From: Clostridia bacterium
Lineage (GTDB): Bacteria; Bacillota; Clostridia; Oscillospirales; CAG-272
Direction of reading: 5' to 3'
DNA length: 59,170 bases
NCBI GenBank assembly: GCA_017623975.1
Contig: JAGANX010000043.1
Span: forward strand, 1 to 59,170
Every line of letters begins with the position of its first letter. Positions within the stretch are counted from its first letter, which is position 1. Under the pieces are notes generated by a model. The model worked only from the letters and a program-made list of their open reading frames with translations. It searched no databases and was not told the DNA's origin. This document shows, piece after piece, positions 1 to 59,170 of this stretch. The translations under genes and the position numbers were made by a program.

Positions 1-546
1 GATTTGGCTTCGAATGTGCTTCGCAGTTTTAGACGAGAAAATATTTCGTATAGCAAAGAAACGAATGCAGGTAATATTGACATATTGCCAAGTGAGTTTC
101 TGAAGATAGGCGGGATATTTACCGTCTAAAACCTTATTGGTCCGAGCCCACTGTGGCATAAAGCGCCAAAATACAACGGAAAAACAAAAAGGTTTTCTGC
201 ACCAGAAATTGACCTGAGAGACACAGGGATTTTAGAAAAAGAGGAAAATGTTGAATTTAATAAAAGTGAATTAAAAAAGACTTGCATTTATAATGTTGTG
301 TCTGTTGTCACTTTAATGGTTATATTGATTCTTGCGTTGAATACACTTGCTTTCTTCTTTTTAATGGGTATGATTGACCCGTTAAATGATTTTTCCGTTT
401 GGGAAAAGATTTTGAAAATCGGATTTTCTGTGCTGTTTCTTGTGCTTACCCTCGGACTGTACGCGTTACCTGCACTTACAATATTACGATTGAAAAAACA
501 TTATAGCAAGATAGTTGAAAATGAAACAAACAAAAAATCGGGATAG
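1..546 (+). pseudogene. Interrupted membrane protein frame with an in-frame TAA (5' end outside window)
   Basis: Frame 1 is open from the window edge to a TAA at 127-129. The same frame then continues open to a stop at 544-546. The part after the TAA reads like coding sequence and ends in two hydrophobic segments (about 295-380 and 410-490). The only start in that half is a GTG at 298, which has no ribosome binding site and falls at the edge of the first hydrophobic segment. A single protein broken by a nonsense codon therefore fits better than two genes. Alternatives are that 1-129 is the true C-terminus of one gene and 298-546 a separate 82-aa membrane protein. I recognise no family. Confidence 0.45.
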
Positions 547-566
547 CAGTGTCCCGATTTTTTGTT
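532..566. terminator. Bidirectional terminator between the first frame and rny
   Basis: A perfect 12-bp stem (532-543 with 552-563) has an 8-base loop and an A6/T6 run at each end. It can terminate the plus-strand frame and the converging rny. Confidence 0.85.
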
Positions 567-586
567 TTTATTTAGTTTTTTGTGTC

Positions 587-2131
587 TTATTTAGCGTAGT
601 CAACTACACGGCTTTCGCGGATAAGGTTAACCTTGATTTGACCCGGGTATTCAAGCTCGGTTTCTATCTTCTTAACGATATCACGGGCAACAAGCGCCAT
701 TCTGTCGTCACCGATTTGCTCAGGCTTAACCATAATACGAATTTCACGGCCTGCCTGGATAGCAAAGGTCTTTTCAACACCGTCAAAGCTCTTAGCGATT
801 TCTTCAAGCTTTTCAAGTCTCTTTATGTAGTTTTCAAGGTTTTCACGTCTTGCACCGGGGCGAGCCGCAGAAATTGCGTCAGCCGCTTGAACGATAACAG
901 CAATAATAGTTTGCGCCTCAACGTCACCGTGGTGAGCCTCGATTGCGTGGATAACCTCTTTGGACTCCTTGTATTTCTTAGCAATGTCAACACCGATATT
1001 AACGTGTGAGCCTTCAATTTCAGCAGTTAAAGCCTTACCGATATCGTGGAGCAAGCCCGCGCGCTTAGCAAGAGTAACGTCAGCACCAAGCTCCGCCGCA
1101 ATAACACCGGCAATGGTTGCCACCTCAATAGAGTGGTCAAGCACGTTTTGACCGTAGCTTGTCCTGTATTTAAGCCTACCGAGAAGCTTAACAAGCTCAA
1201 TGTTAAGACCGTGTACGTTTGTATCAAAGGTAGCCTTTTCGCCCGCCTTTTTAATTGAAGCCTCAACCTCACGCTGAGCCTTTTCAACGGTTTCTTCAAT
1301 CTTAGTTGGGTGAATACGGCCATCTGAAATAAGCTTTTCAATAGCAATTCTTGCAGTTTCACGTCTAACAGGGTCAAAGCCTGAAATTGTAATTGCCTCA
1401 GGGGTATCGTCAATAATAAGCTCAACACCTGTCAAGTTTTCGATTGCACGAACGTTTCGACCCTCACGGCCGATAATTCTACCCTTCATATCGTCATTCG
1501 GAAGGGCAACAACTGAAATAGTAGCCTCGCTTACATGGTCAGCAGCGCACTTTGCGATTGCCAAAGAAATAATATTCTTAGCCTTTTTGTCTGCCTCCTC
1601 CTTAAACTCAGCTTCAAGCTCCATAAGCTTTTGAGCCTGCTCATGCTTAACGTCATCTTCAAGATTTTTGATAAGCATTGCTCTTGCTTCCTCAACACTG
1701 TAACCTGAAATTTTTTCAAGCATTTTAAGCTGTGCTTCGTGTAACTGTTCGATTTTTTCCTTAATTTCGTCTGCTTCCTTAACCTTTTTAGCAAGAGCCT
1801 CTTCCTTCTTTTCCATAGTCTCTGCTTTTTTATCAAGATTATCTTCTTTATTAGCAAGTCTTTGTTCTTGACGGGTTAATTCAGCACGCCTTTCCTTAAC
1901 CTCACGTTCAAGCTCAGTTCTTGACTTTTGGATTTCATCCTTTGCGTCAAGCAAGAACTCCTTACGCTTGGTTTCAGCAGCCTTGATAGCGTCCTCTAAC
2001 AGCTTTTTCGCTTGTTCTTCTGCTGAGCCGATCTGCTTTTCAGCAACAACACGCCTAATAATAATGCCGGCAAAAACACCAACTGCGGCACAAGCAACGC
2101 CAATAATGAGGGCGATATACCAAACTACCAT
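587..2131 (-). CDS. rny: Ribonuclease Y
   Basis: RNase Y is the membrane-anchored endoribonuclease that starts mRNA decay in many Firmicutes. An N-terminal transmembrane helix (about residues 2-25) is followed by a long charged coiled coil (about 30-180). A KH domain contains [10 protein letters not shown], and an HD domain contains LLHDIGK near residue 364 and EAHHGD. I chose the ATG at 2131 because AAGGAGG lies just upstream; it gives 514 aa, the usual family length. A longer frame to 2221 adds 30 unsupported residues. The gene is monocistronic, with its own promoter at 2246-2274 and a terminator at 532-566. Confidence 0.97.
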
Positions 2132-2245
2132 AGCAAGTACCTCCTTAAAATATTTCGGCGAAACATTAGAAATCATTAACATAGATATGTAAAAAGCATA
2201 TGACTCCGCCGATAAAGCCATAACGCCAAATTTCTACATAATATA

Positions 2246-2274
2246 ATTATATAATATATCTTACATATAGTCAA
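2246..2274 (-). promoter_or_regulatory. Sigma-A promoter of rny
   Basis: On the minus strand, TTGACT (2269-2274) and TATAAT (2246-2251) are separated by 17 bp. The leader to the rny start is roughly 110 nt. Confidence 0.8.
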
Positions 2275-2305
2275 GAGAAAATTTTAAAATAATTCACGTT
2301 TTTTA

Positions 2306-2334
2306 TTGACGATTAAAGCAATATGCACTATAAT
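2306..2334 (+). promoter_or_regulatory. Sigma-A promoter of the flavin reductase-like gene
   Basis: TTGACG (2306-2311) and TATAAT (2329-2334) are 17 bp apart and sit about 20 bases before the ATG at 2356. They probably also drive the rhamnosidase and mgsA downstream. Confidence 0.85.
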
Positions 2335-2355
2335 ATTATTAAGTGAGGTGCTATT

Positions 2356-2841
2356 ATGAAATTAACAGAAACTGATTTTAACTTTGCTTCAAAAATCGCA
2401 GCCTCAGCCCTGCTTACAGCAACTAACAAAAGCGGAGAAATAAATACTATGACCGTTTCTTGGGGTGGCACAGGCATACTTTGGGGGCGTGAGGTAGCTT
2501 TTGTTTTTGTCCGTCCGGAAAGATATACTTTTGGCTTTTGCGAGGATGGAGAGGATATGTCACTTTCCTTTTTTGGAAAGGAAAAAAAGGACGCTTTAAC
2601 CTTCTGCGGCACAAAAAGCGGCAGGGACGTGGATAAATTTGAGGCTTGTAACCTTAAATATACTCGTCAAAACGGGGTATGCGTTTTTGACGATGCACAG
2701 ATAACGGTGGTGCTTAAAAAGCTTTACTCACAAAACTTAAAAGAGGAGTGCTTTGTAAACGATTCCTGTAAAAGCTTTTACCAAAACGGTGGTTACCACA
2801 AAATGTATATTTGCGAAATCAAGGATGTAATCAGCTTATAG
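2356..2841 (+). CDS. Flavin reductase-like (FMN-binding split barrel) protein
   Basis: This 161-aa protein resembles the flavin reductase/flavoredoxin family, which binds FMN and passes electrons from NAD(P)H or an iron-sulfur partner. Typical features are NTMTVSWGG near residues 31-39, a strand with FVRPERYT, and a following DMSLSFFGKE segment. The ATG has GAGGTG upstream. The next gene starts 32 bases downstream with its own ribosome binding site, so the two are probably co-transcribed. No electron donor partner is nearby, and the physiological substrate cannot be read from the sequence. No signal peptide is present, so it is cytoplasmic. Confidence 0.75.
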   Translation: MKLTETDFNFASKIAASALLTATNKSGEINTMTVSWGGTGILWGREVAFVFVRPERYTFGFCEDGEDMSLSFFGKEKKDALTFCGTKSGRDVDKFEACNLKYTRQNGVCVFDDAQITVVLKKLYSQNLKEECFVNDSCKSFYQNGGYHKMYICEIKDVISL

Positions 2842-2873
2842 ACTTAAATAAGCAGATAAAAAAGGAGATAAAA

Positions 2874-5069
2874 ATGAAGGATTGTAAATGGATAACGAGC
2901 AAGCATGCACAAGGCTCTGATAATCAGGTATATTACTTTAAAAAGGAATTTGATTTGCCCGTTGTTAAAGAGGCAAGGGTTGATATTTCCGCCCAGGCAA
3001 GATATAAGCTTTATATCAATGACAAGCTTTGCGCTGTGGGACCCTGTAAGGGTACGCGTGAAAAAACGTATTTTGACACGGTTGATGTAACAGATTATTT
3101 GGTTAAGGGTGAAAACCGTATTTTCGTTGAGGTTTTGCAGCTTGCCGCAACAGATATGGAAGGCAAAATGTCACCCATTGAGGGCGTTTTGCGTGTTGGC
3201 TATCCCTTGCTTGCCTTTGAGCTTGTTTGCGGTGACGTTACTGTAAAGAGTGACGAAAGCTGGACCTGTGCAAAAATAACAGGCATTAGTCAGGTTAATG
3301 CAAGAAGCTGTTACTCCGGTGCAACGAGAGAAGAAGTACATTGCGCACAGGTTCAAAATGCAGTTTACGAAAATGCAAAGGTGCAGTGCGGCGTTTCTAA
3401 CGGAGAGGACGACCACTATTGGTGGGGTGGCACAAACAAGTGCTTCTTGTTTGAACGCCCTATCCCTATGCTTGATATGCAAGACAAGCTTAATATCATT
3501 AAGTTTGACGGGGAATATTTTGAAAGTGACTATCTCACCTTTGGCTTCCCTCGCTTTAAGATTACGGGTAATGGCAAGGTTGACCTTGTGTACTTTGAAT
3601 GCTTTGACTCTGACTGCGGTAAAACATACAGGGACAGAACAGACAGGAGTCTTGGTATCTGCCGTGAAATGATAGATACCGTCCATGTTTTGGGAGAGTA
3701 TGTTTTTGAGCCGTTTTGGTTTAGATGCTTCCGCTACATAAAGGTGGAAACGCAAGGGGACGTGTCCATAGAAATGGTTGGCTTTACTGAGGTAAACTAT
3801 CCAATGTTCCCAAGAACAGACTATGATTTTGGCACAAAAACAGACAATAAGCTTTGGGAAATAAGTGTCCGCACTCTTCAAAGATGTATGCACGAAACAT
3901 ACGAGGATTGCCCGTTTTATGAGCAGCTCCAATACGCAATGGATACATCTGTGCAAATGGTATTTAACTATCAGCTTACAGATGATGACAGGCTTGCAAG
4001 AAAGGCAATGGACGATTTCGCTGCTGAGCAGCACGCAGACGGACTTATGCCGTCAAGAACTCCGTCCGTTGGTGAGCAGCATATTCCAACCTTCCAATTT
4101 TACTTTATATTTATGGTTTATGCCCACTATATTCGCTTTGGCGATGCTTCTCTTGTTAGAAAGCACCTTCGCGCTATGGACGGTGTAATTGAGTGGTTCA
4201 GACATTTGATAAACGAAGACGGTGTTGTGGGTCAAAGCAAGTATTGGAACTTTATTGACTGGGCTACCCCTTGGGTTTACGACCAGAAGCGTGGCTGCGA
4301 GGGCGGCGTGCCCTTGGGAGTAAATGAGGGCGTTATCGGTATTTACAATCCAATGATGGCATATTTCCTACAATGTGCCGCAAAGCTTAACGAAATTTGC
4401 GGCAGAACAGACGTTGCCGAAGAATATTTGGCAGTGGCGGATGAGCTTAAAAGAAATACGGAAAAGTATTTCTACGATAAAGAAAAGGGTCTTTACGCAG
4501 ATGATGTAAATCATATCTATTACTCACAGCATATGCAAACATGGTGCGTGTTAAGCGGAGTTTGTAAGGGCGCAAAGGCAAAAAGGGTTATGAAAAATGC
4601 CCTTTCCCTTGAAGCAAAGGCTACATATGCCTTCGCATACTTCTATTTCCGTGCTCTTGAAAGAGTAGGTCTTTATGATAAGTCAAAGGAAATGATGGAT
4701 AGCTACCGCAACCTGTTAAAGCTTAACTGCACAACAGTACCCGAAACTCCAACACTTTCAAGGAGTGACTGTCACGCTTGGGGCGCTATTGCAATTTATG
4801 AGTTTTCTGCAACCGTTCTTGGTGTACGCACCGAAAACGTGGGAGAAAAGAGCGTTGCAATTAAGCCATACATAAAGGGTAGAAATTATGCCCGCGGAAC
4901 AGTTTCCACCATTGCAGGCGACATAACAGTTGATTGGAAAAAGGAAAAGGGCAAGTTTATATTGACCGTATCAAGCGCTAATGATGGCGTGAAAAAGGTT
5001 ATCACTATGCCAAATGGTGATACTTACGAAACAAAGAAGAAATCCTGCACTTATAAGTGCAAGATTTAA
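2874..5069 (+). CDS. GH78-like alpha-L-rhamnosidase
   Basis: The predicted role is release of terminal alpha-L-rhamnose from plant or microbial glycans. The order is an N-terminal beta domain, then an (alpha/alpha)6 barrel opening with ETYEDCPFYEQLQYAMDTS (about residues 340-360), then a C-terminal beta domain. The barrel motif matches the DCP...E...D signature of GH78, but the usual Arg/Glu residues are altered, so the exact substrate is uncertain. I chose the ATG at 2874 because AAAGGAGAT precedes it; 731 aa. A frame from 2811 would overlap the upstream gene. No signal peptide is seen, so it is probably intracellular and acts on imported oligosaccharides. mgsA follows 43 bases later. Confidence 0.8.
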   Translation: MKDCKWITSKHAQGSDNQVYYFKKEFDLPVVKEARVDISAQARYKLYINDKLCAVGPCKGTREKTYFDTVDVTDYLVKGENRIFVEVLQLAATDMEGKMSPIEGVLRVGYPLLAFELVCGDVTVKSDESWTCAKITGISQVNARSCYSGATREEVHCAQVQNAVYENAKVQCGVSNGEDDHYWWGGTNKCFLFERPIPMLDMQDKLNIIKFDGEYFESDYLTFGFPRFKITGNGKVDLVYFECFDSDCGKTYRDRTDRSLGICREMIDTVHVLGEYVFEPFWFRCFRYIKVETQGDVSIEMVGFTEVNYPMFPRTDYDFGTKTDNKLWEISVRTLQRCMHETYEDCPFYEQLQYAMDTSVQMVFNYQLTDDDRLARKAMDDFAAEQHADGLMPSRTPSVGEQHIPTFQFYFIFMVYAHYIRFGDASLVRKHLRAMDGVIEWFRHLINEDGVVGQSKYWNFIDWATPWVYDQKRGCEGGVPLGVNEGVIGIYNPMMAYFLQCAAKLNEICGRTDVAEEYLAVADELKRNTEKYFYDKEKGLYADDVNHIYYSQHMQTWCVLSGVCKGAKAKRVMKNALSLEAKATYAFAYFYFRALERVGLYDKSKEMMDSYRNLLKLNCTTVPETPTLSRSDCHAWGAIAIYEFSATVLGVRTENVGEKSVAIKPYIKGRNYARGTVSTIAGDITVDWKKEKGKFILTVSSANDGVKKVITMPNGDTYETKKKSCTYKCKI

Positions 5070-5112
5070 TGCAGAATGTAAAAATAGATAACAAAAGAAA
5101 GGATATTTAAAT

Positions 5113-5490
5113 ATGAAAATCGCATTAATTGCTCACGATAAGAAAAAAGATGCAATGATAAACTTGGCAATTAAATACCAAGATACATTGGCACAGCATG
5201 AACTTTATGCAACCGGCACAACGGGAACTCTTGTAATGGGCGAAACAGGACTAAAAATCAAAAGAATGAAGTCAGGTCCACTTGGCGGTGACCAGCAAAT
5301 CGGCTCTATGGTAGCCGAGGGTAAACTTGACTTGATTGTGTTCTTGCGTGACCCACTTACATCTCAACCTCACGAGCCTGATGTAACAGCACTTCTTCGC
5401 CTCTGTGACGTTCAATCAATCCCGCTTGCAACAAACATAAAGAGCGCAGAAATTATGCTCGAAGCAGTGCAAAACGGAAAGAAACTATAA
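5113..5490 (+). CDS. mgsA: Methylglyoxal synthase
   Basis: The enzyme converts dihydroxyacetone phosphate to methylglyoxal plus phosphate, a bypass that relieves sugar-phosphate stress. The protein has 125 aa. The phosphate-binding TGTTGT loop (residues 34-39), [10 protein letters not shown] with the catalytic base Asp60, and QPHEPDV with His87 are all present, matching E. coli Asp71 and His98 with a constant offset. AAAGGA precedes the ATG. It is the last gene of the 2356-5490 group and is followed by a strong terminator. Its position behind a rhamnosidase is compatible with high triose-phosphate flux during deoxysugar use, but that link is inference. Confidence 0.96.
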
Positions 5491-5494
5491 AAAT

Positions 5495-5528
5495 AAAGGC
5501 GGTCTATTTCAAAGACCGCCTTTTTAAT
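5495..5528. terminator. Terminator between mgsA and the surface-protein gene
   Basis: An 11-bp stem AAAGGCGGTCT/AGACCGCCTTT (5495-5505, 5513-5523) is followed by a T run on the plus strand and an A/T run on the minus strand. It can serve both converging genes. Confidence 0.85.
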
Positions 5529-5529
5529 T

Positions 5530-8500
5530 TTATTTGCCAAGGGTGTTGAATTTGTATCTGTAATTGTCGGATGCCTTCTTCTTTTTAAAGAGGGTGAAGT
5601 AAAGAGTTAATACTATACCGCCTGCCAAAAGAATGCCGCCGATAATGAGTACAATTATTACACCAACAGGAAGACCGCCCTCACCGGCAGGGGTCAAAAG
5701 ACTGATACCCTCTTGGTAGCTTGCGCCACAGCCTGCTCTTGTACAGGTGTAGAGCATAACTCCCGTTGTGGTTTCTGTTGCAGGTCTTATTTGTACGCCC
5801 GCATCAAACAGATGGCTTGCTCTGTCATTTTTATCTAATATTGCAATTTCGCCAATTTTAACCTCGGTTGAGCAGTTTTTGCATCTAAACTCCTGCTGTC
5901 CCGGGGAAACACATGTTGCAGGAATTGTAACAACAGGGTCACCGTAAACGTGAGATTTGTTCTTGTCAGGTGAAATAGGAATTTCAATTATCTTTTCACA
6001 AGCCAAGCAAGCAGCTTCACCAACACCGTCGTCACCGCAGGTTGGTTCTTTTATAATTTCCATGTTAGACATATCAGGGGAGTGACCTGTTACGGGAGGA
6101 TTTATCCACTGGGACAAGGCTTTTGGTGCTTCACTCCAATTTGGAAGACCGCAACGCTCACAAGCGGAAACCTTTGCGTACCTGTCCTCACAAACATAGT
6201 AATCCTTACCTAAAAGCTTATTGTTATTTTCGTCATAGAAGCCCTTATCCTTGTTGTTCATTTCAACACAAGGGGTATTAAAGGACTGATAGTATGCCAT
6301 GTGTCCTGCTTCGTCATAGAATATGCTACAAGTACCTGTGAAGGAGTGCTTATCACTTCTAACACCTGTTTCAAGGTATGTGCCCGGCTCTGTTTCCAAG
6401 CAGCTTTTACAGCGCTTTACCTGATAAGGAGCTGTTATACAGTCAGCCTCTACTATAACTAATTTAAACTCGTGTTTAAGGGGCTGTGTAGGATTGTCAA
6501 CCAATACATAGCTGCAATATTTACAGGTATGTGTAGTATATCCTGAGGATTTACAGGTTGGCACAGTGATTTCAACATCACATTGATGCTCTGTAAACAC
6601 AATAGGTCTTGAACCAAACTGCTGACCGCTTGTGGAATATGTTTTACCACTCATTGCTATTTGAACGGTGATACCGTTTGTAGTGTTACCCTCAACGAAA
6701 ACCTCGTTTACAGGGGTTATGCCGTTTTCCTCATCAATGTTAAGGTGGAATGCGTTTGCCTCAACAGTTGAAACATTCTTGCCGAATGTCAATGAATTCA
6801 TACGGATATTGTTGAATGCGTATGACTTGATTGTAGCCGCATTCAAGGTAAGCTGATCGATAACAACATTTGTATGCTCTTGATAAAACGCACATGAATC
6901 AATAGAAACAGTTACATTTTCCAAGCCCTTGATGCTTGTCAGCTTATCCATTTTTCTAAATGCGTTTTTCTCAATTGAAACAACAGAGGAGGGGATAACA
7001 ACCTCGGTTAAGTGAGTATTATCGTAGAAAACACCAATAGGAATTCTTTCACCCGTGCCGGAGTGGGTGTATTCAGAGCCGTATATCTTAGTTGTACCCA
7101 AAGGAATTTCAACGGATATTATATTTTTTCTTGCAATACCGTATTCCTTTGTGATGTAAGCTGTAACAAAGTACTTTAAGTATGTGTTGTTGCCCGCATC
7201 AAAGTCGAAAATTTCATTAGCGGGAACGCGGATAGTTTTTTCACGGTTTTCAAGCTCGTCAATATAAACTACATTTACATATACCTGCGTAGGATTAGGA
7301 TATGTAACCTTTGTTTCCTTAATCTCGCCGCAGCGCTTGCAGTAGGTTTTTGTAATACCCTCCTGTGTCACCTTTTCGTTAGCGATAAGGGGCTGTATGG
7401 TGTCAGTAACATAGAAGTGACCGATACCGTTTACAAAGCTCGTTTTGTCCTCGTAAACAGTGTTACAGTATTGACACTTGTATGTAAGAACGACATTCGG
7501 TGTAACGCAGTCATTAGGCATGCCGCTGATAATAGGACCGCTGTGGTTACACTTTTGGAAATCGTACATTTCTGTATTAGCATTGTATTTGAAAACGTAG
7601 TTTTGGTTTGCAAAGCATGCTGTAATATCCTCGGAATAAGCACCGCCGAGGATAGCCATTTGGTATTTTGCAGTATCCTTAGCGCAGCCTGCAAGACGGC
7701 TTAGGTTAAACGTACCGCCGTAAACAGTTAAGCTGACAAGCCTTGTTGCACTTGTTGTGCTTATGTCCTCAAACAAGTATTCGCAGCCTGTTGTAACGGT
7801 AGCAGTTTCATAAATTGAGAAGGTTGCACCTGAAATACCGCGCGTATGCATTAAACGGTTACAGGTAACAGAGCCGTGAACTGTGGCATTAAACGCCCCG
7901 TCAAACCTATCAATATTAGTTGTGATAGCAATAAAATCTAATGGAGAGGTAACGGTTGTATCCTTGCAAACATTTACAAACAAAGTGCTCATGCTGGATG
8001 TTGGAGAAAGCTTAATAAAGCTATCCAAGGTGAATTCAGGGGTGGCACCCATATAATTATGCTTTACAGTACCGCCGCCCATAATTACAATGCCTGAGCC
8101 CTTACCGTCAAAAGCATCGGTTGCTGAGTTAACCGTTAAGGTTTTTCCGTTTGTATCAATAACAAAAACACCGTTATCAAGGCAAATCGGGCTATATACG
8201 CTTACATTTGCGGTCAAGCGGATATATGTGTTACCGTTTTCAATAGCGGAAGCAAGCTCGCCCTCGTTGGAAACCTCGCAGCCTGCCACCAAATAAAGCT
8301 CAGTATCCTTAGTTACAGTAGCGTTTTCTCCTTTTGGATAAAGGTTACCGTAGGAGTCAACCCAACCGTAATAAATAAGTCCATCTTCAAGAGTGACGTC
8401 CATAGGAACAAAGCCCGCACCTGCTTCCACGGAAACATCACGCACAAAGTCCCCATATTTGTATGAAATTTTAACTGAATCCGCAGAAACAGTACTAACC

Positions 8501-8571
8501 ATTAAAACCGAAGCCATTACGGAAAAAACAGCAATGGCAAGAATAAGCTTAAATATCTTTGACTTTTTCAT
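5530..8571 (-). CDS. Large secreted, membrane-anchored surface protein with LRR and paired-Cys modules
   Basis: The 1013-aa protein has an N-terminal signal peptide (residues 1-30, ending near TVSADS), a beta-rich region resembling a pectin-lyase-type helix (about 100-330), a BspA-like leucine-rich section (about 490-640), and at least five modules carrying paired cysteines such as CKRCGE, CKYCSY, CKSC and CKNC (about 340-430 and 660-960). A transmembrane segment (about 970-995) is followed by a lysine-rich cytoplasmic tail. This layout suits an envelope protein that binds host or matrix ligands. The paired Cys motifs look like small zinc-ribbon or disulfide folds. It is transcribed alone from a consensus promoter. 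The ligand is unknown. Confidence 0.75.
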   Translation of the reverse strand: MKKSKIFKLILAIAVFSVMASVLMVSTVSADSVKISYKYGDFVRDVSVEAGAGFVPMDVTLEDGLIYYGWVDSYGNLYPKGENATVTKDTELYLVAGCEVSNEGELASAIENGNTYIRLTANVSVYSPICLDNGVFVIDTNGKTLTVNSATDAFDGKGSGIVIMGGGTVKHNYMGATPEFTLDSFIKLSPTSSMSTLFVNVCKDTTVTSPLDFIAITTNIDRFDGAFNATVHGSVTCNRLMHTRGISGATFSIYETATVTTGCEYLFEDISTTSATRLVSLTVYGGTFNLSRLAGCAKDTAKYQMAILGGAYSEDITACFANQNYVFKYNANTEMYDFQKCNHSGPIISGMPNDCVTPNVVLTYKCQYCNTVYEDKTSFVNGIGHFYVTDTIQPLIANEKVTQEGITKTYCKRCGEIKETKVTYPNPTQVYVNVVYIDELENREKTIRVPANEIFDFDAGNNTYLKYFVTAYITKEYGIARKNIISVEIPLGTTKIYGSEYTHSGTGERIPIGVFYDNTHLTEVVIPSSVVSIEKNAFRKMDKLTSIKGLENVTVSIDSCAFYQEHTNVVIDQLTLNAATIKSYAFNNIRMNSLTFGKNVSTVEANAFHLNIDEENGITPVNEVFVEGNTTNGITVQIAMSGKTYSTSGQQFGSRPIVFTEHQCDVEITVPTCKSSGYTTHTCKYCSYVLVDNPTQPLKHEFKLVIVEADCITAPYQVKRCKSCLETEPGTYLETGVRSDKHSFTGTCSIFYDEAGHMAYYQSFNTPCVEMNNKDKGFYDENNNKLLGKDYYVCEDRYAKVSACERCGLPNWSEAPKALSQWINPPVTGHSPDMSNMEIIKEPTCGDDGVGEAACLACEKIIEIPISPDKNKSHVYGDPVVTIPATCVSPGQQEFRCKNCSTEVKIGEIAILDKNDRASHLFDAGVQIRPATETTTGVMLYTCTRAGCGASYQEGISLLTPAGEGGLPVGVIIVLIIGGILLAGGIVLTLYFTLFKKKKASDNYRYKFNTLGK

Positions 8572-8605
8572 ATATACCTCTTTAAAAGATTACTATACAT
8601 AATAT

Positions 8606-8634
8606 ATTATACATTAAAAACGGAGGGTTGTCAA
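8606..8634 (-). promoter_or_regulatory. Consensus sigma-A promoter of the surface-protein gene
   Basis: Minus strand TTGACA (8629-8634) and TATAAT (8606-8611) with exactly 17 bp between them. Both boxes are perfect, which predicts strong expression. Confidence 0.9.
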
Positions 8635-8706
8635 CACAAAAATGTTTCAAGCACCTGCCGTGCCGATAGCTACGCGCGAAACAAAAAAATAAATAAAGGG
8701 CAAATA

Positions 8707-8735
8707 TTGACTTTGCGGTTTCCATATGATAAAAT
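8707..8735 (+). promoter_or_regulatory. Sigma-A promoter of the 305-aa membrane protein
   Basis: TTGACT (8707-8712) and TAAAAT (8730-8735) are 17 bp apart. They are divergent from the surface-protein promoter. Confidence 0.8.
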
Positions 8736-8770
8736 AGATACATAAAAGTTGTGGGTTTGGAGGCATTGAA

Positions 8771-9688
8771 ATGAAGATTAAAATTGAAAAGACACGCGCT
8801 TTTTGGGCATATATTGTCGGTGGCTTTTTGTGCATGCTGATTGGTGCCGGCTTGCTTCCTTTGTGGAGCAAAACAAATGTTTTCTTTAAGGGCTGGGGAT
8901 ACCGCTCCGTTAGTATTATGATAAGCGGCCTTTTGCTTGCTTATATTCTTTTGTACCTTGTTAAGAGAATAAAAAGATATTCGAATACACCTGCGCAAAT
9001 TGTTGCTATTGTTGAGCTTGTTTTGATGGCGGTTGTTGCGGTTGTTTGCGTTGTTTCCGACTTTGTGCCAAGCGTTAGTCTTGGCGGACCGAGCCAAATT
9101 TTCGGTATTGCCCTGTGGGTGCGCGGAGCATCAGGTGTTTATACAGGCTACTACTGTGACAGTGAGATAGTTAAAGAGGCAGAGGAAGAAAAAAAGGCAA
9201 AGAAAAATCAAAAGAAAAATCAAAGAAATGAAAGCGTTGTAAAGGAAGATGACACTAAAAAGTCCTTTGATTCCGATAAAGAGCCAAAGGGTAGGGTTGA
9301 GGACTTTACGGTTTGGCGCTTAACACTTGCAATTGTTTTAATCAGCATGGGTACTTACCTGTTTTTAAAGCCTGCCTTTGAGAAAATACATTTACAGTGG
9401 GTGTTTAGCTGTGCTATTATTGTTGTGGGCTTCTTCTTTGTTATTTTAGGCTTCGCCTTTAAACCGTCAAGGGTTAAGGTGGAAAAGGAGTCTAAAAAGC
9501 TTAGAATGAAAGACGAAAAAGGCTCAAAATCAGCAAAAGCACAGGATACGCTTGACAAAAACGATGTGGAAATGCTTGAAAGCGGTAAGGTAAACATAAA
9601 GCTAAACAGTGCTAACGCTATGACGAAAACTGATGCATACGATGCAGTAGATAAGGAAGAGACCTCTTTAACGGTTAAAGACGAATAA
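8771..9688 (+). CDS. Unknown membrane protein with two hydrophobic halves
   Basis: The 305-aa protein has about three or four transmembrane segments in residues 10-120, a strongly charged Lys/Glu linker (about 135-180), two more segments (about 185-235) and a charged cytoplasmic tail. The ATG at 8771 follows TTGGAGG. I recognise no family with certainty. The short paired helices are loosely reminiscent of small HdeD/DUF308-type membrane proteins. It is a single gene with its own promoter and a terminator downstream. Its neighbours give no functional hint. Confidence 0.7.
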   Translation: MKIKIEKTRAFWAYIVGGFLCMLIGAGLLPLWSKTNVFFKGWGYRSVSIMISGLLLAYILLYLVKRIKRYSNTPAQIVAIVELVLMAVVAVVCVVSDFVPSVSLGGPSQIFGIALWVRGASGVYTGYYCDSEIVKEAEEEKKAKKNQKKNQRNESVVKEDDTKKSFDSDKEPKGRVEDFTVWRLTLAIVLISMGTYLFLKPAFEKIHLQWVFSCAIIVVGFFFVILGFAFKPSRVKVEKESKKLRMKDEKGSKSAKAQDTLDKNDVEMLESGKVNIKLNSANAMTKTDAYDAVDKEETSLTVKDE

Positions 9689-9690
9689 CA

Positions 9691-9834
9691 AAGGGGCTGT
9701 TGCATTTAAGGATTTTCAAAAATATTTGTATAATTTTGCTAACAAAAAAAGCACATCGCTACGAAAACGATGTGCTTTTTTTGTGCTGCTTGTATATCTA
9801 ATGGAAAAATTTCCCGAAACTGCAACAGCCCCTT
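9691..9834. repeat. 14-bp inverted repeat flanking a terminator hairpin
   Basis: AAGGGGCTGTTGCA (9691-9704) and its exact complement TGCAACAGCCCCTT (9821-9834) enclose about 116 bases with a strong terminator in the middle. The arms resemble the terminal repeats of small insertion elements, but no transposase and no clear target duplication are present. Confidence 0.6.
9744..9784. terminator. Bidirectional terminator between the membrane protein and GH36 genes
   Basis: A perfect 15-bp stem (9744-9758 with 9768-9782) starts with A7 and ends with T7, so it works on either strand. Confidence 0.9.
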
Positions 9835-9838
9835 CCGT

Positions 9839-11446
9839 TTATTTAAAAAGTCTTGGGTTAAATATTTCGTTACCCGTTTCCTTATACCAATTAAATGTAA
9901 CCTCTTTACCGTTTACAAGGTAGTGTGACGGTGTCGTTGTTTCCATCCAATCAAGAGGAATGAATTCGTCCTTTTGAACTGAAGCGATTTCAAAGGCTTT
10001 TTGAAGCTCCTTTTCCTCGTCCTCACTTAAAATTCCTGGCTTGCAGGAAACGAAAAGGGGAGAGCCACTTTGCGCCAAGGCAAAAAGCCACTCTTTGTTA
10101 AGTTTCCAATCAATAGCGCCGGTGATGCCAACGCAGTCGGCATCTGTCATAAAGAAGGAACGGTTTTGGCAGTTTCTAAATGCCAATGTATTCACGCCCA
10201 TTTTTGCAGTTCTTGACCATTCAAAGCCGCTTGTGTCGTCCCCTGTACGGTTAAGCTGGTGTATTCCTGCACAAAGGTGACCGATACAGTTGCAACCAAT
10301 AATTACAGCACCGTTTGATGACTCCTTAATTGCCATGTAAAAGTCCTTTATAATCTGCGCGCTTGTTCTTGTGCGGTCATAGAAGCACCAATCGTGGCTT
10401 GTCATACTTTCGGGTAGCTCAAAGCCCCAGCGGTCAAAAATATCAAAGGTGGAAAAGTCGTGCTTGATTAATGTGTAGCCCCAATCTATAATTCGCCTTG
10501 TGGTTTCTTTAACATATTCTATAACTTCCGGGTGAGAAGGGTCAAGGGCGTTTCTGCCCTTTCTTAAATACCAACTCTTTGGTAATTCTATCTTTCTTGG
10601 CTCATCGTCCCTGCCGTTAATAAGGTAACGCACCCAAATTCCCGGGCGCACACCCTGTGCCTTTATGTCGCTTGCAAGCTTTTTCATATCGAAAAATCTT
10701 TCGTTTAGCTTGTCCCAAGGGGCATCACACGAGTTTAGTTGCCATCCGTCATCAATAACCATATAAGGAATGTTTTCACAATTTTGGCACATTCTTTTTA
10801 CAAACTTGGTATCCTCCACAATTTCCTCTTGTGAGGATTTTCCGTAGGCATAGTACCAGTTGTTGGAGCCATAAACTATATGGTCTGGTAAATATGGTTC
10901 GGGATTTAAAACAGAGCAGAAGGATTGCAAAGCAGAGTAAGCGCTAACGCCCTTGTATTCCTTAAACACAACGGTAGCACATTCAAGCATTTTTCCGTTA
11001 AGCAAAACGCCCTTTCCTCCGTTGCGTGTGTCAAGCCACAAGGTAACTCCGCACTCATCATATTGCCAAAAAGCCAAGGAATTAGGCTGTACCAAGACGC
11101 CCATACATTCGGTAAATCTGTCACTGTAATCACGGTTTGCGTCGCTGCCGTTTGACACTGCTATGTACCAAGGCATACATCGTTCCGGGCGGATGGTTTG
11201 CCACTGTAAATCACCATAGCCACGCTCCCACGCATCTCCAAGCACCTTGACATCGGTGCGCATAGGTGCGTTCCAACGCAAGCGAACAAAGGAAAGCCCT
11301 TTTTTATATGCGGTTGCAAAAACCTTTAATTCGTCACCCTCTAATGTAAGCTTTGCACATCCGTCTTCGCAGTATGTAGAGTCAGTAAGTAAAACGCTAC
11401 TGTCGTCAAAATAAAGGGTAATGTTTGATGGAATGTTAGTTTTCAT
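9839..11446 (-). CDS. GH36-type alpha-galactosidase
   Basis: The predicted reaction is hydrolysis of terminal alpha-galactosides. A beta-sandwich N-terminus (about residues 1-190) precedes a TIM barrel. The barrel carries the VIDDGWQ strand (near 240), the nucleophile motif LIKHDFSTFD (Asp near 328) and the acid/base region NRTGDDTSGF (Asp near 403), as in clan GH-D. The length, 535 aa, is shorter than many GH36 enzymes (about 700) because the N-terminal domain is compact. No signal peptide is visible. The gene ends the five-gene minus-strand operon and lies 2 bases after the radical SAM gene, so expression is probably tied to it. A related clan member with another galactoside specificity is possible. 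Confidence 0.8.
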   Translation of the reverse strand: MKTNIPSNITLYFDDSSVLLTDSTYCEDGCAKLTLEGDELKVFATAYKKGLSFVRLRWNAPMRTDVKVLGDAWERGYGDLQWQTIRPERCMPWYIAVSNGSDANRDYSDRFTECMGVLVQPNSLAFWQYDECGVTLWLDTRNGGKGVLLNGKMLECATVVFKEYKGVSAYSALQSFCSVLNPEPYLPDHIVYGSNNWYYAYGKSSQEEIVEDTKFVKRMCQNCENIPYMVIDDGWQLNSCDAPWDKLNERFFDMKKLASDIKAQGVRPGIWVRYLINGRDDEPRKIELPKSWYLRKGRNALDPSHPEVIEYVKETTRRIIDWGYTLIKHDFSTFDIFDRWGFELPESMTSHDWCFYDRTRTSAQIIKDFYMAIKESSNGAVIIGCNCIGHLCAGIHQLNRTGDDTSGFEWSRTAKMGVNTLAFRNCQNRSFFMTDADCVGITGAIDWKLNKEWLFALAQSGSPLFVSCKPGILSEDEEKELQKAFEIASVQKDEFIPLDWMETTTPSHYLVNGKEVTFNWYKETGNEIFNPRLFK

Positions 11447-11448
11447 AA

Positions 11449-12321
11449 TTATTCTTCCTTAAATTTAGGTGTATATTTCACGCTTGAAGCGCTTTTATCC
11501 TGTATGTAGCCGTCAAAGCCAAGCTGGGTTGCATAATCAACCACGCTTTCATATTCAAAGGTGGTAATTTTTCGTTTAAGCTCTTTGTATGTGGGATCGC
11601 AAAACCCCGGTGTATATTGCGCCATTAATGATAGCTTAAAGGCGGAGACATCGAAGCTGTTTGATAAATCCCTCAAAATATCCATACTGTCACGGCGCAG
11701 GCTTGGTAAAACTAAGTGCCTAACAATAACGCCCTTTTTAAGACCTCCGCTTTCGTCAAAAACACATTTAGGTTGTAGTTTTAGCATAACGGATAAGGCG
11801 TTTTTCGCAACTTCATAATAGTTTTTTGCCCGTGAATACTTTTCGGAGTAAACAGGAGAAAAATATTTGATGTCGGTCAAAAAAACATCCACGTATCCCG
11901 CCATTTTTAAAATTTCCGTATCAAGCTCATAGCCTGAGGTGTTATAAACAACAGGTATTTTTAATTCATTTTTTATCAGGTCAAGGGCTTGCCTGATTTT
12001 GTCACCGTAATGGGTTGGGGTAACAAGGTTAATGTTGCAAGCGCCAATGTCCTGTAAGCGTAGCATTTCATCGGCTAACTCACGGACAGAGTATTTTTTG
12101 CCGTACCCCTCGTGGCTGATATCACGGTTTTGGCAATAGACACATTTTAGGTTGCAGCCACTAAAAAAGATTGCACCGCTACCATTTCCAAGGGACACGC
12201 AGGGCTCTTCCCATTGGTGCAGCATAATCTTGGCGATTTTTATATTTTCACCGCTTTTGCACCACCCTGTGTCGTTTTTTCTGTCAATATTGCACTTTCT
12301 CGGGCATAAATTACAGTTCAT
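11449..12321 (-). CDS. Radical SAM protein, PflA-like (COG1313 type)
   Basis: This 290-aa protein has the [4Fe-4S]-binding motif CNLKCVYC (near residues 55-62), preceded by an N-terminal cysteine cluster CNLCPRKC and a GWCKSG segment. That pattern is typical of the uncharacterised pyruvate-formate-lyase-activase-like family found beside varied genes. It should cleave S-adenosylmethionine to a 5'-deoxyadenosyl radical; the target is unknown. GAAGGTG precedes the ATG. It is followed after 2 bases by the GH36 gene and preceded by the RNHCP gene. No pyruvate formate-lyase is encoded in the window, so the activase name describes similarity only. Confidence 0.82.
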   Translation of the reverse strand: MNCNLCPRKCNIDRKNDTGWCKSGENIKIAKIMLHQWEEPCVSLGNGSGAIFFSGCNLKCVYCQNRDISHEGYGKKYSVRELADEMLRLQDIGACNINLVTPTHYGDKIRQALDLIKNELKIPVVYNTSGYELDTEILKMAGYVDVFLTDIKYFSPVYSEKYSRAKNYYEVAKNALSVMLKLQPKCVFDESGGLKKGVIVRHLVLPSLRRDSMDILRDLSNSFDVSAFKLSLMAQYTPGFCDPTYKELKRKITTFEYESVVDYATQLGFDGYIQDKSASSVKYTPKFKEE

Positions 12322-12350
12322 AAAGCACCTTCAATTTCTGCTTTTTGCAT

Positions 12351-12680
12351 TTATAAAGTACCTGCTGTTAATTTTATTATTTTTGTGATGCTGTCAGGCT
12401 GCACATCTGCCTCGTGGGCGGTGCGGTTTCTTTTGATTTCTCCGCAAATACGGCATTTGTGCAAAATAATGTAGCCTTTTTTGGAGTCGATTTCTACCTT
12501 GATAGGGTCCATAACTCCTCCGCAGGGGTTTTGCCTGTCTCCCGGCATTATGTCAACATGCTTTGAGCATAAGCATTTGGGACAGTGGTTTCTTGATGAA
12601 TAACCAAGGGGCTTTACCTCAAAGCCACAGTTTTCACATATAAAGCCGTTATCGTTTTTTGTAAATCTCTTGTTTTCCAT
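12351..12680 (-). CDS. RNHCP domain protein
   Basis: The 109-aa protein carries the motif that names the RNHCP family (SRNHCPKCLCS near residues 29-39), flanked by CENCG upstream and CRICGE downstream. This suggests two zinc-ribbon knuckles that bind metal and possibly nucleic acid. The family is small and uncharacterised. It sits between mnmE (20 bases upstream) and the radical SAM gene (29 bases downstream) in the same operon. A link to RNA metabolism is an inference from mnmE and the methyltransferase next to it. Confidence 0.8.
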   Translation of the reverse strand: MENKRFTKNDNGFICENCGFEVKPLGYSSRNHCPKCLCSKHVDIMPGDRQNPCGGVMDPIKVEIDSKKGYIILHKCRICGEIKRNRTAHEADVQPDSITKIIKLTAGTL

Positions 12681-12700
12681 ATGAATTCCTTAATTCTGCA

Positions 12701-14068
12701 CTATTTTCCTACGCAAAATCTTGCAAAAATGGTGTTGACTATTTCTTCGCTTGCCCCCTTGGCATCTATCATATCAAGGTCGGACAAGGCTTTTTCAAGG
12801 GCAAAAAGCACAATATCCGGTGTTTGCCCAAAATCAAGGGCTTCCCTTGCATTTATTGCTTCATCAAGAGCTAAGCTTACGCTTGAAAACTGCCTTGCGT
12901 TTGAAACAATACCGTCATTTGACAAGTCAATTTCCCCTAAGCTATAAAGACCCTCAACTGTGCTTGCAAGCTCCTCATACCCCTTTTGATTCTTTGCGCT
13001 GATATAAACTGTTTTTAGGCAAATTTTGTTAATTTCATCTATGAAGCTTTGAGAAATAGCGGGGGGAGTGTCTGTTTTGTTAATAATTGCAATAGCACTT
13101 TTGCCCCTTGCACTTTCTAAAATAAAGCGGTCCTCGTCCGTTTCCCGAACGCTTTGATCAAAAACGCATAAAAGAAGCTCAGAGTCCGCAATTTTTTCCT
13201 TTGCCCGTTCAATTCCTATTTTTTCAACAGTGTCTTGGCTGTTTCTTATTCCTGCCGTGTCAGCAAGATTCAAGGTAACTCCGCCAAGGGATGCCGTATG
13301 CTCAATTACGTCACGGGTGGTACCTGCAATATCCGTAACTATGGCTACATTGTCGTGCAAAAGCATATTGTAAAGTGAGCTTTTTCCTGCGTTTGGCTTG
13401 CCTACAATTGCGGTTTTTATACCCTCGCAAACAGCCCTGCCTGCACGGTAGCTTTTTTTCAAGGCTTCAAGCTCACTGCACACTTGGTTTAGCGTGCTTG
13501 CCATTTCCTCTCTCGTTGCGTCCTCAATATCCTCGTCGGGATAGTCAACCGTTGCATATGCGTGGGAAATCAAACTGAGCATTTTTTCACGTACGCCCTC
13601 TATCCTTTTGGAAAGCGCACCGCGAGCTTGGGATGAGGATAAGCGAAGCTGGCTGTCAGTTCTTGCATCTATAACATTTCCAATAGCCTCAGCCCTTGAA
13701 AGCGTTAATTTTCCGTTGATATAGGCACGCCTTGTGAACTCTCCTGCGCTTGCCATTTCCGCCCCTTGGGAAAGGACACTTTCAAGCACCGCTTGGGTAA
13801 CGTAAATACCGCCGTGACAGCAAATTTCGCACACGTCCTCCCCTGTAAATGAGTTGGGAGCCTTAAAGTATGTCAAAATACCGTCATCAATTATATCGCC
13901 GTCACGCAAAATTTCACCGTAGTAGCATTTACGCGGCTCCAAATTATTCGATTTTGTGCGGACAACCCTTTTTCCAATTTCAAGAGCATCGTCTCCACTT
14001 ATTCTTATGACAGCCACACCGCCTTTTCCGTGGGCGGTTGATATTGCTGCTATCGTTTTATTTAACAT
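12701..14068 (-). CDS. mnmE: tRNA modification GTPase MnmE
   Basis: MnmE works with MnmG to add the cmnm5 group to U34 of certain tRNAs. The N-terminal tetrahydrofolate-binding domain (about residues 1-118) begins IAAISTAHGKGGVAVIRISG. The helical domain is interrupted by a G domain (about 215-370) with P-loop GKPNAGKSSLYN, DIAGTTRD, DTAG and NKTD. The C-terminus ends FCVGK, the catalytic CxGK motif. The length of 455 aa is normal. GAAGGGGA precedes the ATG. It follows the YtqB-like methyltransferase by 62 bases. mnmG is not in the window. Confidence 0.97.
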   Translation of the reverse strand: MLNKTIAAISTAHGKGGVAVIRISGDDALEIGKRVVRTKSNNLEPRKCYYGEILRDGDIIDDGILTYFKAPNSFTGEDVCEICCHGGIYVTQAVLESVLSQGAEMASAGEFTRRAYINGKLTLSRAEAIGNVIDARTDSQLRLSSSQARGALSKRIEGVREKMLSLISHAYATVDYPDEDIEDATREEMASTLNQVCSELEALKKSYRAGRAVCEGIKTAIVGKPNAGKSSLYNMLLHDNVAIVTDIAGTTRDVIEHTASLGGVTLNLADTAGIRNSQDTVEKIGIERAKEKIADSELLLCVFDQSVRETDEDRFILESARGKSAIAIINKTDTPPAISQSFIDEINKICLKTVYISAKNQKGYEELASTVEGLYSLGEIDLSNDGIVSNARQFSSVSLALDEAINAREALDFGQTPDIVLFALEKALSDLDMIDAKGASEEIVNTIFARFCVGK

Positions 14069-14130
14069 AATATTTCCCCTTCGTGATTGCAGAAAGCAAA
14101 AATCAGATGTTTAATTTGTTCCCTTTAAAA

Positions 14131-14685
14131 TTATTTCTTTTCCACAATGAAAAAGTACGGTGATGTGGGAGAGTTTACAATTTGGAACTGTGAAATACTC
14201 ATTTCAAATCTTGAAAGGGAGGAAAAATATTCACGAAGCATAACCCCTTCCTCATACCCCTCAGGGTGACCGGGATAAACCGCTACCAACAAAATACCGT
14301 CGTGGTCAAGCATTTCAATGGCGTTTTGGACAGCAGGCAGAGTCGTTTCTCGCTTAGTGGTTAAGGCTTTGTTACCGCTACCGGGCAAATAGCCTAAATT
14401 AAACATTCCCGCTTTGATTTTTTCGCTTATGTAATTTTTCGCATTATGGTGGGAGTCAAGTATCAATGTATAGTTCTTTGGGCAATTCTCCTTTTCCAAA
14501 AAAGCACTTGTACTTTCAAGCGCGCCCTTTTGTATGTCAAAGGCGTAAACCTTACCGCTTTCACCAACGGTTTTGGAAAGAAAGCAGGTATCGTGTCCGT
14601 TGCCCATTGTAAAATCAGCGCAAATATCCCCCTCTTTTAAGTGAGATAAGATAAAATGCTTTTGTAATGTCAGTAAATCCGTCAT
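14131..14685 (-). CDS. Class I SAM-dependent methyltransferase, YtqB-like (putative rRNA methylase)
   Basis: The 184-aa protein has the SAM-binding glycine-rich loop in DFTMGNGHDT (about residues 24-33), an acidic residue after the second strand (AFDIQKG), and FNLGYLPGSGNKALTT, the conserved NLGYLPG segment of the putative rRNA methylase family that includes Bacillus YtqB. The substrate has been called rRNA by family name, but its real target is not settled. It is the first gene of the five-gene minus operon, directly behind the promoter at 14749-14777. Confidence 0.85.
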   Translation of the reverse strand: MTDLLTLQKHFILSHLKEGDICADFTMGNGHDTCFLSKTVGESGKVYAFDIQKGALESTSAFLEKENCPKNYTLILDSHHNAKNYISEKIKAGMFNLGYLPGSGNKALTTKRETTLPAVQNAIEMLDHDGILLVAVYPGHPEGYEEGVMLREYFSSLSRFEMSISQFQIVNSPTSPYFFIVEKK

Positions 14686-14748
14686 AAATTTCTCCGTTGA
14701 AATAAAAACGAGACGCTATGGCTTTCGTCCCATGTATTTTCTATTCCA

Positions 14749-14777
14749 ATTATACATTCGATTTCCTTCTTTGTCAA
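14749..14777 (-). promoter_or_regulatory. Consensus promoter of the methyltransferase-mnmE-RNHCP-radical SAM-GH36 operon
   Basis: Minus strand TTGACA (14772-14777) and TATAAT (14749-14754) with 17 bp spacing. No terminator is seen between the five genes below it. Confidence 0.85.
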
Positions 14778-14794
14778 GTTATTATATATTTATC

Positions 14795-14823
14795 TTGACA
14801 AAATTGATGCTTGGTGCTAAAAT
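14795..14823 (+). promoter_or_regulatory. Sigma-A promoter of alaS
   Basis: TTGACA (14795-14800) and TAAAAT (14818-14823) are 17 bp apart. The leader is only about 40 nt, too short for a T-box. Confidence 0.88.
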
Positions 14824-14868
14824 GTATGTGTTTAATTTTAGAATAAGTTTTTGAAAGGAATTTGACCT

Positions 14869-17487
14869 ATGAAATGGACATCCTTAAATGATTTGAGAGA
14901 AAAATATCTTAGCTTCTTTGAATCAAAGGGGCATTTAAGATTGCCAAGTTTTTCCTTGGTACCAAATAACGATAAATCCTTGCTGCTTATCAACTCCGGC
15001 ATGGCACCTATGAAAAAGTTTTTTACAGGCGAGGTAACACCGCCAAGAAACAGAGTTACAACCTGCCAAAAATGTATAAGAACACCTGACCTTGAACGTG
15101 TAGGACATACTGCGCGTCACGGTACATTCTTTGAAATGCTGGGTAACTTTTCCTTCGGTGACTACTTTAAGGTTGAGGCAATTGACTGGGCATGGGAGTT
15201 TTTAACCAAGACCCTTGAAATTCCACAAAATCTTTTGTGGCCGTCAATTTATGAAAATGACGAGGAAGCATATGATATTTGGAAGAACAGAATAGGCGTA
15301 CCGGAAGAACATATAGTTCGTCTTGGCAAGGCTGATAACTTCTGGGAGCATGGCTCAGGTCCTTGCGGTCCTTGCTCCGAGATATATTTTGACAGAGGTG
15401 CAGAGCGCGGCTGCGGCTCACCTGACTGTAAGCCCGGATGCGATTGCGACAGATTTATGGAAATTTGGAACAACGTGTTCTCTCAGTTTAACAATGACGG
15501 TCAAGGCAACTATACAGAGCTTACACAAAAGAACATTGATACAGGTATGGGTCTTGAAAGACTTGCTTGCGTTATGCAAAATGTAGAAAATATGTTTGAG
15601 GTTGACTCTGTTCGTAAAATTCTTGACAAGGTTTGTGAAATTTCAGGCAAGAAATACGGTGACAATAGCGATAACGATATTTCCATCCGTGTTGTTACCG
15701 ACCATACAAGAAGCGCTATGTTTATGATTTCCGACGGCGTTATTCCTTCTAACGAGGGCAGGGGCTACGTTCTTCGCAGAATTATCCGCCGCGCTTGTCG
15801 CCACGGTAAATTGCTTGGTATCAACCATCCATTCCTCGTTGATATGTGTAATGTTGCAATTGGCGAAAGCGGTGATGCATACAAGGAGCTTAAAGAAAAG
15901 GAAGACTACATCAAAAAGGTTCTTTCCTTGGAGGAGGAGCGCTTTGATGCTACAATTGACCAAGGTCTTTCTATTCTTGAAGGTCTTGTGGCTGACGCAA
16001 AGGCACAGGGCAAGAACACACTTGGCGGTGCCGAGGCGTTTAAGCTTTACGATACCTTTGGCTTCCCAATTGACTTAACAAGGGAAATCGCCGAGGAAAA
16101 CGGACTTGACACAGATATGGATGGCTTTAAGGCTCTTATGGAGGAGCAAAAGCAAAGAGCGAGAAATGCCCGCGCTCACATAAGCGGTTGGAGTGACAAG
16201 GCAAGGTCATTTGATATTGCAAAGACAGAGTTCCAAGGATATGAAAATTACGATTGCCAAGCTAAGGTGCTTGCAATTCTTGATGAAAATGGTGAGGGCG
16301 TTGATAGCATTAGCGAGGGCGAATGCTCAGTAATTCTTGACAGGACTACCTTCTACGGTGAAGGCGGCGGTCAGGTTGGCGACACCGGTGTTATTGTAAA
16401 TGGTGAAAATGAAATTGAAGTAGCTGACACTAAAAAGAGTGAGGGCGTTTACATTCATATGTGTAACGTTACTGAGGGCTCTTTAAGGGTTGGAGATACA
16501 GTAACCTGTAAGGTTGACGTGGCAAGACGCGAAGCAATTAAGCGTAACCACTCTGCTGTACATATGCTGCAAGCGGCGCTTCGCCGTGTGCTTGGCACAC
16601 ACGTTGAGCAGGCAGGCTCTTATGTTGATGAAAAAATTGGCAGATTTGACTTTACTCACTTTGCTGCTCTTACAAAGGAGGAAATTGCAAAGGTTGAGGC
16701 ACTTGTAAACAGTGCAATTTTGTCAGGTACACCTGTTGAAACAGTTGAAACAGATATTGAAACCGCACGCAAAAACGGTGCTATGGCTCTCTTTGGAGAA
16801 AAGTACGGCAGCGTTGTTCGCATGGTTAAAATGGGAGATTTCTCTGTTGAGCTTTGCGGCGGTACGCACCTTGACAATACCGCAAAGGCAGGTCTTTTCA
16901 AGATTATTACGGAAATTGGCGTTGCAGCAGGTACAAGACGTATTGAGGTTGTAACAGGCTACGGTGTATTAGACCTGCTTAATAATAAAGAAACTCTTAT
17001 TCTTTCCACCGCTAACGAATTGAAATGTCAAAATGTAAATGATATTGCAAAAAGAGCAAGCGCTGTTCAAGAGGAAATGCGCGGTCTTAAACGTGAAATT
17101 GACAGCCTTAACTCCAAGCTTGCAGGCGGCAGGGTTGACTCCTTAATTAACAATGCTAAAAGAGTTGGCAGCTTTGTTGTAATAACAGATGACTTGAAGG
17201 ATATGGGCATTGATGCTGTTCGTTCCTTGGGCGATACAATCAAAGACAAGGAGCCAAATGCAGTAGCGGTATTTGCTATCCATACAGGAGACAAGCTTAA
17301 TTTCTTGGCTGTTTGCGGTAAAGAGGCGGTTAAGAATGGCGCACATGCAGGCAATATCTTGCGTGAGGTTAGCGCAGTAACAGGCGGTAAGGGTGGCGGA
17401 CGCCCTGACAGTGCTATGAGCGGCGGAAAAGATATTTCCAAAATCGGCGATGCTTTGGCTATCGTTGCAGATTTGCTCAACAAATAA
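14869..17487 (+). CDS. alaS: Alanyl-tRNA synthetase
   Basis: The enzyme charges tRNA-Ala with alanine and edits mischarged Ser/Gly. The 872 aa match the family length. The class II catalytic core is N-terminal (FFTGEVTPP, CQKCIRTPDLERVG, RHGTFFEMLGNFSFGD). An editing domain follows with the zinc-binding HSAVHMLQ and ELCGGTHLDNT motifs. The C-terminal DHHA1-type oligomerisation domain ends near GGKGGGRPDSAMSGG. GAAAGGAA precedes the ATG. The gene has its own promoter and terminator and no T-box leader. Confidence 0.98.
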   Translation: MKWTSLNDLREKYLSFFESKGHLRLPSFSLVPNNDKSLLLINSGMAPMKKFFTGEVTPPRNRVTTCQKCIRTPDLERVGHTARHGTFFEMLGNFSFGDYFKVEAIDWAWEFLTKTLEIPQNLLWPSIYENDEEAYDIWKNRIGVPEEHIVRLGKADNFWEHGSGPCGPCSEIYFDRGAERGCGSPDCKPGCDCDRFMEIWNNVFSQFNNDGQGNYTELTQKNIDTGMGLERLACVMQNVENMFEVDSVRKILDKVCEISGKKYGDNSDNDISIRVVTDHTRSAMFMISDGVIPSNEGRGYVLRRIIRRACRHGKLLGINHPFLVDMCNVAIGESGDAYKELKEKEDYIKKVLSLEEERFDATIDQGLSILEGLVADAKAQGKNTLGGAEAFKLYDTFGFPIDLTREIAEENGLDTDMDGFKALMEEQKQRARNARAHISGWSDKARSFDIAKTEFQGYENYDCQAKVLAILDENGEGVDSISEGECSVILDRTTFYGEGGGQVGDTGVIVNGENEIEVADTKKSEGVYIHMCNVTEGSLRVGDTVTCKVDVARREAIKRNHSAVHMLQAALRRVLGTHVEQAGSYVDEKIGRFDFTHFAALTKEEIAKVEALVNSAILSGTPVETVETDIETARKNGAMALFGEKYGSVVRMVKMGDFSVELCGGTHLDNTAKAGLFKIITEIGVAAGTRRIEVVTGYGVLDLLNNKETLILSTANELKCQNVNDIAKRASAVQEEMRGLKREIDSLNSKLAGGRVDSLINNAKRVGSFVVITDDLKDMGIDAVRSLGDTIKDKEPNAVAVFAIHTGDKLNFLAVCGKEAVKNGAHAGNILREVSAVTGGKGGGRPDSAMSGGKDISKIGDALAIVADLLNK

Positions 17488-17495
17488 AAGATTAG

Positions 17496-17528
17496 GCAGG
17501 CAATGCGTGGCGCATTGTCTGCTTTTCT
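17496..17528 (+). terminator. Terminator of alaS
   Basis: A 12-bp stem GCAGGCAATGCG/CGCATTGTCTGC with one G-U pair and a 3-base loop, followed by TTTTCTT. Confidence 0.8.
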
Positions 17529-17530
17529 TA

Positions 17531-17586
17531 AAGTATCGTTTCACACGGTGAAACATATCGAGTTTGCCATTGGCAAACATATCGTT
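17531..17586. repeat. TATCG-punctuated double hairpin (array A)
   Basis: TATCG occurs three times (about 17534, 17556 and 17580) and separates two hairpins: GTTTCAC/GTGAAAC and GTTTGCCA/TGGCAAAC. Similar punctuated hairpins occur at 32019-32207 and 58521-58600. Confidence 0.6.
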
Positions 17587-17653
17587 AAAACCCACAACCA
17601 AAATATTTAACATCCAAATTGATGTAAATTGATGTATTTTATTTTGCTTGCTG

Positions 17654-17659
17654 TATAAT
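17654..17659 (+). promoter_or_regulatory. Probable -10 box of the 91-aa gene
   Basis: A perfect TATAAT lies 27 bases before the ATG, but the best -35 (TTGATG) is 19 bp away, so the promoter is weakly supported. Confidence 0.4.
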
Positions 17660-17685
17660 ATGGAAAAATTGTAAGGAGATAAAAA

Positions 17686-17961
17686 ATGAAAACTCTATTA
17701 GAAAAAATTTGGAATGGGGAATATAAGCCTTCTGAGGAAAATGTGCTTTACGGTGAGGAAGTAGTGCGAGCTACGCGGATACTCGATGCAAAAGAAAGAG
17801 AGCTATGGGAAAGGCTTGACACAGAAAGCAGGGAGCTTTTTGACAAAGTTATGGCTCATTATTACGATATGATAGACTACTACAAACGAGATTCTTATAT
17901 AAAGGGAGCATATTTTGCGGGAGCATTGATAAAGGAGCTTTTAATAAACGGCGAGGAATAA
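17686..17961 (+). CDS. Small unknown protein, DUF6809-like
   Basis: This 91-aa, helix-rich, soluble protein starts LLEKIWNGEYKPSE, has a charged middle (ERELWERLDTESRELFDKV) and ends in a small-residue helix AYFAGALIKELL. The layout resembles DUF6809-type proteins of Clostridia, but I cannot confirm this. AAGGAGAT is well placed before the ATG. It lies alone between alaS and an LRR gene, behind a hairpin repeat. The function is unknown. Confidence 0.7.
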   Translation: MKTLLEKIWNGEYKPSEENVLYGEEVVRATRILDAKERELWERLDTESRELFDKVMAHYYDMIDYYKRDSYIKGAYFAGALIKELLINGEE

Positions 17962-18166
17962 TAGGTCCAACAAGTGACCTGCTTCAACAATATATCTTTC
18001 TATTTGCATATCATTTTTTAACAGGTTGGCAGTGGCTAAGGGGTATTTTTTCGTGAGGCTAACGGTAAACATCTGCCATTTCTCACAAAAAAACGGCTTG
18101 GAATAATATAAAAACGGGTCGGAAATTGTAAGTATTGACAAAAAGTAAAAATGTAAAAAGAAATCT

Positions 18167-18195
18167 TTGACCTTTTGATTTGAATATGATAAAAT
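18167..18195 (+). promoter_or_regulatory. Sigma-A promoter of the LRR surface protein
   Basis: TTGACC (18167-18172) and TAAAAT (18190-18195) are separated by 17 bp. The 265 bases between the upstream gene and the LRR gene hold this promoter and nothing else I can support. Confidence 0.78.
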
Positions 18196-18226
18196 ATTAG
18201 TGCGAAAAAATAAAAGGAGTAAGATT

Positions 18227-19867
18227 ATGAAAAAGAAAGTTATACTTATGCTATCTATGGTTGCATTTGTGGTTTGCTTATTTGCTATTTCTGCTTCTGC
18301 CCTTGTGGTTGACGGAATTGACTATTCTTTTAAGAATGGTGAAGCGACAGTTACGGCAGAAAACAAAAATTGTCTACTTACAGTTGTTAACATTCCGCAA
18401 ACCGTTACCGTAACCGAGGAGCATACAGACACTGCAAGCTTGCACGGCACTTACACCGTTGCATATATTGCGGACAGTGCGTTTAGAGACAACAAGGTTG
18501 TGACAGAAATAACAACACCTTCTACTATTAAAAGCATCGGTGAGCATGCGTTTAGGTCAATGACAGCGCTTAAAAGGGCTACCATCAACGCAACGGAGAA
18601 TTTCAAGTATTTTAATAATGCGGAGTTTTGGGGCGATGGCGAATTAGAGTATGTTGACTTATCAGGCTGTAAGGGACTTATGGGAATCGGCAACGGCTCC
18701 GGATATGATGACACCTTTGTTGATTGCAGAAAGCTCCACACCGTAATTTTGCCAAAGGGCGTTACGATAATCGGTAACAGTGCGTTCTTTAACTGTTATA
18801 GTCTTACAAGCATTGAAAATCTTGAAGTTGAAAATATTACATACTTTGGTAATAAAGCCTTTTGGGGCACAAAGCCGGAACAGTTAAAGGGTGCTTTTGT
18901 TTTAAACGAAAATACAACCCAAGTAGGCGACCACGCATTCCGCGGAACAGGCATTACGGGTCTTGTTTTAAGAATGAGCAAGGATGCTACCCAAACAGCA
19001 TTCAATGATGCCACCTTCTACGGTTGCAGCAACCTTAAATATATTGTGCTTCCCGACAATATTCAAACCATTGGACAGTACACATTTTCCGGCTGTTCTT
19101 CCCTTGAATACGTTGTGCTTGGCAGTGGAATTAAAACATTTTCAACAACAAGCACCTTTGGTAGTTGCGGCGCTTTAAAGGCAATCATATACCAAGGAAG
19201 CGAGGAAGAATTCAAGGCTTTGACAGGCGTTTCCTGTCTTGGTACTGTTGAAATGGCATCCTTTGCTGACTATACATTTGGTGTATTGCCAAGCAAGAGA
19301 ACAGTTTATTACGGCGCGAAAGTTTGTACAGGCTGTAACGGAATTTTAGGCGAGGAGGGCTTTATATTTGAGGACCTTTTGTCTGAAATGAAAATCGGTC
19401 AAAAATGCTATCACTGTGCTGCTGAGGTTGTAACAGCAACCTATGCACCTGTGTTTGTTGACCTTGGCTATTCTGTTTTTGAATTAAACGGAAGCGGTTC
19501 GATTATGCAGGGCTTTAAGATTGATTATGATTCCTTGAATGAGTACAACAAGCACTTTGAGTCTGCAAAAATCGGTGATTTTGGTGTTTTAGCAGCGGTG
19601 GAGACAGGCGTTGGTAATTCAGCATTTGATGAAAATAAAGAGGCTTTAAGCGGCGTTCTTGCTTATGAGGTTATTTCGGGCCACAATTATTTTGAAATTA
19701 AGGTTACAAATATTCCGATAAATGAAGCGTTTAATGAAGCAACCTTTGGGGATGTAAAATTCCATTTATGCGCATATGTATTTGTGGGTGATGAAATTTA
19801 TTATGTTACCGAAAACTATGCGGGAACGGATTTAGGTCCTGCCGTAAGCTTCAACGATAAAAAGTAA
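18227..19867 (+). CDS. Secreted BspA-like leucine-rich repeat protein
   Basis: The 546-aa protein has a signal peptide (residues 1-26, ending SASA) and BspA/LRR_5-type repeats (about 75-340) with the recurring pattern of a hydrophobic strand, IG..AF..C.SL and I.LP. Examples are IKSIGEHAFRSMTALKRATI and IQTIGQYTFSGCSSLEYVVL. A short Cys section follows (CTGCNG, CYHC, about 370-410), then a C-terminal beta domain. BspA-type repeats mediate binding to host matrix or other bacteria. I use the ATG at 18227 because AAAGGAG precedes it; a frame from 18200 lacks one. No membrane anchor is visible, so it may be released or held by partners. Confidence 0.8.
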   Translation: MKKKVILMLSMVAFVVCLFAISASALVVDGIDYSFKNGEATVTAENKNCLLTVVNIPQTVTVTEEHTDTASLHGTYTVAYIADSAFRDNKVVTEITTPSTIKSIGEHAFRSMTALKRATINATENFKYFNNAEFWGDGELEYVDLSGCKGLMGIGNGSGYDDTFVDCRKLHTVILPKGVTIIGNSAFFNCYSLTSIENLEVENITYFGNKAFWGTKPEQLKGAFVLNENTTQVGDHAFRGTGITGLVLRMSKDATQTAFNDATFYGCSNLKYIVLPDNIQTIGQYTFSGCSSLEYVVLGSGIKTFSTTSTFGSCGALKAIIYQGSEEEFKALTGVSCLGTVEMASFADYTFGVLPSKRTVYYGAKVCTGCNGILGEEGFIFEDLLSEMKIGQKCYHCAAEVVTATYAPVFVDLGYSVFELNGSGSIMQGFKIDYDSLNEYNKHFESAKIGDFGVLAAVETGVGNSAFDENKEALSGVLAYEVISGHNYFEIKVTNIPINEAFNEATFGDVKFHLCAYVFVGDEIYYVTENYAGTDLGPAVSFNDKK

Positions 19868-19881
19868 AAGCGATACTAAAT

Positions 19882-19940
19882 AAGGGAACGGTTAGCGTGT
19901 TCTCCGTTAAGGATAACACGCTAACTGTTCCCTTTGTTTT
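19882..19940 (+). terminator. Terminator of the LRR gene
   Basis: A 20-bp stem with one mismatch (19882-19901 with 19915-19934), starting AAGGGAAC and ending GTTCCCTT, is followed by TGTTTT. Confidence 0.85.
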
Positions 19941-19990
19941 GCATATTGTTAACAAAATGTGAATTTACTAAAATTTTACTATATACAGTA

Positions 19991-20019
19991 TTTACATTTA
20001 ATATAAAATATGTTAAAAT
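19991..20019 (+). promoter_or_regulatory. Promoter of the oxaloacetate decarboxylase operon
   Basis: TTTACA (19991-19996) and TAAAAT (20014-20019) with 17 bp spacing, 39 bases before the first start codon. Confidence 0.72.
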
Positions 20020-20058
20020 TAAAAAAATTTGGTTTTAAACCGGGTAAGGAGTGAGAAA

Positions 20059-20370
20059 ATGGCAAACAACTTATTTTTGGCGGCAAGTAATATGCCTTGG
20101 CCACTTATATGCTTGATAGGTATTGCGGTTGTCTTTGTTGGACTTGCTATCATTATTGGTCTTGTTGAACTTATGAACCTTGTTACAACTAAGACAGAGG
20201 GCAAGAAGAAGGCATCGGCACCATCAGCAGCACCAAGTGCTTCGGCACCTGTGCAAAGCGCGGTTATTGAAAACCGTGACGAAATCGTTGCGGCAGTATG
20301 CGCAGCGGTTGCTGAGGAGAACGGAACAGATATTTCTGCTGTCCGTGTTATTTCATTTAAGAAAATTTAA
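20059..20370 (+). CDS. oadG: Sodium-pump decarboxylase gamma subunit
   Basis: The 103-aa protein has one transmembrane helix (about residues 14-40), a Lys-rich turn, an Ala/Pro/Ser linker and a short folded C-terminus (AAVCAAVAEENGT). This is the OadG architecture. The gamma subunit anchors and assembles the decarboxylase, linking the soluble carboxyltransferase to the beta pump. I chose the ATG at 20059 after AAGGAGTGAG; the frame extends 30 bases further without support. It is the first gene of the four-gene operon. Confidence 0.88.
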   Translation: MANNLFLAASNMPWPLICLIGIAVVFVGLAIIIGLVELMNLVTTKTEGKKKASAPSAAPSASAPVQSAVIENRDEIVAAVCAAVAEENGTDISAVRVISFKKI

Positions 20371-20405
20371 TTTTAATTTGTTATATTTGAAAGGGATTAT
20401 TGAAG

Positions 20406-20756
20406 ATGAAGGCTTACAGAGTTAATGTAAATGGAAATGTTTATGAAATCACACTTGAAGTAATTGATAAGGCAGATATTAAGGCTGCTCCTGATGCTGC
20501 TCCTGCACCGGCTGCTGCTCCTGCTGCTCCTGTTGCAGCCGGCGCAAAAACCGTTACTGCTCCTATGCCCGGTAACATTTTGAAGGTAAATGTTCAAGCG
20601 GGTCAAGCAGTTAAAAAAGGTGACGTTTTGATGATTCTTGAAGCTATGAAGATGGAAAATGAAATTTTAGCCCCATGTGACTGCACAGTTTCATCTGTTA
20701 ATACAACTGCCGGCACAACTGTTGAGGCTGGTGCTGTTCTTTGTACTCTTGCATAA
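20406..20756 (+). CDS. Biotin carboxyl carrier subunit of the sodium-pump decarboxylase
   Basis: The 116-aa protein has an N-terminal region, an Ala/Pro-rich linker (residues 27-48) and a biotinyl domain with EAMKMENE, where Lys82 is the predicted biotinylation site. It carries CO2 from the alpha subunit to the membrane beta subunit. I prefer the ATG at 20406; a TTG six bases upstream is also in frame, but it lies only about four bases after AAGGG. Here the carrier is a separate gene and not the C-terminus of OadA, as in methylmalonyl-CoA decarboxylases and several Clostridia. Confidence 0.93.
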   Translation: MKAYRVNVNGNVYEITLEVIDKADIKAAPDAAPAPAAAPAAPVAAGAKTVTAPMPGNILKVNVQAGQAVKKGDVLMILEAMKMENEILAPCDCTVSSVNTTAGTTVEAGAVLCTLA

Positions 20757-20773
20757 TTACGGGGGTATAAACA

Positions 20774-22048
20774 ATGCTTGACTTTTTAAAGGATACGGGC
20801 GTTTATAGGTTTTTCACCGTTCAAGACGGTTGGAAATACCTTATAATGATTGCCATTGCGTGTCTTCTTTGCTACCTTGCTATCGGCAAGAAGTTTGAGC
20901 CCTTGCTCCTTTTGCCTATTGCTATCGGTATGCTTCTTACAAACCTGCCCGGGGCAGAGGTTTTCCACGAGGAGCTTTTTGCCGGCGGTCACGTAAACTG
21001 GGCGCTTTTCGGTGGTCAACCCGTTGACCAAGGAATGATTAACCACTTGATTACAGACTACGGCGTTGCACAGGATGCTCCCGTTATAATCAGCCTACAA
21101 GGCATGATAGGTAAGTCTATTACTGTTGGTCTTTTAGACGTTCTTTACCTTGGCGTTAAGCTTGGTATTTATCCTTGCTTAATATTTATTGGTGTTGGCG
21201 CTATGACTGACTTTGGTCCGCTTCTTGCAAACCCAAAGAGCTTGCTCCTTGGTGCGGCTGCGCAAATTGGTATTTTTGCAACCTTTGCAGGTGCTATGGC
21301 ACTTCCAATGTTCAACACAGCCGAGGCAGCATCCATCGGTATCATCGGTGGCGCGGACGGTCCTACCGCTATCTTTGTTACATCAAAGTTAGCACCGCAT
21401 CTTTTAGGTCCTATCGCAGTTGCGGCTTACTCTTACATGGCTCTCGTTCCTGTAATTCAGCCGCCTATTATGAGACTTCTTACAACAAAGAAGGAGCGCC
21501 AAATTGTTATGACAGGCTTGCGCCCTGTTTCTAAGCTTCAAAAGATTTTGTTCCCAATCATCGTTACAATCTTCGTAGCGCTTCTTGTACCAAGTGCAGC
21601 TCCGCTTGTTGGATGCTTAATGTTTGGTAACCTGCTCAAAGAGAGTGGCGTTTGTGAAAGACTTTCAAAGACTGTACAAAACGAGCTTATGAATATCGTT
21701 ACAGTATTCTTAGGTCTTAGCGTTGGTGCTACTGCAACTGCGGCTACCTTCTTGTCAGGCAAGACACTTTTGATTATTGTTCTTGGCGTTGTTGCCTTCG
21801 GTGTTGCGACAGGTTGTGGCGTTTTGGTTGCAAAGCTTATGAACCTTTTCTTGCCGGAAGGCAAAAAAATCAACCCGCTTATCGGTTCTGCCGGTGTTTC
21901 CGCAGTTCCTATGGCGGCGAGGGTTTCACAAAAGGTAGGACAAGAGGAGAATCCATCTAACTTCCTCCTTATGCACGCAATGGGTCCAAACGTTGCGGGC
22001 GTTATAGGCTCTGCTATTGCAGCAGGCGTTTTGATGGCACTTTGCTAA
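20774..22048 (+). CDS. oadB: Sodium-pump decarboxylase beta subunit
   Basis: This 424-aa polytopic membrane protein decarboxylates carboxybiotin and exports Na+. It carries the conserved [13 protein letters not shown] segment with the Asp that binds Na+ and protonates carboxybiotin, and the C-terminal [19 protein letters not shown] segment. About nine to ten hydrophobic segments are visible. It starts 17 bases after the biotin carrier gene. It is the energy-coupling part of the complex and makes the host a likely Na+-gradient user. Confidence 0.95.
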
Positions 22049-22082
22049 TCTAAACGGACAGATATAAAAATGAGGTATTAAA

Positions 22083-23486
22083 ATGGCTAAAAAGGTTTTA
22101 ATTACAGATACAATTTTGCGTGATGCTCATCAATCTCAGGCTGCTACAAGAATGAGAATTGAGGATATGCTCCCCGCTTGTAAAGAGCTTGACAAGGTTG
22201 GCTATTGGTCACTTGAATGCTGGGGCGGTGCTACCTTTGACTCTTGTATGCGTTTCCTTGGTGAGGACCCATGGGATAGACTTCGCGCACTTCGCAAGGC
22301 TATGCCTAATACAAGACTTCAAATGCTTTTGCGCGGTCAGAACTTGCTTGGATATAAGCATTATGCTGATGACGTTGTTGAAGAATTCGTAAAGAAATCT
22401 ATTAACAACGGTATTGACGTTATCCGTATTTTCGATGCTCTTAATGACGTAAGAAACATTGAAACTGCAATGAAGGCTACAAAGAAATACGGTGGACACT
22501 GCGAGGCGGCTATCTCTTATACAGAAAGCCCTGTTCATAACCTTGAATATTTTGTTAAGCTTGCAAAGGAGCTTGAAAACAGAGGTGCTGACACAATTTG
22601 TATTAAGGATATGGCTAACTTGCTTTTGCCATATACAGCATATGAGCTTGTATCAGCATTGAAAAAGGAAATTAAGGTTCCGATTCACTTGCACACACAC
22701 AACACCACAGGTACAGGTGATATGACTTACCTTATGGCAATCCAAGCAGGCGTTGATATTATCGACACAGCTCTTTCCCCACTTGCCAACGGTACGTCAC
22801 AGCCATCTACCGAGGCTATGGTTGCAACTCTTATGGGTACAGAGTACGACACAGGAATTAAACTTGCTGACTTGAATGAGGCGGCAGCGCATTTCCGTGA
22901 AGTTGCTAAAAAACTTAAGGAACAAGGCTCACTTGACCCAAAGGTATTGAATGTTGACCCTAACACACTTCTTTATCAAGTTCCGGGTGGTATGCTTTCT
23001 AACCTTATTTCTCAACTTAAACAAGCTAAGGCTGAGGATAAGTACTATGATGTTTTGGCTGAAGTGCCAAGGGTTAGAAAAGATTTCGGTTATCCACCGC
23101 TTGTAACACCTACAAGCCAAATCGTTGGATCACAGGCTGTGTTCAATGTTTTGACGGGCGAAAGATATAAGATGGTTACAAAGGAGTCCAAGGGACTTTT
23201 AAAGGGCGAATACGGTAAGGTTCCGGGCGAAGTGAATGAAGAAGTTAGAAAGAAGGCAATTGGGGATGAACCAATTATTGAGTGCCGTCCTGCTGACTTA
23301 ATCGAGCCTGAACTTGAAAAGTATAGAAAAGAGGCGGGTGACCTTGCAAAGTGCGACGAGGACGTTCTTTCCTACGCTCTTTTCCCACAGGTTGCTACAA
23401 AGTTCTTAAAGGAAAAGTATAACCCGGCACCAAAGGAAGACCCAAATGCTGTTCGCGAACTTTTCGTAGAAGACCTTAACAGATAA
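22083..23486 (+). CDS. oadA: Oxaloacetate decarboxylase alpha subunit (carboxyltransferase)
   Basis: The 467-aa protein has a pyruvate-carboxylase-type carboxyltransferase TIM barrel. DTILRDAHQSQAATRM opens the barrel, and the metal-site motif HLHTHNTTG and CIKDMANLL are present. A conserved C-terminal PYC_OADA domain follows (about 300-465). It transfers the carboxyl group of oxaloacetate to biotin. No biotinyl domain is fused; the carrier is encoded two genes upstream. The HMGL-like fold and the PYC_OADA domain argue against a methylmalonyl-CoA decarboxylase. It ends the operon before a strong terminator. Confidence 0.94.
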   Translation: MAKKVLITDTILRDAHQSQAATRMRIEDMLPACKELDKVGYWSLECWGGATFDSCMRFLGEDPWDRLRALRKAMPNTRLQMLLRGQNLLGYKHYADDVVEEFVKKSINNGIDVIRIFDALNDVRNIETAMKATKKYGGHCEAAISYTESPVHNLEYFVKLAKELENRGADTICIKDMANLLLPYTAYELVSALKKEIKVPIHLHTHNTTGTGDMTYLMAIQAGVDIIDTALSPLANGTSQPSTEAMVATLMGTEYDTGIKLADLNEAAAHFREVAKKLKEQGSLDPKVLNVDPNTLLYQVPGGMLSNLISQLKQAKAEDKYYDVLAEVPRVRKDFGYPPLVTPTSQIVGSQAVFNVLTGERYKMVTKESKGLLKGEYGKVPGEVNEEVRKKAIGDEPIIECRPADLIEPELEKYRKEAGDLAKCDEDVLSYALFPQVATKFLKEKYNPAPKEDPNAVRELFVEDLNR

Positions 23487-23487
23487 C

Positions 23488-23516
23488 AAAAAAGCCACCA
23501 TCGGTGGCTTTTTTAA
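23488..23516 (+). terminator. Terminator of the oad operon
   Basis: A perfect 12-bp stem AAAAAAGCCACC/GGTGGCTTTTTT (23488-23499, 23503-23514) with a 3-base loop. Confidence 0.92.
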
Positions 23517-23589
23517 TGCAAGATGCAAGGGGCAAAATGCAAAATGCGGTACCCGAGTGAATTGAGAGGTATAATGCAAAATTGCGTGC

Positions 23590-23618
23590 TTGACTATCAT
23601 AAGAATGTATGCTAAAAT
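23590..23618 (+). promoter_or_regulatory. Promoter of the polysaccharide deacetylase gene
   Basis: TTGACT (23590-23595) and TAAAAT (23613-23618), 17 bp apart. Confidence 0.8.
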
Positions 23619-23648
23619 TAAGGTAATATTTATATATGGAGAAAAATT

Positions 23649-24983
23649 ATGACAGATATTATTTTTTCCTTTGATACAGAGGACTTTACATCGTCAAGGG
23701 CGGCAGACGGTATTTTATATGAGGCTAATTTGTTCCGTGAAGAAGGAGTTAAAGGTTGCTTTTGCGTTGTTGGTTTGCTTGCAAAACAGTTAAAAGAATG
23801 GGGAAGGCAGGATGTTATTGATGCTTTATCTCATCACGAAATCGGCACGCATACTTACGGTCACACTTTGCATCCTATGATTAATGAATATACAGATATT
23901 GAAAACTTTGAAGAGGCAGAGGCAGAACTTATAAAACAAGAAACTTTGGGGGTAGAGTATATAAAAGAAGTCCTTGGGGTAGATAGGGTATGGGCGGCTT
24001 GCCCACCCGGTAACCAAAAGTCCTATGTTGCTATGTACGGCTATCATAAAATGGGTATTCCTATTTATGCTGACACCTTCTGCGATACAGAGTGGGGTAC
24101 GGGCGCATACTATTGCAATATTTTCCACGCATATTATGCTTTTGGTATTGAATGGTTTTTGCGTGATGCAACGGATGAACAAATTAAAGAAAAGCTTGAC
24201 GAGCTTGCCAAGCGAGAAAGGGCAGTTATCTACACCCATCCAAATATGATAATTAAGGCGGACTTTTGGGATGCAATTAACTATCATAAGGAAAACCTTG
24301 TTCCTTTTGGCGAGTGGGTAGAAGCGCCTGATTTAGACGAGGAAATTACCAAAACTGTCCTTAACAATATGCGCAAACTTATAAGGATGATTAAAAGTGA
24401 CTCCCGCTTTAGAATTATCACTTATTCAGAACTAGCAGCCGAACTGGAAAAAGAGGGAGAAAGAGTTGTAAAGGTGAGTGATGTGCCGCAACTTTATGAA
24501 CAGTTAAATGAAAGGCTTTTCCCAGTGCAAAGTCCTTTGTCACTTTCCCTCTGTGATATGGTACTTGCTTGCCGTGATTTCCTTCTGGGAAAGGAAGAGC
24601 ATTTGTGCGGGGACGTGTACGGATTTTTAGATAAGCCATACGGCGTAAGTGAAAAAATTACTCTTTCAAAAGCTGATATTATATCTGCTTGTGAGCAAAT
24701 AAAAGACGGAGAGTTTTTACCTGCTAGACTAAAAGCGGGTGAACAATACATAGGCGTTACCGATTGGTTATATGCATCTTTGGAAGTTATTTTGGGTAAA
24801 GATACAGTAGAAGTTTTACCAAAAGAGCAATTACCAAGCCTTGATTGTATGCCGGAGGTAAGAGATAGCGACTTTAAGGGTACTTGGCAACACTCCGATT
24901 CCTTTGAAGATAAATATTTATCAGACCGTCTTCGCTACCAATCATACACAATGCGGTTCCGCAAAGAAAGCCGAAAAATTTAA
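23649..24983 (+). CDS. Polysaccharide deacetylase family protein
   Basis: The 444-aa protein starts with a NodB-type fold: SFDTED (Asp residues 9-12) and HHEIGTHTYGH (about 60-70), which supply the Asp-His-His metal site. Later motifs include ACPPGNQ and YTHPNMI. The second half (about 270-444) is a less conserved alpha/beta region. Such enzymes remove N- or O-acetyl groups from cell-wall or other polysaccharides. No signal peptide is present, which is unusual for a wall enzyme and points to an intracellular carbohydrate substrate or to a non-canonical member. GGAGAAA precedes the ATG. Confidence 0.82.
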   Translation: MTDIIFSFDTEDFTSSRAADGILYEANLFREEGVKGCFCVVGLLAKQLKEWGRQDVIDALSHHEIGTHTYGHTLHPMINEYTDIENFEEAEAELIKQETLGVEYIKEVLGVDRVWAACPPGNQKSYVAMYGYHKMGIPIYADTFCDTEWGTGAYYCNIFHAYYAFGIEWFLRDATDEQIKEKLDELAKRERAVIYTHPNMIIKADFWDAINYHKENLVPFGEWVEAPDLDEEITKTVLNNMRKLIRMIKSDSRFRIITYSELAAELEKEGERVVKVSDVPQLYEQLNERLFPVQSPLSLSLCDMVLACRDFLLGKEEHLCGDVYGFLDKPYGVSEKITLSKADIISACEQIKDGEFLPARLKAGEQYIGVTDWLYASLEVILGKDTVEVLPKEQLPSLDCMPEVRDSDFKGTWQHSDSFEDKYLSDRLRYQSYTMRFRKESRKI

Positions 24984-24988
24984 TAAAC

Positions 24989-25022
24989 AAAACCGATGCT
25001 ACAAAAATAGCATCGGTTTTTA
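24989..25022. terminator. Terminator between deacetylase and SGNH hydrolase genes
   Basis: A perfect 13-bp stem (24989-25001 with 25008-25020), AAAACCGATGCTA/TAGCATCGGTTTT, usable on both strands. Confidence 0.9.
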
Positions 25023-25038
25023 TTTTAATGTGAAGTGA

Positions 25039-25590
25039 TTATTCAAATTCCTTTATTGCTTTTACAACCAAATCGGCGCAAAGGTCGATGCCCTCTTGGG
25101 AGAGGTGGATTTTGTCACATTCCTTTACATATTTATGTATATCCTTGGAAACGGCTGAGTGAAGGTCGTTTATTTTTATGCCTATTTCTTTGAGTCTTGG
25201 CACGATAATTTCATTAAAACGGTTGATTTTGTCATTATGTGTCCATTCAAATTCATCCCAAACAGGCGTTGTTGTGGCAAAAATAACATTTGGTGTAACC
25301 TTTTTTAACAGTGTTGCAATACGCACCATGTTTTCTATATATTCTTCCTCGCTTGTGAAAAGACCGTCATCAAAAATTTCAGTACAGTCCCAAAGTCCGT
25401 TATTCCAGTGGATTACGTCTGCCCCCTTGATACCGTCCTGCCAATCGAAAAGACCGCGCAGGGTATATTTTGCAAAGCGGCAATTGTCCTCAGGCTGATA
25501 AACCTCATATTCTTCACCGAGAAGCTGGGGAACCTTTGTGCCGTAGCCCCACAAACGAATGGAATCACCTAATAAAACTACTTTTTTCAT
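25039..25590 (-). CDS. SGNH/GDSL-type hydrolase
   Basis: The 183-aa protein has the GDS nucleophile block (LLGDSIRLWGYG, Ser10), an oxyanion-type HWNNGLWD near residue 60, and the C-terminal catalytic pair in DKIHLSQEG. It fits the SGNH hydrolase family of esterases that remove acyl groups from carbohydrates or lipids. No signal peptide is present. The deacetylase encoded convergently next to it makes deacylation of imported glycans a plausible shared theme, though this is inference. It has its own promoter and a leader hairpin. Confidence 0.82.
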   Translation of the reverse strand: MKKVVLLGDSIRLWGYGTKVPQLLGEEYEVYQPEDNCRFAKYTLRGLFDWQDGIKGADVIHWNNGLWDCTEIFDDGLFTSEEEYIENMVRIATLLKKVTPNVIFATTTPVWDEFEWTHNDKINRFNEIIVPRLKEIGIKINDLHSAVSKDIHKYVKECDKIHLSQEGIDLCADLVVKAIKEFE

Positions 25591-25605
25591 AAAATCTCCA
25601 TATCC

Positions 25606-25636
25606 CCTTGGCTTTTAAAACGCCAAGGCTTTTTTA
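25606..25636 (+). terminator. Hairpin with T run (plus-strand terminator shape) in the SGNH leader
   Basis: A 7-bp stem CCTTGGC/GCCAAGG (25606-25612, 25622-25628) with CTTTTTT after it on the plus strand. On the minus strand it lies in the 5' leader of the SGNH gene. Confidence 0.5.
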
Positions 25637-25643
25637 TGTATTT

Positions 25644-25673
25644 ATTATAAAGGTTTCCTTATGATAATGTCAA
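25644..25673 (-). promoter_or_regulatory. Promoter of the SGNH hydrolase gene
   Basis: Minus strand TTGACA (25668-25673) and TATAAT (25644-25649) with 18 bp spacing. Confidence 0.8.
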
Positions 25674-25839
25674 TGGAAAACGAAAATATTGTCAAAAAAT
25701 GCAGAAATTTTTCGTTTTGGCAAAAGAGGGGCAGTTGGGGGCACTTTTTTCTGTCATAATTAAATCACGGGGAACGAAATGCATCGCGGTGCAGGTTGAA
25801 AGCCTTGCAAAAAGGATGCAAACAGGAAAGGAGAAAATC

Positions 25840-26272
25840 ATGGGAAGGAAAAAAACAGCCATTGACACTTGAATTTTTGATAAAGGAAGGTAATGGGGCC
25901 TTAACTCCCGAAAAAAACGAAGAATGCTTAAATCAAAAGGGTGATGCGGTGGCAAAGGTAAACGAAGCTTTACAAAACAGCGCTTTTACAACAAAAAGAG
26001 GACGTCCGAAGAAGCGCAAAAATGAAAGGTTCAAAAAAGCCTTAACGGAAATTCTTTCCATGGTTATAGCTCCCGAAACTGTTGCTGAGGCGGTGAAGAA
26101 AACACCTCTTGGCGAAAAGATCACATATCAAGAAGCAATCTTGATAGCACAGGTTTTAAAGGCATCCAACGGGGATACTCAGGCGGCGGTCTTCATTCGT
26201 GATACAACGGGGAACAAATTGAAGGACAGCGGCGAGGAGGAACCGAAGGAAAGGACCTTTGAAAGCTTTTAA
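25840..26272 (+). CDS. Phage small-terminase-like protein, frame shifted at an A7 run
   Basis: The ATG at 25840 follows AAAGGAGAAAAT at ideal spacing, but its frame reaches TGA after 10 codons. Skipping one A in the A7 run (25849-25855) gives a continuous product of about 143 aa beginning MGRKKQPLTLEFLIKEG. The rest has a basic segment (TTKRGRPKKRKNERFKK), a helical domain and the ending VFIRDTTGNKLKDSGEE, typical of small terminase-like or DUF5681-type phage proteins that bind DNA. This could be a programmed or transcriptional slip, a recent mutation, or a homopolymer sequencing error. Without the shift only an unsupported TTG at 25796 could start the long frame. Confidence 0.65.
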
Positions 26273-26281
26273 TCAAACGTA

Positions 26282-26320
26282 TGGCTCAATCCAAATGCTA
26301 TATCTTGTTGGATTGAGCCA
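26282..26320. other. 12-bp perfect hairpin between phage cassette genes 1 and 2
   Basis: TGGCTCAATCCA (26282-26293) and TGGATTGAGCCA (26309-26320) pair fully with a 15-base loop. No T run follows, so it is not a standard terminator. It ends 11 bases before the ribosome binding site of the next gene. Confidence 0.7.
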
Positions 26321-26338
26321 AACTTATAAGGAGTATTT

Positions 26339-26971
26339 ATGAACTTAGGAGAAATCAAAATACAAGCCTTGTCTCTTATGTATCCTGATATAGGGATAAG
26401 GTTTGACGACACCCAAGGGGCAGGCGTGGAAAGGGCAATTTATGAGTTAAAGTCAAGCTCAAATTTCGAGGGGCTTTTGGAGACTTGCATAGGTGCTATT
26501 AACAGGGCGTTTGCTCAAATTGAGGCAAAGGGGCTAAGCCCAATTAAGTGCGTTGATAAGGCTGGCTCACTTTGCAAAAGAACGATAGACGGCAAGGTGG
26601 AAATTGATGTGGAGGGTGACTTTTTAACCTTGGAAAGACTGCTTTGCCACAGGGACGAAAAAACCTATGCCTGCCACTGTACCGTGCTTGGCAATAAGCT
26701 TTATACAAAGCAAAAAGGCAACGTCTATACCGTTGTTTATTACTCTAAAATCCCTCGCATTACAAGAATGACAAGTGACAGCTACGAGGTAGAAATAGCA
26801 GATAACGTATGTGAGGCTATACCTTATTTTGTAATGTCGGAGCTTTTATGGCGAGAGGACAAGGAAAGGGCAAAGGAAGCAAGGATAAACTTTTTTGAAG
26901 CTATAAATACGCTTGAAAAAGCAAAGCCCCTTTGCCACCAATGCTTTCAAATAGAATATTCAATGGAGTGA
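26339..26971 (+). CDS. Phage head-tail adaptor-like protein
   Basis: The 210-aa soluble protein has a mixed N-terminus, a beta-rich middle (about 75-150) and a helical C-terminus containing EAIPYFVMSELLWREDKERA. That pattern (an Ala/Ile-rich helix, then E..W..D) is seen in gp6-type adaptor and connector proteins of tailed phages. The match is by pattern only. AAGGAG precedes the ATG at 26339. The next gene starts 4 bases after the stop, so the pair is tightly coupled. The position between a small-terminase-like gene and a tail gene supports a virion role. Confidence 0.55.
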   Translation: MNLGEIKIQALSLMYPDIGIRFDDTQGAGVERAIYELKSSSNFEGLLETCIGAINRAFAQIEAKGLSPIKCVDKAGSLCKRTIDGKVEIDVEGDFLTLERLLCHRDEKTYACHCTVLGNKLYTKQKGNVYTVVYYSKIPRITRMTSDSYEVEIADNVCEAIPYFVMSELLWREDKERAKEARINFFEAINTLEKAKPLCHQCFQIEYSME

Positions 26972-26975
26972 TAAA

Positions 26976-29402
26976 ATGGCAAAGCAAACAATTTACACAA
27001 TAAAGGGGCTATCCGGAGTTGAGCTGAGTGACGAAAACGGCAAGGGTATGAGCTATATGAAAAATATGGTTATTGAAGAAGGGATAGCGAAAAAGCGTAG
27101 AGGGTGGAGAAATCTTTACAATTTTAGAGGCTATACATATCAGCCATATGCTATAAACGGAATTTATGAATATAAGGGCAAGGAAAAATCCTCCTTAATA
27201 ATTCACGCAGATTCCTATTTATATGAATGCAGCTACGATTTAAAGGATATATCTCAAATCCCTCTTGACTCGGGTGTTACCTTGAAAAACAAAAAAAGCA
27301 CAGGACAAATGCACGCAGGAGTGCTTTGGCTTGGCGGTATGGGTCAGCTTTTAATTTATGATGGAACAAGTGTGAAAAATGCCTTTGAAAGCGACCTTTC
27401 ATATATTCCCGTAACCGCTGTGGGAATAGGTGATATTAACTCCGGGCTTGAATACGAAAAAAATGAAAGCCCTAACCTAATATGCAGTAAAAGAATTAAC
27501 AAGCTGCGTGGAGTAAAAAACAGTGATTTTATGCACAAATTTTTGCTTGATTCTAAGGTAGCATACGGAAAGCCATTTAGCTTAACCGCTTCGTTCAGGG
27601 TAAGAAAAAGCACGGATACGTACGACCCGTATTCAACGGAATACATAGGCACAAGCAAAGGCGGTCAAGAGGTAAACACCGTTGTAACTGTGAATTTTTA
27701 TACAGACAGCTTAACTGAAAAAAGCATAAATGCGGTTGCCACACCGGTTGATATGTACGGTGACACTATAAATGTAGGCGGTGCCAATCTTTCGTGCAGG
27801 GTTACAAACGGAAACGAGCTTACTTTAAGCTTTGAGGCACCCACTTATCAAAAGGACACGGATAATATTAGTGTTACTTACGTATCAAAGGAAGGGGTTG
27901 ACACCCAAATTGACAGTATAGAAGCAATGGCACAAATTTCACTGAAATCAGGGGGAAGCGTAATGGCGGTCTGTTGCGGCACAAGTAAAATTTATTGCGC
28001 TATGGAAAAGGACGGATGCGTTTATTTCCCCAAAAACGGAGCTGTTACCGTTGGTGGTGAAACAGAAAAAATCACAGCATTAGTACCAATGGCACAAAGC
28101 GCCTTGGCGGTATATAAAAGGGATAGCTTTTATAGGTTAGAGGTTGGGGATGACGGAACAAGGCACGAGATTTTCCCAAGCTCTGACTCTTACGGAAGCA
28201 TAAGCTCCTTTGTGACAAAGCGTATAGGCTATGACTGCTTGTCTTACAATAAGCACGGTGTTTTCTTGGCAAGTGACAAAAGCGTTGAGGAAAACACAAA
28301 TACAAGATTATATACCGTAAGTACCCCCATTAACCGTGAGCTTAGTAAGCTTGATTTGGAGGATATGGATGAGGCGGTTGCCTGCGTTCACGACGGAGCA
28401 TATTACCTTTTTGTCGGGGGACGTGTCTATATTGCAGGGAATGACCAAGAAAAAGAGTACGAATGGTGGATGTTTGACAACTGTGATGCATCCTATGCTG
28501 CGTCAATAAACGGTAATATTTATATGGGCAGAAAAAACGGAGACGTTGCGGTGTTTGACAGTGGCTATACAGACAGGCAAGACTATGTGTTAACAGACAA
28601 GGAAAACGATTTTGTCATTCGTGAAGCAAGCCCTACTACCGTAGCATTTAACTATGCAATAGGCGTGCAGGATGGAACTAAAATAAGCTTAGATCCGCAT
28701 TATTTATATTTAAGCGAGTGTGTATATACTAAGGCTGACAACAAAATCAAGGTTCCGAGTGAAAGCTTTTTTGACAGCTACGGCTATGTTGATTTATGGG
28801 AAGGACAAGAGGTGCTTTTAATAGACAGCGAAGGGTATCAGGTTTATAGCGGTCAGCTTATAGATGTTGATCCGTGTGCATCCACTGTTTTTTGTGGCAA
28901 CCTTGGTCTTGGAGAAAGCTGTCGGTTGTCTCTTTACATAAAAAAGGACGAAAATACAGAATATACGGTTAAAACCGTGGGTGGCGTGAAGACGCTTTTT
29001 TATGGTGACAGACCTGCAACCTTAAAGCTTACAAGGGTTGAAAGGGTTATTGTAAGGCGCAAAAGGGACATAGAGTGCGAGCTTTATACGCCCGTAATAG
29101 ATTTAGGAGTAAACGGGTATAAAACCCTTTGCGGTATAATATTCACACCGACAGCGGATACAAGATGCAAGCTAAGGATAGGCTACGAAACAAGGAGAAG
29201 CGCTTTTTCAAAGGAGCTTACAATAGGCTCGTATATGGATTTTGAGGGAACGGACTTCAAGGATTTCAGCTTCAATCCAAGGTTTAAGAAAAGTATAAGG
29301 ATAAACTGTCTTGAAAGAAATTTCGACTATATAAGGCTATGGGTATATTCAAGTAGCGGCAGAGAGCTTGGAATAGACAGTATATCTTTAATTTATAGTT
29401 AA
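26976..29402 (+). CDS. Large phage tail (hub/stabilisation-like) protein
   Basis: The 808-aa protein is almost wholly beta-rich, without signal peptide or membrane segment. The N-terminus (TIKGLSGVELSDENGKGMSY, then KKRRGWRNLY) resembles tail proteins that open with a mostly-beta ring and a list of variables for a beta-propeller. Blades are suggested by recurring short strands such as YLFVGGRVYIAG and NIYMGRKNGDVAVF. C-terminal strands read IIFTPTADTRCKLRIGYE. The best guess is a tail tube, hub or stabilisation protein of a short-tailed phage type. It overlaps nothing and is spaced 11 bases before the fibre gene. Confidence 0.6.
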   Translation: MAKQTIYTIKGLSGVELSDENGKGMSYMKNMVIEEGIAKKRRGWRNLYNFRGYTYQPYAINGIYEYKGKEKSSLIIHADSYLYECSYDLKDISQIPLDSGVTLKNKKSTGQMHAGVLWLGGMGQLLIYDGTSVKNAFESDLSYIPVTAVGIGDINSGLEYEKNESPNLICSKRINKLRGVKNSDFMHKFLLDSKVAYGKPFSLTASFRVRKSTDTYDPYSTEYIGTSKGGQEVNTVVTVNFYTDSLTEKSINAVATPVDMYGDTINVGGANLSCRVTNGNELTLSFEAPTYQKDTDNISVTYVSKEGVDTQIDSIEAMAQISLKSGGSVMAVCCGTSKIYCAMEKDGCVYFPKNGAVTVGGETEKITALVPMAQSALAVYKRDSFYRLEVGDDGTRHEIFPSSDSYGSISSFVTKRIGYDCLSYNKHGVFLASDKSVEENTNTRLYTVSTPINRELSKLDLEDMDEAVACVHDGAYYLFVGGRVYIAGNDQEKEYEWWMFDNCDASYAASINGNIYMGRKNGDVAVFDSGYTDRQDYVLTDKENDFVIREASPTTVAFNYAIGVQDGTKISLDPHYLYLSECVYTKADNKIKVPSESFFDSYGYVDLWEGQEVLLIDSEGYQVYSGQLIDVDPCASTVFCGNLGLGESCRLSLYIKKDENTEYTVKTVGGVKTLFYGDRPATLKLTRVERVIVRRKRDIECELYTPVIDLGVNGYKTLCGIIFTPTADTRCKLRIGYETRRSAFSKELTIGSYMDFEGTDFKDFSFNPRFKKSIRINCLERNFDYIRLWVYSSSGRELGIDSISLIYS

Positions 29403-29413
29403 GGAGTGATTAA

Positions 29414-30820
29414 ATGAAGGAAAAATACAATTTAACGGGAGAGGAAGTCAATCAAATTTTGGCTAATTCCCCGTATGCGTTAAGCGACTCCCCTTATCAA
29501 AAGGGAATGGGGGCGGCGCAAATCAAAAAATATTTTTATGATTTTATAACCGTAATGGCAGAAAAATTCAATATCCATTTAAGCGATATTGAGGCGGATA
29601 TGGATACGGCAATACAAAGCCTTGAAGGCGACATTTTAACCGGTCGTGAAGAGCTTACGGCAAAATTTACAAGCTTGATAGAAAGCAGGCTTTTGGCACA
29701 AATTAATGAGCATAGTGAAAATTCACAAGCTCATACCGATATAAGAGATTTGATATACCAAATGTCAAGCGATTTAAGGGATGCAGCTATAAGAGCAGCA
29801 AATGCGAGCGAAACCGCAGAAAACGCTTATAGCTTGGCAAGCGGAAAAAGCAAGGTGCACGTAGCCTTAGATTTTAGAGATGTATTAAGTACTTTAATGT
29901 ACGCAGAGGTAAATGTTGGTGATTTTATGATAGCAACCGACAAAAACTGCCCTGACTTTATCGTTGGTGACGGCTCGTATAAGGCTCTTGCCGTTTCTGT
30001 AACCATTGATGATGTGGCGTCGGGAAATCTGCCAATAGCAGAGGTTGGCGGCATTTATTATTGCGAAGGCATTGACAAGGCTTTAATAGCTATTGAAAGC
30101 GGTATTGATGCAAGCGTTTTTGTTGAAAGGGAGGAATTAGATGCGGTTGCATCAGGCTTGGCATCATTAATAAATAACAAGCAAGACAAGCTGACTTTCG
30201 ACACAAAGCCTACACCGGATAGCGAAAACCCTATAACATCAGGTGGCGTTCGTGCAGAATTTGCAGCATTTAGTGAAGTATATGATGACATTATTGATAA
30301 TTCAAAAAATGAAGCAATCCAAGAAGCACAAAGCTACACGGATAAAAAGGTGCAAAAAGTATATGAGGAAATAGCAACCTTAACATTAGACGAAGACAGT
30401 TCTGTTGTAGAGTTTTTAAACCTTAATCTTTCTGAGTTTTATATTACATCGGAAAAAGCGGGTTTTGTTGACGGGTCGAAATCAACATTGTATGTATATG
30501 TAACAGTTAACGGTGATGGGACGTCTATTTTATCTAATGCAACTGTGGGACTTACTGCAACCGCTGAACGTGGATTTATGTGTCAAATGAGCCGTGAGCC
30601 TGACGGATTTATCAGTACTTGGTGTAATACAAGTAGTTCAGGAGGTGCTTGGAACTCACAAGTTGGTGTTTCGAGAGAGGTTAGGATACCACCGACTGCC
30701 GATGTAGCTGAATATCCTATAACAGGCATAAAACTATGTACATTGTTACCTGAGGATGGAGCGAGAAAATGGGTAGCAGGAAGTAAATTTACATTATGGG
30801 GGATTGAAGCAGATGAGTAA
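29414..30820 (+). CDS. Phage tail fibre / receptor-binding-like protein
   Basis: The 468-aa protein has a helical N-terminus, a coiled-coil section (about residues 55-140) with Ala-rich heptads, and the segment NKQDKLTFDTKPT..NPITSGGV (about 255-285), a phrase common in fibre and appendage proteins of gut phages. After a second coiled coil (about 295-325), a beta-rich C-terminal domain with aromatic and Ser/Gly stretches (about 330-468) would be the tip that binds a receptor. Its stop overlaps the start of the next gene by 8 bases (ATGAGTAA), which implies translational coupling. Confidence 0.65.
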   Translation: MKEKYNLTGEEVNQILANSPYALSDSPYQKGMGAAQIKKYFYDFITVMAEKFNIHLSDIEADMDTAIQSLEGDILTGREELTAKFTSLIESRLLAQINEHSENSQAHTDIRDLIYQMSSDLRDAAIRAANASETAENAYSLASGKSKVHVALDFRDVLSTLMYAEVNVGDFMIATDKNCPDFIVGDGSYKALAVSVTIDDVASGNLPIAEVGGIYYCEGIDKALIAIESGIDASVFVEREELDAVASGLASLINNKQDKLTFDTKPTPDSENPITSGGVRAEFAAFSEVYDDIIDNSKNEAIQEAQSYTDKKVQKVYEEIATLTLDEDSSVVEFLNLNLSEFYITSEKAGFVDGSKSTLYVYVTVNGDGTSILSNATVGLTATAERGFMCQMSREPDGFISTWCNTSSSGGAWNSQVGVSREVRIPPTADVAEYPITGIKLCTLLPEDGARKWVAGSKFTLWGIEADE

Positions 30821-31046
30821 CAAAACAGTAATAGCAAGAGCAAGAGATGCATATCCCGGTGAGCTTGACATTGTTGAAAAAGTAGAGTCTTTACCGTACA
30901 AGGACAGGGTAATTGCAAGGATAAGGGCGGTTTACTCGGTTGACGATGAAATTGCCATTATTCGACAAAGGGACACAAAGCCTCTTGAATTTGAGGAATA
31001 TAATAAATTCGTAGAACAAGTAAAAGCGGAGGAAAAGGAAAGATGA
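30813..31046 (+). CDS. Small conserved phage-associated protein
   Basis: The 77-aa charged helical protein contains YSVDDEIAIIRQRDTKPLEF, a pattern often seen in small genes that follow tail fibre genes in Clostridia phages. Its function is unknown. I use the ATG at 30813 because it overlaps the fibre stop, and its own stop overlaps the next ATG by 4 bases (ATGA). Confidence 0.65.
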   Translation: MSNKTVIARARDAYPGELDIVEKVESLPYKDRVIARIRAVYSVDDEIAIIRQRDTKPLEFEEYNKFVEQVKAEEKER

Positions 31047-31600
31047 AAAAGGTATTATTTTTAGCTTTTGCCTTGGTGCTTTGCTTTTGTTTATGTATTT
31101 CCTGCTTTGCGGAAACGGTAAACGGGACAGAGACAAGCATTAATGTAAAAGCATACATACAAGACAAAATTGTGCCTGTGGTTGTTGGGGTTTTAACCTC
31201 TATAATTGCCCTTATAACCACCATAGGCGTAATAGCCAAGAGCTTGAAGGGCTTAAAGGACACCAAGGAAGCATTTTCAAGCGAGGCAAAGGAGAGGGCA
31301 TACTTTTTTGAAAGCGGTGTTGCCCATATAGAAGCAAAGGCGGAAAAGATAAAGGAGCTTGTAAAGAACGTGCCCGACTTGCAAGAAAAAATTAAAGAGT
31401 TAACAAAAGAGTGCGAGCTTTTGGCAGAGATTTTGTCCCTTGGCTTTTCAGCAAACGAGGAGGTTATCAAAAGCGGCAAGGGCAAGAAAATGGCACTGCT
31501 TTTAGAAAACGCAAAACGAGGTGGTGACTCTGTCTCCGCCGATGAAGGCACAAATACAGAAATGGATGGTAGGAGCGAGCAGTGCTCGTCCGAGGAATGA
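31043..31600 (+). CDS. Phage-cassette membrane protein with coiled coil
   Basis: The 185-aa protein has a signal-peptide-like N-terminus (about residues 1-24, ending SCFAE), a transmembrane helix (about 40-62) and a long charged coiled coil (about 85-135), with an acidic tail. The predicted topology is an external N-terminus and a cytoplasmic coiled coil. Holin-associated and spanin-like roles are possible, but nothing diagnostic is seen. Its start overlaps the preceding gene by 4 bases, and the next gene begins one base after its stop. Confidence 0.6.
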   Translation: MKKVLFLAFALVLCFCLCISCFAETVNGTETSINVKAYIQDKIVPVVVGVLTSIIALITTIGVIAKSLKGLKDTKEAFSSEAKERAYFFESGVAHIEAKAEKIKELVKNVPDLQEKIKELTKECELLAEILSLGFSANEEVIKSGKGKKMALLLENAKRGGDSVSADEGTNTEMDGRSEQCSSEE

Positions 31601-31601
31601 G

Positions 31602-32021
31602 GTGAAAAGGGTGAAAGGGCTTAAAATTCCACTATTATATTTGCTTTCCTTTTTAGTTAGCGTTTTTCCTGTGGCTATTTACTTTTTTGTAAATGCGGAT
31701 AGGTACTTTGTAACAGTGCCCGATAAGGTGAAAATTACAACAGGGCTTATTTGCCTTTGCGTAATCGTATTTTTAAAGGTTATGGGCAAATTAAAAATGC
31801 CAAGCAGGGCGGTGCTTTTTGGACTTGTTACCGTTATGTGCTACCTTTTGGAAAGGGTGCTTAATGACCTAATTGTATTTTCCTTTCTTGCCTTGGTGGG
31901 TGAGGTGCTTGATATGATTTGCCAATACTACATAAAAAGAGAAAAGGAAAAACGAATAGCCGAGAAAACCGCGCAAATTACAAGCAGAGAAATTGAGAAG
32001 GCTTTGAACGGACGGGTGTGA
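31602..32021 (+). CDS. Putative phage holin-like membrane protein
   Basis: The 139-aa protein has about three or four transmembrane helices (about 6-28, 40-55, 60-82 and 85-105) and a basic C-terminal helix ending in EKALNGRV. This fits phage holin families. The GTG at 31602 is preferred because GAGG lies six bases upstream; a GTG at 31611 is possible. The frame extends upstream over the previous gene without a supported start. No endolysin is visible next to it. Confidence 0.5.
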   Translation: MKRVKGLKIPLLYLLSFLVSVFPVAIYFFVNADRYFVTVPDKVKITTGLICLCVIVFLKVMGKLKMPSRAVLFGLVTVMCYLLERVLNDLIVFSFLALVGEVLDMICQYYIKREKEKRIAEKTAQITSREIEKALNGRV

Positions 32022-32207
32022 CAACCATTGACGGTTGTCAACTCTATTTGCTTCGCAAGTTATATTGAGCACGCTCAGTGATATTGCTAACGCAGTGATA
32101 TTTGGCTATACCAAGCTTAAATCAAATAGAATATCACTACGAGCAAAGCGAGTAATATCACTCTTCAAAGAAGAATATCACTACGAGCAAAGTGAGTAAT
32201 AACACTA
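32019..32207. repeat. AATATCAC/GTGATATT hairpin array (array B)
   Basis: GTGATATT at 32078 and 32095 faces AATATCAC at 32130, 32154 and 32174. Small hairpins lie between them, for example GACAACC/GGTTGTC (32019-32038) and TCTTC-AAA-GAAGA. The array fills the 200-base gap between the holin-like gene and the last cassette gene. It is related in style to the repeats at 17531 and 58521. Confidence 0.65.
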
Positions 32208-32222
32208 AGGAGAAAAATAAAA

Positions 32223-33140
32223 ATGAAAAAGAACAATTTTACAGAAATGTTTTACAAAAACGCAGGGTACATAGTGGTTGCCTTGATATCAATCGTTTAT
32301 GTGGCAAGCTCTCTTATTAACATTTCCAAAAGCGGAAAAAGCGTTTATGAAATAATTGGCTCAGGTGTTTTAAGTCTTATTGTAGGCATTATGATAAACG
32401 GTGTGTTTCGTTCAATCGGAGTGCGAAAGGGGGACGAGGACGAGCGTACAATTGCCACAAACGAGCTGCACGCAAAAGCAGTTGAGGAAATTTCCCCTTA
32501 CATAGACAAGCTTGATACCTTTTGCGAAAATGAAAACAAAAGAGCTTTAAAAGAGGTCCGCACACGCATTTTGGCAAGAGAGGGAATGAAGTACAGCGAC
32601 TACTTTGACGAGGAAGGAAACGCCAAATCCCCAACTCTACTAAAAAGCGAGTTGGGGGCACCGAAAAATGATGGCTGTGAAGAACAGAACCGAGGAAGGC
32701 ATTTGATACATAGATCGCATCACAGAGAGGATGCACAGGAAAAGGCTAAATTGCGGGCATACAAAAAGGCTTTGCGTGTGAAATTAAAGCCTCTTGTGTC
32801 ATCTAATCTAACCTCTGACGGAGTAAAGGCAAACGACCCATTTGATTTTGGTAAAAGCAAAAGGGAGTTTACCACACAAAGAAACGCATCCGATATTTTA
32901 ATTAAGCTAATAATGGCAATAATTTTCGGTTACTTTGGAGTTTCCTTGTCAAGCGAGGTAAATGTGGCTTCTCTAATATGGAACGGACTTCAAATTGTCC
33001 TATACGTAACAGGGGGTGTTGTACAAATGTACAACTCATATATGTGGATAGTTGATGACTACCGCGGAAGCGTAATAAAGAAGATTGATTATCTACAAAA
33101 ATTTAAAAACTGCATAAAAGCGGAAAATAATACAAATTAA
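32223..33140 (+). CDS. Phage-cassette membrane protein of unknown function
   Basis: The 305-aa protein has two N-terminal transmembrane helices (about 15-65), a long charged soluble stretch (about 70-215), and two further helices (about 225-275) followed by a basic helix with IKKIDYLQKFKNC. The middle contains KPLVSSNLTSDG and ANDPFDFGKSKRE. A palindromic tract at 32629-32657 lies inside the gene in frame and encodes an atypical segment (about residues 135-175). AAGGAG precedes the ATG. It is the last gene of the cassette; the function is unknown. Confidence 0.6.
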   Translation: MKKNNFTEMFYKNAGYIVVALISIVYVASSLINISKSGKSVYEIIGSGVLSLIVGIMINGVFRSIGVRKGDEDERTIATNELHAKAVEEISPYIDKLDTFCENENKRALKEVRTRILAREGMKYSDYFDEEGNAKSPTLLKSELGAPKNDGCEEQNRGRHLIHRSHHREDAQEKAKLRAYKKALRVKLKPLVSSNLTSDGVKANDPFDFGKSKREFTTQRNASDILIKLIMAIIFGYFGVSLSSEVNVASLIWNGLQIVLYVTGGVVQMYNSYMWIVDDYRGSVIKKIDYLQKFKNCIKAENNTN

Positions 33141-33156
33141 ACTTTTATATATAATA

Positions 33157-33185
33157 TTGACATCCAATAAAAAAGGTGATAAAAT
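33157..33185 (+). promoter_or_regulatory. Promoter of the transketolase operon
   Basis: TTGACA (33157-33162) and TAAAAT (33180-33185), 17 bp apart. Confidence 0.88.
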
Positions 33186-33215
33186 ATCATATATATTTTT
33201 ATTCGGAGGTTCAAA

Positions 33216-34052
33216 ATGGACAACGAGAAGATTTTAGATTTGAAGAAAAAAGCAGTTGATATAAGACTTGGCGCTGTTGAGGCGGTTTATAACGGAAAAT
33301 CAGGGCATCCGGGCGGTGCTTTGTCAGCGGCTGACGTTTTGGCATGTCTATACTTTTCAGAGCTTAACATAAACCCTAAGAAGCCCGCTGACCCTAATAG
33401 AGACAGGTTTGTGCTTTCAAAGGGACACTCCTGCCCTGCACTTTATACAGCTATGGCAATGCGTGGATATTTTGATATAAAAGAGCTGAAAAATTTTAGA
33501 AAGCTCGGCTCTTTAACACAGGGACATCCTGATATGAAAACTATGAAGGGCATTGACATGTCCGCAGGCTCCTTGGGTCAAGGCTTTTCCGTTGCTTGCG
33601 GTATGGCTTTGGCAGCAAAGCTAAACGGTAAGGACTACCGTACATACGTTATGATTGGTGACGGTGAGAGCCAAGAGGGTCAAATTTGGGAAGCGACAAT
33701 GTTCGCAGCCCACTATAAGCTTGACAATCTTTGCCTGATTATAGATAATAACGGCTTGCAAATTGACGGTGCGGTTAAGGATGTTATGAATACAATGCCT
33801 TACCCAAGCAAGTTTAAGGCGTTTGGCTGGAACGTCGTTTCTATTGACGGACATAATGTTGAAGAAATTCTTGAAGCATTTGAAAAAGCAAGAAACACAA
33901 AGAACAAGCCTACCGTTATCGTTGCAAAAACGGTTAAGGGCAAGGGCGTTTCCTTTATGGAAAATCAAGCGGGCTGGCACGGTAAGGCTCCAAATGAGGA
34001 GCAGTATAACCAAGCTAAAAGCGAGCTTGAAGCATATAAGGCTACACTTTAA
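33216..34052 (+). CDS. Transketolase, N-terminal subunit
   Basis: The 278-aa subunit holds the thiamine pyrophosphate-binding half of transketolase: GHPGGALSAADVLACLYF near residue 30, SKGHSCPALY, and the TPP motif GDGESQEGQIWEA with the following NN. Transketolase moves two-carbon units in the non-oxidative pentose phosphate pathway. Split two-gene transketolases are normal in many Clostridia. TCGGAGG precedes the ATG. The partner starts 14 bases after the stop. Neighbouring phage genes upstream are separated by a strong promoter. Confidence 0.95.
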   Translation: MDNEKILDLKKKAVDIRLGAVEAVYNGKSGHPGGALSAADVLACLYFSELNINPKKPADPNRDRFVLSKGHSCPALYTAMAMRGYFDIKELKNFRKLGSLTQGHPDMKTMKGIDMSAGSLGQGFSVACGMALAAKLNGKDYRTYVMIGDGESQEGQIWEATMFAAHYKLDNLCLIIDNNGLQIDGAVKDVMNTMPYPSKFKAFGWNVVSIDGHNVEEILEAFEKARNTKNKPTVIVAKTVKGKGVSFMENQAGWHGKAPNEEQYNQAKSELEAYKATL

Positions 34053-34066
34053 GGAGGTATCGTAAA

Positions 34067-35017
34067 ATGGCTGATAAAATAGCAACAAGAGAAGCGTACG
34101 GTAACGCTTTGGCTGAATTTGGCGCAAGATATAATGACATTGTCGTTTTAGATGCCGACTTGGCAGAGGCAACAAAAACTTGCGTATTTAAAAAGAAATT
34201 TCCTGAAAGGTTTTTTGATTGCGGTATTGCGGAAAACAATATGTTTGGCGTTGCCGCAGGTCTTGCAACCGCAGGTAAAATCCCATTTGCATCTACCTTT
34301 GCAATGTTTGCAGCGGGTAGAAGCTTTGACCAGGTTAGAAACTCTATCGGTTACCCACATTTGAATGTAAAAATCTGTGCAACACACGGCGGTGTCAGCG
34401 TTGGTGAGGACGGTGCTACACACCAGTGCTGCGAGGATATGGCGCTTATGCGTACAATTCCCGGTATGGTTGTTATGAACCCTGCTGACGCAATTGAGGC
34501 AAGATGCGCAGTTGAAGCGGCAATTAAGTATAACGGTCCTGTATATATCCGCTTTGGCAGACTTCCCGTTTCCGTTATTAACGATAATGAGGACTACAAG
34601 TTTGAAATCGGCAAGGGTGTTAAGTTAGCTGACGGTACTGATGTTACTATCGTAGCAAACGGCTTGATGGTTGAGCAGGCGCTTATCGCAAGAGAGATTT
34701 TGCGTGGCGAGGGCATTTCCGCATCCGTTATTAACATGCATACAGTAAAGCCGCTTGACACACAGCTTTTGCTTACAGAGGCGCAGCAAACAGGTGCTAT
34801 TGTAACTACCGAGGAGCATAATGTATTAGGCGGTCTTGGTAGCGCAGTTGCAGAGGCACTTTCTGAAATTTGCCCTGTTCCTGTTGTAAAGCACGGTGTA
34901 CCTGACCAATTTGGTAAATCAGGCGCAGGCAAGGACTTGCTTGAATACTTTGGACTTAACGCAAACGGTATAGTTGAAAAGGTAAAGGCAGCCCTTAAAT
35001 TAAAGAAGATGAGATAA
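34067..35017 (+). CDS. Transketolase, C-terminal subunit
   Basis: The 316-aa subunit holds the pyrimidine-binding and C-terminal domains: REAYGNALAEFG, GIAENNMFGVAAGLA with the catalytic Glu, and ATHGGVSVGEDGATHQ. It pairs with the N-terminal subunit encoded directly upstream to form the active site. AAGGAGG precedes the ATG. A terminator follows at 35022. It could be confused with a 1-deoxyxylulose-5-phosphate synthase C-terminal half, but the split pair and spacing favour transketolase. Confidence 0.94.
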   Translation: MADKIATREAYGNALAEFGARYNDIVVLDADLAEATKTCVFKKKFPERFFDCGIAENNMFGVAAGLATAGKIPFASTFAMFAAGRSFDQVRNSIGYPHLNVKICATHGGVSVGEDGATHQCCEDMALMRTIPGMVVMNPADAIEARCAVEAAIKYNGPVYIRFGRLPVSVINDNEDYKFEIGKGVKLADGTDVTIVANGLMVEQALIAREILRGEGISASVINMHTVKPLDTQLLLTEAQQTGAIVTTEEHNVLGGLGSAVAEALSEICPVPVVKHGVPDQFGKSGAGKDLLEYFGLNANGIVEKVKAALKLKKMR

Positions 35018-35021
35018 GTTG

Positions 35022-35062
35022 AATCACCGCAGAGCTATTGCTTCTGCGGTGATTTTATATAT
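35022..35062 (+). terminator. Terminator of the transketolase operon
   Basis: A perfect 12-bp stem AATCACCGCAGA/TCTGCGGTGATT (35022-35033, 35043-35054) followed by a TTTATATATTTTT tail. Confidence 0.85.
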
Positions 35063-35068
35063 TTTTAA

Positions 35069-35097
35069 TTGACAAAAAAATTCTAATGTGCTAATAT
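35069..35097 (+). promoter_or_regulatory. Promoter of the MATE exporter gene
   Basis: TTGACA (35069-35074) and TAATAT (35092-35097), 17 bp apart. Confidence 0.82.
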
Positions 35098-35131
35098 TTA
35101 ATATGTGATGTTGAATTTTGGAGGTGAGCAT

Positions 35132-36490
35132 ATGAACGGTGAAGCAAGACTTAAAAAAATGACGGAAACGCCAATACCAAAGCTTGTTGTCAGCTTGGGA
35201 ATACCAACAACCATTAGTATGCTTATTACCAATATTTATAATATGGCGGACTCCTATTTTGTCAGTAAAATTGACGTCTCCGCAGGTGGAGCAACAAGCG
35301 TTGTATTTGGAATTATGTCAATTTTGCAGGCATTCGGCTTTATGTTCGGTCACGGAGCAGGAAGTAAAATCAGCCGTCTGTTAGGTCGGGGGGACAAAAA
35401 AGAGGCAAGCCGATATGCTTCGGTAAGCTTCTTTACCAGTATTGCCTGCGGAATGCTTATTCTTACCCTTGGGCTGTGCTTATTAGAGCCGTTTATGCGC
35501 CTCTTAGGCAGTACGGAAACGATTTTGCCTTATGCCAAGGACTATGGCAGATGGATTTTGATTGCCGCCCCGGCTATGACAGCAAGCTGCGTGCTAAACA
35601 ATATTTTACGGTATGAGGGTATGGCTTCATTTGCTATGATAGGTCTAACCTTAGGCGGCGTTTTAAACATTATCCTTGACCCTGTGTTTATTTTTGCCTT
35701 GGATATGGGAATTACAGGGGCTGGGCTTGCCACTGCAATTTCACAGTATATTTCTTTTCTTGTTCTTTTGTCTGTCTTTCTCTTGAACAAAACACAAAGC
35801 AAGCTGTCCTTTCATCATATACGTGGCTTTTACCGTCCACTTTTGGAAATAATAGTTACGGGCTTGCCAAGCTTTGCAAGGCAGGGCTTAAACAGTATTT
35901 CCACAATGGTGCTTAACATACAGGCTGAGCCCTTTGGGGATGAGGCAATTGCCGCTATGGGCTATGTAGGTAGGACCTCACACCTTATATTCAGCGTGGG
36001 TCTTGGAATAGGACAGGGCTTTCAGCCTGTTTCGGGCTTTAACTACGGTGCGCGCAAGTATTCAAGGGTTAAAAAAGCATCCTTGTTTACCCTTGGCTTA
36101 GGCACGGGCCTTATTGGAATAATTGCGGTTGTTTGCTTCATTTTTGCACCGCAAATCATCGGTCTTTTTGGCGAAGGGGAAAGGATAGTTGTTGAAATTG
36201 GAAGCGTTGCCCTACGGTATTATTGCATGGCGCTGATTGTTTTTCCCGCTTGCGTTGTTAGCAATATGCTGTTTCAAAGCGTGGGAAAAAGCGTGCCCGC
36301 ACTTTTACTATCTGCCTTGCACAGCGGTTTAATTTTCATACCCCTGTGTTTGATTTTGCCAAGATTTATTGGGGTAACAGGCATACAAATTTCTCAACCC
36401 ATAGCCTATGCAGTGTCGGCGGTTGTTGCCTTGCCAAGCTTAATTTTGTTCTTAAAGCATTTACCCTGTGATGGGGAAGAAGCAAAATGA
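35132..36490 (+). CDS. MATE family efflux transporter
   Basis: The 452-aa protein has about twelve transmembrane helices in two pseudo-symmetric halves, as expected for a Na+- or H+-driven multidrug and toxin exporter. An N-terminal IPKLVVSLGIPTTISMLI and a repeated small-residue helix pattern with GHGAGSKISRLLGRGD support the family. I chose the ATG at 35132 because GGAGGTGAG lies just upstream; the frame from 35105 is not needed. It stands alone between two terminators. The substrate cannot be predicted. Confidence 0.9.
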   Translation: MNGEARLKKMTETPIPKLVVSLGIPTTISMLITNIYNMADSYFVSKIDVSAGGATSVVFGIMSILQAFGFMFGHGAGSKISRLLGRGDKKEASRYASVSFFTSIACGMLILTLGLCLLEPFMRLLGSTETILPYAKDYGRWILIAAPAMTASCVLNNILRYEGMASFAMIGLTLGGVLNIILDPVFIFALDMGITGAGLATAISQYISFLVLLSVFLLNKTQSKLSFHHIRGFYRPLLEIIVTGLPSFARQGLNSISTMVLNIQAEPFGDEAIAAMGYVGRTSHLIFSVGLGIGQGFQPVSGFNYGARKYSRVKKASLFTLGLGTGLIGIIAVVCFIFAPQIIGLFGEGERIVVEIGSVALRYYCMALIVFPACVVSNMLFQSVGKSVPALLLSALHSGLIFIPLCLILPRFIGVTGIQISQPIAYAVSAVVALPSLILFLKHLPCDGEEAK

Positions 36491-36502
36491 AAATTTAATA
36501 CA

Positions 36503-36546
36503 AAAAGCCTTCTACTGCGGTATTTTGCAGTAGAAGGCTTTTGTTT
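36503..36546. terminator. Terminator between the MATE and GH78-like genes
   Basis: A perfect 16-bp stem (36503-36518 with 36527-36542), AAAAGCCTTCTACTGC and its complement. It serves both converging genes. Confidence 0.92.
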
Positions 36547-38556
36547 TTATAAGGCTACTGTTAACTCTTTGCCTTTCTCAATTGAATATTTTTTCTCACC
36601 TAACACAAGCGTGCCACCGTCTATTTTCGATAAAACGGTAACGTGGTCTGCGTTCATTTCAACTGTTACCGTGCCGTTTGGTGTTGGCACTGCGCCCTTG
36701 AAGTGCTTAAAGGACATTAAATTTGGCTTAACCTCATATTTAGAATATCCTACATCCGTTGGATAAACACCTAATGCATATTTACCAAGGAGATAAATTG
36801 GAGATGCCCCCCAAGCGTGGCAAAGGCTCTTTTCATATTTTCCACCGTACATTTCATAATGCTCAATGCCATTTTTAGTGGGGTCAAATTCCTCCCAAAT
36901 GGTTGTAGCGCCTAAGCGGAGCATGCCGCCCCAATAGGAGCTTAGCATATCCGTCATATATTTAAAGTCGCCAATGCTACACATAGCGTCAAGCTCATAA
37001 AACTCAAAGTATGGGGTTGTAATAGGTGTTATTTCCTTATTATAAATTACATTTTTAACAATACTTTTTTTCCTGTCCTCACTTGTCAAGTCAAAAAGAA
37101 TTGCAAATATATTTGCGTGGCGGGTTACGTTTTCTCTGCCTGAATTGTAGTCGTCAATAAAAGCGCCCTTTTCTTCACACCAATAAAGCTTGTTTATTTG
37201 CTCCTTAATATAGTCGCTTTGCTTTTCTGTCCTTTCCCTTGTTACCGTATCACCAACAAGAGAGGCGCATAAGGAAACGGATTTGTATGATTTGCAAAGC
37301 ACCATTTGCTCCGCGCACATAGGACCTGCGGGGTCAAAGGTGGACCAGTCCATAAATACCCAGTCATCAGACTTGCGGTCAAACATACCGTCAGGGGATA
37401 ATCTCCCCTCCACAAAACGCAAAACCTCTAACATATCGGGGTAAATGTCAAAAACAAAACCCTTATCTCCTGTAAAGAAATAGTAGTCCCAAATACTGCA
37501 AAGCCAATAAAATGTGTAATCGCAAATAGTATTAATATGCTTCAACATAGGCTCTGCCCCACGAAGAATACGGATGGTACGCTTAACTATTTCCTTATCA
37601 AAAGCAAGATAATAGTTTACAAAATAGCTTTGGTAGGCATCTCCGCTCCATACCCAGCGGTCGCGCTTTATACCGTCAAAAAAGCCTTCACGGGAATTTA
37701 AAAGCATTGTGTATTCGCAGGTTTTCCATAGTTGATTTACAAGATCATCATCGCACTCAAAGCTCGCCCTTGTTTCAAGAGGCAAATACTCAAAATCAAG
37801 AGAAATGTCAAGGGGAGTGTCAATATTTGGCACAAAAATGTATCTGAATGCAACAGGGACAGAGGTGAAATTTCCGTCCTTTACGGTTGCATTTACACAA
37901 AGCTGACAAAAGTCAATATCAAGTGCCTCCTCATAGCTTTCGCCAAGGCTAAAAAGATACTCGCCGTCTTGTGCGTTTTCTATTATAATCTTACCGAATT
38001 TTTCACGTCCAAAGTCGTAAAGAACGCCGCCGTTGACCGCTTTTTTAGACACAGGGAGCATTTTTTCATATTTAAACTTGAAAATTTCCACATTGTCGTG
38101 TGGGTCGGTATAAAGCTCGCTTTGACCTGCGTGGCGGTTTGGCTGACAGTTGTTGTTATAGGTTGTCCAAGTCCTGTCGGTGTTAAATACATTTCCTTTT
38201 ATGTAAAAAGCAGGGAAGGATTCTGCCTTAAAGCCCATTAATTCAACTGTGTGTTCACCGGGGAAAAGGGTGATTTTTGTGTTTTTAGGATATTTTTTAC
38301 CGTCAACACGAATTGCGCAGTCGTCCGTATTTGAAAAAAGCTCAATTACTTCCTCGTTGTCAATAGTTGCCTTTTTCATAAGCTCCGCGTTGTGCGGCGG
38401 TCCGTCAACACGCCACATAGGTGGGTAATATGCGCTTTTTCTTGTCTTAACTCCGTTTTCTGTAACGGTCTTTGCGCTTGTGCGCCTGTTGTGTAAAAGC
38501 ATGCTATGATATAATTCAAAAGCACCCGGGTGCCATATCCAATAAGATTTTGACAT
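36547..38556 (-). CDS. GH78-like alpha-L-rhamnosidase (variant acid motif)
   Basis: The 669-aa protein opens with a beta domain starting YWIWHPGAFELY. A GH78-type (alpha/alpha)6 barrel has the signature DGIKRDRWVWSGDAY near residues 300-315, where many relatives have R.ER..W.GD. TTIWEEFDP near residue 560 would supply the second carboxylate, and a C-terminal beta domain ends the protein. The Glu-to-Asp style change in the first motif may alter substrate. No signal peptide is present. It is one of two GH78-like enzymes here; the two are too divergent to be a local duplication. It has its own promoter. Confidence 0.75.
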   Translation of the reverse strand: MSKSYWIWHPGAFELYHSMLLHNRRTSAKTVTENGVKTRKSAYYPPMWRVDGPPHNAELMKKATIDNEEVIELFSNTDDCAIRVDGKKYPKNTKITLFPGEHTVELMGFKAESFPAFYIKGNVFNTDRTWTTYNNNCQPNRHAGQSELYTDPHDNVEIFKFKYEKMLPVSKKAVNGGVLYDFGREKFGKIIIENAQDGEYLFSLGESYEEALDIDFCQLCVNATVKDGNFTSVPVAFRYIFVPNIDTPLDISLDFEYLPLETRASFECDDDLVNQLWKTCEYTMLLNSREGFFDGIKRDRWVWSGDAYQSYFVNYYLAFDKEIVKRTIRILRGAEPMLKHINTICDYTFYWLCSIWDYYFFTGDKGFVFDIYPDMLEVLRFVEGRLSPDGMFDRKSDDWVFMDWSTFDPAGPMCAEQMVLCKSYKSVSLCASLVGDTVTRERTEKQSDYIKEQINKLYWCEEKGAFIDDYNSGRENVTRHANIFAILFDLTSEDRKKSIVKNVIYNKEITPITTPYFEFYELDAMCSIGDFKYMTDMLSSYWGGMLRLGATTIWEEFDPTKNGIEHYEMYGGKYEKSLCHAWGASPIYLLGKYALGVYPTDVGYSKYEVKPNLMSFKHFKGAVPTPNGTVTVEMNADHVTVLSKIDGGTLVLGEKKYSIEKGKELTVAL

Positions 38557-38587
38557 AAAAATTCTCCTCTACCTTGATACTTATTTT

Positions 38588-38616
38588 AGATTATCATAAT
38601 TTATTTTAAATATCAA
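38588..38616 (-). promoter_or_regulatory. Probable promoter of the GH78-like gene
   Basis: Minus strand TTGATA (38611-38616) and TAATCT (38588-38593) with 17 bp spacing. Confidence 0.55.
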
Positions 38617-38643
38617 GTGCGTAAATCAATTTTGTAATTTGTG

Positions 38644-38672
38644 TTGACAAAAAAATGGGTGTGTTGTATAAT
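38644..38672 (+). promoter_or_regulatory. Consensus promoter of the LRR lipoprotein
   Basis: TTGACA (38644-38649) and TATAAT (38667-38672) with exactly 17 bp spacing. Confidence 0.92.
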
Positions 38673-38709
38673 TTACTTGCTTAAATTCTTATATTCGAGG
38701 AAGAATCAA

Positions 38710-40791
38710 ATGAAAAAAAGATTACTTTTTACATTAATTTTGGTACTTTGTATCCTTTTGTCATTTACCCTTACCGCATGCTCGGGAAATGATGATGACG
38801 AAAATGATAATGATGAAAAAGAGGACAGTGAGCAAAGTGCCGACAGCGGAAAAACAGACAGCTCTACAAATAATAGTGAAGATGACAAAAAGCCAAGCGG
38901 CGACTCGGGAAATGGTGGCTCCGAGGGAGGAAATTCAAGCGCAGAGGAAACAAAGCTTTACTTTTCTTTAAGCGAGGACAAAACATACCAAATCCTAACA
39001 GGAATAAGTCAGTTCAATGCTGAAACGGTTCTTTATGTACCCGGCGAATATGAAAACTTGCCTGTTAAAGAAATAGGCTCATTTGCTTTTGCATATAAAA
39101 ACGGATATAACTCGGGCAATTTAACAAGTGTTGTAATTCCCGAGGGTGTAACTACAATAGCAAGTGATGCATTTAAGGATAACACCGCATTTACAAGCAT
39201 AACGTTGCCTGAAAGCTTAAAGACGGTGGGAGACAGGGCTTTTAGCGGATGTGCAAATTTAAAGGATATAACTATACCAAGTGGCGTTGAAGAAATAGGT
39301 GCGTACGCATTTTGGAATTGCCAAAATTTAATGAGCATAACAATACCAAGTAGCGTTGTTAGCATGGGGGATTGTGCATTTACAGGCGTTTATGCAATGA
39401 CAATTTATTGTGAAGCACAAGATGAGCCGAACGGCTGGGATAGCGGATGGAAGGAAGCCTCTGTTCCTGTTGTTTGGAATTGCGAAAATAATGATGTGGC
39501 AAGTGACGGATATATATACGTAGAGCTTGACGGTGCAAGGTACGGTATATTAGACGGCAAGGCAACGGTTATGAGGCAGAGCTCAAAAATTACGGAATTT
39601 GCAATTTTTGAAAGTATAATCTATAAGGATGAGGAATATTCGGTAGTCGGTATTGCTGAAAACGCATTCCAATTTTGTGAAAAATTGGAAGAAATTGAGA
39701 TACCAAGCTATATAACAAGCGTTGGCTCAGGTGCGTTTAGCGATTGTGCGAGCTTGAAAACGGTTAAGTTTGGCGAAGGAAGCCGCTTGACCGAAATAGA
39801 TACACACCTTTTTGCTTACTGTGAAGGCTTAACGGACATTAATTTGCCCAAGGGCATAACCCAAATAGGCAATTATGCCTTTTACGGTTGCACAAGCTTA
39901 AAGGATATTAAACTGCCAAATGGCTTAACTACCATAAATTCAAGTGCGTTTAACGGCTGCACCTACCTAACGAATGTAGAAATGCCAAGCACCGTAGCAA
40001 GCATAGCTTCATCTGTGTTTGAAAATTGTGAAAGCCTTTCATACAATGAGTACGAAAACGGTCTTTATCTTGGAAATCAAGAAAACCCATACGCAGTGCT
40101 TATTAAGGCAAAGGACAAGGGCATTAGCTCCTGCACGATAAACGAGGGCACAAGGGTTATATATGAGTACGCCTTTTCAGGATGCAAAAATATGACAAGC
40201 GTAACAGTACCGTTAAGCGTTGTTAGCATATGCAGATATGCCTTTGATGCTTGCTCCTGCGTAACGCTTTATGCAGAGGCAAGTGATGAAAAAAGCAGTG
40301 GCTGGTATGGAGAGTGGAATCCTTATGACTATCCTGTTGTATGGAACTGTAAAAACAATGATGTTGCAGCAAACGGAAGCATTTACACAGTAATAGACGG
40401 TATCAGATATTCAATTTGTGACGGCAGAGCAATTGTTGAGGTACAGCCTGCATCTGTTGAAGCGGCAAACGTCCCCGAGTATATAACCTACAAGGGTACA
40501 AGCTATCCTGTAAAGGAAATAGCCAATTACGCATTCAACTGCTGTGACAAGCTGACAAGCGTAACCGTGCCAAGCGGAGTAGAGGCTATCGGCGTTTATG
40601 CCTTCCAAAGCTGCACGGCGTTAACAAGCATTGTAATACCAAGCAGCGTAACAAATATATATAGCTATGCATTCCTTGGATGTGACAGCCTTACTATATA
40701 CTGTGAGGCAAAGGAACAGCCAAGCGCTTGGGACAGGGATTGGAACAATTCAAAATGCCCCGTTGTTTTTGGATACACTGCTGAAAACTAA
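38710..40791 (+). CDS. BspA-like leucine-rich repeat lipoprotein
   Basis: The 693-aa protein has a lipoprotein signal with lipobox LTAC (Cys24), an acidic Asp/Glu/Ser linker (about 26-80) that would lift it off the membrane, and then LRR_5 repeats of the type IG..AF..C..L..I.IPS. The repeats are interrupted three times by a homologous module of about 40 residues beginning with IYCEA or LYAEA and ending PVVWNC or PVVFG (about 232-262, 520-550 and 665-690). I chose the ATG at 38710 because it is the only start that leaves the signal peptide at the N-terminus. It probably mediates adhesion. Confidence 0.85.
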   Translation: MKKRLLFTLILVLCILLSFTLTACSGNDDDENDNDEKEDSEQSADSGKTDSSTNNSEDDKKPSGDSGNGGSEGGNSSAEETKLYFSLSEDKTYQILTGISQFNAETVLYVPGEYENLPVKEIGSFAFAYKNGYNSGNLTSVVIPEGVTTIASDAFKDNTAFTSITLPESLKTVGDRAFSGCANLKDITIPSGVEEIGAYAFWNCQNLMSITIPSSVVSMGDCAFTGVYAMTIYCEAQDEPNGWDSGWKEASVPVVWNCENNDVASDGYIYVELDGARYGILDGKATVMRQSSKITEFAIFESIIYKDEEYSVVGIAENAFQFCEKLEEIEIPSYITSVGSGAFSDCASLKTVKFGEGSRLTEIDTHLFAYCEGLTDINLPKGITQIGNYAFYGCTSLKDIKLPNGLTTINSSAFNGCTYLTNVEMPSTVASIASSVFENCESLSYNEYENGLYLGNQENPYAVLIKAKDKGISSCTINEGTRVIYEYAFSGCKNMTSVTVPLSVVSICRYAFDACSCVTLYAEASDEKSSGWYGEWNPYDYPVVWNCKNNDVAANGSIYTVIDGIRYSICDGRAIVEVQPASVEAANVPEYITYKGTSYPVKEIANYAFNCCDKLTSVTVPSGVEAIGVYAFQSCTALTSIVIPSSVTNIYSYAFLGCDSLTIYCEAKEQPSAWDRDWNNSKCPVVFGYTAEN

Positions 40792-40797
40792 TAGCAA

Positions 40798-40836
40798 AAA
40801 GGTCATGGAACTCTTTTCCGTGACCTTTATTTTTTA
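40798..40836 (+). terminator. Terminator of the LRR lipoprotein gene
   Basis: A 13-bp stem with one G-U pair (40798-40810 with 40816-40828), AAAGGTCATGGAA/TTCCGTGACCTTT, then ATTTTTT. Confidence 0.87.
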
Positions 40837-40896
40837 TAAATAGGTGAGAAAGGGGTGAGAAAGAGCTGAAAAATAGCTTTTTCCAAAATATTTTTG

Positions 40897-40925
40897 TTGA
40901 AATGTGTATATTTATATGCTATACT
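40897..40925 (+). promoter_or_regulatory. Promoter of the gliding-type ABC operon
   Basis: TTGAAA (40897-40902) and TATACT (40920-40925), 17 bp apart. The 5' leader is about 113 nt and holds a near-palindrome around 40936-40955. Nothing else is recognised there. Confidence 0.78.
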
Positions 40926-41038
40926 TTATTTTGTGATAATATGCGCGTATTATATATGCGGGACTTATAAGGATTATTTAAGGGTCGGTATTTATAATGC
41001 TTGTGTGTTGCCTATATAGAGAAAAGGAGTTATATACA

Positions 41039-41986
41039 ATGGTAGAAATAAAAAACCTTGTTAAAAACTACGGAAACAAAAATGCGGTAGATGATATTTC
41101 CTTCACTATACAAGAGGGGGAGATTGTTGGCTTCCTTGGTCCTAACGGTGCGGGAAAATCTACTACTATGAATATAATTACAGGCTACTTGTCTGCAACA
41201 AGCGGTACTGTTACCGTTTTGGGAAAGGATATTTTTAAGGAGCCAATGGCGGTTAAAAAGCAAATCGGCTTTTTACCTGAGCAGCCACCGCTTTATGTGG
41301 ATATGACTGTTTTAGAATATCTTTCCTTCGTTTTTGATTTAAAGGGCTGCGACTTTAACAAGCGTGAGCATTTAAACGAGGTTATGGAAAAGGTGAAAAT
41401 CCTTGACGTTAAGGACCGTCTTATAAGAAATCTTTCAAAGGGTTACCGTCAAAGGGTGGGTATTGCCCAAGCTATAATAGGCAACCCCAAATTCATTATT
41501 TTTGACGAGCCAACGGTTGGTCTTGACCCTGTTCAAATTATTGAAATTAGAAATCTTATAAGGAGCCTTGGCAAAAAGCATACGGTTATTTTATCAACCC
41601 ACATTTTGTCAGAGGTACAGGCAATTTGCGACAGAGTAATAATTATAAATGAGGGTAAGCTGATAGCTAACGAAAAAACCGCTGATTTAAACCGTGTTGT
41701 AGGACAAAGCGCAAAGATGAAAATCAAGGTTGCAGGTCCAAACAGAGAGGTGCTTAATATGTTAAGAACGCTTCAAGGCATTCTCAGGGTTGAAAGTGAC
41801 GGTATTCGTGAGGGTGATACATATAGCTACCTGCTTGAAACTAACCCTGCAATTGATGTAAGAAAAATTATATTTAACGCACTTGCAAGCCATTCATGGC
41901 CAATGATGGGTATGGAAAGCGTTGAAGCGGAGCTTGAAGATGTCTTCGTAAGACTTATTCAAAGCACACAAGGAAAGGAGAGATAA
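41039..41986 (+). CDS. ABC transporter ATP-binding protein (GldA-like)
   Basis: The 315-aa ATPase has Walker A GPNGAGKST, signature LSKGYRQRVGIAQ, Walker B FIIFDEPTVGLD and the H-loop TLSTHILSE region. A C-terminal extension (about 225-315) is typical of ABC-2/GldA-type exporters. It powers the permease encoded 1 base downstream. I chose the ATG at 41039 because AAAAGGAG precedes it; the frame extends 14 codons upstream. It is the first gene of a four-gene operon with GldG-like and DUF4340 proteins. The cargo is unknown. In Bacteroidetes the related module supports gliding, but here an envelope function is more likely. Confidence 0.93.
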   Translation: MVEIKNLVKNYGNKNAVDDISFTIQEGEIVGFLGPNGAGKSTTMNIITGYLSATSGTVTVLGKDIFKEPMAVKKQIGFLPEQPPLYVDMTVLEYLSFVFDLKGCDFNKREHLNEVMEKVKILDVKDRLIRNLSKGYRQRVGIAQAIIGNPKFIIFDEPTVGLDPVQIIEIRNLIRSLGKKHTVILSTHILSEVQAICDRVIIINEGKLIANEKTADLNRVVGQSAKMKIKVAGPNREVLNMLRTLQGILRVESDGIREGDTYSYLLETNPAIDVRKIIFNALASHSWPMMGMESVEAELEDVFVRLIQSTQGKER

Positions 41987-41987
41987 T

Positions 41988-42707
41988 ATGTTAGCAATTT
42001 ATAAGCGAGAAATGCGCAGCTATTTTACAACCTCAATAGGCTACATATTTTTAGCCAGCGCCTTAGTTATTTCCGCAGTTATTTTCTCGGTTTCCACTGT
42101 GTTTTCACAGTCCGCTGATGTAAGCGTATATTTTTCGGGATTGATTTTTGTATTAATGATATTCTTGCCTATCTTAACAATGAAATCGTTCAGTGAGGAA
42201 AAAAGGACAAAAACAGAGCAGCTTTTGTTAACATCTCCTGTTTCAACAACACAAATGGTGCTTGGTAAGGTATTTTCTTCCTTTACCATGCTTGCCATTT
42301 TCGTTGTGCTGTCCCTTTTGTTTTTAATTCCCTTGGGCGCGTTTGTGGGCGAGGACACAAGCGGACCAAACGCCGCGCTTGTTATGGGTAACGTAATAGC
42401 ACTTTTGCTTATCGGCATGTGCTTTATTGCTGTTGGCGTTTTTGTTTCATCCTTGACGGAAAACCAATTCGCTGCCATAGTTATTACAATAGTTGCCCTT
42501 TTGTTTATGTTTGCCATCAACCTTTTTAACTCTATGATTGAGGTTTATGCTATCAGAGTTATTTTTGATTGGCTGTCTATCTATGCAAGGTATCAGGTAT
42601 TTACCTACGGTATATTCGATATAGGCGCGCTTATATATTACCTGTCCTTTGCAGGCGTGTTCGTATTTTTAACTGTGCGTGTGTTTGAGTCACGAAAGTA
42701 TAGATAA
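41988..42707 (+). CDS. ABC-2 type permease (GldF-like)
   Basis: This 239-aa membrane protein has about six helices and starts LAIYKREMRSYFTTSIGYIF, the usual opening of ABC-2/GldF permeases. The segment RTKTEQLLLTSPVSTTQMV after the second helix is the coupling region of this family. It starts 1 base after the ATPase gene and should form the membrane channel with it. The GldG-like gene follows 16 bases later. Confidence 0.9.
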   Translation: MLAIYKREMRSYFTTSIGYIFLASALVISAVIFSVSTVFSQSADVSVYFSGLIFVLMIFLPILTMKSFSEEKRTKTEQLLLTSPVSTTQMVLGKVFSSFTMLAIFVVLSLLFLIPLGAFVGEDTSGPNAALVMGNVIALLLIGMCFIAVGVFVSSLTENQFAAIVITIVALLFMFAINLFNSMIEVYAIRVIFDWLSIYARYQVFTYGIFDIGALIYYLSFAGVFVFLTVRVFESRKYR

Positions 42708-42723
42708 GGGGGTAAAAGATAAA

Positions 42724-44433
42724 ATGAAAATGAAAAATCTTAAATCCCTTGCAGAGTCCCGTAAGGTTAAATACGGCACAATAAATATAGCCTTTATTGC
42801 CTTGGTTATTGCCATTGTAATAATGGTAAACTCCATAATAACGGTTCTTTCAAATAAGTTCAATTGGTATTTCGATATGACCGAGGAGCAGCTTTACACA
42901 GTTTCGGACGAGCTTGTTACCTTGCTTGATACAGCCAGCGGCGATATGCCCATTGACATTATCTTTTGTGTGGATAAGGACAAGGTTAAGTCCAATTACT
43001 TTGAAGCGGAAACAGGCACGGGCAGTGCCTTAGCCTACATACATTCAACGGCTACACAAATTGAGCAGAGGCTTGATAACGTAACGGTGCTTTATAAGGA
43101 CTATTTGCGTGAGCATGCCTTCTTCAAGAACAACTTTAATAAGCAAAGCGATACCATAAAGCCAAATGAATCAACTGTAATTATCGCCAGACGAGAGGCG
43201 GACGGTAGCTACGGTACAATGTATAGGGTATATCACGCAACAAGCTTCTATACCTTTGATAACTCCGCAGGAGACGGTTCAAGAACGCTTTACGGTTACA
43301 GCGGAGAGCGTACCTTTGCAAGCGCAATTTTAAGCTTAATGCACGATAAGGTGCCAACTGTATATTTTGTTGCAGGTCATGGTGAAACAATACCTTATTC
43401 AACCGCTGACGGAGACTATAATATTCCTGAAATTGCCAGCGTGTTTATGGACTGCGGCTTTGGTGTGCGTTATATTTTCTTAACCGATAGCCAGTTTACC
43501 TGTAAAACCCCAAGCTGCGGTATGACGTGGGGCTTTAAGGAGGTTAACAAATTAAAGAGCTTTACCTGTGACTGCGGAATTGAATACCGACTTGACGAAA
43601 TAGAATTTAACGAAAAAAGAACTATTCCAAGCGATGCCCGCGCAGTTATTATTAACAATCCGAAAAGTGATTATATCGGTGCTGAAACAGGCGAGCTTAT
43701 GCGTTACATAAAGGAACAGCACGGAACGGTTATGTGCTTTGTAGATCCTGTTGGTGAGGAGGTTGCTAAGCATCCGTTGCCGGAGCTGCAAGTGTTCCTT
43801 GAATCTCAAATGGGTATTGTATTAAACGATACTGCATTTGTAACGGACAGCACAACCCATACACAGGGCAACGCCTATGACTTTAAGGGTACGGTAGCAA
43901 GCAACGCAGCGGGTAGCGCATATTTAAGCGCACTTCAAAACTTCGGTGCTGTGCAGCCAACTCTTAACAAAAGCGGAATTTTCGAAATTGATGGAAAATT
44001 CACAGGAGAAGAGGGCGTAAGTGACAGATATCTTGACAGAAAGACCTTGTCAATTCTCCAAACAAGCAAAAATGCAGAGTTTGGAGATAAGGACGGTGTG
44101 TTTAATGTAATGAGTGTTACTGCATTTACAGATACAGAAAACAACCAAAACGTAAACTCTTATTTCGTATTCTGTCCAAGCGCAAGCTTTGTATCGGATG
44201 AATATTTGGCGGATGAGGGCTTGCACGCAAACAGAAAGGTGCTTCTTGCCTTAATCCACTCAACCACATCTGCACAGGTGCCTGTTGACCTTGACTTTAA
44301 GCCCTTTGCGGATTACCGTATAAGCATTTCTTCAAGCCAAGCAACAACCGTGTTTGTTTGTCTTGTTACAATTTTGCCTGTATTGGTAATTGGAGCAGGC
44401 ATGTTCATTATTATAAGGAGAAAGCATAGATGA
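42724..44433 (+). CDS. GldG-like ABC auxiliary protein with an inserted zinc ribbon
   Basis: The 569-aa protein is anchored by an N-terminal helix (about residues 17-40) and a C-terminal helix (about 540-563), with a large outer domain between them. This is the layout of Gldg/ABC_transp_aux proteins; VYFVAGHGE (near 215) is its conserved centre. A Cys-rich insertion CKTPSCGMTW...FTCDCGIEYR (about 260-290) gives C-x4-C and C-x-C pairs that could bind zinc. I chose the ATG at 42724 because GGGGGT precedes it. The last 4 bases overlap the next gene (ATGA). Confidence 0.85.
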   Translation: MKMKNLKSLAESRKVKYGTINIAFIALVIAIVIMVNSIITVLSNKFNWYFDMTEEQLYTVSDELVTLLDTASGDMPIDIIFCVDKDKVKSNYFEAETGTGSALAYIHSTATQIEQRLDNVTVLYKDYLREHAFFKNNFNKQSDTIKPNESTVIIARREADGSYGTMYRVYHATSFYTFDNSAGDGSRTLYGYSGERTFASAILSLMHDKVPTVYFVAGHGETIPYSTADGDYNIPEIASVFMDCGFGVRYIFLTDSQFTCKTPSCGMTWGFKEVNKLKSFTCDCGIEYRLDEIEFNEKRTIPSDARAVIINNPKSDYIGAETGELMRYIKEQHGTVMCFVDPVGEEVAKHPLPELQVFLESQMGIVLNDTAFVTDSTTHTQGNAYDFKGTVASNAAGSAYLSALQNFGAVQPTLNKSGIFEIDGKFTGEEGVSDRYLDRKTLSILQTSKNAEFGDKDGVFNVMSVTAFTDTENNQNVNSYFVFCPSASFVSDEYLADEGLHANRKVLLALIHSTTSAQVPVDLDFKPFADYRISISSSQATTVFVCLVTILPVLVIGAGMFIIIRRKHR

Positions 44434-46172
44434 GCAAAGAGATAAGAAAAAAAGTATTAATTATTTCTGTTCTTGCCGCCTTGCTGATTGCCTTAGTCTG
44501 CGTTTACTTTTTCGTAATTGTTCCTTTGATGACAAAGGAACCGGAGCAACAAATAGGTCCGCCCGTAACCGAGTCGGGAGAGGGGCTTTACGGAAATTCA
44601 ATGGTAACTATATACCCACAGCTTGACAAAACCAATATAGAATACCTTGAAATTAAAAACAAAAACGGAGCTTACGCCTTCCATAAGCACTATGACAGTG
44701 CTTATATGGAGGTGGAGGATATGAGGATAAAGGGGCACGAAAGGATAAATTTCGACCAAAGCCTTTTTTCAATGCTTTTAGCGTATGTTTATCTTCCCGT
44801 TTCCTACCAATCCCACACGGCGGAAAACGCACCTATGCGCGGCGTGTCTGAGGAAACAATGAGGGATTACGGCGTTACAGAGGATACCTGCCAAGCCTCT
44901 TATACCGTTGGTTACAGAGAAAACGGTGAAATTAAATACCATACCGTTTATATAGGAGATGCATCCTTCTCTCAGGAAACCACCTATTATGTGTCACTAA
45001 AAGGCAGAAATTCAATTTACCGTTTTCACCAAGAGGGTGTTGAGTCCTGTATGCTTGTTGGCTTGGAAAGCTATTTAAGCCCATTCGTTTACGGTAAATT
45101 TGAAAGCTCAATGGTGGCTATGGCAACTATTGAAAGGTTTAAAATAGGTCTTTCCGACCCTGCAAACCAAAGTGTTGAAAGCCTTGTTGAAATAATAAAG
45201 TCAGGACAAAACGTTGACGGTACTGCCAACGTGTACGACCTTTACTATAAGAGCAGAGGCACGGGTAAAATAACAAGAACAGGCACAAACGTTGCCCGTT
45301 TAAGCACCGCCTTTACCGCCCTTTATACATATTTTGCAGGGGATAAGGTAATGTGCATTAACCCTGACAAGGCTAAGCTTGATGAGTACGGCTTGGGCGC
45401 AAACGACCCTTGCTACTATATAACAGCTCAATTGTCAAGCGACAAGGAGGATATTTATTCATTGCAGGTAAGTGAATTAATAGACGGCTATTATTACACT
45501 CTATCTACAATGTACGGTGAGGGCAATGCCCTGCTTATAAGAGTTCCAAAGGCTACGCTTTCATTCCTTGACAGTGATGATAAGGCAATTTTTGAGTGGG
45601 CAGGAACAGATATTTCATCCTTGTTCTATGAATATCTTATGCGTGACGAAAAGGAAAACGCCCCGGGTATGTTCCAAATGGACATAAGAATTCAAAAGCG
45701 TGATGACCATACGGGAGAGGTTATTTATAACATAAGCGACCGCTTTAATATAGCGGATGACGGTAACGGTAGCATAGTTGCAACCCAGCAGTCCAACGGA
45801 ACTAAATATAAAACAGAAAACGAAGTAAATCAGTTTATCAACTATTATATGCTTCTTGTAAGCTTCCCATTCCCGTGGCAGTTTAACAATATGTCCACTG
45901 CGGAAATTGAGGCGTTAATGGCACAGGATGAGGCTATTGTATTTGAGCTTGTTGCAAGGGATAACAGCGACAAGGTGTTTAAATACACATATTACCAAAT
46001 AGATAACGGCTCTAATGTAATGGTAGTTACAAGAGAGGGACATATGGACGGTGGCGTTGTATCCTGGGACGAGGAGCCGCAGGTAAGCTTTAACACTACC
46101 TTGAACCTTATTGATATTTTAAGAGATAATTTCCAAAATCTAATAAGCGGAAAAGCTGTTGAAAGCTATTGA
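44430..46172 (+). CDS. DUF4340 family membrane-anchored protein
   Basis: The 580-aa protein has one N-terminal transmembrane helix (about 10-32) and a large extracytoplasmic region with DUF4340-like repeats (a TVYIGD segment near residue 172; a DEYGLGANDP segment near 330). DUF4340 proteins normally lie next to GldG-type proteins, and here the start overlaps that gene by 4 bases. The protein probably works with the ABC exporter on an envelope substrate. The function of the family is not known. Confidence 0.85.
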   Translation: MSKEIRKKVLIISVLAALLIALVCVYFFVIVPLMTKEPEQQIGPPVTESGEGLYGNSMVTIYPQLDKTNIEYLEIKNKNGAYAFHKHYDSAYMEVEDMRIKGHERINFDQSLFSMLLAYVYLPVSYQSHTAENAPMRGVSEETMRDYGVTEDTCQASYTVGYRENGEIKYHTVYIGDASFSQETTYYVSLKGRNSIYRFHQEGVESCMLVGLESYLSPFVYGKFESSMVAMATIERFKIGLSDPANQSVESLVEIIKSGQNVDGTANVYDLYYKSRGTGKITRTGTNVARLSTAFTALYTYFAGDKVMCINPDKAKLDEYGLGANDPCYYITAQLSSDKEDIYSLQVSELIDGYYYTLSTMYGEGNALLIRVPKATLSFLDSDDKAIFEWAGTDISSLFYEYLMRDEKENAPGMFQMDIRIQKRDDHTGEVIYNISDRFNIADDGNGSIVATQQSNGTKYKTENEVNQFINYYMLLVSFPFPWQFNNMSTAEIEALMAQDEAIVFELVARDNSDKVFKYTYYQIDNGSNVMVVTREGHMDGGVVSWDEEPQVSFNTTLNLIDILRDNFQNLISGKAVESY

Positions 46173-46187
46173 TTTTAAAAAAGACTA

Positions 46188-46216
46188 TTGAAGAAATTGT
46201 ATCCTTGTGATACAAT
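46188..46216 (+). promoter_or_regulatory. Promoter of the GH94 phosphorylase gene
   Basis: TTGAAG (46188-46193) and TACAAT (46211-46216) are 17 bp apart. They lie just after the DUF4340 stop, so the phosphorylase can be expressed apart from the ABC operon. Confidence 0.72.
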
Positions 46217-46265
46217 AAAAAGAGGGAGCATTTTCCCAAGTACAAAAATGAAAGAGGACAAAAAT

Positions 46266-48605
46266 ATGGAATACAAGTACGGTTATTTTAACGAGAGTGG
46301 AGATGAGTTTGTAATAACTGCTCCAAACACTCCACGCCCATTTGATAACTTTTTATTTAATGACGCTTGCTATGCAAACGTACACCAAACAGGTATAGGA
46401 TGCTTTGACTATCAAATCAACGGTACAGAGGGAATTCAGCTTTACACAGGCGTTGGTCGTATTTGCGACTATGACGTTTTTGGTAAGGACCACCTTTACA
46501 ACCGTCTTATCTTCATTCGTGATAACGAAACAGGTGAGTTTTGGACACTTAACTGGGAGCCTGTTTGCCACCCATACCAAAGCTACAAGTGTGTACAGGG
46601 CTTAGGCTACACATATGTTGAAAACAAGACCTGCGATACCTTGGCTTCAATGCGTATTTTCGTTCCAAAGGGAGCTGACCCCGTGGAAATTTGGAAGCTC
46701 GGTATTAAGAACGAGGGTAAGGGCAAGCGCTCCTATTCCATATTTACATATAGCCAAATTCAATTCAAGTTTAAATGGGGCTTTGATAGCTACGGTGACA
46801 CTATGTTCCGTTGCACACGCTTTGACGAGGGAAGAAACACCTTCTATATGTCTAAGCACCCATTTATCGTTCCTCACAACTATTTAACTGCGTTTATGAG
46901 TGCTGACTATAAGATTAGCGCTTCCGAGGGATGCCAAAATGTATTCGTTGGCGAATACGGTACAATCGCATCTCCACAGGTAGTAAGAGAGGGCGTTAGC
47001 CGTAACTCTATCGGCTCTGCTAACGCAACTATCTGCTCACTCCGCTTTGATGTAGAGCTTGAAGCGGGAGCTGAGCAAACAATTAACCTAATGCTTGGCG
47101 CAGGTGACTGCGAGGATGTTTCTCTTGCCTTGACAGAGAAGTACCTTGCAAACCAAGACAAGTATTTTGAAGAAACAAAGAAGTATTACCATGACCTTTA
47201 TTCAAAGAACCATATCACCACAAGTGACGAGCATCTTGACAGACTTATCAACTTCTGGGGTAAGCACGCAACAAACTTCGGTGCTACATGGTGCCGTTGG
47301 GGCTATAACGGTTACCGTGATATCGTTCAACACGGCTTTGGCGTAGTTTCCTTCAAGAATGAAAGAACAAAGGAAATTTTAAGAGAAGCAATTAAAAACC
47401 AATATGCAAGCGGTATGGCAGTTCGTGGCTGGAACCCTGTTGATACAAAGGCTTATTCCGACTCAGCCCTTTGGCTTGAATTTACCTTGACAGCGTACCT
47501 TCGTGAAACCTGTGATGTTGACTTCTTAAACGAGGTTGTTCCGTTCAGAGACGAGGGAGAGGCAACAGTATTCGGTCATATGGACAGAGCTCTTGACTTC
47601 CTTGAAAGCAATAAGGGCGTACATGACCTTCTTCTCATTAAATTCGGTGACTGGAATGACTCATTAACAGGTGTTGGTAAAGAGGGTAAGGGCGAAAGCG
47701 TATGGCTCTCAATCGCTTACGCGCAGGCACTTCTTGAAATGGCAGAGCTTGCACGCTTCCTTGGCTTAAAGGACAAAGAGGCTAACTATCTTGCACGCCG
47801 TGAAAGCATTTCTAAGGCTATTAACGATAATGCTTGGGACGGAGATTGGTATAGACGCTGCTACACAGACAACGGCTCACCTCTCGGCTCAAAGGAAAAC
47901 AAATACGCTAAGATGTTTATGGAATCACAGTGCTGGTCACTTGTATCAGGCGTTGCATCCGAGGAAAGAGCAAACACAATTATCAAGGCAATGGATGAGC
48001 ATATGGCAACTCCTGTCGGCTACATGCTCTTAACACCTTCATTTAAGGAATTTGACCCGACAATCGGTAGAATTTCTTCAATGGAGCCGGGCATTTGCGA
48101 AAACGGTACTATCTACTCACATACAAACATTTGGATGATTTTGGGTCTTCTCAAATACGGTAAGGCTGACCTTGCATATGACCTCTTTAAGAAGATTGCC
48201 CCGGGCTATGTATTTGGTGATAATGCGGAAATTAAGAACAAGTGCTTGCCATATATGTTCTCAAACTGCTACTTTGGTCCTGAGCATAAGAACAGCGCAT
48301 TCCAAATGGAATATAGCTGGATTACAGGCTCTGTTGCTTGGTACACAAATACTATGGAAAACTATCTTATAGGCGCAAGACCAACATATGAGGGTCTTGT
48401 AATTGAGCCGCACCTTCCATTTGACAAGGCGTCAATGAAGCGTGAATTCCGTGGTGCTACATACGAAATCGAAATCAGTAACCCGGAAAAGAAATACAAG
48501 AATGTAGCTGTTCTCGTAAGTGTTGACGGCAAAGCAATTGACGGTAACATTGTTCCATCCTTTGCAGACGGTAAAACACACAAGGTAACAGTAAATGTAA
48601 AATAA
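46266..48605 (+). CDS. GH94 glycoside phosphorylase
   Basis: The predicted reaction is phosphorolysis of a beta-linked disaccharide to a sugar 1-phosphate plus a free sugar, which saves ATP. The order is an N-terminal beta-sandwich (about 1-280), a helical linker, an (alpha/alpha)6 barrel with KFGDWNDSL (catalytic Asp near 462) and MESQCW, and a C-terminal sheet. The 779 aa match cellobiose/chitobiose phosphorylases. The specificity (cellobiose, chitobiose, laminaribiose or another) cannot be told. I chose the ATG at 46266 after AGAGGA; an upstream start at 46188 would lie on top of the promoter. No signal peptide, so it acts inside the cell. Confidence 0.9.
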   Translation: MEYKYGYFNESGDEFVITAPNTPRPFDNFLFNDACYANVHQTGIGCFDYQINGTEGIQLYTGVGRICDYDVFGKDHLYNRLIFIRDNETGEFWTLNWEPVCHPYQSYKCVQGLGYTYVENKTCDTLASMRIFVPKGADPVEIWKLGIKNEGKGKRSYSIFTYSQIQFKFKWGFDSYGDTMFRCTRFDEGRNTFYMSKHPFIVPHNYLTAFMSADYKISASEGCQNVFVGEYGTIASPQVVREGVSRNSIGSANATICSLRFDVELEAGAEQTINLMLGAGDCEDVSLALTEKYLANQDKYFEETKKYYHDLYSKNHITTSDEHLDRLINFWGKHATNFGATWCRWGYNGYRDIVQHGFGVVSFKNERTKEILREAIKNQYASGMAVRGWNPVDTKAYSDSALWLEFTLTAYLRETCDVDFLNEVVPFRDEGEATVFGHMDRALDFLESNKGVHDLLLIKFGDWNDSLTGVGKEGKGESVWLSIAYAQALLEMAELARFLGLKDKEANYLARRESISKAINDNAWDGDWYRRCYTDNGSPLGSKENKYAKMFMESQCWSLVSGVASEERANTIIKAMDEHMATPVGYMLLTPSFKEFDPTIGRISSMEPGICENGTIYSHTNIWMILGLLKYGKADLAYDLFKKIAPGYVFGDNAEIKNKCLPYMFSNCYFGPEHKNSAFQMEYSWITGSVAWYTNTMENYLIGARPTYEGLVIEPHLPFDKASMKREFRGATYEIEISNPEKKYKNVAVLVSVDGKAIDGNIVPSFADGKTHKVTVNVK

Positions 48606-48616
48606 TTTATGAAAAT

Positions 48617-48647
48617 AGCGACAATCCCTTGGGAGTGTCGCTTTTTC
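48617..48647 (+). terminator. Terminator of the GH94 gene
   Basis: A 12-bp stem with one mismatch AGCGACAATCCC/GGGAGTGTCGCT (48617-48628, 48631-48642), followed by TTTTT. Confidence 0.82.
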
Positions 48648-48667
48648 AAAAAGAAAGGATTGAAAAA

Positions 48668-49321
48668 ATGAGTGTTTTTTATATTGCTGATACACATTTT
48701 GGACACGAAAATATGATCAAGCTCACAAATAGGCCCTTTAAAACCGTGGAGGAAATGGACAAAATTCTAATAGAGAATTGGAACAAAAGGGTCAAGGGCA
48801 ACGACAAGGTTTATATCCTTGGAGATATGTTTTTTAAAACAACAGGCGTGTGTGAGATATTGAAGCAATTAAAGGGTGAAAAACACTTGATTTTAGGCAA
48901 TCACGACACAAGCTGGATAGAAGAATATGAGATAGTGAAAAAGGACGAAAAGGGCAAAAAAATAAAAAATACAGACACTCTGTCCCACAAAAGCTATCGT
49001 TTTACGGAAACAAAGGAGGACGTACATCCGTACTTTAAAAGCGTAAATGATATTTTGCAGGCAGGGGACAAGGATGTGGGCTTTATTTTGTGCCACTATC
49101 CCTTGCTTACTTGGAAGCACGAAAAAAGACTGTTAATGATTCACGGCCATATACACAATAACACAAAGGACTTGTTCTTCCCCATAATAGCGAATGATGA
49201 AAGAATTTTAAACGCAGGGGTTGAAATAAACGGATATATGCCCGTAACCCTTGAAGAAATGAAGGAAAACAATAAGGCTTTTAAGGAAAGGTATAAATTA
49301 GAAAATGGAACACAAGCATAA
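48668..49321 (+). CDS. Metallophosphoesterase
   Basis: The 217-aa protein has the dinuclear metal motifs of calcineurin-like phosphoesterases: ADTHFGHENM (Asp7, His9), GDMF, GNHD near residue 80, CHYPLLTW and HGHIHNN near 160. Relatives hydrolyse phosphomonoesters, phosphodiesters or nucleotides; the substrate is unknown. I chose the ATG at 48668 because GAAAGGATTGA precedes it. It overlaps the next gene by 17 bases, so the two are probably translated together. Confidence 0.9.
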   Translation: MSVFYIADTHFGHENMIKLTNRPFKTVEEMDKILIENWNKRVKGNDKVYILGDMFFKTTGVCEILKQLKGEKHLILGNHDTSWIEEYEIVKKDEKGKKIKNTDTLSHKSYRFTETKEDVHPYFKSVNDILQAGDKDVGFILCHYPLLTWKHEKRLLMIHGHIHNNTKDLFFPIIANDERILNAGVEINGYMPVTLEEMKENNKAFKERYKLENGTQA

Positions 49322-49880
49322 TAGTAATATAGGAAAGCGCTTACTTGCACTTTTGCTCTTTATAGTTACAATTCCTCTCGTCATAGTCGGTGTTGTTTTT
49401 TTGGGCATAATTTATGTACTTACAACAGTGTTGCCATCTCCTGTTGAAAGAATAATTTATAAAAAATCAGAGTTCTACAAGGAGTTGAAAGCCAAATATA
49501 CATTGGGTATAACAAGAAACTTTGCATTTAAAAGTTATAAGTATGTAAAACAAAATGAAAACCTTGAACTCGTTGTGCAAGACGAGGGATATTATTACTA
49601 TAAAACAAACAATTCTATTCTTGTTATCCCATACTATCCAAGGTACGAATATGAAAACAGAGAATGGATGATTAGTATGGACGAGGGAAAAAGCAAATTA
49701 AGGGTTGCGGATTTGAAAGGCACCTTTGCTCCTCTTATAAAGGAAAATATAGATGAGCTTGATTTGAAACTTTTGGTAAAAGAAAAATTCTTCAAAGAAC
49801 ACCACCTTTTGTTAGCAAAAGACGACCCTGTGTTTGTTTTTTACAAAAATGAAAAGGACTTTGCCAGCATAAAAATATAG
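49305..49880 (+). CDS. Unknown membrane-anchored protein
   Basis: The 191-aa protein has one strong hydrophobic segment (about residues 13-42) after a short basic N-terminus and a soluble C-terminal domain (about 55-191) rich in Lys, Glu and Tyr. No known family is recognised. Its start lies within the end of the metallophosphoesterase gene (17-base overlap). A role together with that phosphoesterase is plausible but unproven. A terminator follows. Confidence 0.65.
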   Translation: MEHKHNSNIGKRLLALLLFIVTIPLVIVGVVFLGIIYVLTTVLPSPVERIIYKKSEFYKELKAKYTLGITRNFAFKSYKYVKQNENLELVVQDEGYYYYKTNNSILVIPYYPRYEYENREWMISMDEGKSKLRVADLKGTFAPLIKENIDELDLKLLVKEKFFKEHHLLLAKDDPVFVFYKNEKDFASIKI

Positions 49881-49882
49881 AC

Positions 49883-49925
49883 AAAAGCCTTCCCCGTGTG
49901 AACTAAATGGGGAAGGCTTTTTGAC
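49883..49925. terminator. Terminator after the membrane-anchored protein
   Basis: A perfect 13-bp stem AAAAGCCTTCCCC/GGGGAAGGCTTTT (49883-49895, 49909-49921). It may also stop transcripts from the ZIP operon on the minus strand. Confidence 0.88.
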
Positions 49926-49933
49926 TATTGAAT

Positions 49934-50019
49934 TTAACCGAGCAAAATGTCTGAAATCAGCATAATGCAAAAGCCCACAAGTAAAGCATAGGTTGCTCCA
50001 CGTTGTTCGCCGTGTGCAT
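49934..50019 (-). repeat. Second copy of the ZIP gene's 3' end (27 codons plus stop)
   Basis: This 86-bp tract repeats 50076-50161, the end of the ZIP transporter gene. On the minus strand it encodes the same 27 residues and a stop (TAA in place of TAG). The two copies differ at about 11 bases, and every difference is synonymous. It has no start codon and cannot be expressed as a protein. Confidence 0.85.
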
Positions 50020-50075
50020 TAGCCTCCTTCGTTTTGAGGGAGGGGGACCGCTTGCGGTGGAAGGAGAGACCCATG
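50020..50075. repeat. GC-rich hairpin element of the CCTCC...GGAGG type between the two ZIP tails
   Basis: The tract contains TAGCCTCC, GAGGGAGG, ACCGC-TT-GCGGT and GGAAGGAG in order and can fold into nested hairpins. Similar intergenic elements are scattered in gut Clostridia genomes as I remember them. It exactly fills the space between the repeated gene ends. Confidence 0.6.
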
Positions 50076-50843
50076 CTAACCTAACAATATATCTGAAATC
50101 AGCATAATGCAAAAGCCGACTAAAAGAGCATAGGTTGCTCCACGCTGTTCGCCGTGTGCATGGGTTTCCGGTATCATTTCGTCACTGATAACATATAGCA
50201 TAGTGCCGCCTGCAAAGGCGAGGGCGAAAGGAAGAATTGCGGAGGATATACTAACCGCAAAGTATCCTATAAAGGTGCCGATAACCTCAATAAGACCTGT
50301 GATAGAAGCAATTACAAAGGTGCGTCTTTTGGAAACACCGCTTGAAAGCATAGGGCTGATAATTACCATACCCTCAGGTATGTTTTGCAGGGCAATACCA
50401 CCCGCAATCACAAGAGCCTCTGTGGTGTTGCCCGAACCAAAGGAAACGCCTGCCGCAATGCCCTCAGGCAAGTTGTGTATGGCAATAGCAGTTACAAAAA
50501 GCATAACCTTACTAAGCTTTGTATTCGTATTATGGCTTTCTTGCTCGCCGCCTGCAAGCTTGTGCAGGTGTGGCACTAATTTGTCAATTAAATTAAGGGC
50601 AATAGCTCCTGTGAAAATGCCTGCCACCGTCATTAAAATAGCCCAGGGGATACCGTATTTTGTTCCGTGCTCGTAGGATGGGAGAATAAGACCGATTATA
50701 GCGGCGCAAAGCATAACACCTGCGGCAAAGGACAAAACGATATCGCTGAATTTGTGGGATATGTTTTTGAAAATAAAGCCGATTATAGCACCTATAACCG
50801 TAGCACCGCCAACACCTAAGGCGGTTATTAGCACCATTGTCAT
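50076..50843 (-). CDS. ZIP family metal transporter
   Basis: The 255-aa protein has about eight transmembrane helices and the metal-binding helix motifs HNLPEGIAAGVSFG and ALQNIPEGM, diagnostic for ZIP transporters of the ZupT group that import Zn2+ and other divalent cations. A His-containing loop (THAHGEQRG) precedes the last helix. GGAGGTG precedes the ATG, which overlaps the sfsA stop (ATGA). It is the last gene of the operon. Its 3' end is repeated downstream at 49934-50019, beyond a hairpin element. Confidence 0.92.
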   Translation of the reverse strand: MTMVLITALGVGGATVIGAIIGFIFKNISHKFSDIVLSFAAGVMLCAAIIGLILPSYEHGTKYGIPWAILMTVAGIFTGAIALNLIDKLVPHLHKLAGGEQESHNTNTKLSKVMLFVTAIAIHNLPEGIAAGVSFGSGNTTEALVIAGGIALQNIPEGMVIISPMLSSGVSKRRTFVIASITGLIEVIGTFIGYFAVSISSAILPFALAFAGGTMLYVISDEMIPETHAHGEQRGATYALLVGFCIMLISDILLG

Positions 50844-51523
50844 AGGCGCACCTCCACTTCGTTATTTGGTATAATTATATCAGGGGTAACAAGGCAATCA
50901 ACTGCCATTATTTTCACACCGCACTCCTTAGCAAGCCTTAAAGCATCGCCAAATTCCTTATGGGTTATATCGTTTGGAATGAAATACCGCACGTTTTTCA
51001 TTTGTACAACAAACAGTACGAAGGCTTCATAGCCTTGCTTTTTTGCACAAATCAACTCCTTTAAATGCTTAACTCCACGCAGTGTTGGTGCATCGGGGAA
51101 GGAAACAACACCGTCATTTTCAAGGGTGACTCCCTTAATCTCACAAAAGGCGCGTGTGCCCTCGCCTTCTATATAAAAGTCGAAGCGGGAGCTTTTGTAC
51201 GTTACCTCTCTTTTTATAGTAGTATTGGGGAATAGGCTCTTTAAATATTCCTCTGCCACATCATTTACAACCTGTGAGTCCATATTTATTAAAACAACCT
51301 CACCCTGTGTCGCTTTTTCTACTGCAATAAGGTCATATTTAGTCTTGCGCTCAGGGTTGTTTGACACACTTAAATATACAGTTGCATTGTCCACCAGCAA
51401 TTCTTTGCATCTTCCTGTGTTTTTTACATGAACTACTTCCTCTTTACCGCCAATATCAACATAGGCTATAAACCTGTTTGGACGGCTCAAAAATTTTCCT
51501 TTTCTTCTCTCATTATACTTCAT
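50840..51523 (-). CDS. sfsA: SfsA family protein
   Basis: The 227-aa protein has an N-terminal OB-like part (FLSRPNRFIAYV, then HVKNTGRCKELL) and a nuclease-like core with RFDFYIEGEGTRAFCEIKGVTL and FPDAPTLRG. SfsA has been named for sugar fermentation stimulation and is related to PD-(D/E)XK nucleases; its cellular role is unsettled. It overlaps the upstream phosphatase gene and the downstream ZIP gene by 4 bases each, a tightly coupled operon. Confidence 0.93.
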   Translation of the reverse strand: MKYNERRKGKFLSRPNRFIAYVDIGGKEEVVHVKNTGRCKELLVDNATVYLSVSNNPERKTKYDLIAVEKATQGEVVLINMDSQVVNDVAEEYLKSLFPNTTIKREVTYKSSRFDFYIEGEGTRAFCEIKGVTLENDGVVSFPDAPTLRGVKHLKELICAKKQGYEAFVLFVVQMKNVRYFIPNDITHKEFGDALRLAKECGVKIMAVDCLVTPDIIIPNNEVEVRL

Positions 51524-51993
51524 TTTTCCCCACCCGGTGTTGATAATATACCTTCACAACCCTGCAATATATCTTGGTAAGTAGCTTCAAAGTTTCCTGT
51601 GTACCACGGGTCAGCTACTTCTGTATGCTTTCCTACATAGTCAAGGAGCAGCTTCACCTTATTTTGTGGGTCAGAGCCAAAAATACGGTGCATATTTCTA
51701 ACATTATTAAAATCCATACCAATAAATAAGTCATACCTTTCGTAATCACTCTTGCAAAGCTGAGCTGCTCTTTTTTGTTTATCATAGGGAATATTGTATT
51801 TTTTAAAAATGTCAAGAGTGCCACGGTGTATAGGATTGCCAATACCGTTCCAAATTTCTTCATCACTTGTAGCAAGGGAGGTTACTAAAAATTTGTCCTT
51901 CATACCCCTAATATTTATCATGCTTTTAAAAACAAATTCCGCCATGGGACTCCTACATATGTTGCCATGGCAAACAAAGGCTATTTTTATCAT
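51520..51993 (-). CDS. Low-molecular-weight protein tyrosine phosphatase
   Basis: The 157-aa protein starts with the CX5R(S/T) loop CHGNICRS (Cys8, Arg14) and has the late DPWYTG motif with the general-acid Asp, the signature of LMW-PTPs. It would dephosphorylate phosphotyrosine on proteins, often in capsule or kinase control. It is the first gene of the phosphatase-sfsA-ZIP operon. A TATAAT lies on the minus strand at 52011-52016 just upstream, but no good -35 is at 17 bp. Confidence 0.93.
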   Translation of the reverse strand: MIKIAFVCHGNICRSPMAEFVFKSMINIRGMKDKFLVTSLATSDEEIWNGIGNPIHRGTLDIFKKYNIPYDKQKRAAQLCKSDYERYDLFIGMDFNNVRNMHRIFGSDPQNKVKLLLDYVGKHTEVADPWYTGNFEATYQDILQGCEGILSTPGGEK

Positions 51994-52045
51994 TTTAATC
52001 CCTCACTTTAATTATATAGTAGCATAAAACTAACCATATTTCAAG

Positions 52046-52080
52046 AAAAAAGAGTGGCTTTTTAAAAACCACTCCTTTTA
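52046..52080. terminator. Terminator of the fucosidase gene
   Basis: Stem GAGTGG/CCACTC (52052-52057, 52069-52074), extended by A/T pairs, with a T-rich end on the minus strand. It lies between the phosphatase and fucosidase genes. Confidence 0.75.
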
Positions 52081-52082
52081 CT

Positions 52083-53369
52083 TTATTCCTCTATATCAAG
52101 CTTAATAACCTCATCAATGTTATCAATTAGAGGGAAGGGTGGCATATGTACGAATACAATATTTTTACCCTCGTAGCTGCCAACATTCCAAGGCTCCTCC
52201 ATACTAAGCTTAGAACCGTCACACAAGCGCGTTGCCATTTTAACCTTGTAGGGGAAATTCGGCATAGCAATTGTATCTTGGTTAAGGTCAATTGCGTGGA
52301 GATAAACCGCACCGTTCTTCTTTGTAATGCGACCCCACTCGGGCTTTGGATAGTCCATAATGCCGCAACCGTAAATACTTTCACCGTTTAGGAGCATCCA
52401 TTCTCCAACCTCGTTTAAAATTTCAATGCTTTTCTTTGGTATGTTGCCTCTTGCATCAGGTCCAACATTTAAAATAAGATTTCCGCCCTTTGATGTACAT
52501 TCAGCTATCATTCTAATAACGTTTTTTGCACTCTTGTAGTTCATATCCCTTTGGCTGTAACCCCAGTTGTCATTTAAGGTCATACATGTTTCCCAAGGGA
52601 TAGGGTTACCGTGATAGTCCTTTACGCCGCCTGCGGGTATCATCTGCTCGGGAGAGCCAAAGTCACCTGCGTAATAGACAGGCTCATCCACTTTAATGTC
52701 ACCGCCAAGACGGTCATCTATAATCAAATCAGGGTTGATTTCTCTTGCCATTTTTATAAGCCTTGTGGCTTCCCATTTTTCCCCTGTCATTTCTCCGTAA
52801 TGAAAGTCAAACCACATAATATCAATTTTACCGTAATTGGTGAGAAGCTCACGCACTTGGTTGTGTAAATACTCCACATATCTTTCAAAATGCTCACCTT
52901 GACCCTTGAACTCCTCGTTGTCACGCATAGGGTGATGCATGTCTTTGTATGCAGGGTAGTCAGGGTGATGCCAGTCAAGTAAAGAATAGTAAAGACCAAC
53001 CATAATTCCCTCAGCACGAAATGCTTCAACATATTCCTTAACCAAATCCTTGCCGCAGGGGGTATTTGTTGACTTGTAATTTGTATATTGGCTGTCAAAC
53101 AGGCAAAAGCCATCATGGTGCTTTGTTGTTAGCACAGCATATTTCATTCCCGCTTCTTTTGCCAACCTCGCCCACTTTTTAGGGTCAAAGTCAACAGGAT
53201 TGAAGGTGTCAAAATAAGGCTGATAATCTTCGATGGTTACTCTATCTACATTTCTTATCCACTCACTCCTGCTGCTTCTTGCAGGCACTGAATAAATGCC
53301 CCAGTGTATAAACATACCAAAACGCTTGTCCATAAGTGGTTTGGCTCTTTTAATTCGTGTAATATCCAT
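52083..53369 (-). CDS. GH29 alpha-L-fucosidase
   Basis: The enzyme releases alpha-L-fucose, for example from host mucin glycans or plant xyloglucan. The 428-aa protein contains FGMFIHWGIYSVPA near the start, LTTKHHDGFCLFDS (about 83-96) and the nucleophile motif IDIMWFDFHYG (about 190-200). These are classic GH29 features. A C-terminal beta domain follows (about 340-428). No signal peptide is present, so it acts on imported oligosaccharides. AAAGGAGAG precedes the ATG. It is transcribed alone. Confidence 0.95.
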   Translation of the reverse strand: MDITRIKRAKPLMDKRFGMFIHWGIYSVPARSSRSEWIRNVDRVTIEDYQPYFDTFNPVDFDPKKWARLAKEAGMKYAVLTTKHHDGFCLFDSQYTNYKSTNTPCGKDLVKEYVEAFRAEGIMVGLYYSLLDWHHPDYPAYKDMHHPMRDNEEFKGQGEHFERYVEYLHNQVRELLTNYGKIDIMWFDFHYGEMTGEKWEATRLIKMAREINPDLIIDDRLGGDIKVDEPVYYAGDFGSPEQMIPAGGVKDYHGNPIPWETCMTLNDNWGYSQRDMNYKSAKNVIRMIAECTSKGGNLILNVGPDARGNIPKKSIEILNEVGEWMLLNGESIYGCGIMDYPKPEWGRITKKNGAVYLHAIDLNQDTIAMPNFPYKVKMATRLCDGSKLSMEEPWNVGSYEGKNIVFVHMPPFPLIDNIDEVIKLDIEE

Positions 53370-53398
53370 TTTAACTCTCCTTTAATCATCTTAATAAA

Positions 53399-53427
53399 AT
53401 ACTATCACAACCAAAGTAAAAAATCAA
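53399..53427 (-). promoter_or_regulatory. Promoter of the fucosidase gene
   Basis: Minus strand TTGATT (53422-53427) and TAGTAT (53399-53404), 17 bp apart. Confidence 0.6.
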
Positions 53428-53445
53428 CATAAAAAAACACTTTGC

Positions 53446-53483
53446 TAAAAAAACGCAGGACTCGGAAAAGTCCTGCGTTTTAT
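53446..53483 (-). terminator. Terminator of the MBL-peptide-lipoprotein operon
   Basis: A perfect 13-bp stem AAAACGCAGGACT/AGTCCTGCGTTTT (53450-53462, 53469-53481) with a T run after it on the minus strand. Confidence 0.88.
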
Positions 53484-53843
53484 CTATTGCTTGTTGTCAG
53501 TCCACAAACCGTCCTGTTCAGGCGGTGGATCTTGATTACTTGCACCTGAGCTTGAAGCGACTGAGCTTGTACTTGAATCGGTAGTATCTATACTTGAATC
53601 AACTGTGCTTGTACTCGAATCAACTGCATCTGTGCTTGAATCAACTGTACCTACGCTTGAATTATCTGTGTCTTCACTTGATTCAGCAGTGCTTGAATCC
53701 GTTGTGCTAACCGTTGAACCAATTGAAGTGCCTGAACTATCAGTGCTTGGTGTTGTAGAGCTTGACGGGTTCTTATCACCGCATGAGCAAATTAACACAA
53801 GCGAAAGGAGCAGAGTCAAGGATAAAGCCAAAAGCTTTTTCAT
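53484..53843 (-). CDS. Ser/Thr/Asp-rich low-complexity lipoprotein
   Basis: The 119-aa protein has a lipoprotein signal ending ICSC (Cys21). Nearly all the remainder is a Ser/Thr/Asp-rich repeat (TDSST, VDSST, STSTV units) with a short C-terminal tail QDPPPEQDGLWTDNKQ. The stretch looks like a flexible spacer or a heavily modified stalk with no folded domain. I chose the ATG at 53843; a GTG at 53864 in the same frame would add seven residues. It starts 5 bases after the stop of the 54-aa gene, so it is the third gene of the operon. Confidence 0.75.
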   Translation of the reverse strand: MKKLLALSLTLLLSLVLICSCGDKNPSSSTTPSTDSSGTSIGSTVSTTDSSTAESSEDTDNSSVGTVDSSTDAVDSSTSTVDSSIDTTDSSTSSVASSSGASNQDPPPEQDGLWTDNKQ

Positions 53844-53848
53844 AGTTT

Positions 53849-54013
53849 TCACAGATGAATCCACCTGCTAACATTGAAAACAGCACTCTTGTCATCTCCC
53901 GTGTCAACGCCTTCAAGGGCTGTCACCTCGTAGCCGTTACCGCTTGTTAATATTATGTCGGTGACTTCGATGCTTTCAATTTCAATTATAGGAGCAACAT
54001 ATTTCTTATTCAT
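53849..54013 (-). CDS. 54-aa peptide of the Y-x-x-P / DII-x-x-SGN type
   Basis: The peptide starts MNKKYVAPIIEIESIEV, continues TDIILTSGNGYEVT and ends in a short hydrophobic tail. Small proteins with a K-Y-x-x-P-x-x-E start and a DI..SG centre are scattered in gut Clostridia, and some look like RiPP or secreted-peptide precursors. None has a role I can name. I chose the ATG at 54013 because it overlaps the large gene's stop by 8 bases (ATGAATAA), a coupling signal; an earlier start at 54043 lies inside that gene. No modification enzyme or dedicated exporter is adjacent. Confidence 0.7.
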   Translation of the reverse strand: MNKKYVAPIIEIESIEVTDIILTSGNGYEVTALEGVDTGDDKSAVFNVSRWIHL

Positions 54014-57000
54014 TTTCTGCCTCCGTTTCAAAAAGATTATCAATACAGTTCCAGTATTCCTGTGCTACCTGCTCGTCTGTCAAGGCAACATCATAAATTT
54101 TTGCCTCGAAAAGTTCGTAGTTTGCGTATTCGCTCAATGCTTCGCCTGAATACTGTGGATTGTAGCAGATGCCAAGGATATAGTCGTTTTCAGCGCCGCC
54201 CTTAAATGAGCCTGTGCCATAGTCTGCACTTGCCACAAGGATGCCGTTTATATAAAGTTTCATTATATTAGTGTCCTTATCGTAAGAACCAACGATGTGG
54301 ATAAGGTCACCTGATACTGCAAGAGGGGTAGAACCACTCATATCAGATGTGGATGAGTAGGCACCGGAACCATTGGAGTTAGGATTTGTTGAGCCTATTT
54401 GGAAGGTAAGTTGCCCACCTGCCTGTTTACGCAAGTAAAGTGTAGTTCCGCCACTGTTACATGAGGTGATTAGTCCAACGGTTTGACCCGGAAGTTTGTC
54501 AAGACGCAAGAAAATTTCAAAGGTTGATGAATCCATAACGAAATTGCCCCACTCCTCGTCAGAGGTGATTTCATTAAAATTAACGGTCATATAATACTTT
54601 TCTTTGTATCTGTCACCTGTGTATGTGTTAGTTGTCGTTTCTACACCGTTATGCTCAACGGTTGTTTCGGTAACACTTCCGCCTGTTACTGTAACAGTTG
54701 CATTGCCCATAGTATCGGTAAGAGTGCCGCCCTTTATATCTAAATCAAAGAATGCGTCAGGAACTTCAACCGGCTCATTAGGACGGTTAATTTCAACTCT
54801 TTCATCATCAGGCTCTTCGATTTCTATATTCGGGAACTTTTCACCGTCATAGAGTTTGCCATCGTATGGCAAGTAGAGTTCTACAGTTTGCACACCGGAC
54901 ACGAAAATTTGTTTAACTGTCTTGCTTTCGGTTGCAAGATAGAAGTTTGCACTTGCGCCTGCGTTTGAATTGTACCAGGAAAGTGGTGCAGGGTAGAGGA
55001 TATATGTAGCATCTGCGTTAAGGTACAAATCTTTAATTGTGCCGCCATTGTTTAAGCCGTGGTGCGCAACTTGTAAAAAGTCAGATTTCAAGCTTGCGCC
55101 GAATATTCTGTTAAGACGGGAAGCGCCAACATCGGATACATCGCCGAGGAATAGCATCTTTTGTCCTGCAATGGTCACTGTGAAAATAGTAGATGAGGAG
55201 TTGAAGTCATAATTTGCAACCGTGCTTGGGTAGAGATCTTCAAGAGTTTGTATAATCTCAATTTCAGCATCTGCATAGTAGAACTTATATCCACTGTGAA
55301 GCTTAACAAATTCTGTGTCGGTTAGGTATGTAGCCACTACTTCCTTAAAGTACCCATATCTTTGCTTGCTTTCATCAAGCATATAGCTTGAACCGCTGTT
55401 TAAAATATCATTATCAGCCGGGAAATTATAAAGTATTTGCTTGATTGTAACATTATCGTGGTACTTATCAACAAAGAAATTAAAGGTACCGATATGGTCG
55501 CCGTGACAGTGGGTGAAAATCCAGCCTGCAATAACGATGTCGTTACCCTCGCCTGCCAAGGATGCTAATGTATTATAAAGCTTGTCAGCCTCGTTTTCGT
55601 TAGAATCGCACCAGCCACCGTCAATTATCAGGAATGTGCCGTCAGATAACTGAATTACATAGGACATACCCTCTGCTATTGAAGTTTCAAGCTTGATTTG
55701 TGTGATAGATGGGTCGGTTACCTTTTCAAAGGTAGGCTTAGTTAGGTTAGCGGGCAGGTTAGTTAAGGTTTCATACGAAATTACAGCCTCGCTTAAATCA
55801 CTTGAACAAGTGAGGTTAATAAGCTTTGTTCCTGCTTTGAAAACGTAGAACTTAACACCGTTAATTTCATTTTCGGAAATCTTTTCGTAGCCACCGGCAA
55901 TTAAATTGCTCAGATAAACATTAAGCTCTTCGGCATCAGTGTTACTGATTTTGAAAACAACTGTATCCTCGCTGCTTATGCTTTTTGTAAATGTAGCACT
56001 CTTGTGACCGTAGCCGACAACGCCGTCTATCTCTATCTTTGTCGCAAAGTCTTTAAGAGAAACGATGTGATTAAGGGTGTTAAGAGCAGTTTCATTACCC
56101 TCAAAGTCACCGTCATCTAATGTAGCCTCAGCCACACGAACAATAGATACTGCATTTAAGCCTGTATCCGCTACTGCGGAGGCAAGCCTATCAGAAACAA
56201 CAGAGTTTACATAGAACGCCTGCTGATTTCCCTTTGCATCTGTCAAAAGGATATAACCGAGAACAACAAACTCCATATTGTATGAATATCTTGTATCCTC
56301 GAAGCCTGTCAATGCAAATCTGTATGAGTGATAGCCATCACCCTTAACTGCGTCAGCATAGGAATACTGCTTTTCTCCGTTCTTCATGGCAGGGGCAAAG
56401 ATAACCTTGCCACTCTCTTTTGCCTCTTGGGAAATAAGGTTTCCGTTAAGTGCTATCACCTCATTTTTTGTTGAAACAACTGCGCCGTACTCAATGCTTG
56501 ACGGTCCGTAGCCTGCAAGCGAGCAGAAGGAGTTAAACATGCTCTCGTTAATGTGAAATTCACCGCGAATACCGGATCCGTTTCCTAAGTAAATAGCAAC
56601 GCCGGCAGACTCAATGATGTAGTTTTTAACTACACACTTGCTTGCTCCCTCACCGGCAAATTTAATGTCGGTTGTACAGAAATAGCCATCAATTGCATAG
56701 CTGTTGCAGTTTGCTATTTTTCCAAAAAACGCACCGTATGCGTTAGAACCTGTGGTGGAAACAACATTACCGGAGCTAAAACAGTTCTTTATGTAGGTTC
56801 CTTGGAATTGACCGCAAATACCGCCTACATTGTAGCCGTTGCCTGTAATGGCTCCTGCATTGTAGCAGTCAGTTAGGTTTGCAATTGAGCCCTGTGAGTC
56901 CCAAACGCAACCAACGATACCGCCAACATCAAGACCGCTACTAATTGGTGTAGTACCGTTGATGCTACCAAAGTTGGCACAGTTGCTAATTGTTGCTGTC

Positions 57001-57491
57001 TTACTGTTAAGCAAGCCAACAATACCACCTGTGTTCTTTCTTCCGCTTACGGTTGCATAGTTGATACAGTTGTCAACATTTGCAGAGCCGATTATCTTGC
57101 CGGCAACACCTGCAACCTTGTCGGAGCCTGTAACTGTTCCCGTTACAGTAAGGTTTTTGATTTTACCGGAAACGACACCGAAAAGAGCATCATAGGTGTT
57201 GGTGCCGCTTGTAGCACCTACAATGTTTACATCAATTGTGTGATTTCCACCGTCGAAAACACCACTAAATGTGCCTTCAACGATAGTGCCCGTGTTTGAT
57301 GATACCGAGATATCGGCGTTCAGCTTGTAATGGGCAGAAAGATTGTTGTTTATTTCCATAAAATCTTCTGCCGTTTCCACTATGTAAGGGTCGGTTTCAG
57401 TTCCTGCGCCTGTCAAAGCGCTAACTGAAATTGCAAATAAGCACATTAGCATAGTGATTAATGAAAGGGACAATAAGAATTTCCTTTTCAT
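54006..57491 (-). CDS. Secreted GLUG / metallo-beta-lactamase / LamG-like protein
   Basis: The 1161-aa protein has a signal peptide (residues 1-25, ending SVSA) and GLUG-type repeats (about 95-290; GGIVGLLNS, GGIVGCVWD, GGICGQFQG). A metallo-beta-lactamase fold follows (about 600-880) with THCHGDHIG near residue 658, FLGDVSD and QVAHHGLNNGG, as in ComEC-type hydrolases. A LamG/concanavalin-type domain lies at about 960-1150 (MKLYINGILVASADYGTG). GLUG repeats usually bind surface partners and the LamG domain a glycan, so this may be a substrate-targeted hydrolase acting outside the cell. No anchor is seen. The substrate is unknown; phosphodiesters are typical of the ComEC-like MBL group. Confidence 0.8.
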   Translation of the reverse strand: MKRKFLLSLSLITMLMCLFAISVSALTGAGTETDPYIVETAEDFMEINNNLSAHYKLNADISVSSNTGTIVEGTFSGVFDGGNHTIDVNIVGATSGTNTYDALFGVVSGKIKNLTVTGTVTGSDKVAGVAGKIIGSANVDNCINYATVSGRKNTGGIVGLLNSKTATISNCANFGSINGTTPISSGLDVGGIVGCVWDSQGSIANLTDCYNAGAITGNGYNVGGICGQFQGTYIKNCFSSGNVVSTTGSNAYGAFFGKIANCNSYAIDGYFCTTDIKFAGEGASKCVVKNYIIESAGVAIYLGNGSGIRGEFHINESMFNSFCSLAGYGPSSIEYGAVVSTKNEVIALNGNLISQEAKESGKVIFAPAMKNGEKQYSYADAVKGDGYHSYRFALTGFEDTRYSYNMEFVVLGYILLTDAKGNQQAFYVNSVVSDRLASAVADTGLNAVSIVRVAEATLDDGDFEGNETALNTLNHIVSLKDFATKIEIDGVVGYGHKSATFTKSISSEDTVVFKISNTDAEELNVYLSNLIAGGYEKISENEINGVKFYVFKAGTKLINLTCSSDLSEAVISYETLTNLPANLTKPTFEKVTDPSITQIKLETSIAEGMSYVIQLSDGTFLIIDGGWCDSNENEADKLYNTLASLAGEGNDIVIAGWIFTHCHGDHIGTFNFFVDKYHDNVTIKQILYNFPADNDILNSGSSYMLDESKQRYGYFKEVVATYLTDTEFVKLHSGYKFYYADAEIEIIQTLEDLYPSTVANYDFNSSSTIFTVTIAGQKMLFLGDVSDVGASRLNRIFGASLKSDFLQVAHHGLNNGGTIKDLYLNADATYILYPAPLSWYNSNAGASANFYLATESKTVKQIFVSGVQTVELYLPYDGKLYDGEKFPNIEIEEPDDERVEINRPNEPVEVPDAFFDLDIKGGTLTDTMGNATVTVTGGSVTETTVEHNGVETTTNTYTGDRYKEKYYMTVNFNEITSDEEWGNFVMDSSTFEIFLRLDKLPGQTVGLITSCNSGGTTLYLRKQAGGQLTFQIGSTNPNSNGSGAYSSTSDMSGSTPLAVSGDLIHIVGSYDKDTNIMKLYINGILVASADYGTGSFKGGAENDYILGICYNPQYSGEALSEYANYELFEAKIYDVALTDEQVAQEYWNCIDNLFETEAENE

Positions 57492-57523
57492 AAATTTCCT
57501 CCTTGATTTTATTTTCTCTTTAT

Positions 57524-57552
57524 ATTATAATATTGTTGAGCGAAACTGTCAA
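57524..57552 (-). promoter_or_regulatory. Promoter of the MBL-peptide-lipoprotein operon
   Basis: Minus strand TTGACA (57547-57552) and TATAAT (57524-57529), 17 bp apart. The spacer contains the whole first 11-bp operator-like repeat. Confidence 0.9.
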
Positions 57553-57582
57553 TTATACACCTGTTTTTTGAGCGAAACGCTC
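57536..57582. promoter_or_regulatory. Paired 11-bp operator candidates in the divergent region
   Basis: TTGAGCGAAAC occurs at 57536-57546 and 57568-57578, with starts 32 bp (about three helical turns) apart. The second lies in a perfect GAGCG-AAA-CGCTC palindrome (57570-57582). The first lies between the -35 and -10 boxes of the minus-strand promoter. CGAAA-containing sites are typical for DeoR-family regulators, and one is encoded next to them. Confidence 0.65.
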
Positions 57583-57639
57583 GTTTTGTGATTGCGATAC
57601 TTGGAAAAAACACTCATTTTTTACAGCAAGGAGGTCAAA

Positions 57640-58380
57640 ATGTCATTTAAGGATAGAGAAAGCAAAATACTTGAATATTTAAGGCAAAACCGCGAGGTAT
57701 CTGTTGAGGAGCTTCACACAAAGCTTTTTGTCAGCGTGCCTACTATACGCAGGGACCTTAAAGCACTGGCTGACTCGGGTAAAATTATAAGGACTCACGG
57801 CGGAGCCTTTTTAAGCAGCTTACCGGGGGAGAGCGTCCCACAGGAGCTTCGAGAAAGGGAATTTGTTGAAGAAAAGGACATTATTGCAAAAAAATGTCTT
57901 GACCTTATAAAAGACGGGGATTCCGTTATGATAGATGCGTCTTCTACCTGTATGCAGTTAATTAAGCTTTTAGGTGGAAAAAACTCAATTGTGGTTATAA
58001 CTAACAACACTAAGGCACCATTTGTTTCCGCAAAAACGGGGGTTAAAACTCTTGTTACCGGTGGTGAAATATCCAAAACCTCATTTAGCTACGTTGGCTC
58101 TTTGGCAGAGGAATTTATAAGAAAATTCAATGCGGATATCTGCTTTTTCTCTGTTTGTTCACTGTCACCCGATGGCTTACTTACAAATAACTCCACCTCG
58201 GAAAATCAGCTTTGTAAGGTTATGCTTGAACACTCTAAAAAATCGGTGTTGCTGTTAAATTCACAAAAAATAGGTGACCCTAAGCTGAACACCCTTTGCA
58301 CCCTTCGTGACGTTGACCTTGTGGTATCGGAAAAAGATATTTCCGACCTCTTCCCGGAATATAAGGAAAAATTTATATAA
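57640..58380 (+). CDS. DeoR/GlpR-family transcriptional regulator
   Basis: The 246-aa protein has the N-terminal DeoR helix-turn-helix (about residues 6-57; SVPTIRRDLKALADSGK) followed by THGGAF and a DeoR-C sugar-phosphate sensor domain with the MIDASSTC and SVCSLSPDGLLT segments. Such proteins are mostly repressors released by a phosphorylated sugar. I chose the ATG at 57640 because CAAGGAGGTC precedes it; the frame from 57592 would cover that site. It is divergent from the MBL operon and likely controls it and itself. Confidence 0.92.
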   Translation: MSFKDRESKILEYLRQNREVSVEELHTKLFVSVPTIRRDLKALADSGKIIRTHGGAFLSSLPGESVPQELREREFVEEKDIIAKKCLDLIKDGDSVMIDASSTCMQLIKLLGGKNSIVVITNNTKAPFVSAKTGVKTLVTGGEISKTSFSYVGSLAEEFIRKFNADICFFSVCSLSPDGLLTNNSTSENQLCKVMLEHSKKSVLLLNSQKIGDPKLNTLCTLRDVDLVVSEKDISDLFPEYKEKFI

Positions 58381-58390
58381 ACATATAATA

Positions 58391-58432
58391 AAGGTAGGAA
58401 ATTTGCATTTTTGCTAAATTCCTACCTTGTTT
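58391..58432 (+). terminator. Terminator of the DeoR-family gene
   Basis: Stem AAGGTAGGAA/TTCCTACCTT (58391-58400, 58419-58428) followed by GTTTG. Confidence 0.75.
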
Positions 58433-58454
58433 GATAATATAATAGAGCAGGCAC

Positions 58455-58490
58455 AAAAAAGGCTATACTAACCGAAATTAGTATAGCCTA
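58455..58490 (-). terminator. Candidate terminator of ppdK
   Basis: A perfect 12-bp stem AGGCTATACTAA/TTAGTATAGCCT (58460-58471, 58478-58489) with six A before it on the plus strand, giving a T run on the minus strand. Confidence 0.8.
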
Positions 58491-58520
58491 AATTTGTTTA
58501 AGTCTAAGTAACCTTAAAGC

Positions 58521-58600
58521 ATTCACAAAGTGAATATATCATTTGGCAAAGCCAAATATCAAATTGCGAAGCGATATGTTGCATTGAGAAGCAATATATC
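58521..58600. repeat. ATATC-punctuated hairpin array (array C)
   Basis: Hairpins ATTCAC-AAA-GTGAAT (58521-58535), ATTTGGC-AAA-GCCAAAT (58541-58557) and ATTGC-GAA-GCGAT (58563-58575, one wobble pair), and a looser TTGC/GCAA (58579-58594), are joined by ATATC or ATAT. The array lies between the ppdK stop and its terminator. Confidence 0.7.
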
Positions 58601-58620
58601 ACTTTAACTCGCTGTACGAA

Positions 58621-59170
58621 TTACTTGCGTGGGTTCTTAATAGCAGCCTGAGCAGCAGCAAGTCTTGCAATCGGAACTCTGAATGGTGAGCAAGATACAT
58701 AGGAGAGACCGATCTTATGGCAGAACTCAACAGATGTTGGGTCACCACCGTGTTCACCACAGATACCAATGTGCATGTTAGGTCTAACTTCCTTACCCAT
58801 GTCAACTGCCATGGACATAAGCTTACCAACACCGTTTTGGTCGATTCTTGCGAATGGATCGTTTTCGTAAATCTTGCTTTCGTAGTAAGCTGTCAAGAAC
58901 TTACCAGCGTCATCACGGCTGAAACCGAATGTCATCTGGGTGAGGTCGTTTGTACCGAAGCAGAAGAACTCAGCATCCTTAGCGATTTCGTCAGCAGTGA
59001 TACAAGCTCTTGGGATTTCCATCATTGTACCAACTTCATATTTGAGGTCAGAGCCTGCATTTGCGATTTCTTCATCAGCAACTGCAACAACGATCTTCTT
59101 AACGAAGTTGAATTCCTTGATTTCGCCAACCAATGGAATCATGATTTCAGGAACGATGTTCCAATCAGGA
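58621..59170 (-). CDS. ppdK: Pyruvate, phosphate dikinase, C-terminal part (5' end outside window)
   Basis: PPDK interconverts pyruvate, ATP and Pi with PEP, AMP and PPi. The 183 visible residues are the C-terminal PEP/pyruvate-binding barrel, with EIMIPLVGE, YEVGTMMEIPRA, FFCFGTNDLTQMTFGFSRDD and the active-site Cys in HIGICGEHGGDP. The frame stays open to the window edge at 59170, so the start lies beyond it. With the Na+-pump decarboxylase (20059-23486), it fits a cell that shuttles carbon between PEP, pyruvate and oxaloacetate. A hairpin array lies between its stop and its terminator. Confidence 0.97.
   Translation of the reverse strand, partial: PDWNIVPEIMIPLVGEIKEFNFVKKIVVAVADEEIANAGSDLKYEVGTMMEIPRACITADEIAKDAEFFCFGTNDLTQMTFGFSRDDAGKFLTAYYESKIYENDPFARIDQNGVGKLMSMAVDMGKEVRPNMHIGICGEHGGDPTSVEFCHKIGLSYVSCSPFRVPIARLAAAQAAIKNPRK

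What the first reader, a model, noticed from the sequence alone, without database searches (positions are those of the whole stretch)
25840..33140. Compact phage-derived cassette lacking capsid, portal, large terminase and integrase
Eight co-directional genes in about 7.3 kb read as small-terminase-like, adaptor-like, 808-aa tail protein, fibre, 77-aa protein and three membrane proteins, with overlaps typical of phage operons. All but the first frame look intact. The parts missing from any phage are the packaging motor, capsid and integration genes. It may be a decayed prophage, a domesticated tail-like particle (a headless tail with a holin-like exit), or a satellite that borrows capsids.
Basis: partly seen in the sequence, partly recalled or inferred. 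Interest (0 to 1): 0.7.

Follow-up and report, generated by a model that had tools for sequence, protein, structure and literature searches.

The report
Tail half of a split gene-transfer particle
The short phage-like gene cluster is the tail half of a tamed virus whose head genes sit elsewhere in the same bacterial chromosome; the two halves, inherited together across a group of ruminant-gut Clostridia and headed by matching promoters, probably build particles that carry the bacterium's own DNA between cells.

Summary
In detail: 25840-33140 encodes small terminase, adaptor, 808-aa tail protein, fibre, a 77-aa protein and three membrane proteins, without large terminase, portal, capsid or integrase. 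The missing head is in the same genome: TerL, portal, scaffold-like gene and capsid at a second site without tail genes. Of 29 genus genomes, 17 have the tail cassette and 16 of these the head locus; none has the head alone, and the 17th ends its contig at the head site. The 17 are one clade of a 28-genome host tree (100%). The cassette abuts transketolase in 15 of 17; the head keeps a host flank in 14 of 16. Tail genes show dN/dS 0.10-0.20 in the one unsaturated pair. Both operons start with the same unusual promoter, which drifts in step within species (own partner best in 10 of 13; 0 of 20,000 shuffles as good). Best reading: a two-locus gene transfer agent from a short-tailed phage. The closest known system, FpGTA of Faecalibacterium (2026), is also two-locus and podovirus-like; here TerS sits with the tail. 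Particles, packaging and delivery are inferred. 'Headless tail', 'decayed prophage' and 'capsid-borrowing satellite' do not fit.

The parts
25728..25760 (+). promoter motif of the tail operon: upstream repeat-like box, T-run, extended -10 (TG..ATAAT)
   Evidence: single match in the window, 0 expected; within a 40-nt stretch identical to that before TerL on G000:C13
25840..26272 (+). small terminase (TerS)-like protein; ATG 25840 out of frame with the conserved part, conserved domain about 25994-26269
   Evidence: phrog_2412 1.2e-9, weak DUF5681; family directly upstream of TerL in prophages L086 and L096; alignment
26339..26971 (+). head-to-tail adaptor
   Evidence: profile to PDB 9d83_B 'Head to tail adaptor Gp50' 1.5e-5; phrog_13046 in 14 of 20 members
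26976..29402 (+). 808-aa tail hub/nozzle-like protein (fold not predicted here)
   Evidence: relatives in 24 of 29 genus genomes, cassettes and prophages together; Page-group phage virion protein 1e-6; follows the adaptor in cassettes and prophages
29414..30820 (+). tail fibre, conserved N-terminus and variable C-terminus
   Evidence: N-terminal ~250-aa homology across cassettes; 31% and 38% identity to G295 and G089
30813..31046 (+). 77-aa protein
   Evidence: 62% identity over 47 aa to a gene at the corresponding place in prophage L037
31043..31600 (+). membrane protein with signal-like N-terminus and coiled coil; holin-like only by weak hits
31602..32021 (+). membrane protein, about 137 aa, three hydrophobic stretches
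   Evidence: found in all 17 carriers, one cut by a contig end; hydropathy; 39-70% identity to the 11 other carriers aligned
32223..33140 (+). 305-aa membrane protein, one of the most conserved cassette proteins
   Evidence: 17 carriers and 14 prophage copies; dN/dS 0.10 in G296/G305
33216..35017 (+). landmark, not part: split transketolase genes (33216-34052, 34067-35017)
   Evidence: directly after the 305-aa gene in 15 of 17 carriers

Best explanation
The cassette is the tail operon of a gene transfer agent derived from a short-tailed (podovirus-type) phage and split over at least two chromosomal sites. One site encodes TerL, portal, scaffold-like protein and capsid; the other, in the window, encodes TerS, adaptor, tail hub, fibre(s) and three membrane proteins. 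Shown: gene content, two separate sites, mostly conserved flanks, co-occurrence, one clade of carriers, purifying selection in the measurable pair, kept TerL motifs, and a shared, species-specific promoter at both operons. Inferred: one activator switches both operons on in some cells; procapsids form and are filled by TerS/TerL with host DNA; adaptor, hub and fibres dock on the portal; cells lyse; and DNA is delivered to relatives.
For: (1) Head locus in the window's genome: capsid 3695-4537, scaffold-like 4669-5358, portal 5391-7106, TerL 7248-9017 on G000:C13; PHROG matches for capsid 3e-41, portal 4e-40, TerL 2e-20. (2) Of 29 genus genomes, 17 have the tail cassette, 16 the head locus, 16 both, 0 head only, 12 neither; of the 11 genomes at least 90% complete, 8 have both and 3 neither. 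(3) Carriers are one side of a branch in a 28-genome host tree, 100%. (4) Carrier portals (16) against 17 prophage portals: one clade, 100/100; carrier 808-aa proteins (17 against 17): one clade, 90/90. (5) dN/dS 0.10-0.20 for seven tail genes in G296/G305. (6) Same promoter at both operons, drifting together; 37 sites in the genus against 0 for the reversed control, 23 of the 37 by their coordinates before TerS or TerL of this system. (7) In the two prophages that have this TerS, the motif lies before TerS. (8) TerL motifs kept.
Against: No particle, packaged DNA or transfer was observed. Capsid and TerL trees do not recover the carriers as one clade (3 changes each; 0% and 30% of bootstrap trees), and two prophages nest among the carriers' 305-aa proteins. 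The cost-saving signature reported for alphaproteobacterial GTAs (search listing) is absent: no lower carbon content in seven proteins, higher in portal and the ~137-aa protein. G312 and G298 lack the usual flanks. G295 TerL is split in two pieces, the G212 TerL start is unclear, G307 has a changed P-loop glycine, and the window's TerS start is out of frame. The scaffold-like gene is loosely constrained (dN/dS 0.24-0.44 where measurable). No endolysin match in the window's cassette or head locus. All genomes are MAGs; most non-carriers are less than 90% complete (9 of 12).
Confidence: 0.77

Rival explanations
1. A PBSX-like killer particle: heads filled with host DNA and fitted with tails, but acting as a bacteriocin that does not deliver DNA.
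For: Same genes would serve; fibres diverge fast (31% identity G000/G295); two Rhs-like genes in G212 sit behind exact copies of the 25-nt promoter core.
Against: Adaptor, hub and TerL motifs are kept, which fits an injecting particle; no toxin or immunity match among the window's cassette proteins.
Confidence: 0.14
2. A headless, tail-only bacteriocin made from the cassette alone.
For: The cassette lacks all head genes.
Against: Head locus in 16 of 17 carriers, and at the corresponding site in 0 of the 10 non-carriers whose site was seen; shared promoter.
Confidence: 0.03
3. Decaying remains of one prophage broken apart by rearrangement.
For: Odd TerS start in the window, split TerL in G295.
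Against: Cassette gene families open in 17 species except where contigs end; dN/dS 0.10-0.20; coupled promoter drift.
Confidence: 0.02
4. A satellite that takes heads from helper prophages, with TerS redirecting the helper's packaging.
For: TerS lies with the tail; three carriers also hold full or partial prophage relatives: G212, G296, G310.
Against: No integrase or replication match in the cassette, mostly fixed site, vertical inheritance, own capsid locus; 14 of 17 carriers show only one 808-aa gene.
Confidence: 0.02

Closest known systems
FpGTA of Faecalibacterium (Borodovich et al. 2026, PMC12946183; abstract, sections 9 and 26 and found passages read)
   Same: Two separate operons, podovirus-like proteins, TerL-portal-scaffold-capsid together, further tail genes at a second site, gut Clostridia.
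   Different: FpGTA I has TerS and some tail components with the head, and FpGTA II has holin and endolysin; here TerS and the whole tail are in the other operon and no endolysin match was found in the window's genome at either locus. A capsid-pattern scan of genome contigs gave 42 loci, none with Faecalibacterium in its title, so close homology is unlikely; sequences were not compared. Paired promoters are not mentioned in the parts read.
RcGTA (Rhodogtaviriformidae; PMC9662315, passages read)
   Same: Phage-derived genes dispersed over host loci, vertical inheritance.
   Different: Alphaproteobacteria, five loci, siphovirus-like (last point recalled).
PBSX of Bacillus subtilis (passages of PMC12946183; one-locus point recalled)
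   Same: GTA-like element of a Gram-positive host.
   Different: One locus, does not inject packaged DNA.
R-type and F-type tailocins (recalled)
   Same: Domesticated phage tails with fibres.
   Different: No heads; long contractile or flexible tails; no tube or sheath match among the cassette proteins.

Membership tests
Gene transfer agent (criteria listed in PMC9662315) | proteins derived from tailed phages | tested here: met
   PHROG, Pfam and PDB matches for capsid, portal, TerL, adaptor; prophage relatives
Gene transfer agent (criteria listed in PMC9662315) | fully endogenised, often at several loci | tested here: met
Gene transfer agent (criteria listed in PMC9662315) | vertical inheritance and co-diversification with host | tested here: met
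   one host clade, 100%; host/tail 5 of 8 and host/head 4 of 8 splits shared, random means 0.30 and 0.37. Capsid and TerL trees alone do not resolve one clade
Gene transfer agent (criteria listed in PMC9662315) | mostly random host DNA is packaged | not testable with these tools
   needs particles
Gene transfer agent (criteria listed in PMC9662315) | own genes not fully packaged because of small heads | not testable with these tools
   head size unknown; loci lie apart, so they cannot be packaged as one short piece
Gene transfer agent (criteria listed in PMC9662315) | DNA is delivered to other cells | not testable with these tools
   needs transfer assay
FpGTA lineage | sequence homology of head proteins to FpGTA I | tested here: inconclusive
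   no Faecalibacterium title among 42 capsid loci from genome contigs; FpGTA sequences themselves were not compared
FpGTA lineage | TerS in the head operon, endolysin in the second operon | tested here: not met
   TerS is in the tail operon; no endolysin match in the window's cassette or head proteins
Tailocin | no capsid or packaging genes belong to the system | tested here: not met
Phage satellite | mobile, with integration or replication genes, dependent on helper heads | tested here: not met
   mostly fixed site and vertical inheritance; no such match in the cassette

The most novel reading that the evidence does not exclude
A multi-site GTA regulon in which copies of one phage-derived promoter, kept in step by a fast-evolving dedicated activator, also command replication and killing modules: in the window's genome a similar site (3 mismatches in 22) sits directly before a phage-type replication initiator and a DnaC-like helicase loader, in G212 exact copies sit before two Rhs-like genes, and in G089 and G301 a site lies beside a holin and an HTH gene. 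The agent might thus amplify host DNA from a set origin before packaging (run-off replication is linked to a Bartonella GTA: reference title seen) and arm the lysing donor.
Probability: 0.18. Interest if true: 0.86.

Novelty: new variant of a known kind. Interest (0 to 1): 0.74.

Why it matters
The 2026 report on FpGTA calls it the first GTA-like element of podovirus-like form; the parts of it that I read do not test selection or common descent of its loci. Here a second lineage shows one clade of 17 carriers, co-diversification, purifying selection and paired promoters that evolve together. It gives a sequence rule for finding the other genes and the regulator of a GTA in uncultured gut bacteria, and suggests that 'incomplete prophages' of a few kilobases may be halves of such systems.

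Tried and rejected
Pattern scans for the 808-aa protein in genome contigs and viral contigs gave no relative: too divergent for that method. Phage records gave only remote Page-group matches, none for the 305-aa protein. A PDB profile search for the 808-aa protein gave only weak hits to designed 'Cake' proteins, for the portal one weak unrelated hit. Structure prediction was never accepted: server busy at 14 tries, so the hub and membrane-protein folds are unknown. The carbon-cost test was negative. A first promoter pattern was mis-spaced and matched only G302. A simple empty site was not found: transketolase regions of 11 of 12 non-carriers (and of carrier G298, whose cassette lies elsewhere) and DUF711 regions of 10 of 12 non-carriers have other neighbours, so arrival cannot be read as one insertion. 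G305's missing head is a contig end (L285). Rejected: decay, headless tailocin, satellite (see rivals). Paper searches; no report of this system was seen in those listings (each lists at most 25 papers; one search listed 25 of 61).
Full report
1. Observation. The eight genes are present as described. The cassette proteins have no integrase, capsid, portal or large-terminase match in PHROGs or Pfam. The adaptor is supported by a solved relative, the small terminase by its family's position before TerL in two prophages, the 808-aa protein by Page-group phage virion proteins and by its place after the adaptor. The first frame's ATG (25840) is out of frame with the conserved domain at a run of seven A; I describe it only.

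2. The cassette recurs. The window lies in G000, a 54%-complete MAG. A family-wide search found relatives of the 808-aa protein in 14 of 295 genomes; profiles found it in 24 of 29 genomes of the genus and the 305-aa protein in 23 of 29. After fetching the surroundings and labelling genes by HMM, two kinds of locus appeared. One kind is a prophage with TerL, portal, scaffold, capsid, adaptor, 808-like, mostly fibre and membrane genes, and in several a very large gene. The other is the compact cassette, in 17 genomes: G000, G089, G262, G278, G176, G295, G304, G296, G299, G310, G307, G302, G305, G212, G301, G312, G298. The 305-aa gene is followed by transketolase in 15 of 17 (12 on one contig with the whole cassette; G305, G212, G301 with the cassette split over contigs). 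In G312 the cassette lies on the other side of transketolase; in G298 it is not linked on the contig. The seven cassette families tracked (TerS, adaptor, 808-aa, fibre and the three membrane proteins) are found in all 17, except the fibre in G312, whose contig ends there; some are cut by contig ends; an extra gene, p475, is absent or unseen in five.

3. The head is elsewhere. Profiles of capsid, portal and TerL (built from prophages only) hit 22 of 29 genomes each. In 14 of 17 carriers the only 808-aa gene is the cassette copy, yet 16 of 17 have these head genes. They form a second locus: TerL, portal, scaffold-like gene, capsid, with no small terminase and no tail gene labelled. In 12 of 16 the DUF711 gene lies on the TerL side of the same contig, in two more (G296, G295) only the Noc/ParB/ParA side is seen, and in G312 and G298 neither. 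In the window's genome this is contig C13; a second copy on C31 is 97% identical to G307 and is probably contamination of the MAG. Co-occurrence is 16 both, 1 tail only, 0 head only, 12 neither, 6 of the 12 with prophage relatives; the tail-only genome G305 ends its contig at the head site. Only 3 of the 12 non-carriers are at least 90% complete, so single absences are weak.

4. Inheritance and selection. A host tree of 28 genomes from transketolase (two subunits), DUF711, OAH-lyase and MetA proteins (markers near the loci but not part of them; found in 28, 27, 23, 21 and 21 genomes) places the 17 carriers on one side of a branch with 100% support. For 11 carriers with all markers, host and tail trees share 5 of 8 splits, host and head 4 of 8, head and tail 4 of 8; shuffled labels give 0.3-0.4 on average (maximum 5, 3 and 4 in 2000). 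Against prophages, carrier portals (16 vs 17) form one clade at 100/100 and 808-aa proteins (17 vs 17) at 90/90; the 305-aa protein needs two changes, capsid and TerL three, so those do not show single origin by themselves. In the closest pair, G296/G305, tail genes have dN/dS 0.10-0.20 with dS 0.65-1.35; in four other pairs dS is mostly above 1.2 or saturated while frames stay open; the scaffold-like gene is looser, 0.24-0.44. Of 13 carrier TerLs, 12 show the P-loop stretch (G307 with a G-to-S change; the called G212 ORF starts after it) and 13 the other stretches compared; their roles as ATPase and nuclease motifs are recalled. Portals are shorter than in prophages (526-582 against 576-669 aa).

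5. One promoter for two operons. Upstream of TerS and of TerL lies the same element, typically TGTACCG..C.GTACCGGTTTTTTTATGCAATAAT. In the window's genome the two copies share 40 identical bases of a species-specific form. Over 13 species with both sites scored (G299 was dropped for one mismatch above my limit although its two sites look alike; G298, G301, G305 have no head site to score), the tail copy's best match is its own head copy in 10; G176, G295 and G278 rank 2, 4 and 5; no shuffle of 20,000 reaches the observed sum. The places were found with four consensus strings taken from these same genomes. A genus-wide pattern search gave 37 sites in 18 genomes and none for the reversed control: by coordinates 23 lie before TerS or TerL of this system, two before TerS in the full prophages of G313 and G314, twelve elsewhere. 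G299 and G302, though carriers, were missed by that pattern. The element is therefore probably the phage's own late promoter. Such coupled drift is expected if one dedicated activator reads both sites.

6. Further sites. In G000 a third site (3 mismatches in 22) lies directly before a replication-initiation-like gene and a DnaC-like loader; a DUF6291 gene lies behind a site in G089, and related 80-82-aa ORFs behind sites in G302 and G305. G212 has two Rhs-like genes (one by Pfam, the other by 39% identity to it) behind exact 25-nt copies. G089 and G301 have a holin beside a site and an HTH gene; G089 also has there a relative of the ArpU-like gene that precedes the packaging genes in prophages. 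Two more G000 sites have no clear phage gene behind them, and five sites in other genomes were not explained (G293:C23, G296:C13:3732, G305:C26, G310:C37, G089:C14).

7. How it most likely works. Shown: paired operons, kept packaging motifs, adaptor and tail, common control elements, vertical inheritance, selection in the measurable pair. Inferred: in response to a host signal one activator turns on both operons in part of the population; capsids assemble, TerS/TerL fill them with chromosome pieces, adaptor and hub close the portal, fibres define the recipient, membrane proteins and perhaps a holin elsewhere open the cell. The three membrane proteins, which include some of the most conserved tail-operon products, are unexplained; they also lie in prophages at the same place, so they are phage-derived.

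8. Compared with the known. Against the six criteria for GTAs in PMC9662315 (passages read), three are met by sequence, three need particles. The nearest system is FpGTA (PMC12946183; abstract, sections 9 and 26 and passages read): two operons, podovirus-like, particles shown by microscopy, DNA and proteomics. That paper also lists GTA-like packaging in Christensenellaceae and Oscillospiraceae; the parts read describe no locus for those. Differences here are the partition of genes, the lineage (unnamed genus; matching public records are mainly ruminant-gut 'Clostridia bacterium' and 'Oscillospiraceae bacterium' MAGs), and the evidence for common descent and paired promoters.

Noticed in passing
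window 25039-25590 (-): A GDSL-hydrolase-like 183-aa gene lies divergently beside the cassette in G000, G089, G295 and G301, one host subclade; not labelled beside the other cassettes seen.
   Followed up: partly
G000:C31 (L132): This contig is about 97% identical over 11.4 and 3.6 kb to G307:C21, so the window's MAG seems to mix two species.
   Followed up: partly
L331 5376-9896 and L332 4974-9662 (G212): Two Rhs-like genes directly behind exact 25-nt copies of the species' GTA promoter core.
   Followed up: partly
L346 1835-3129 (G000:C59): Replication-initiation-like gene and DnaC-like loader directly behind a similar copy of the promoter, near a contig end.
   Followed up: partly
L334 3050-4905 (G089:C73), L338 3170-3973 (G301:C101): Holin, promoter site and HTH gene side by side; G089 also has an ArpU-like regulator related to a gene upstream of packaging genes in prophages.
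   Followed up: partly
window 33141-33215: Transketolase seems to have its own promoter (TTGACA, 17 bases, TAAAAT), so it need not depend on the cassette (sequence).
   Followed up: no
window 26283-26319: A perfect 10-bp stem (GGCTCAATCC/GGATTGAGCC) lies between small terminase and adaptor, where the head genes would stand in a full phage; in G089 the two genes nearly touch.
   Followed up: no
L074, L078, L088, L090, L033, L036: Short-tailed prophages of ruminant-gut Clostridia with very large genes (about 1480 aa, cut, to 2257 aa) after the membrane genes; at least 430 capsid relatives in viral contigs.
   Followed up: partly
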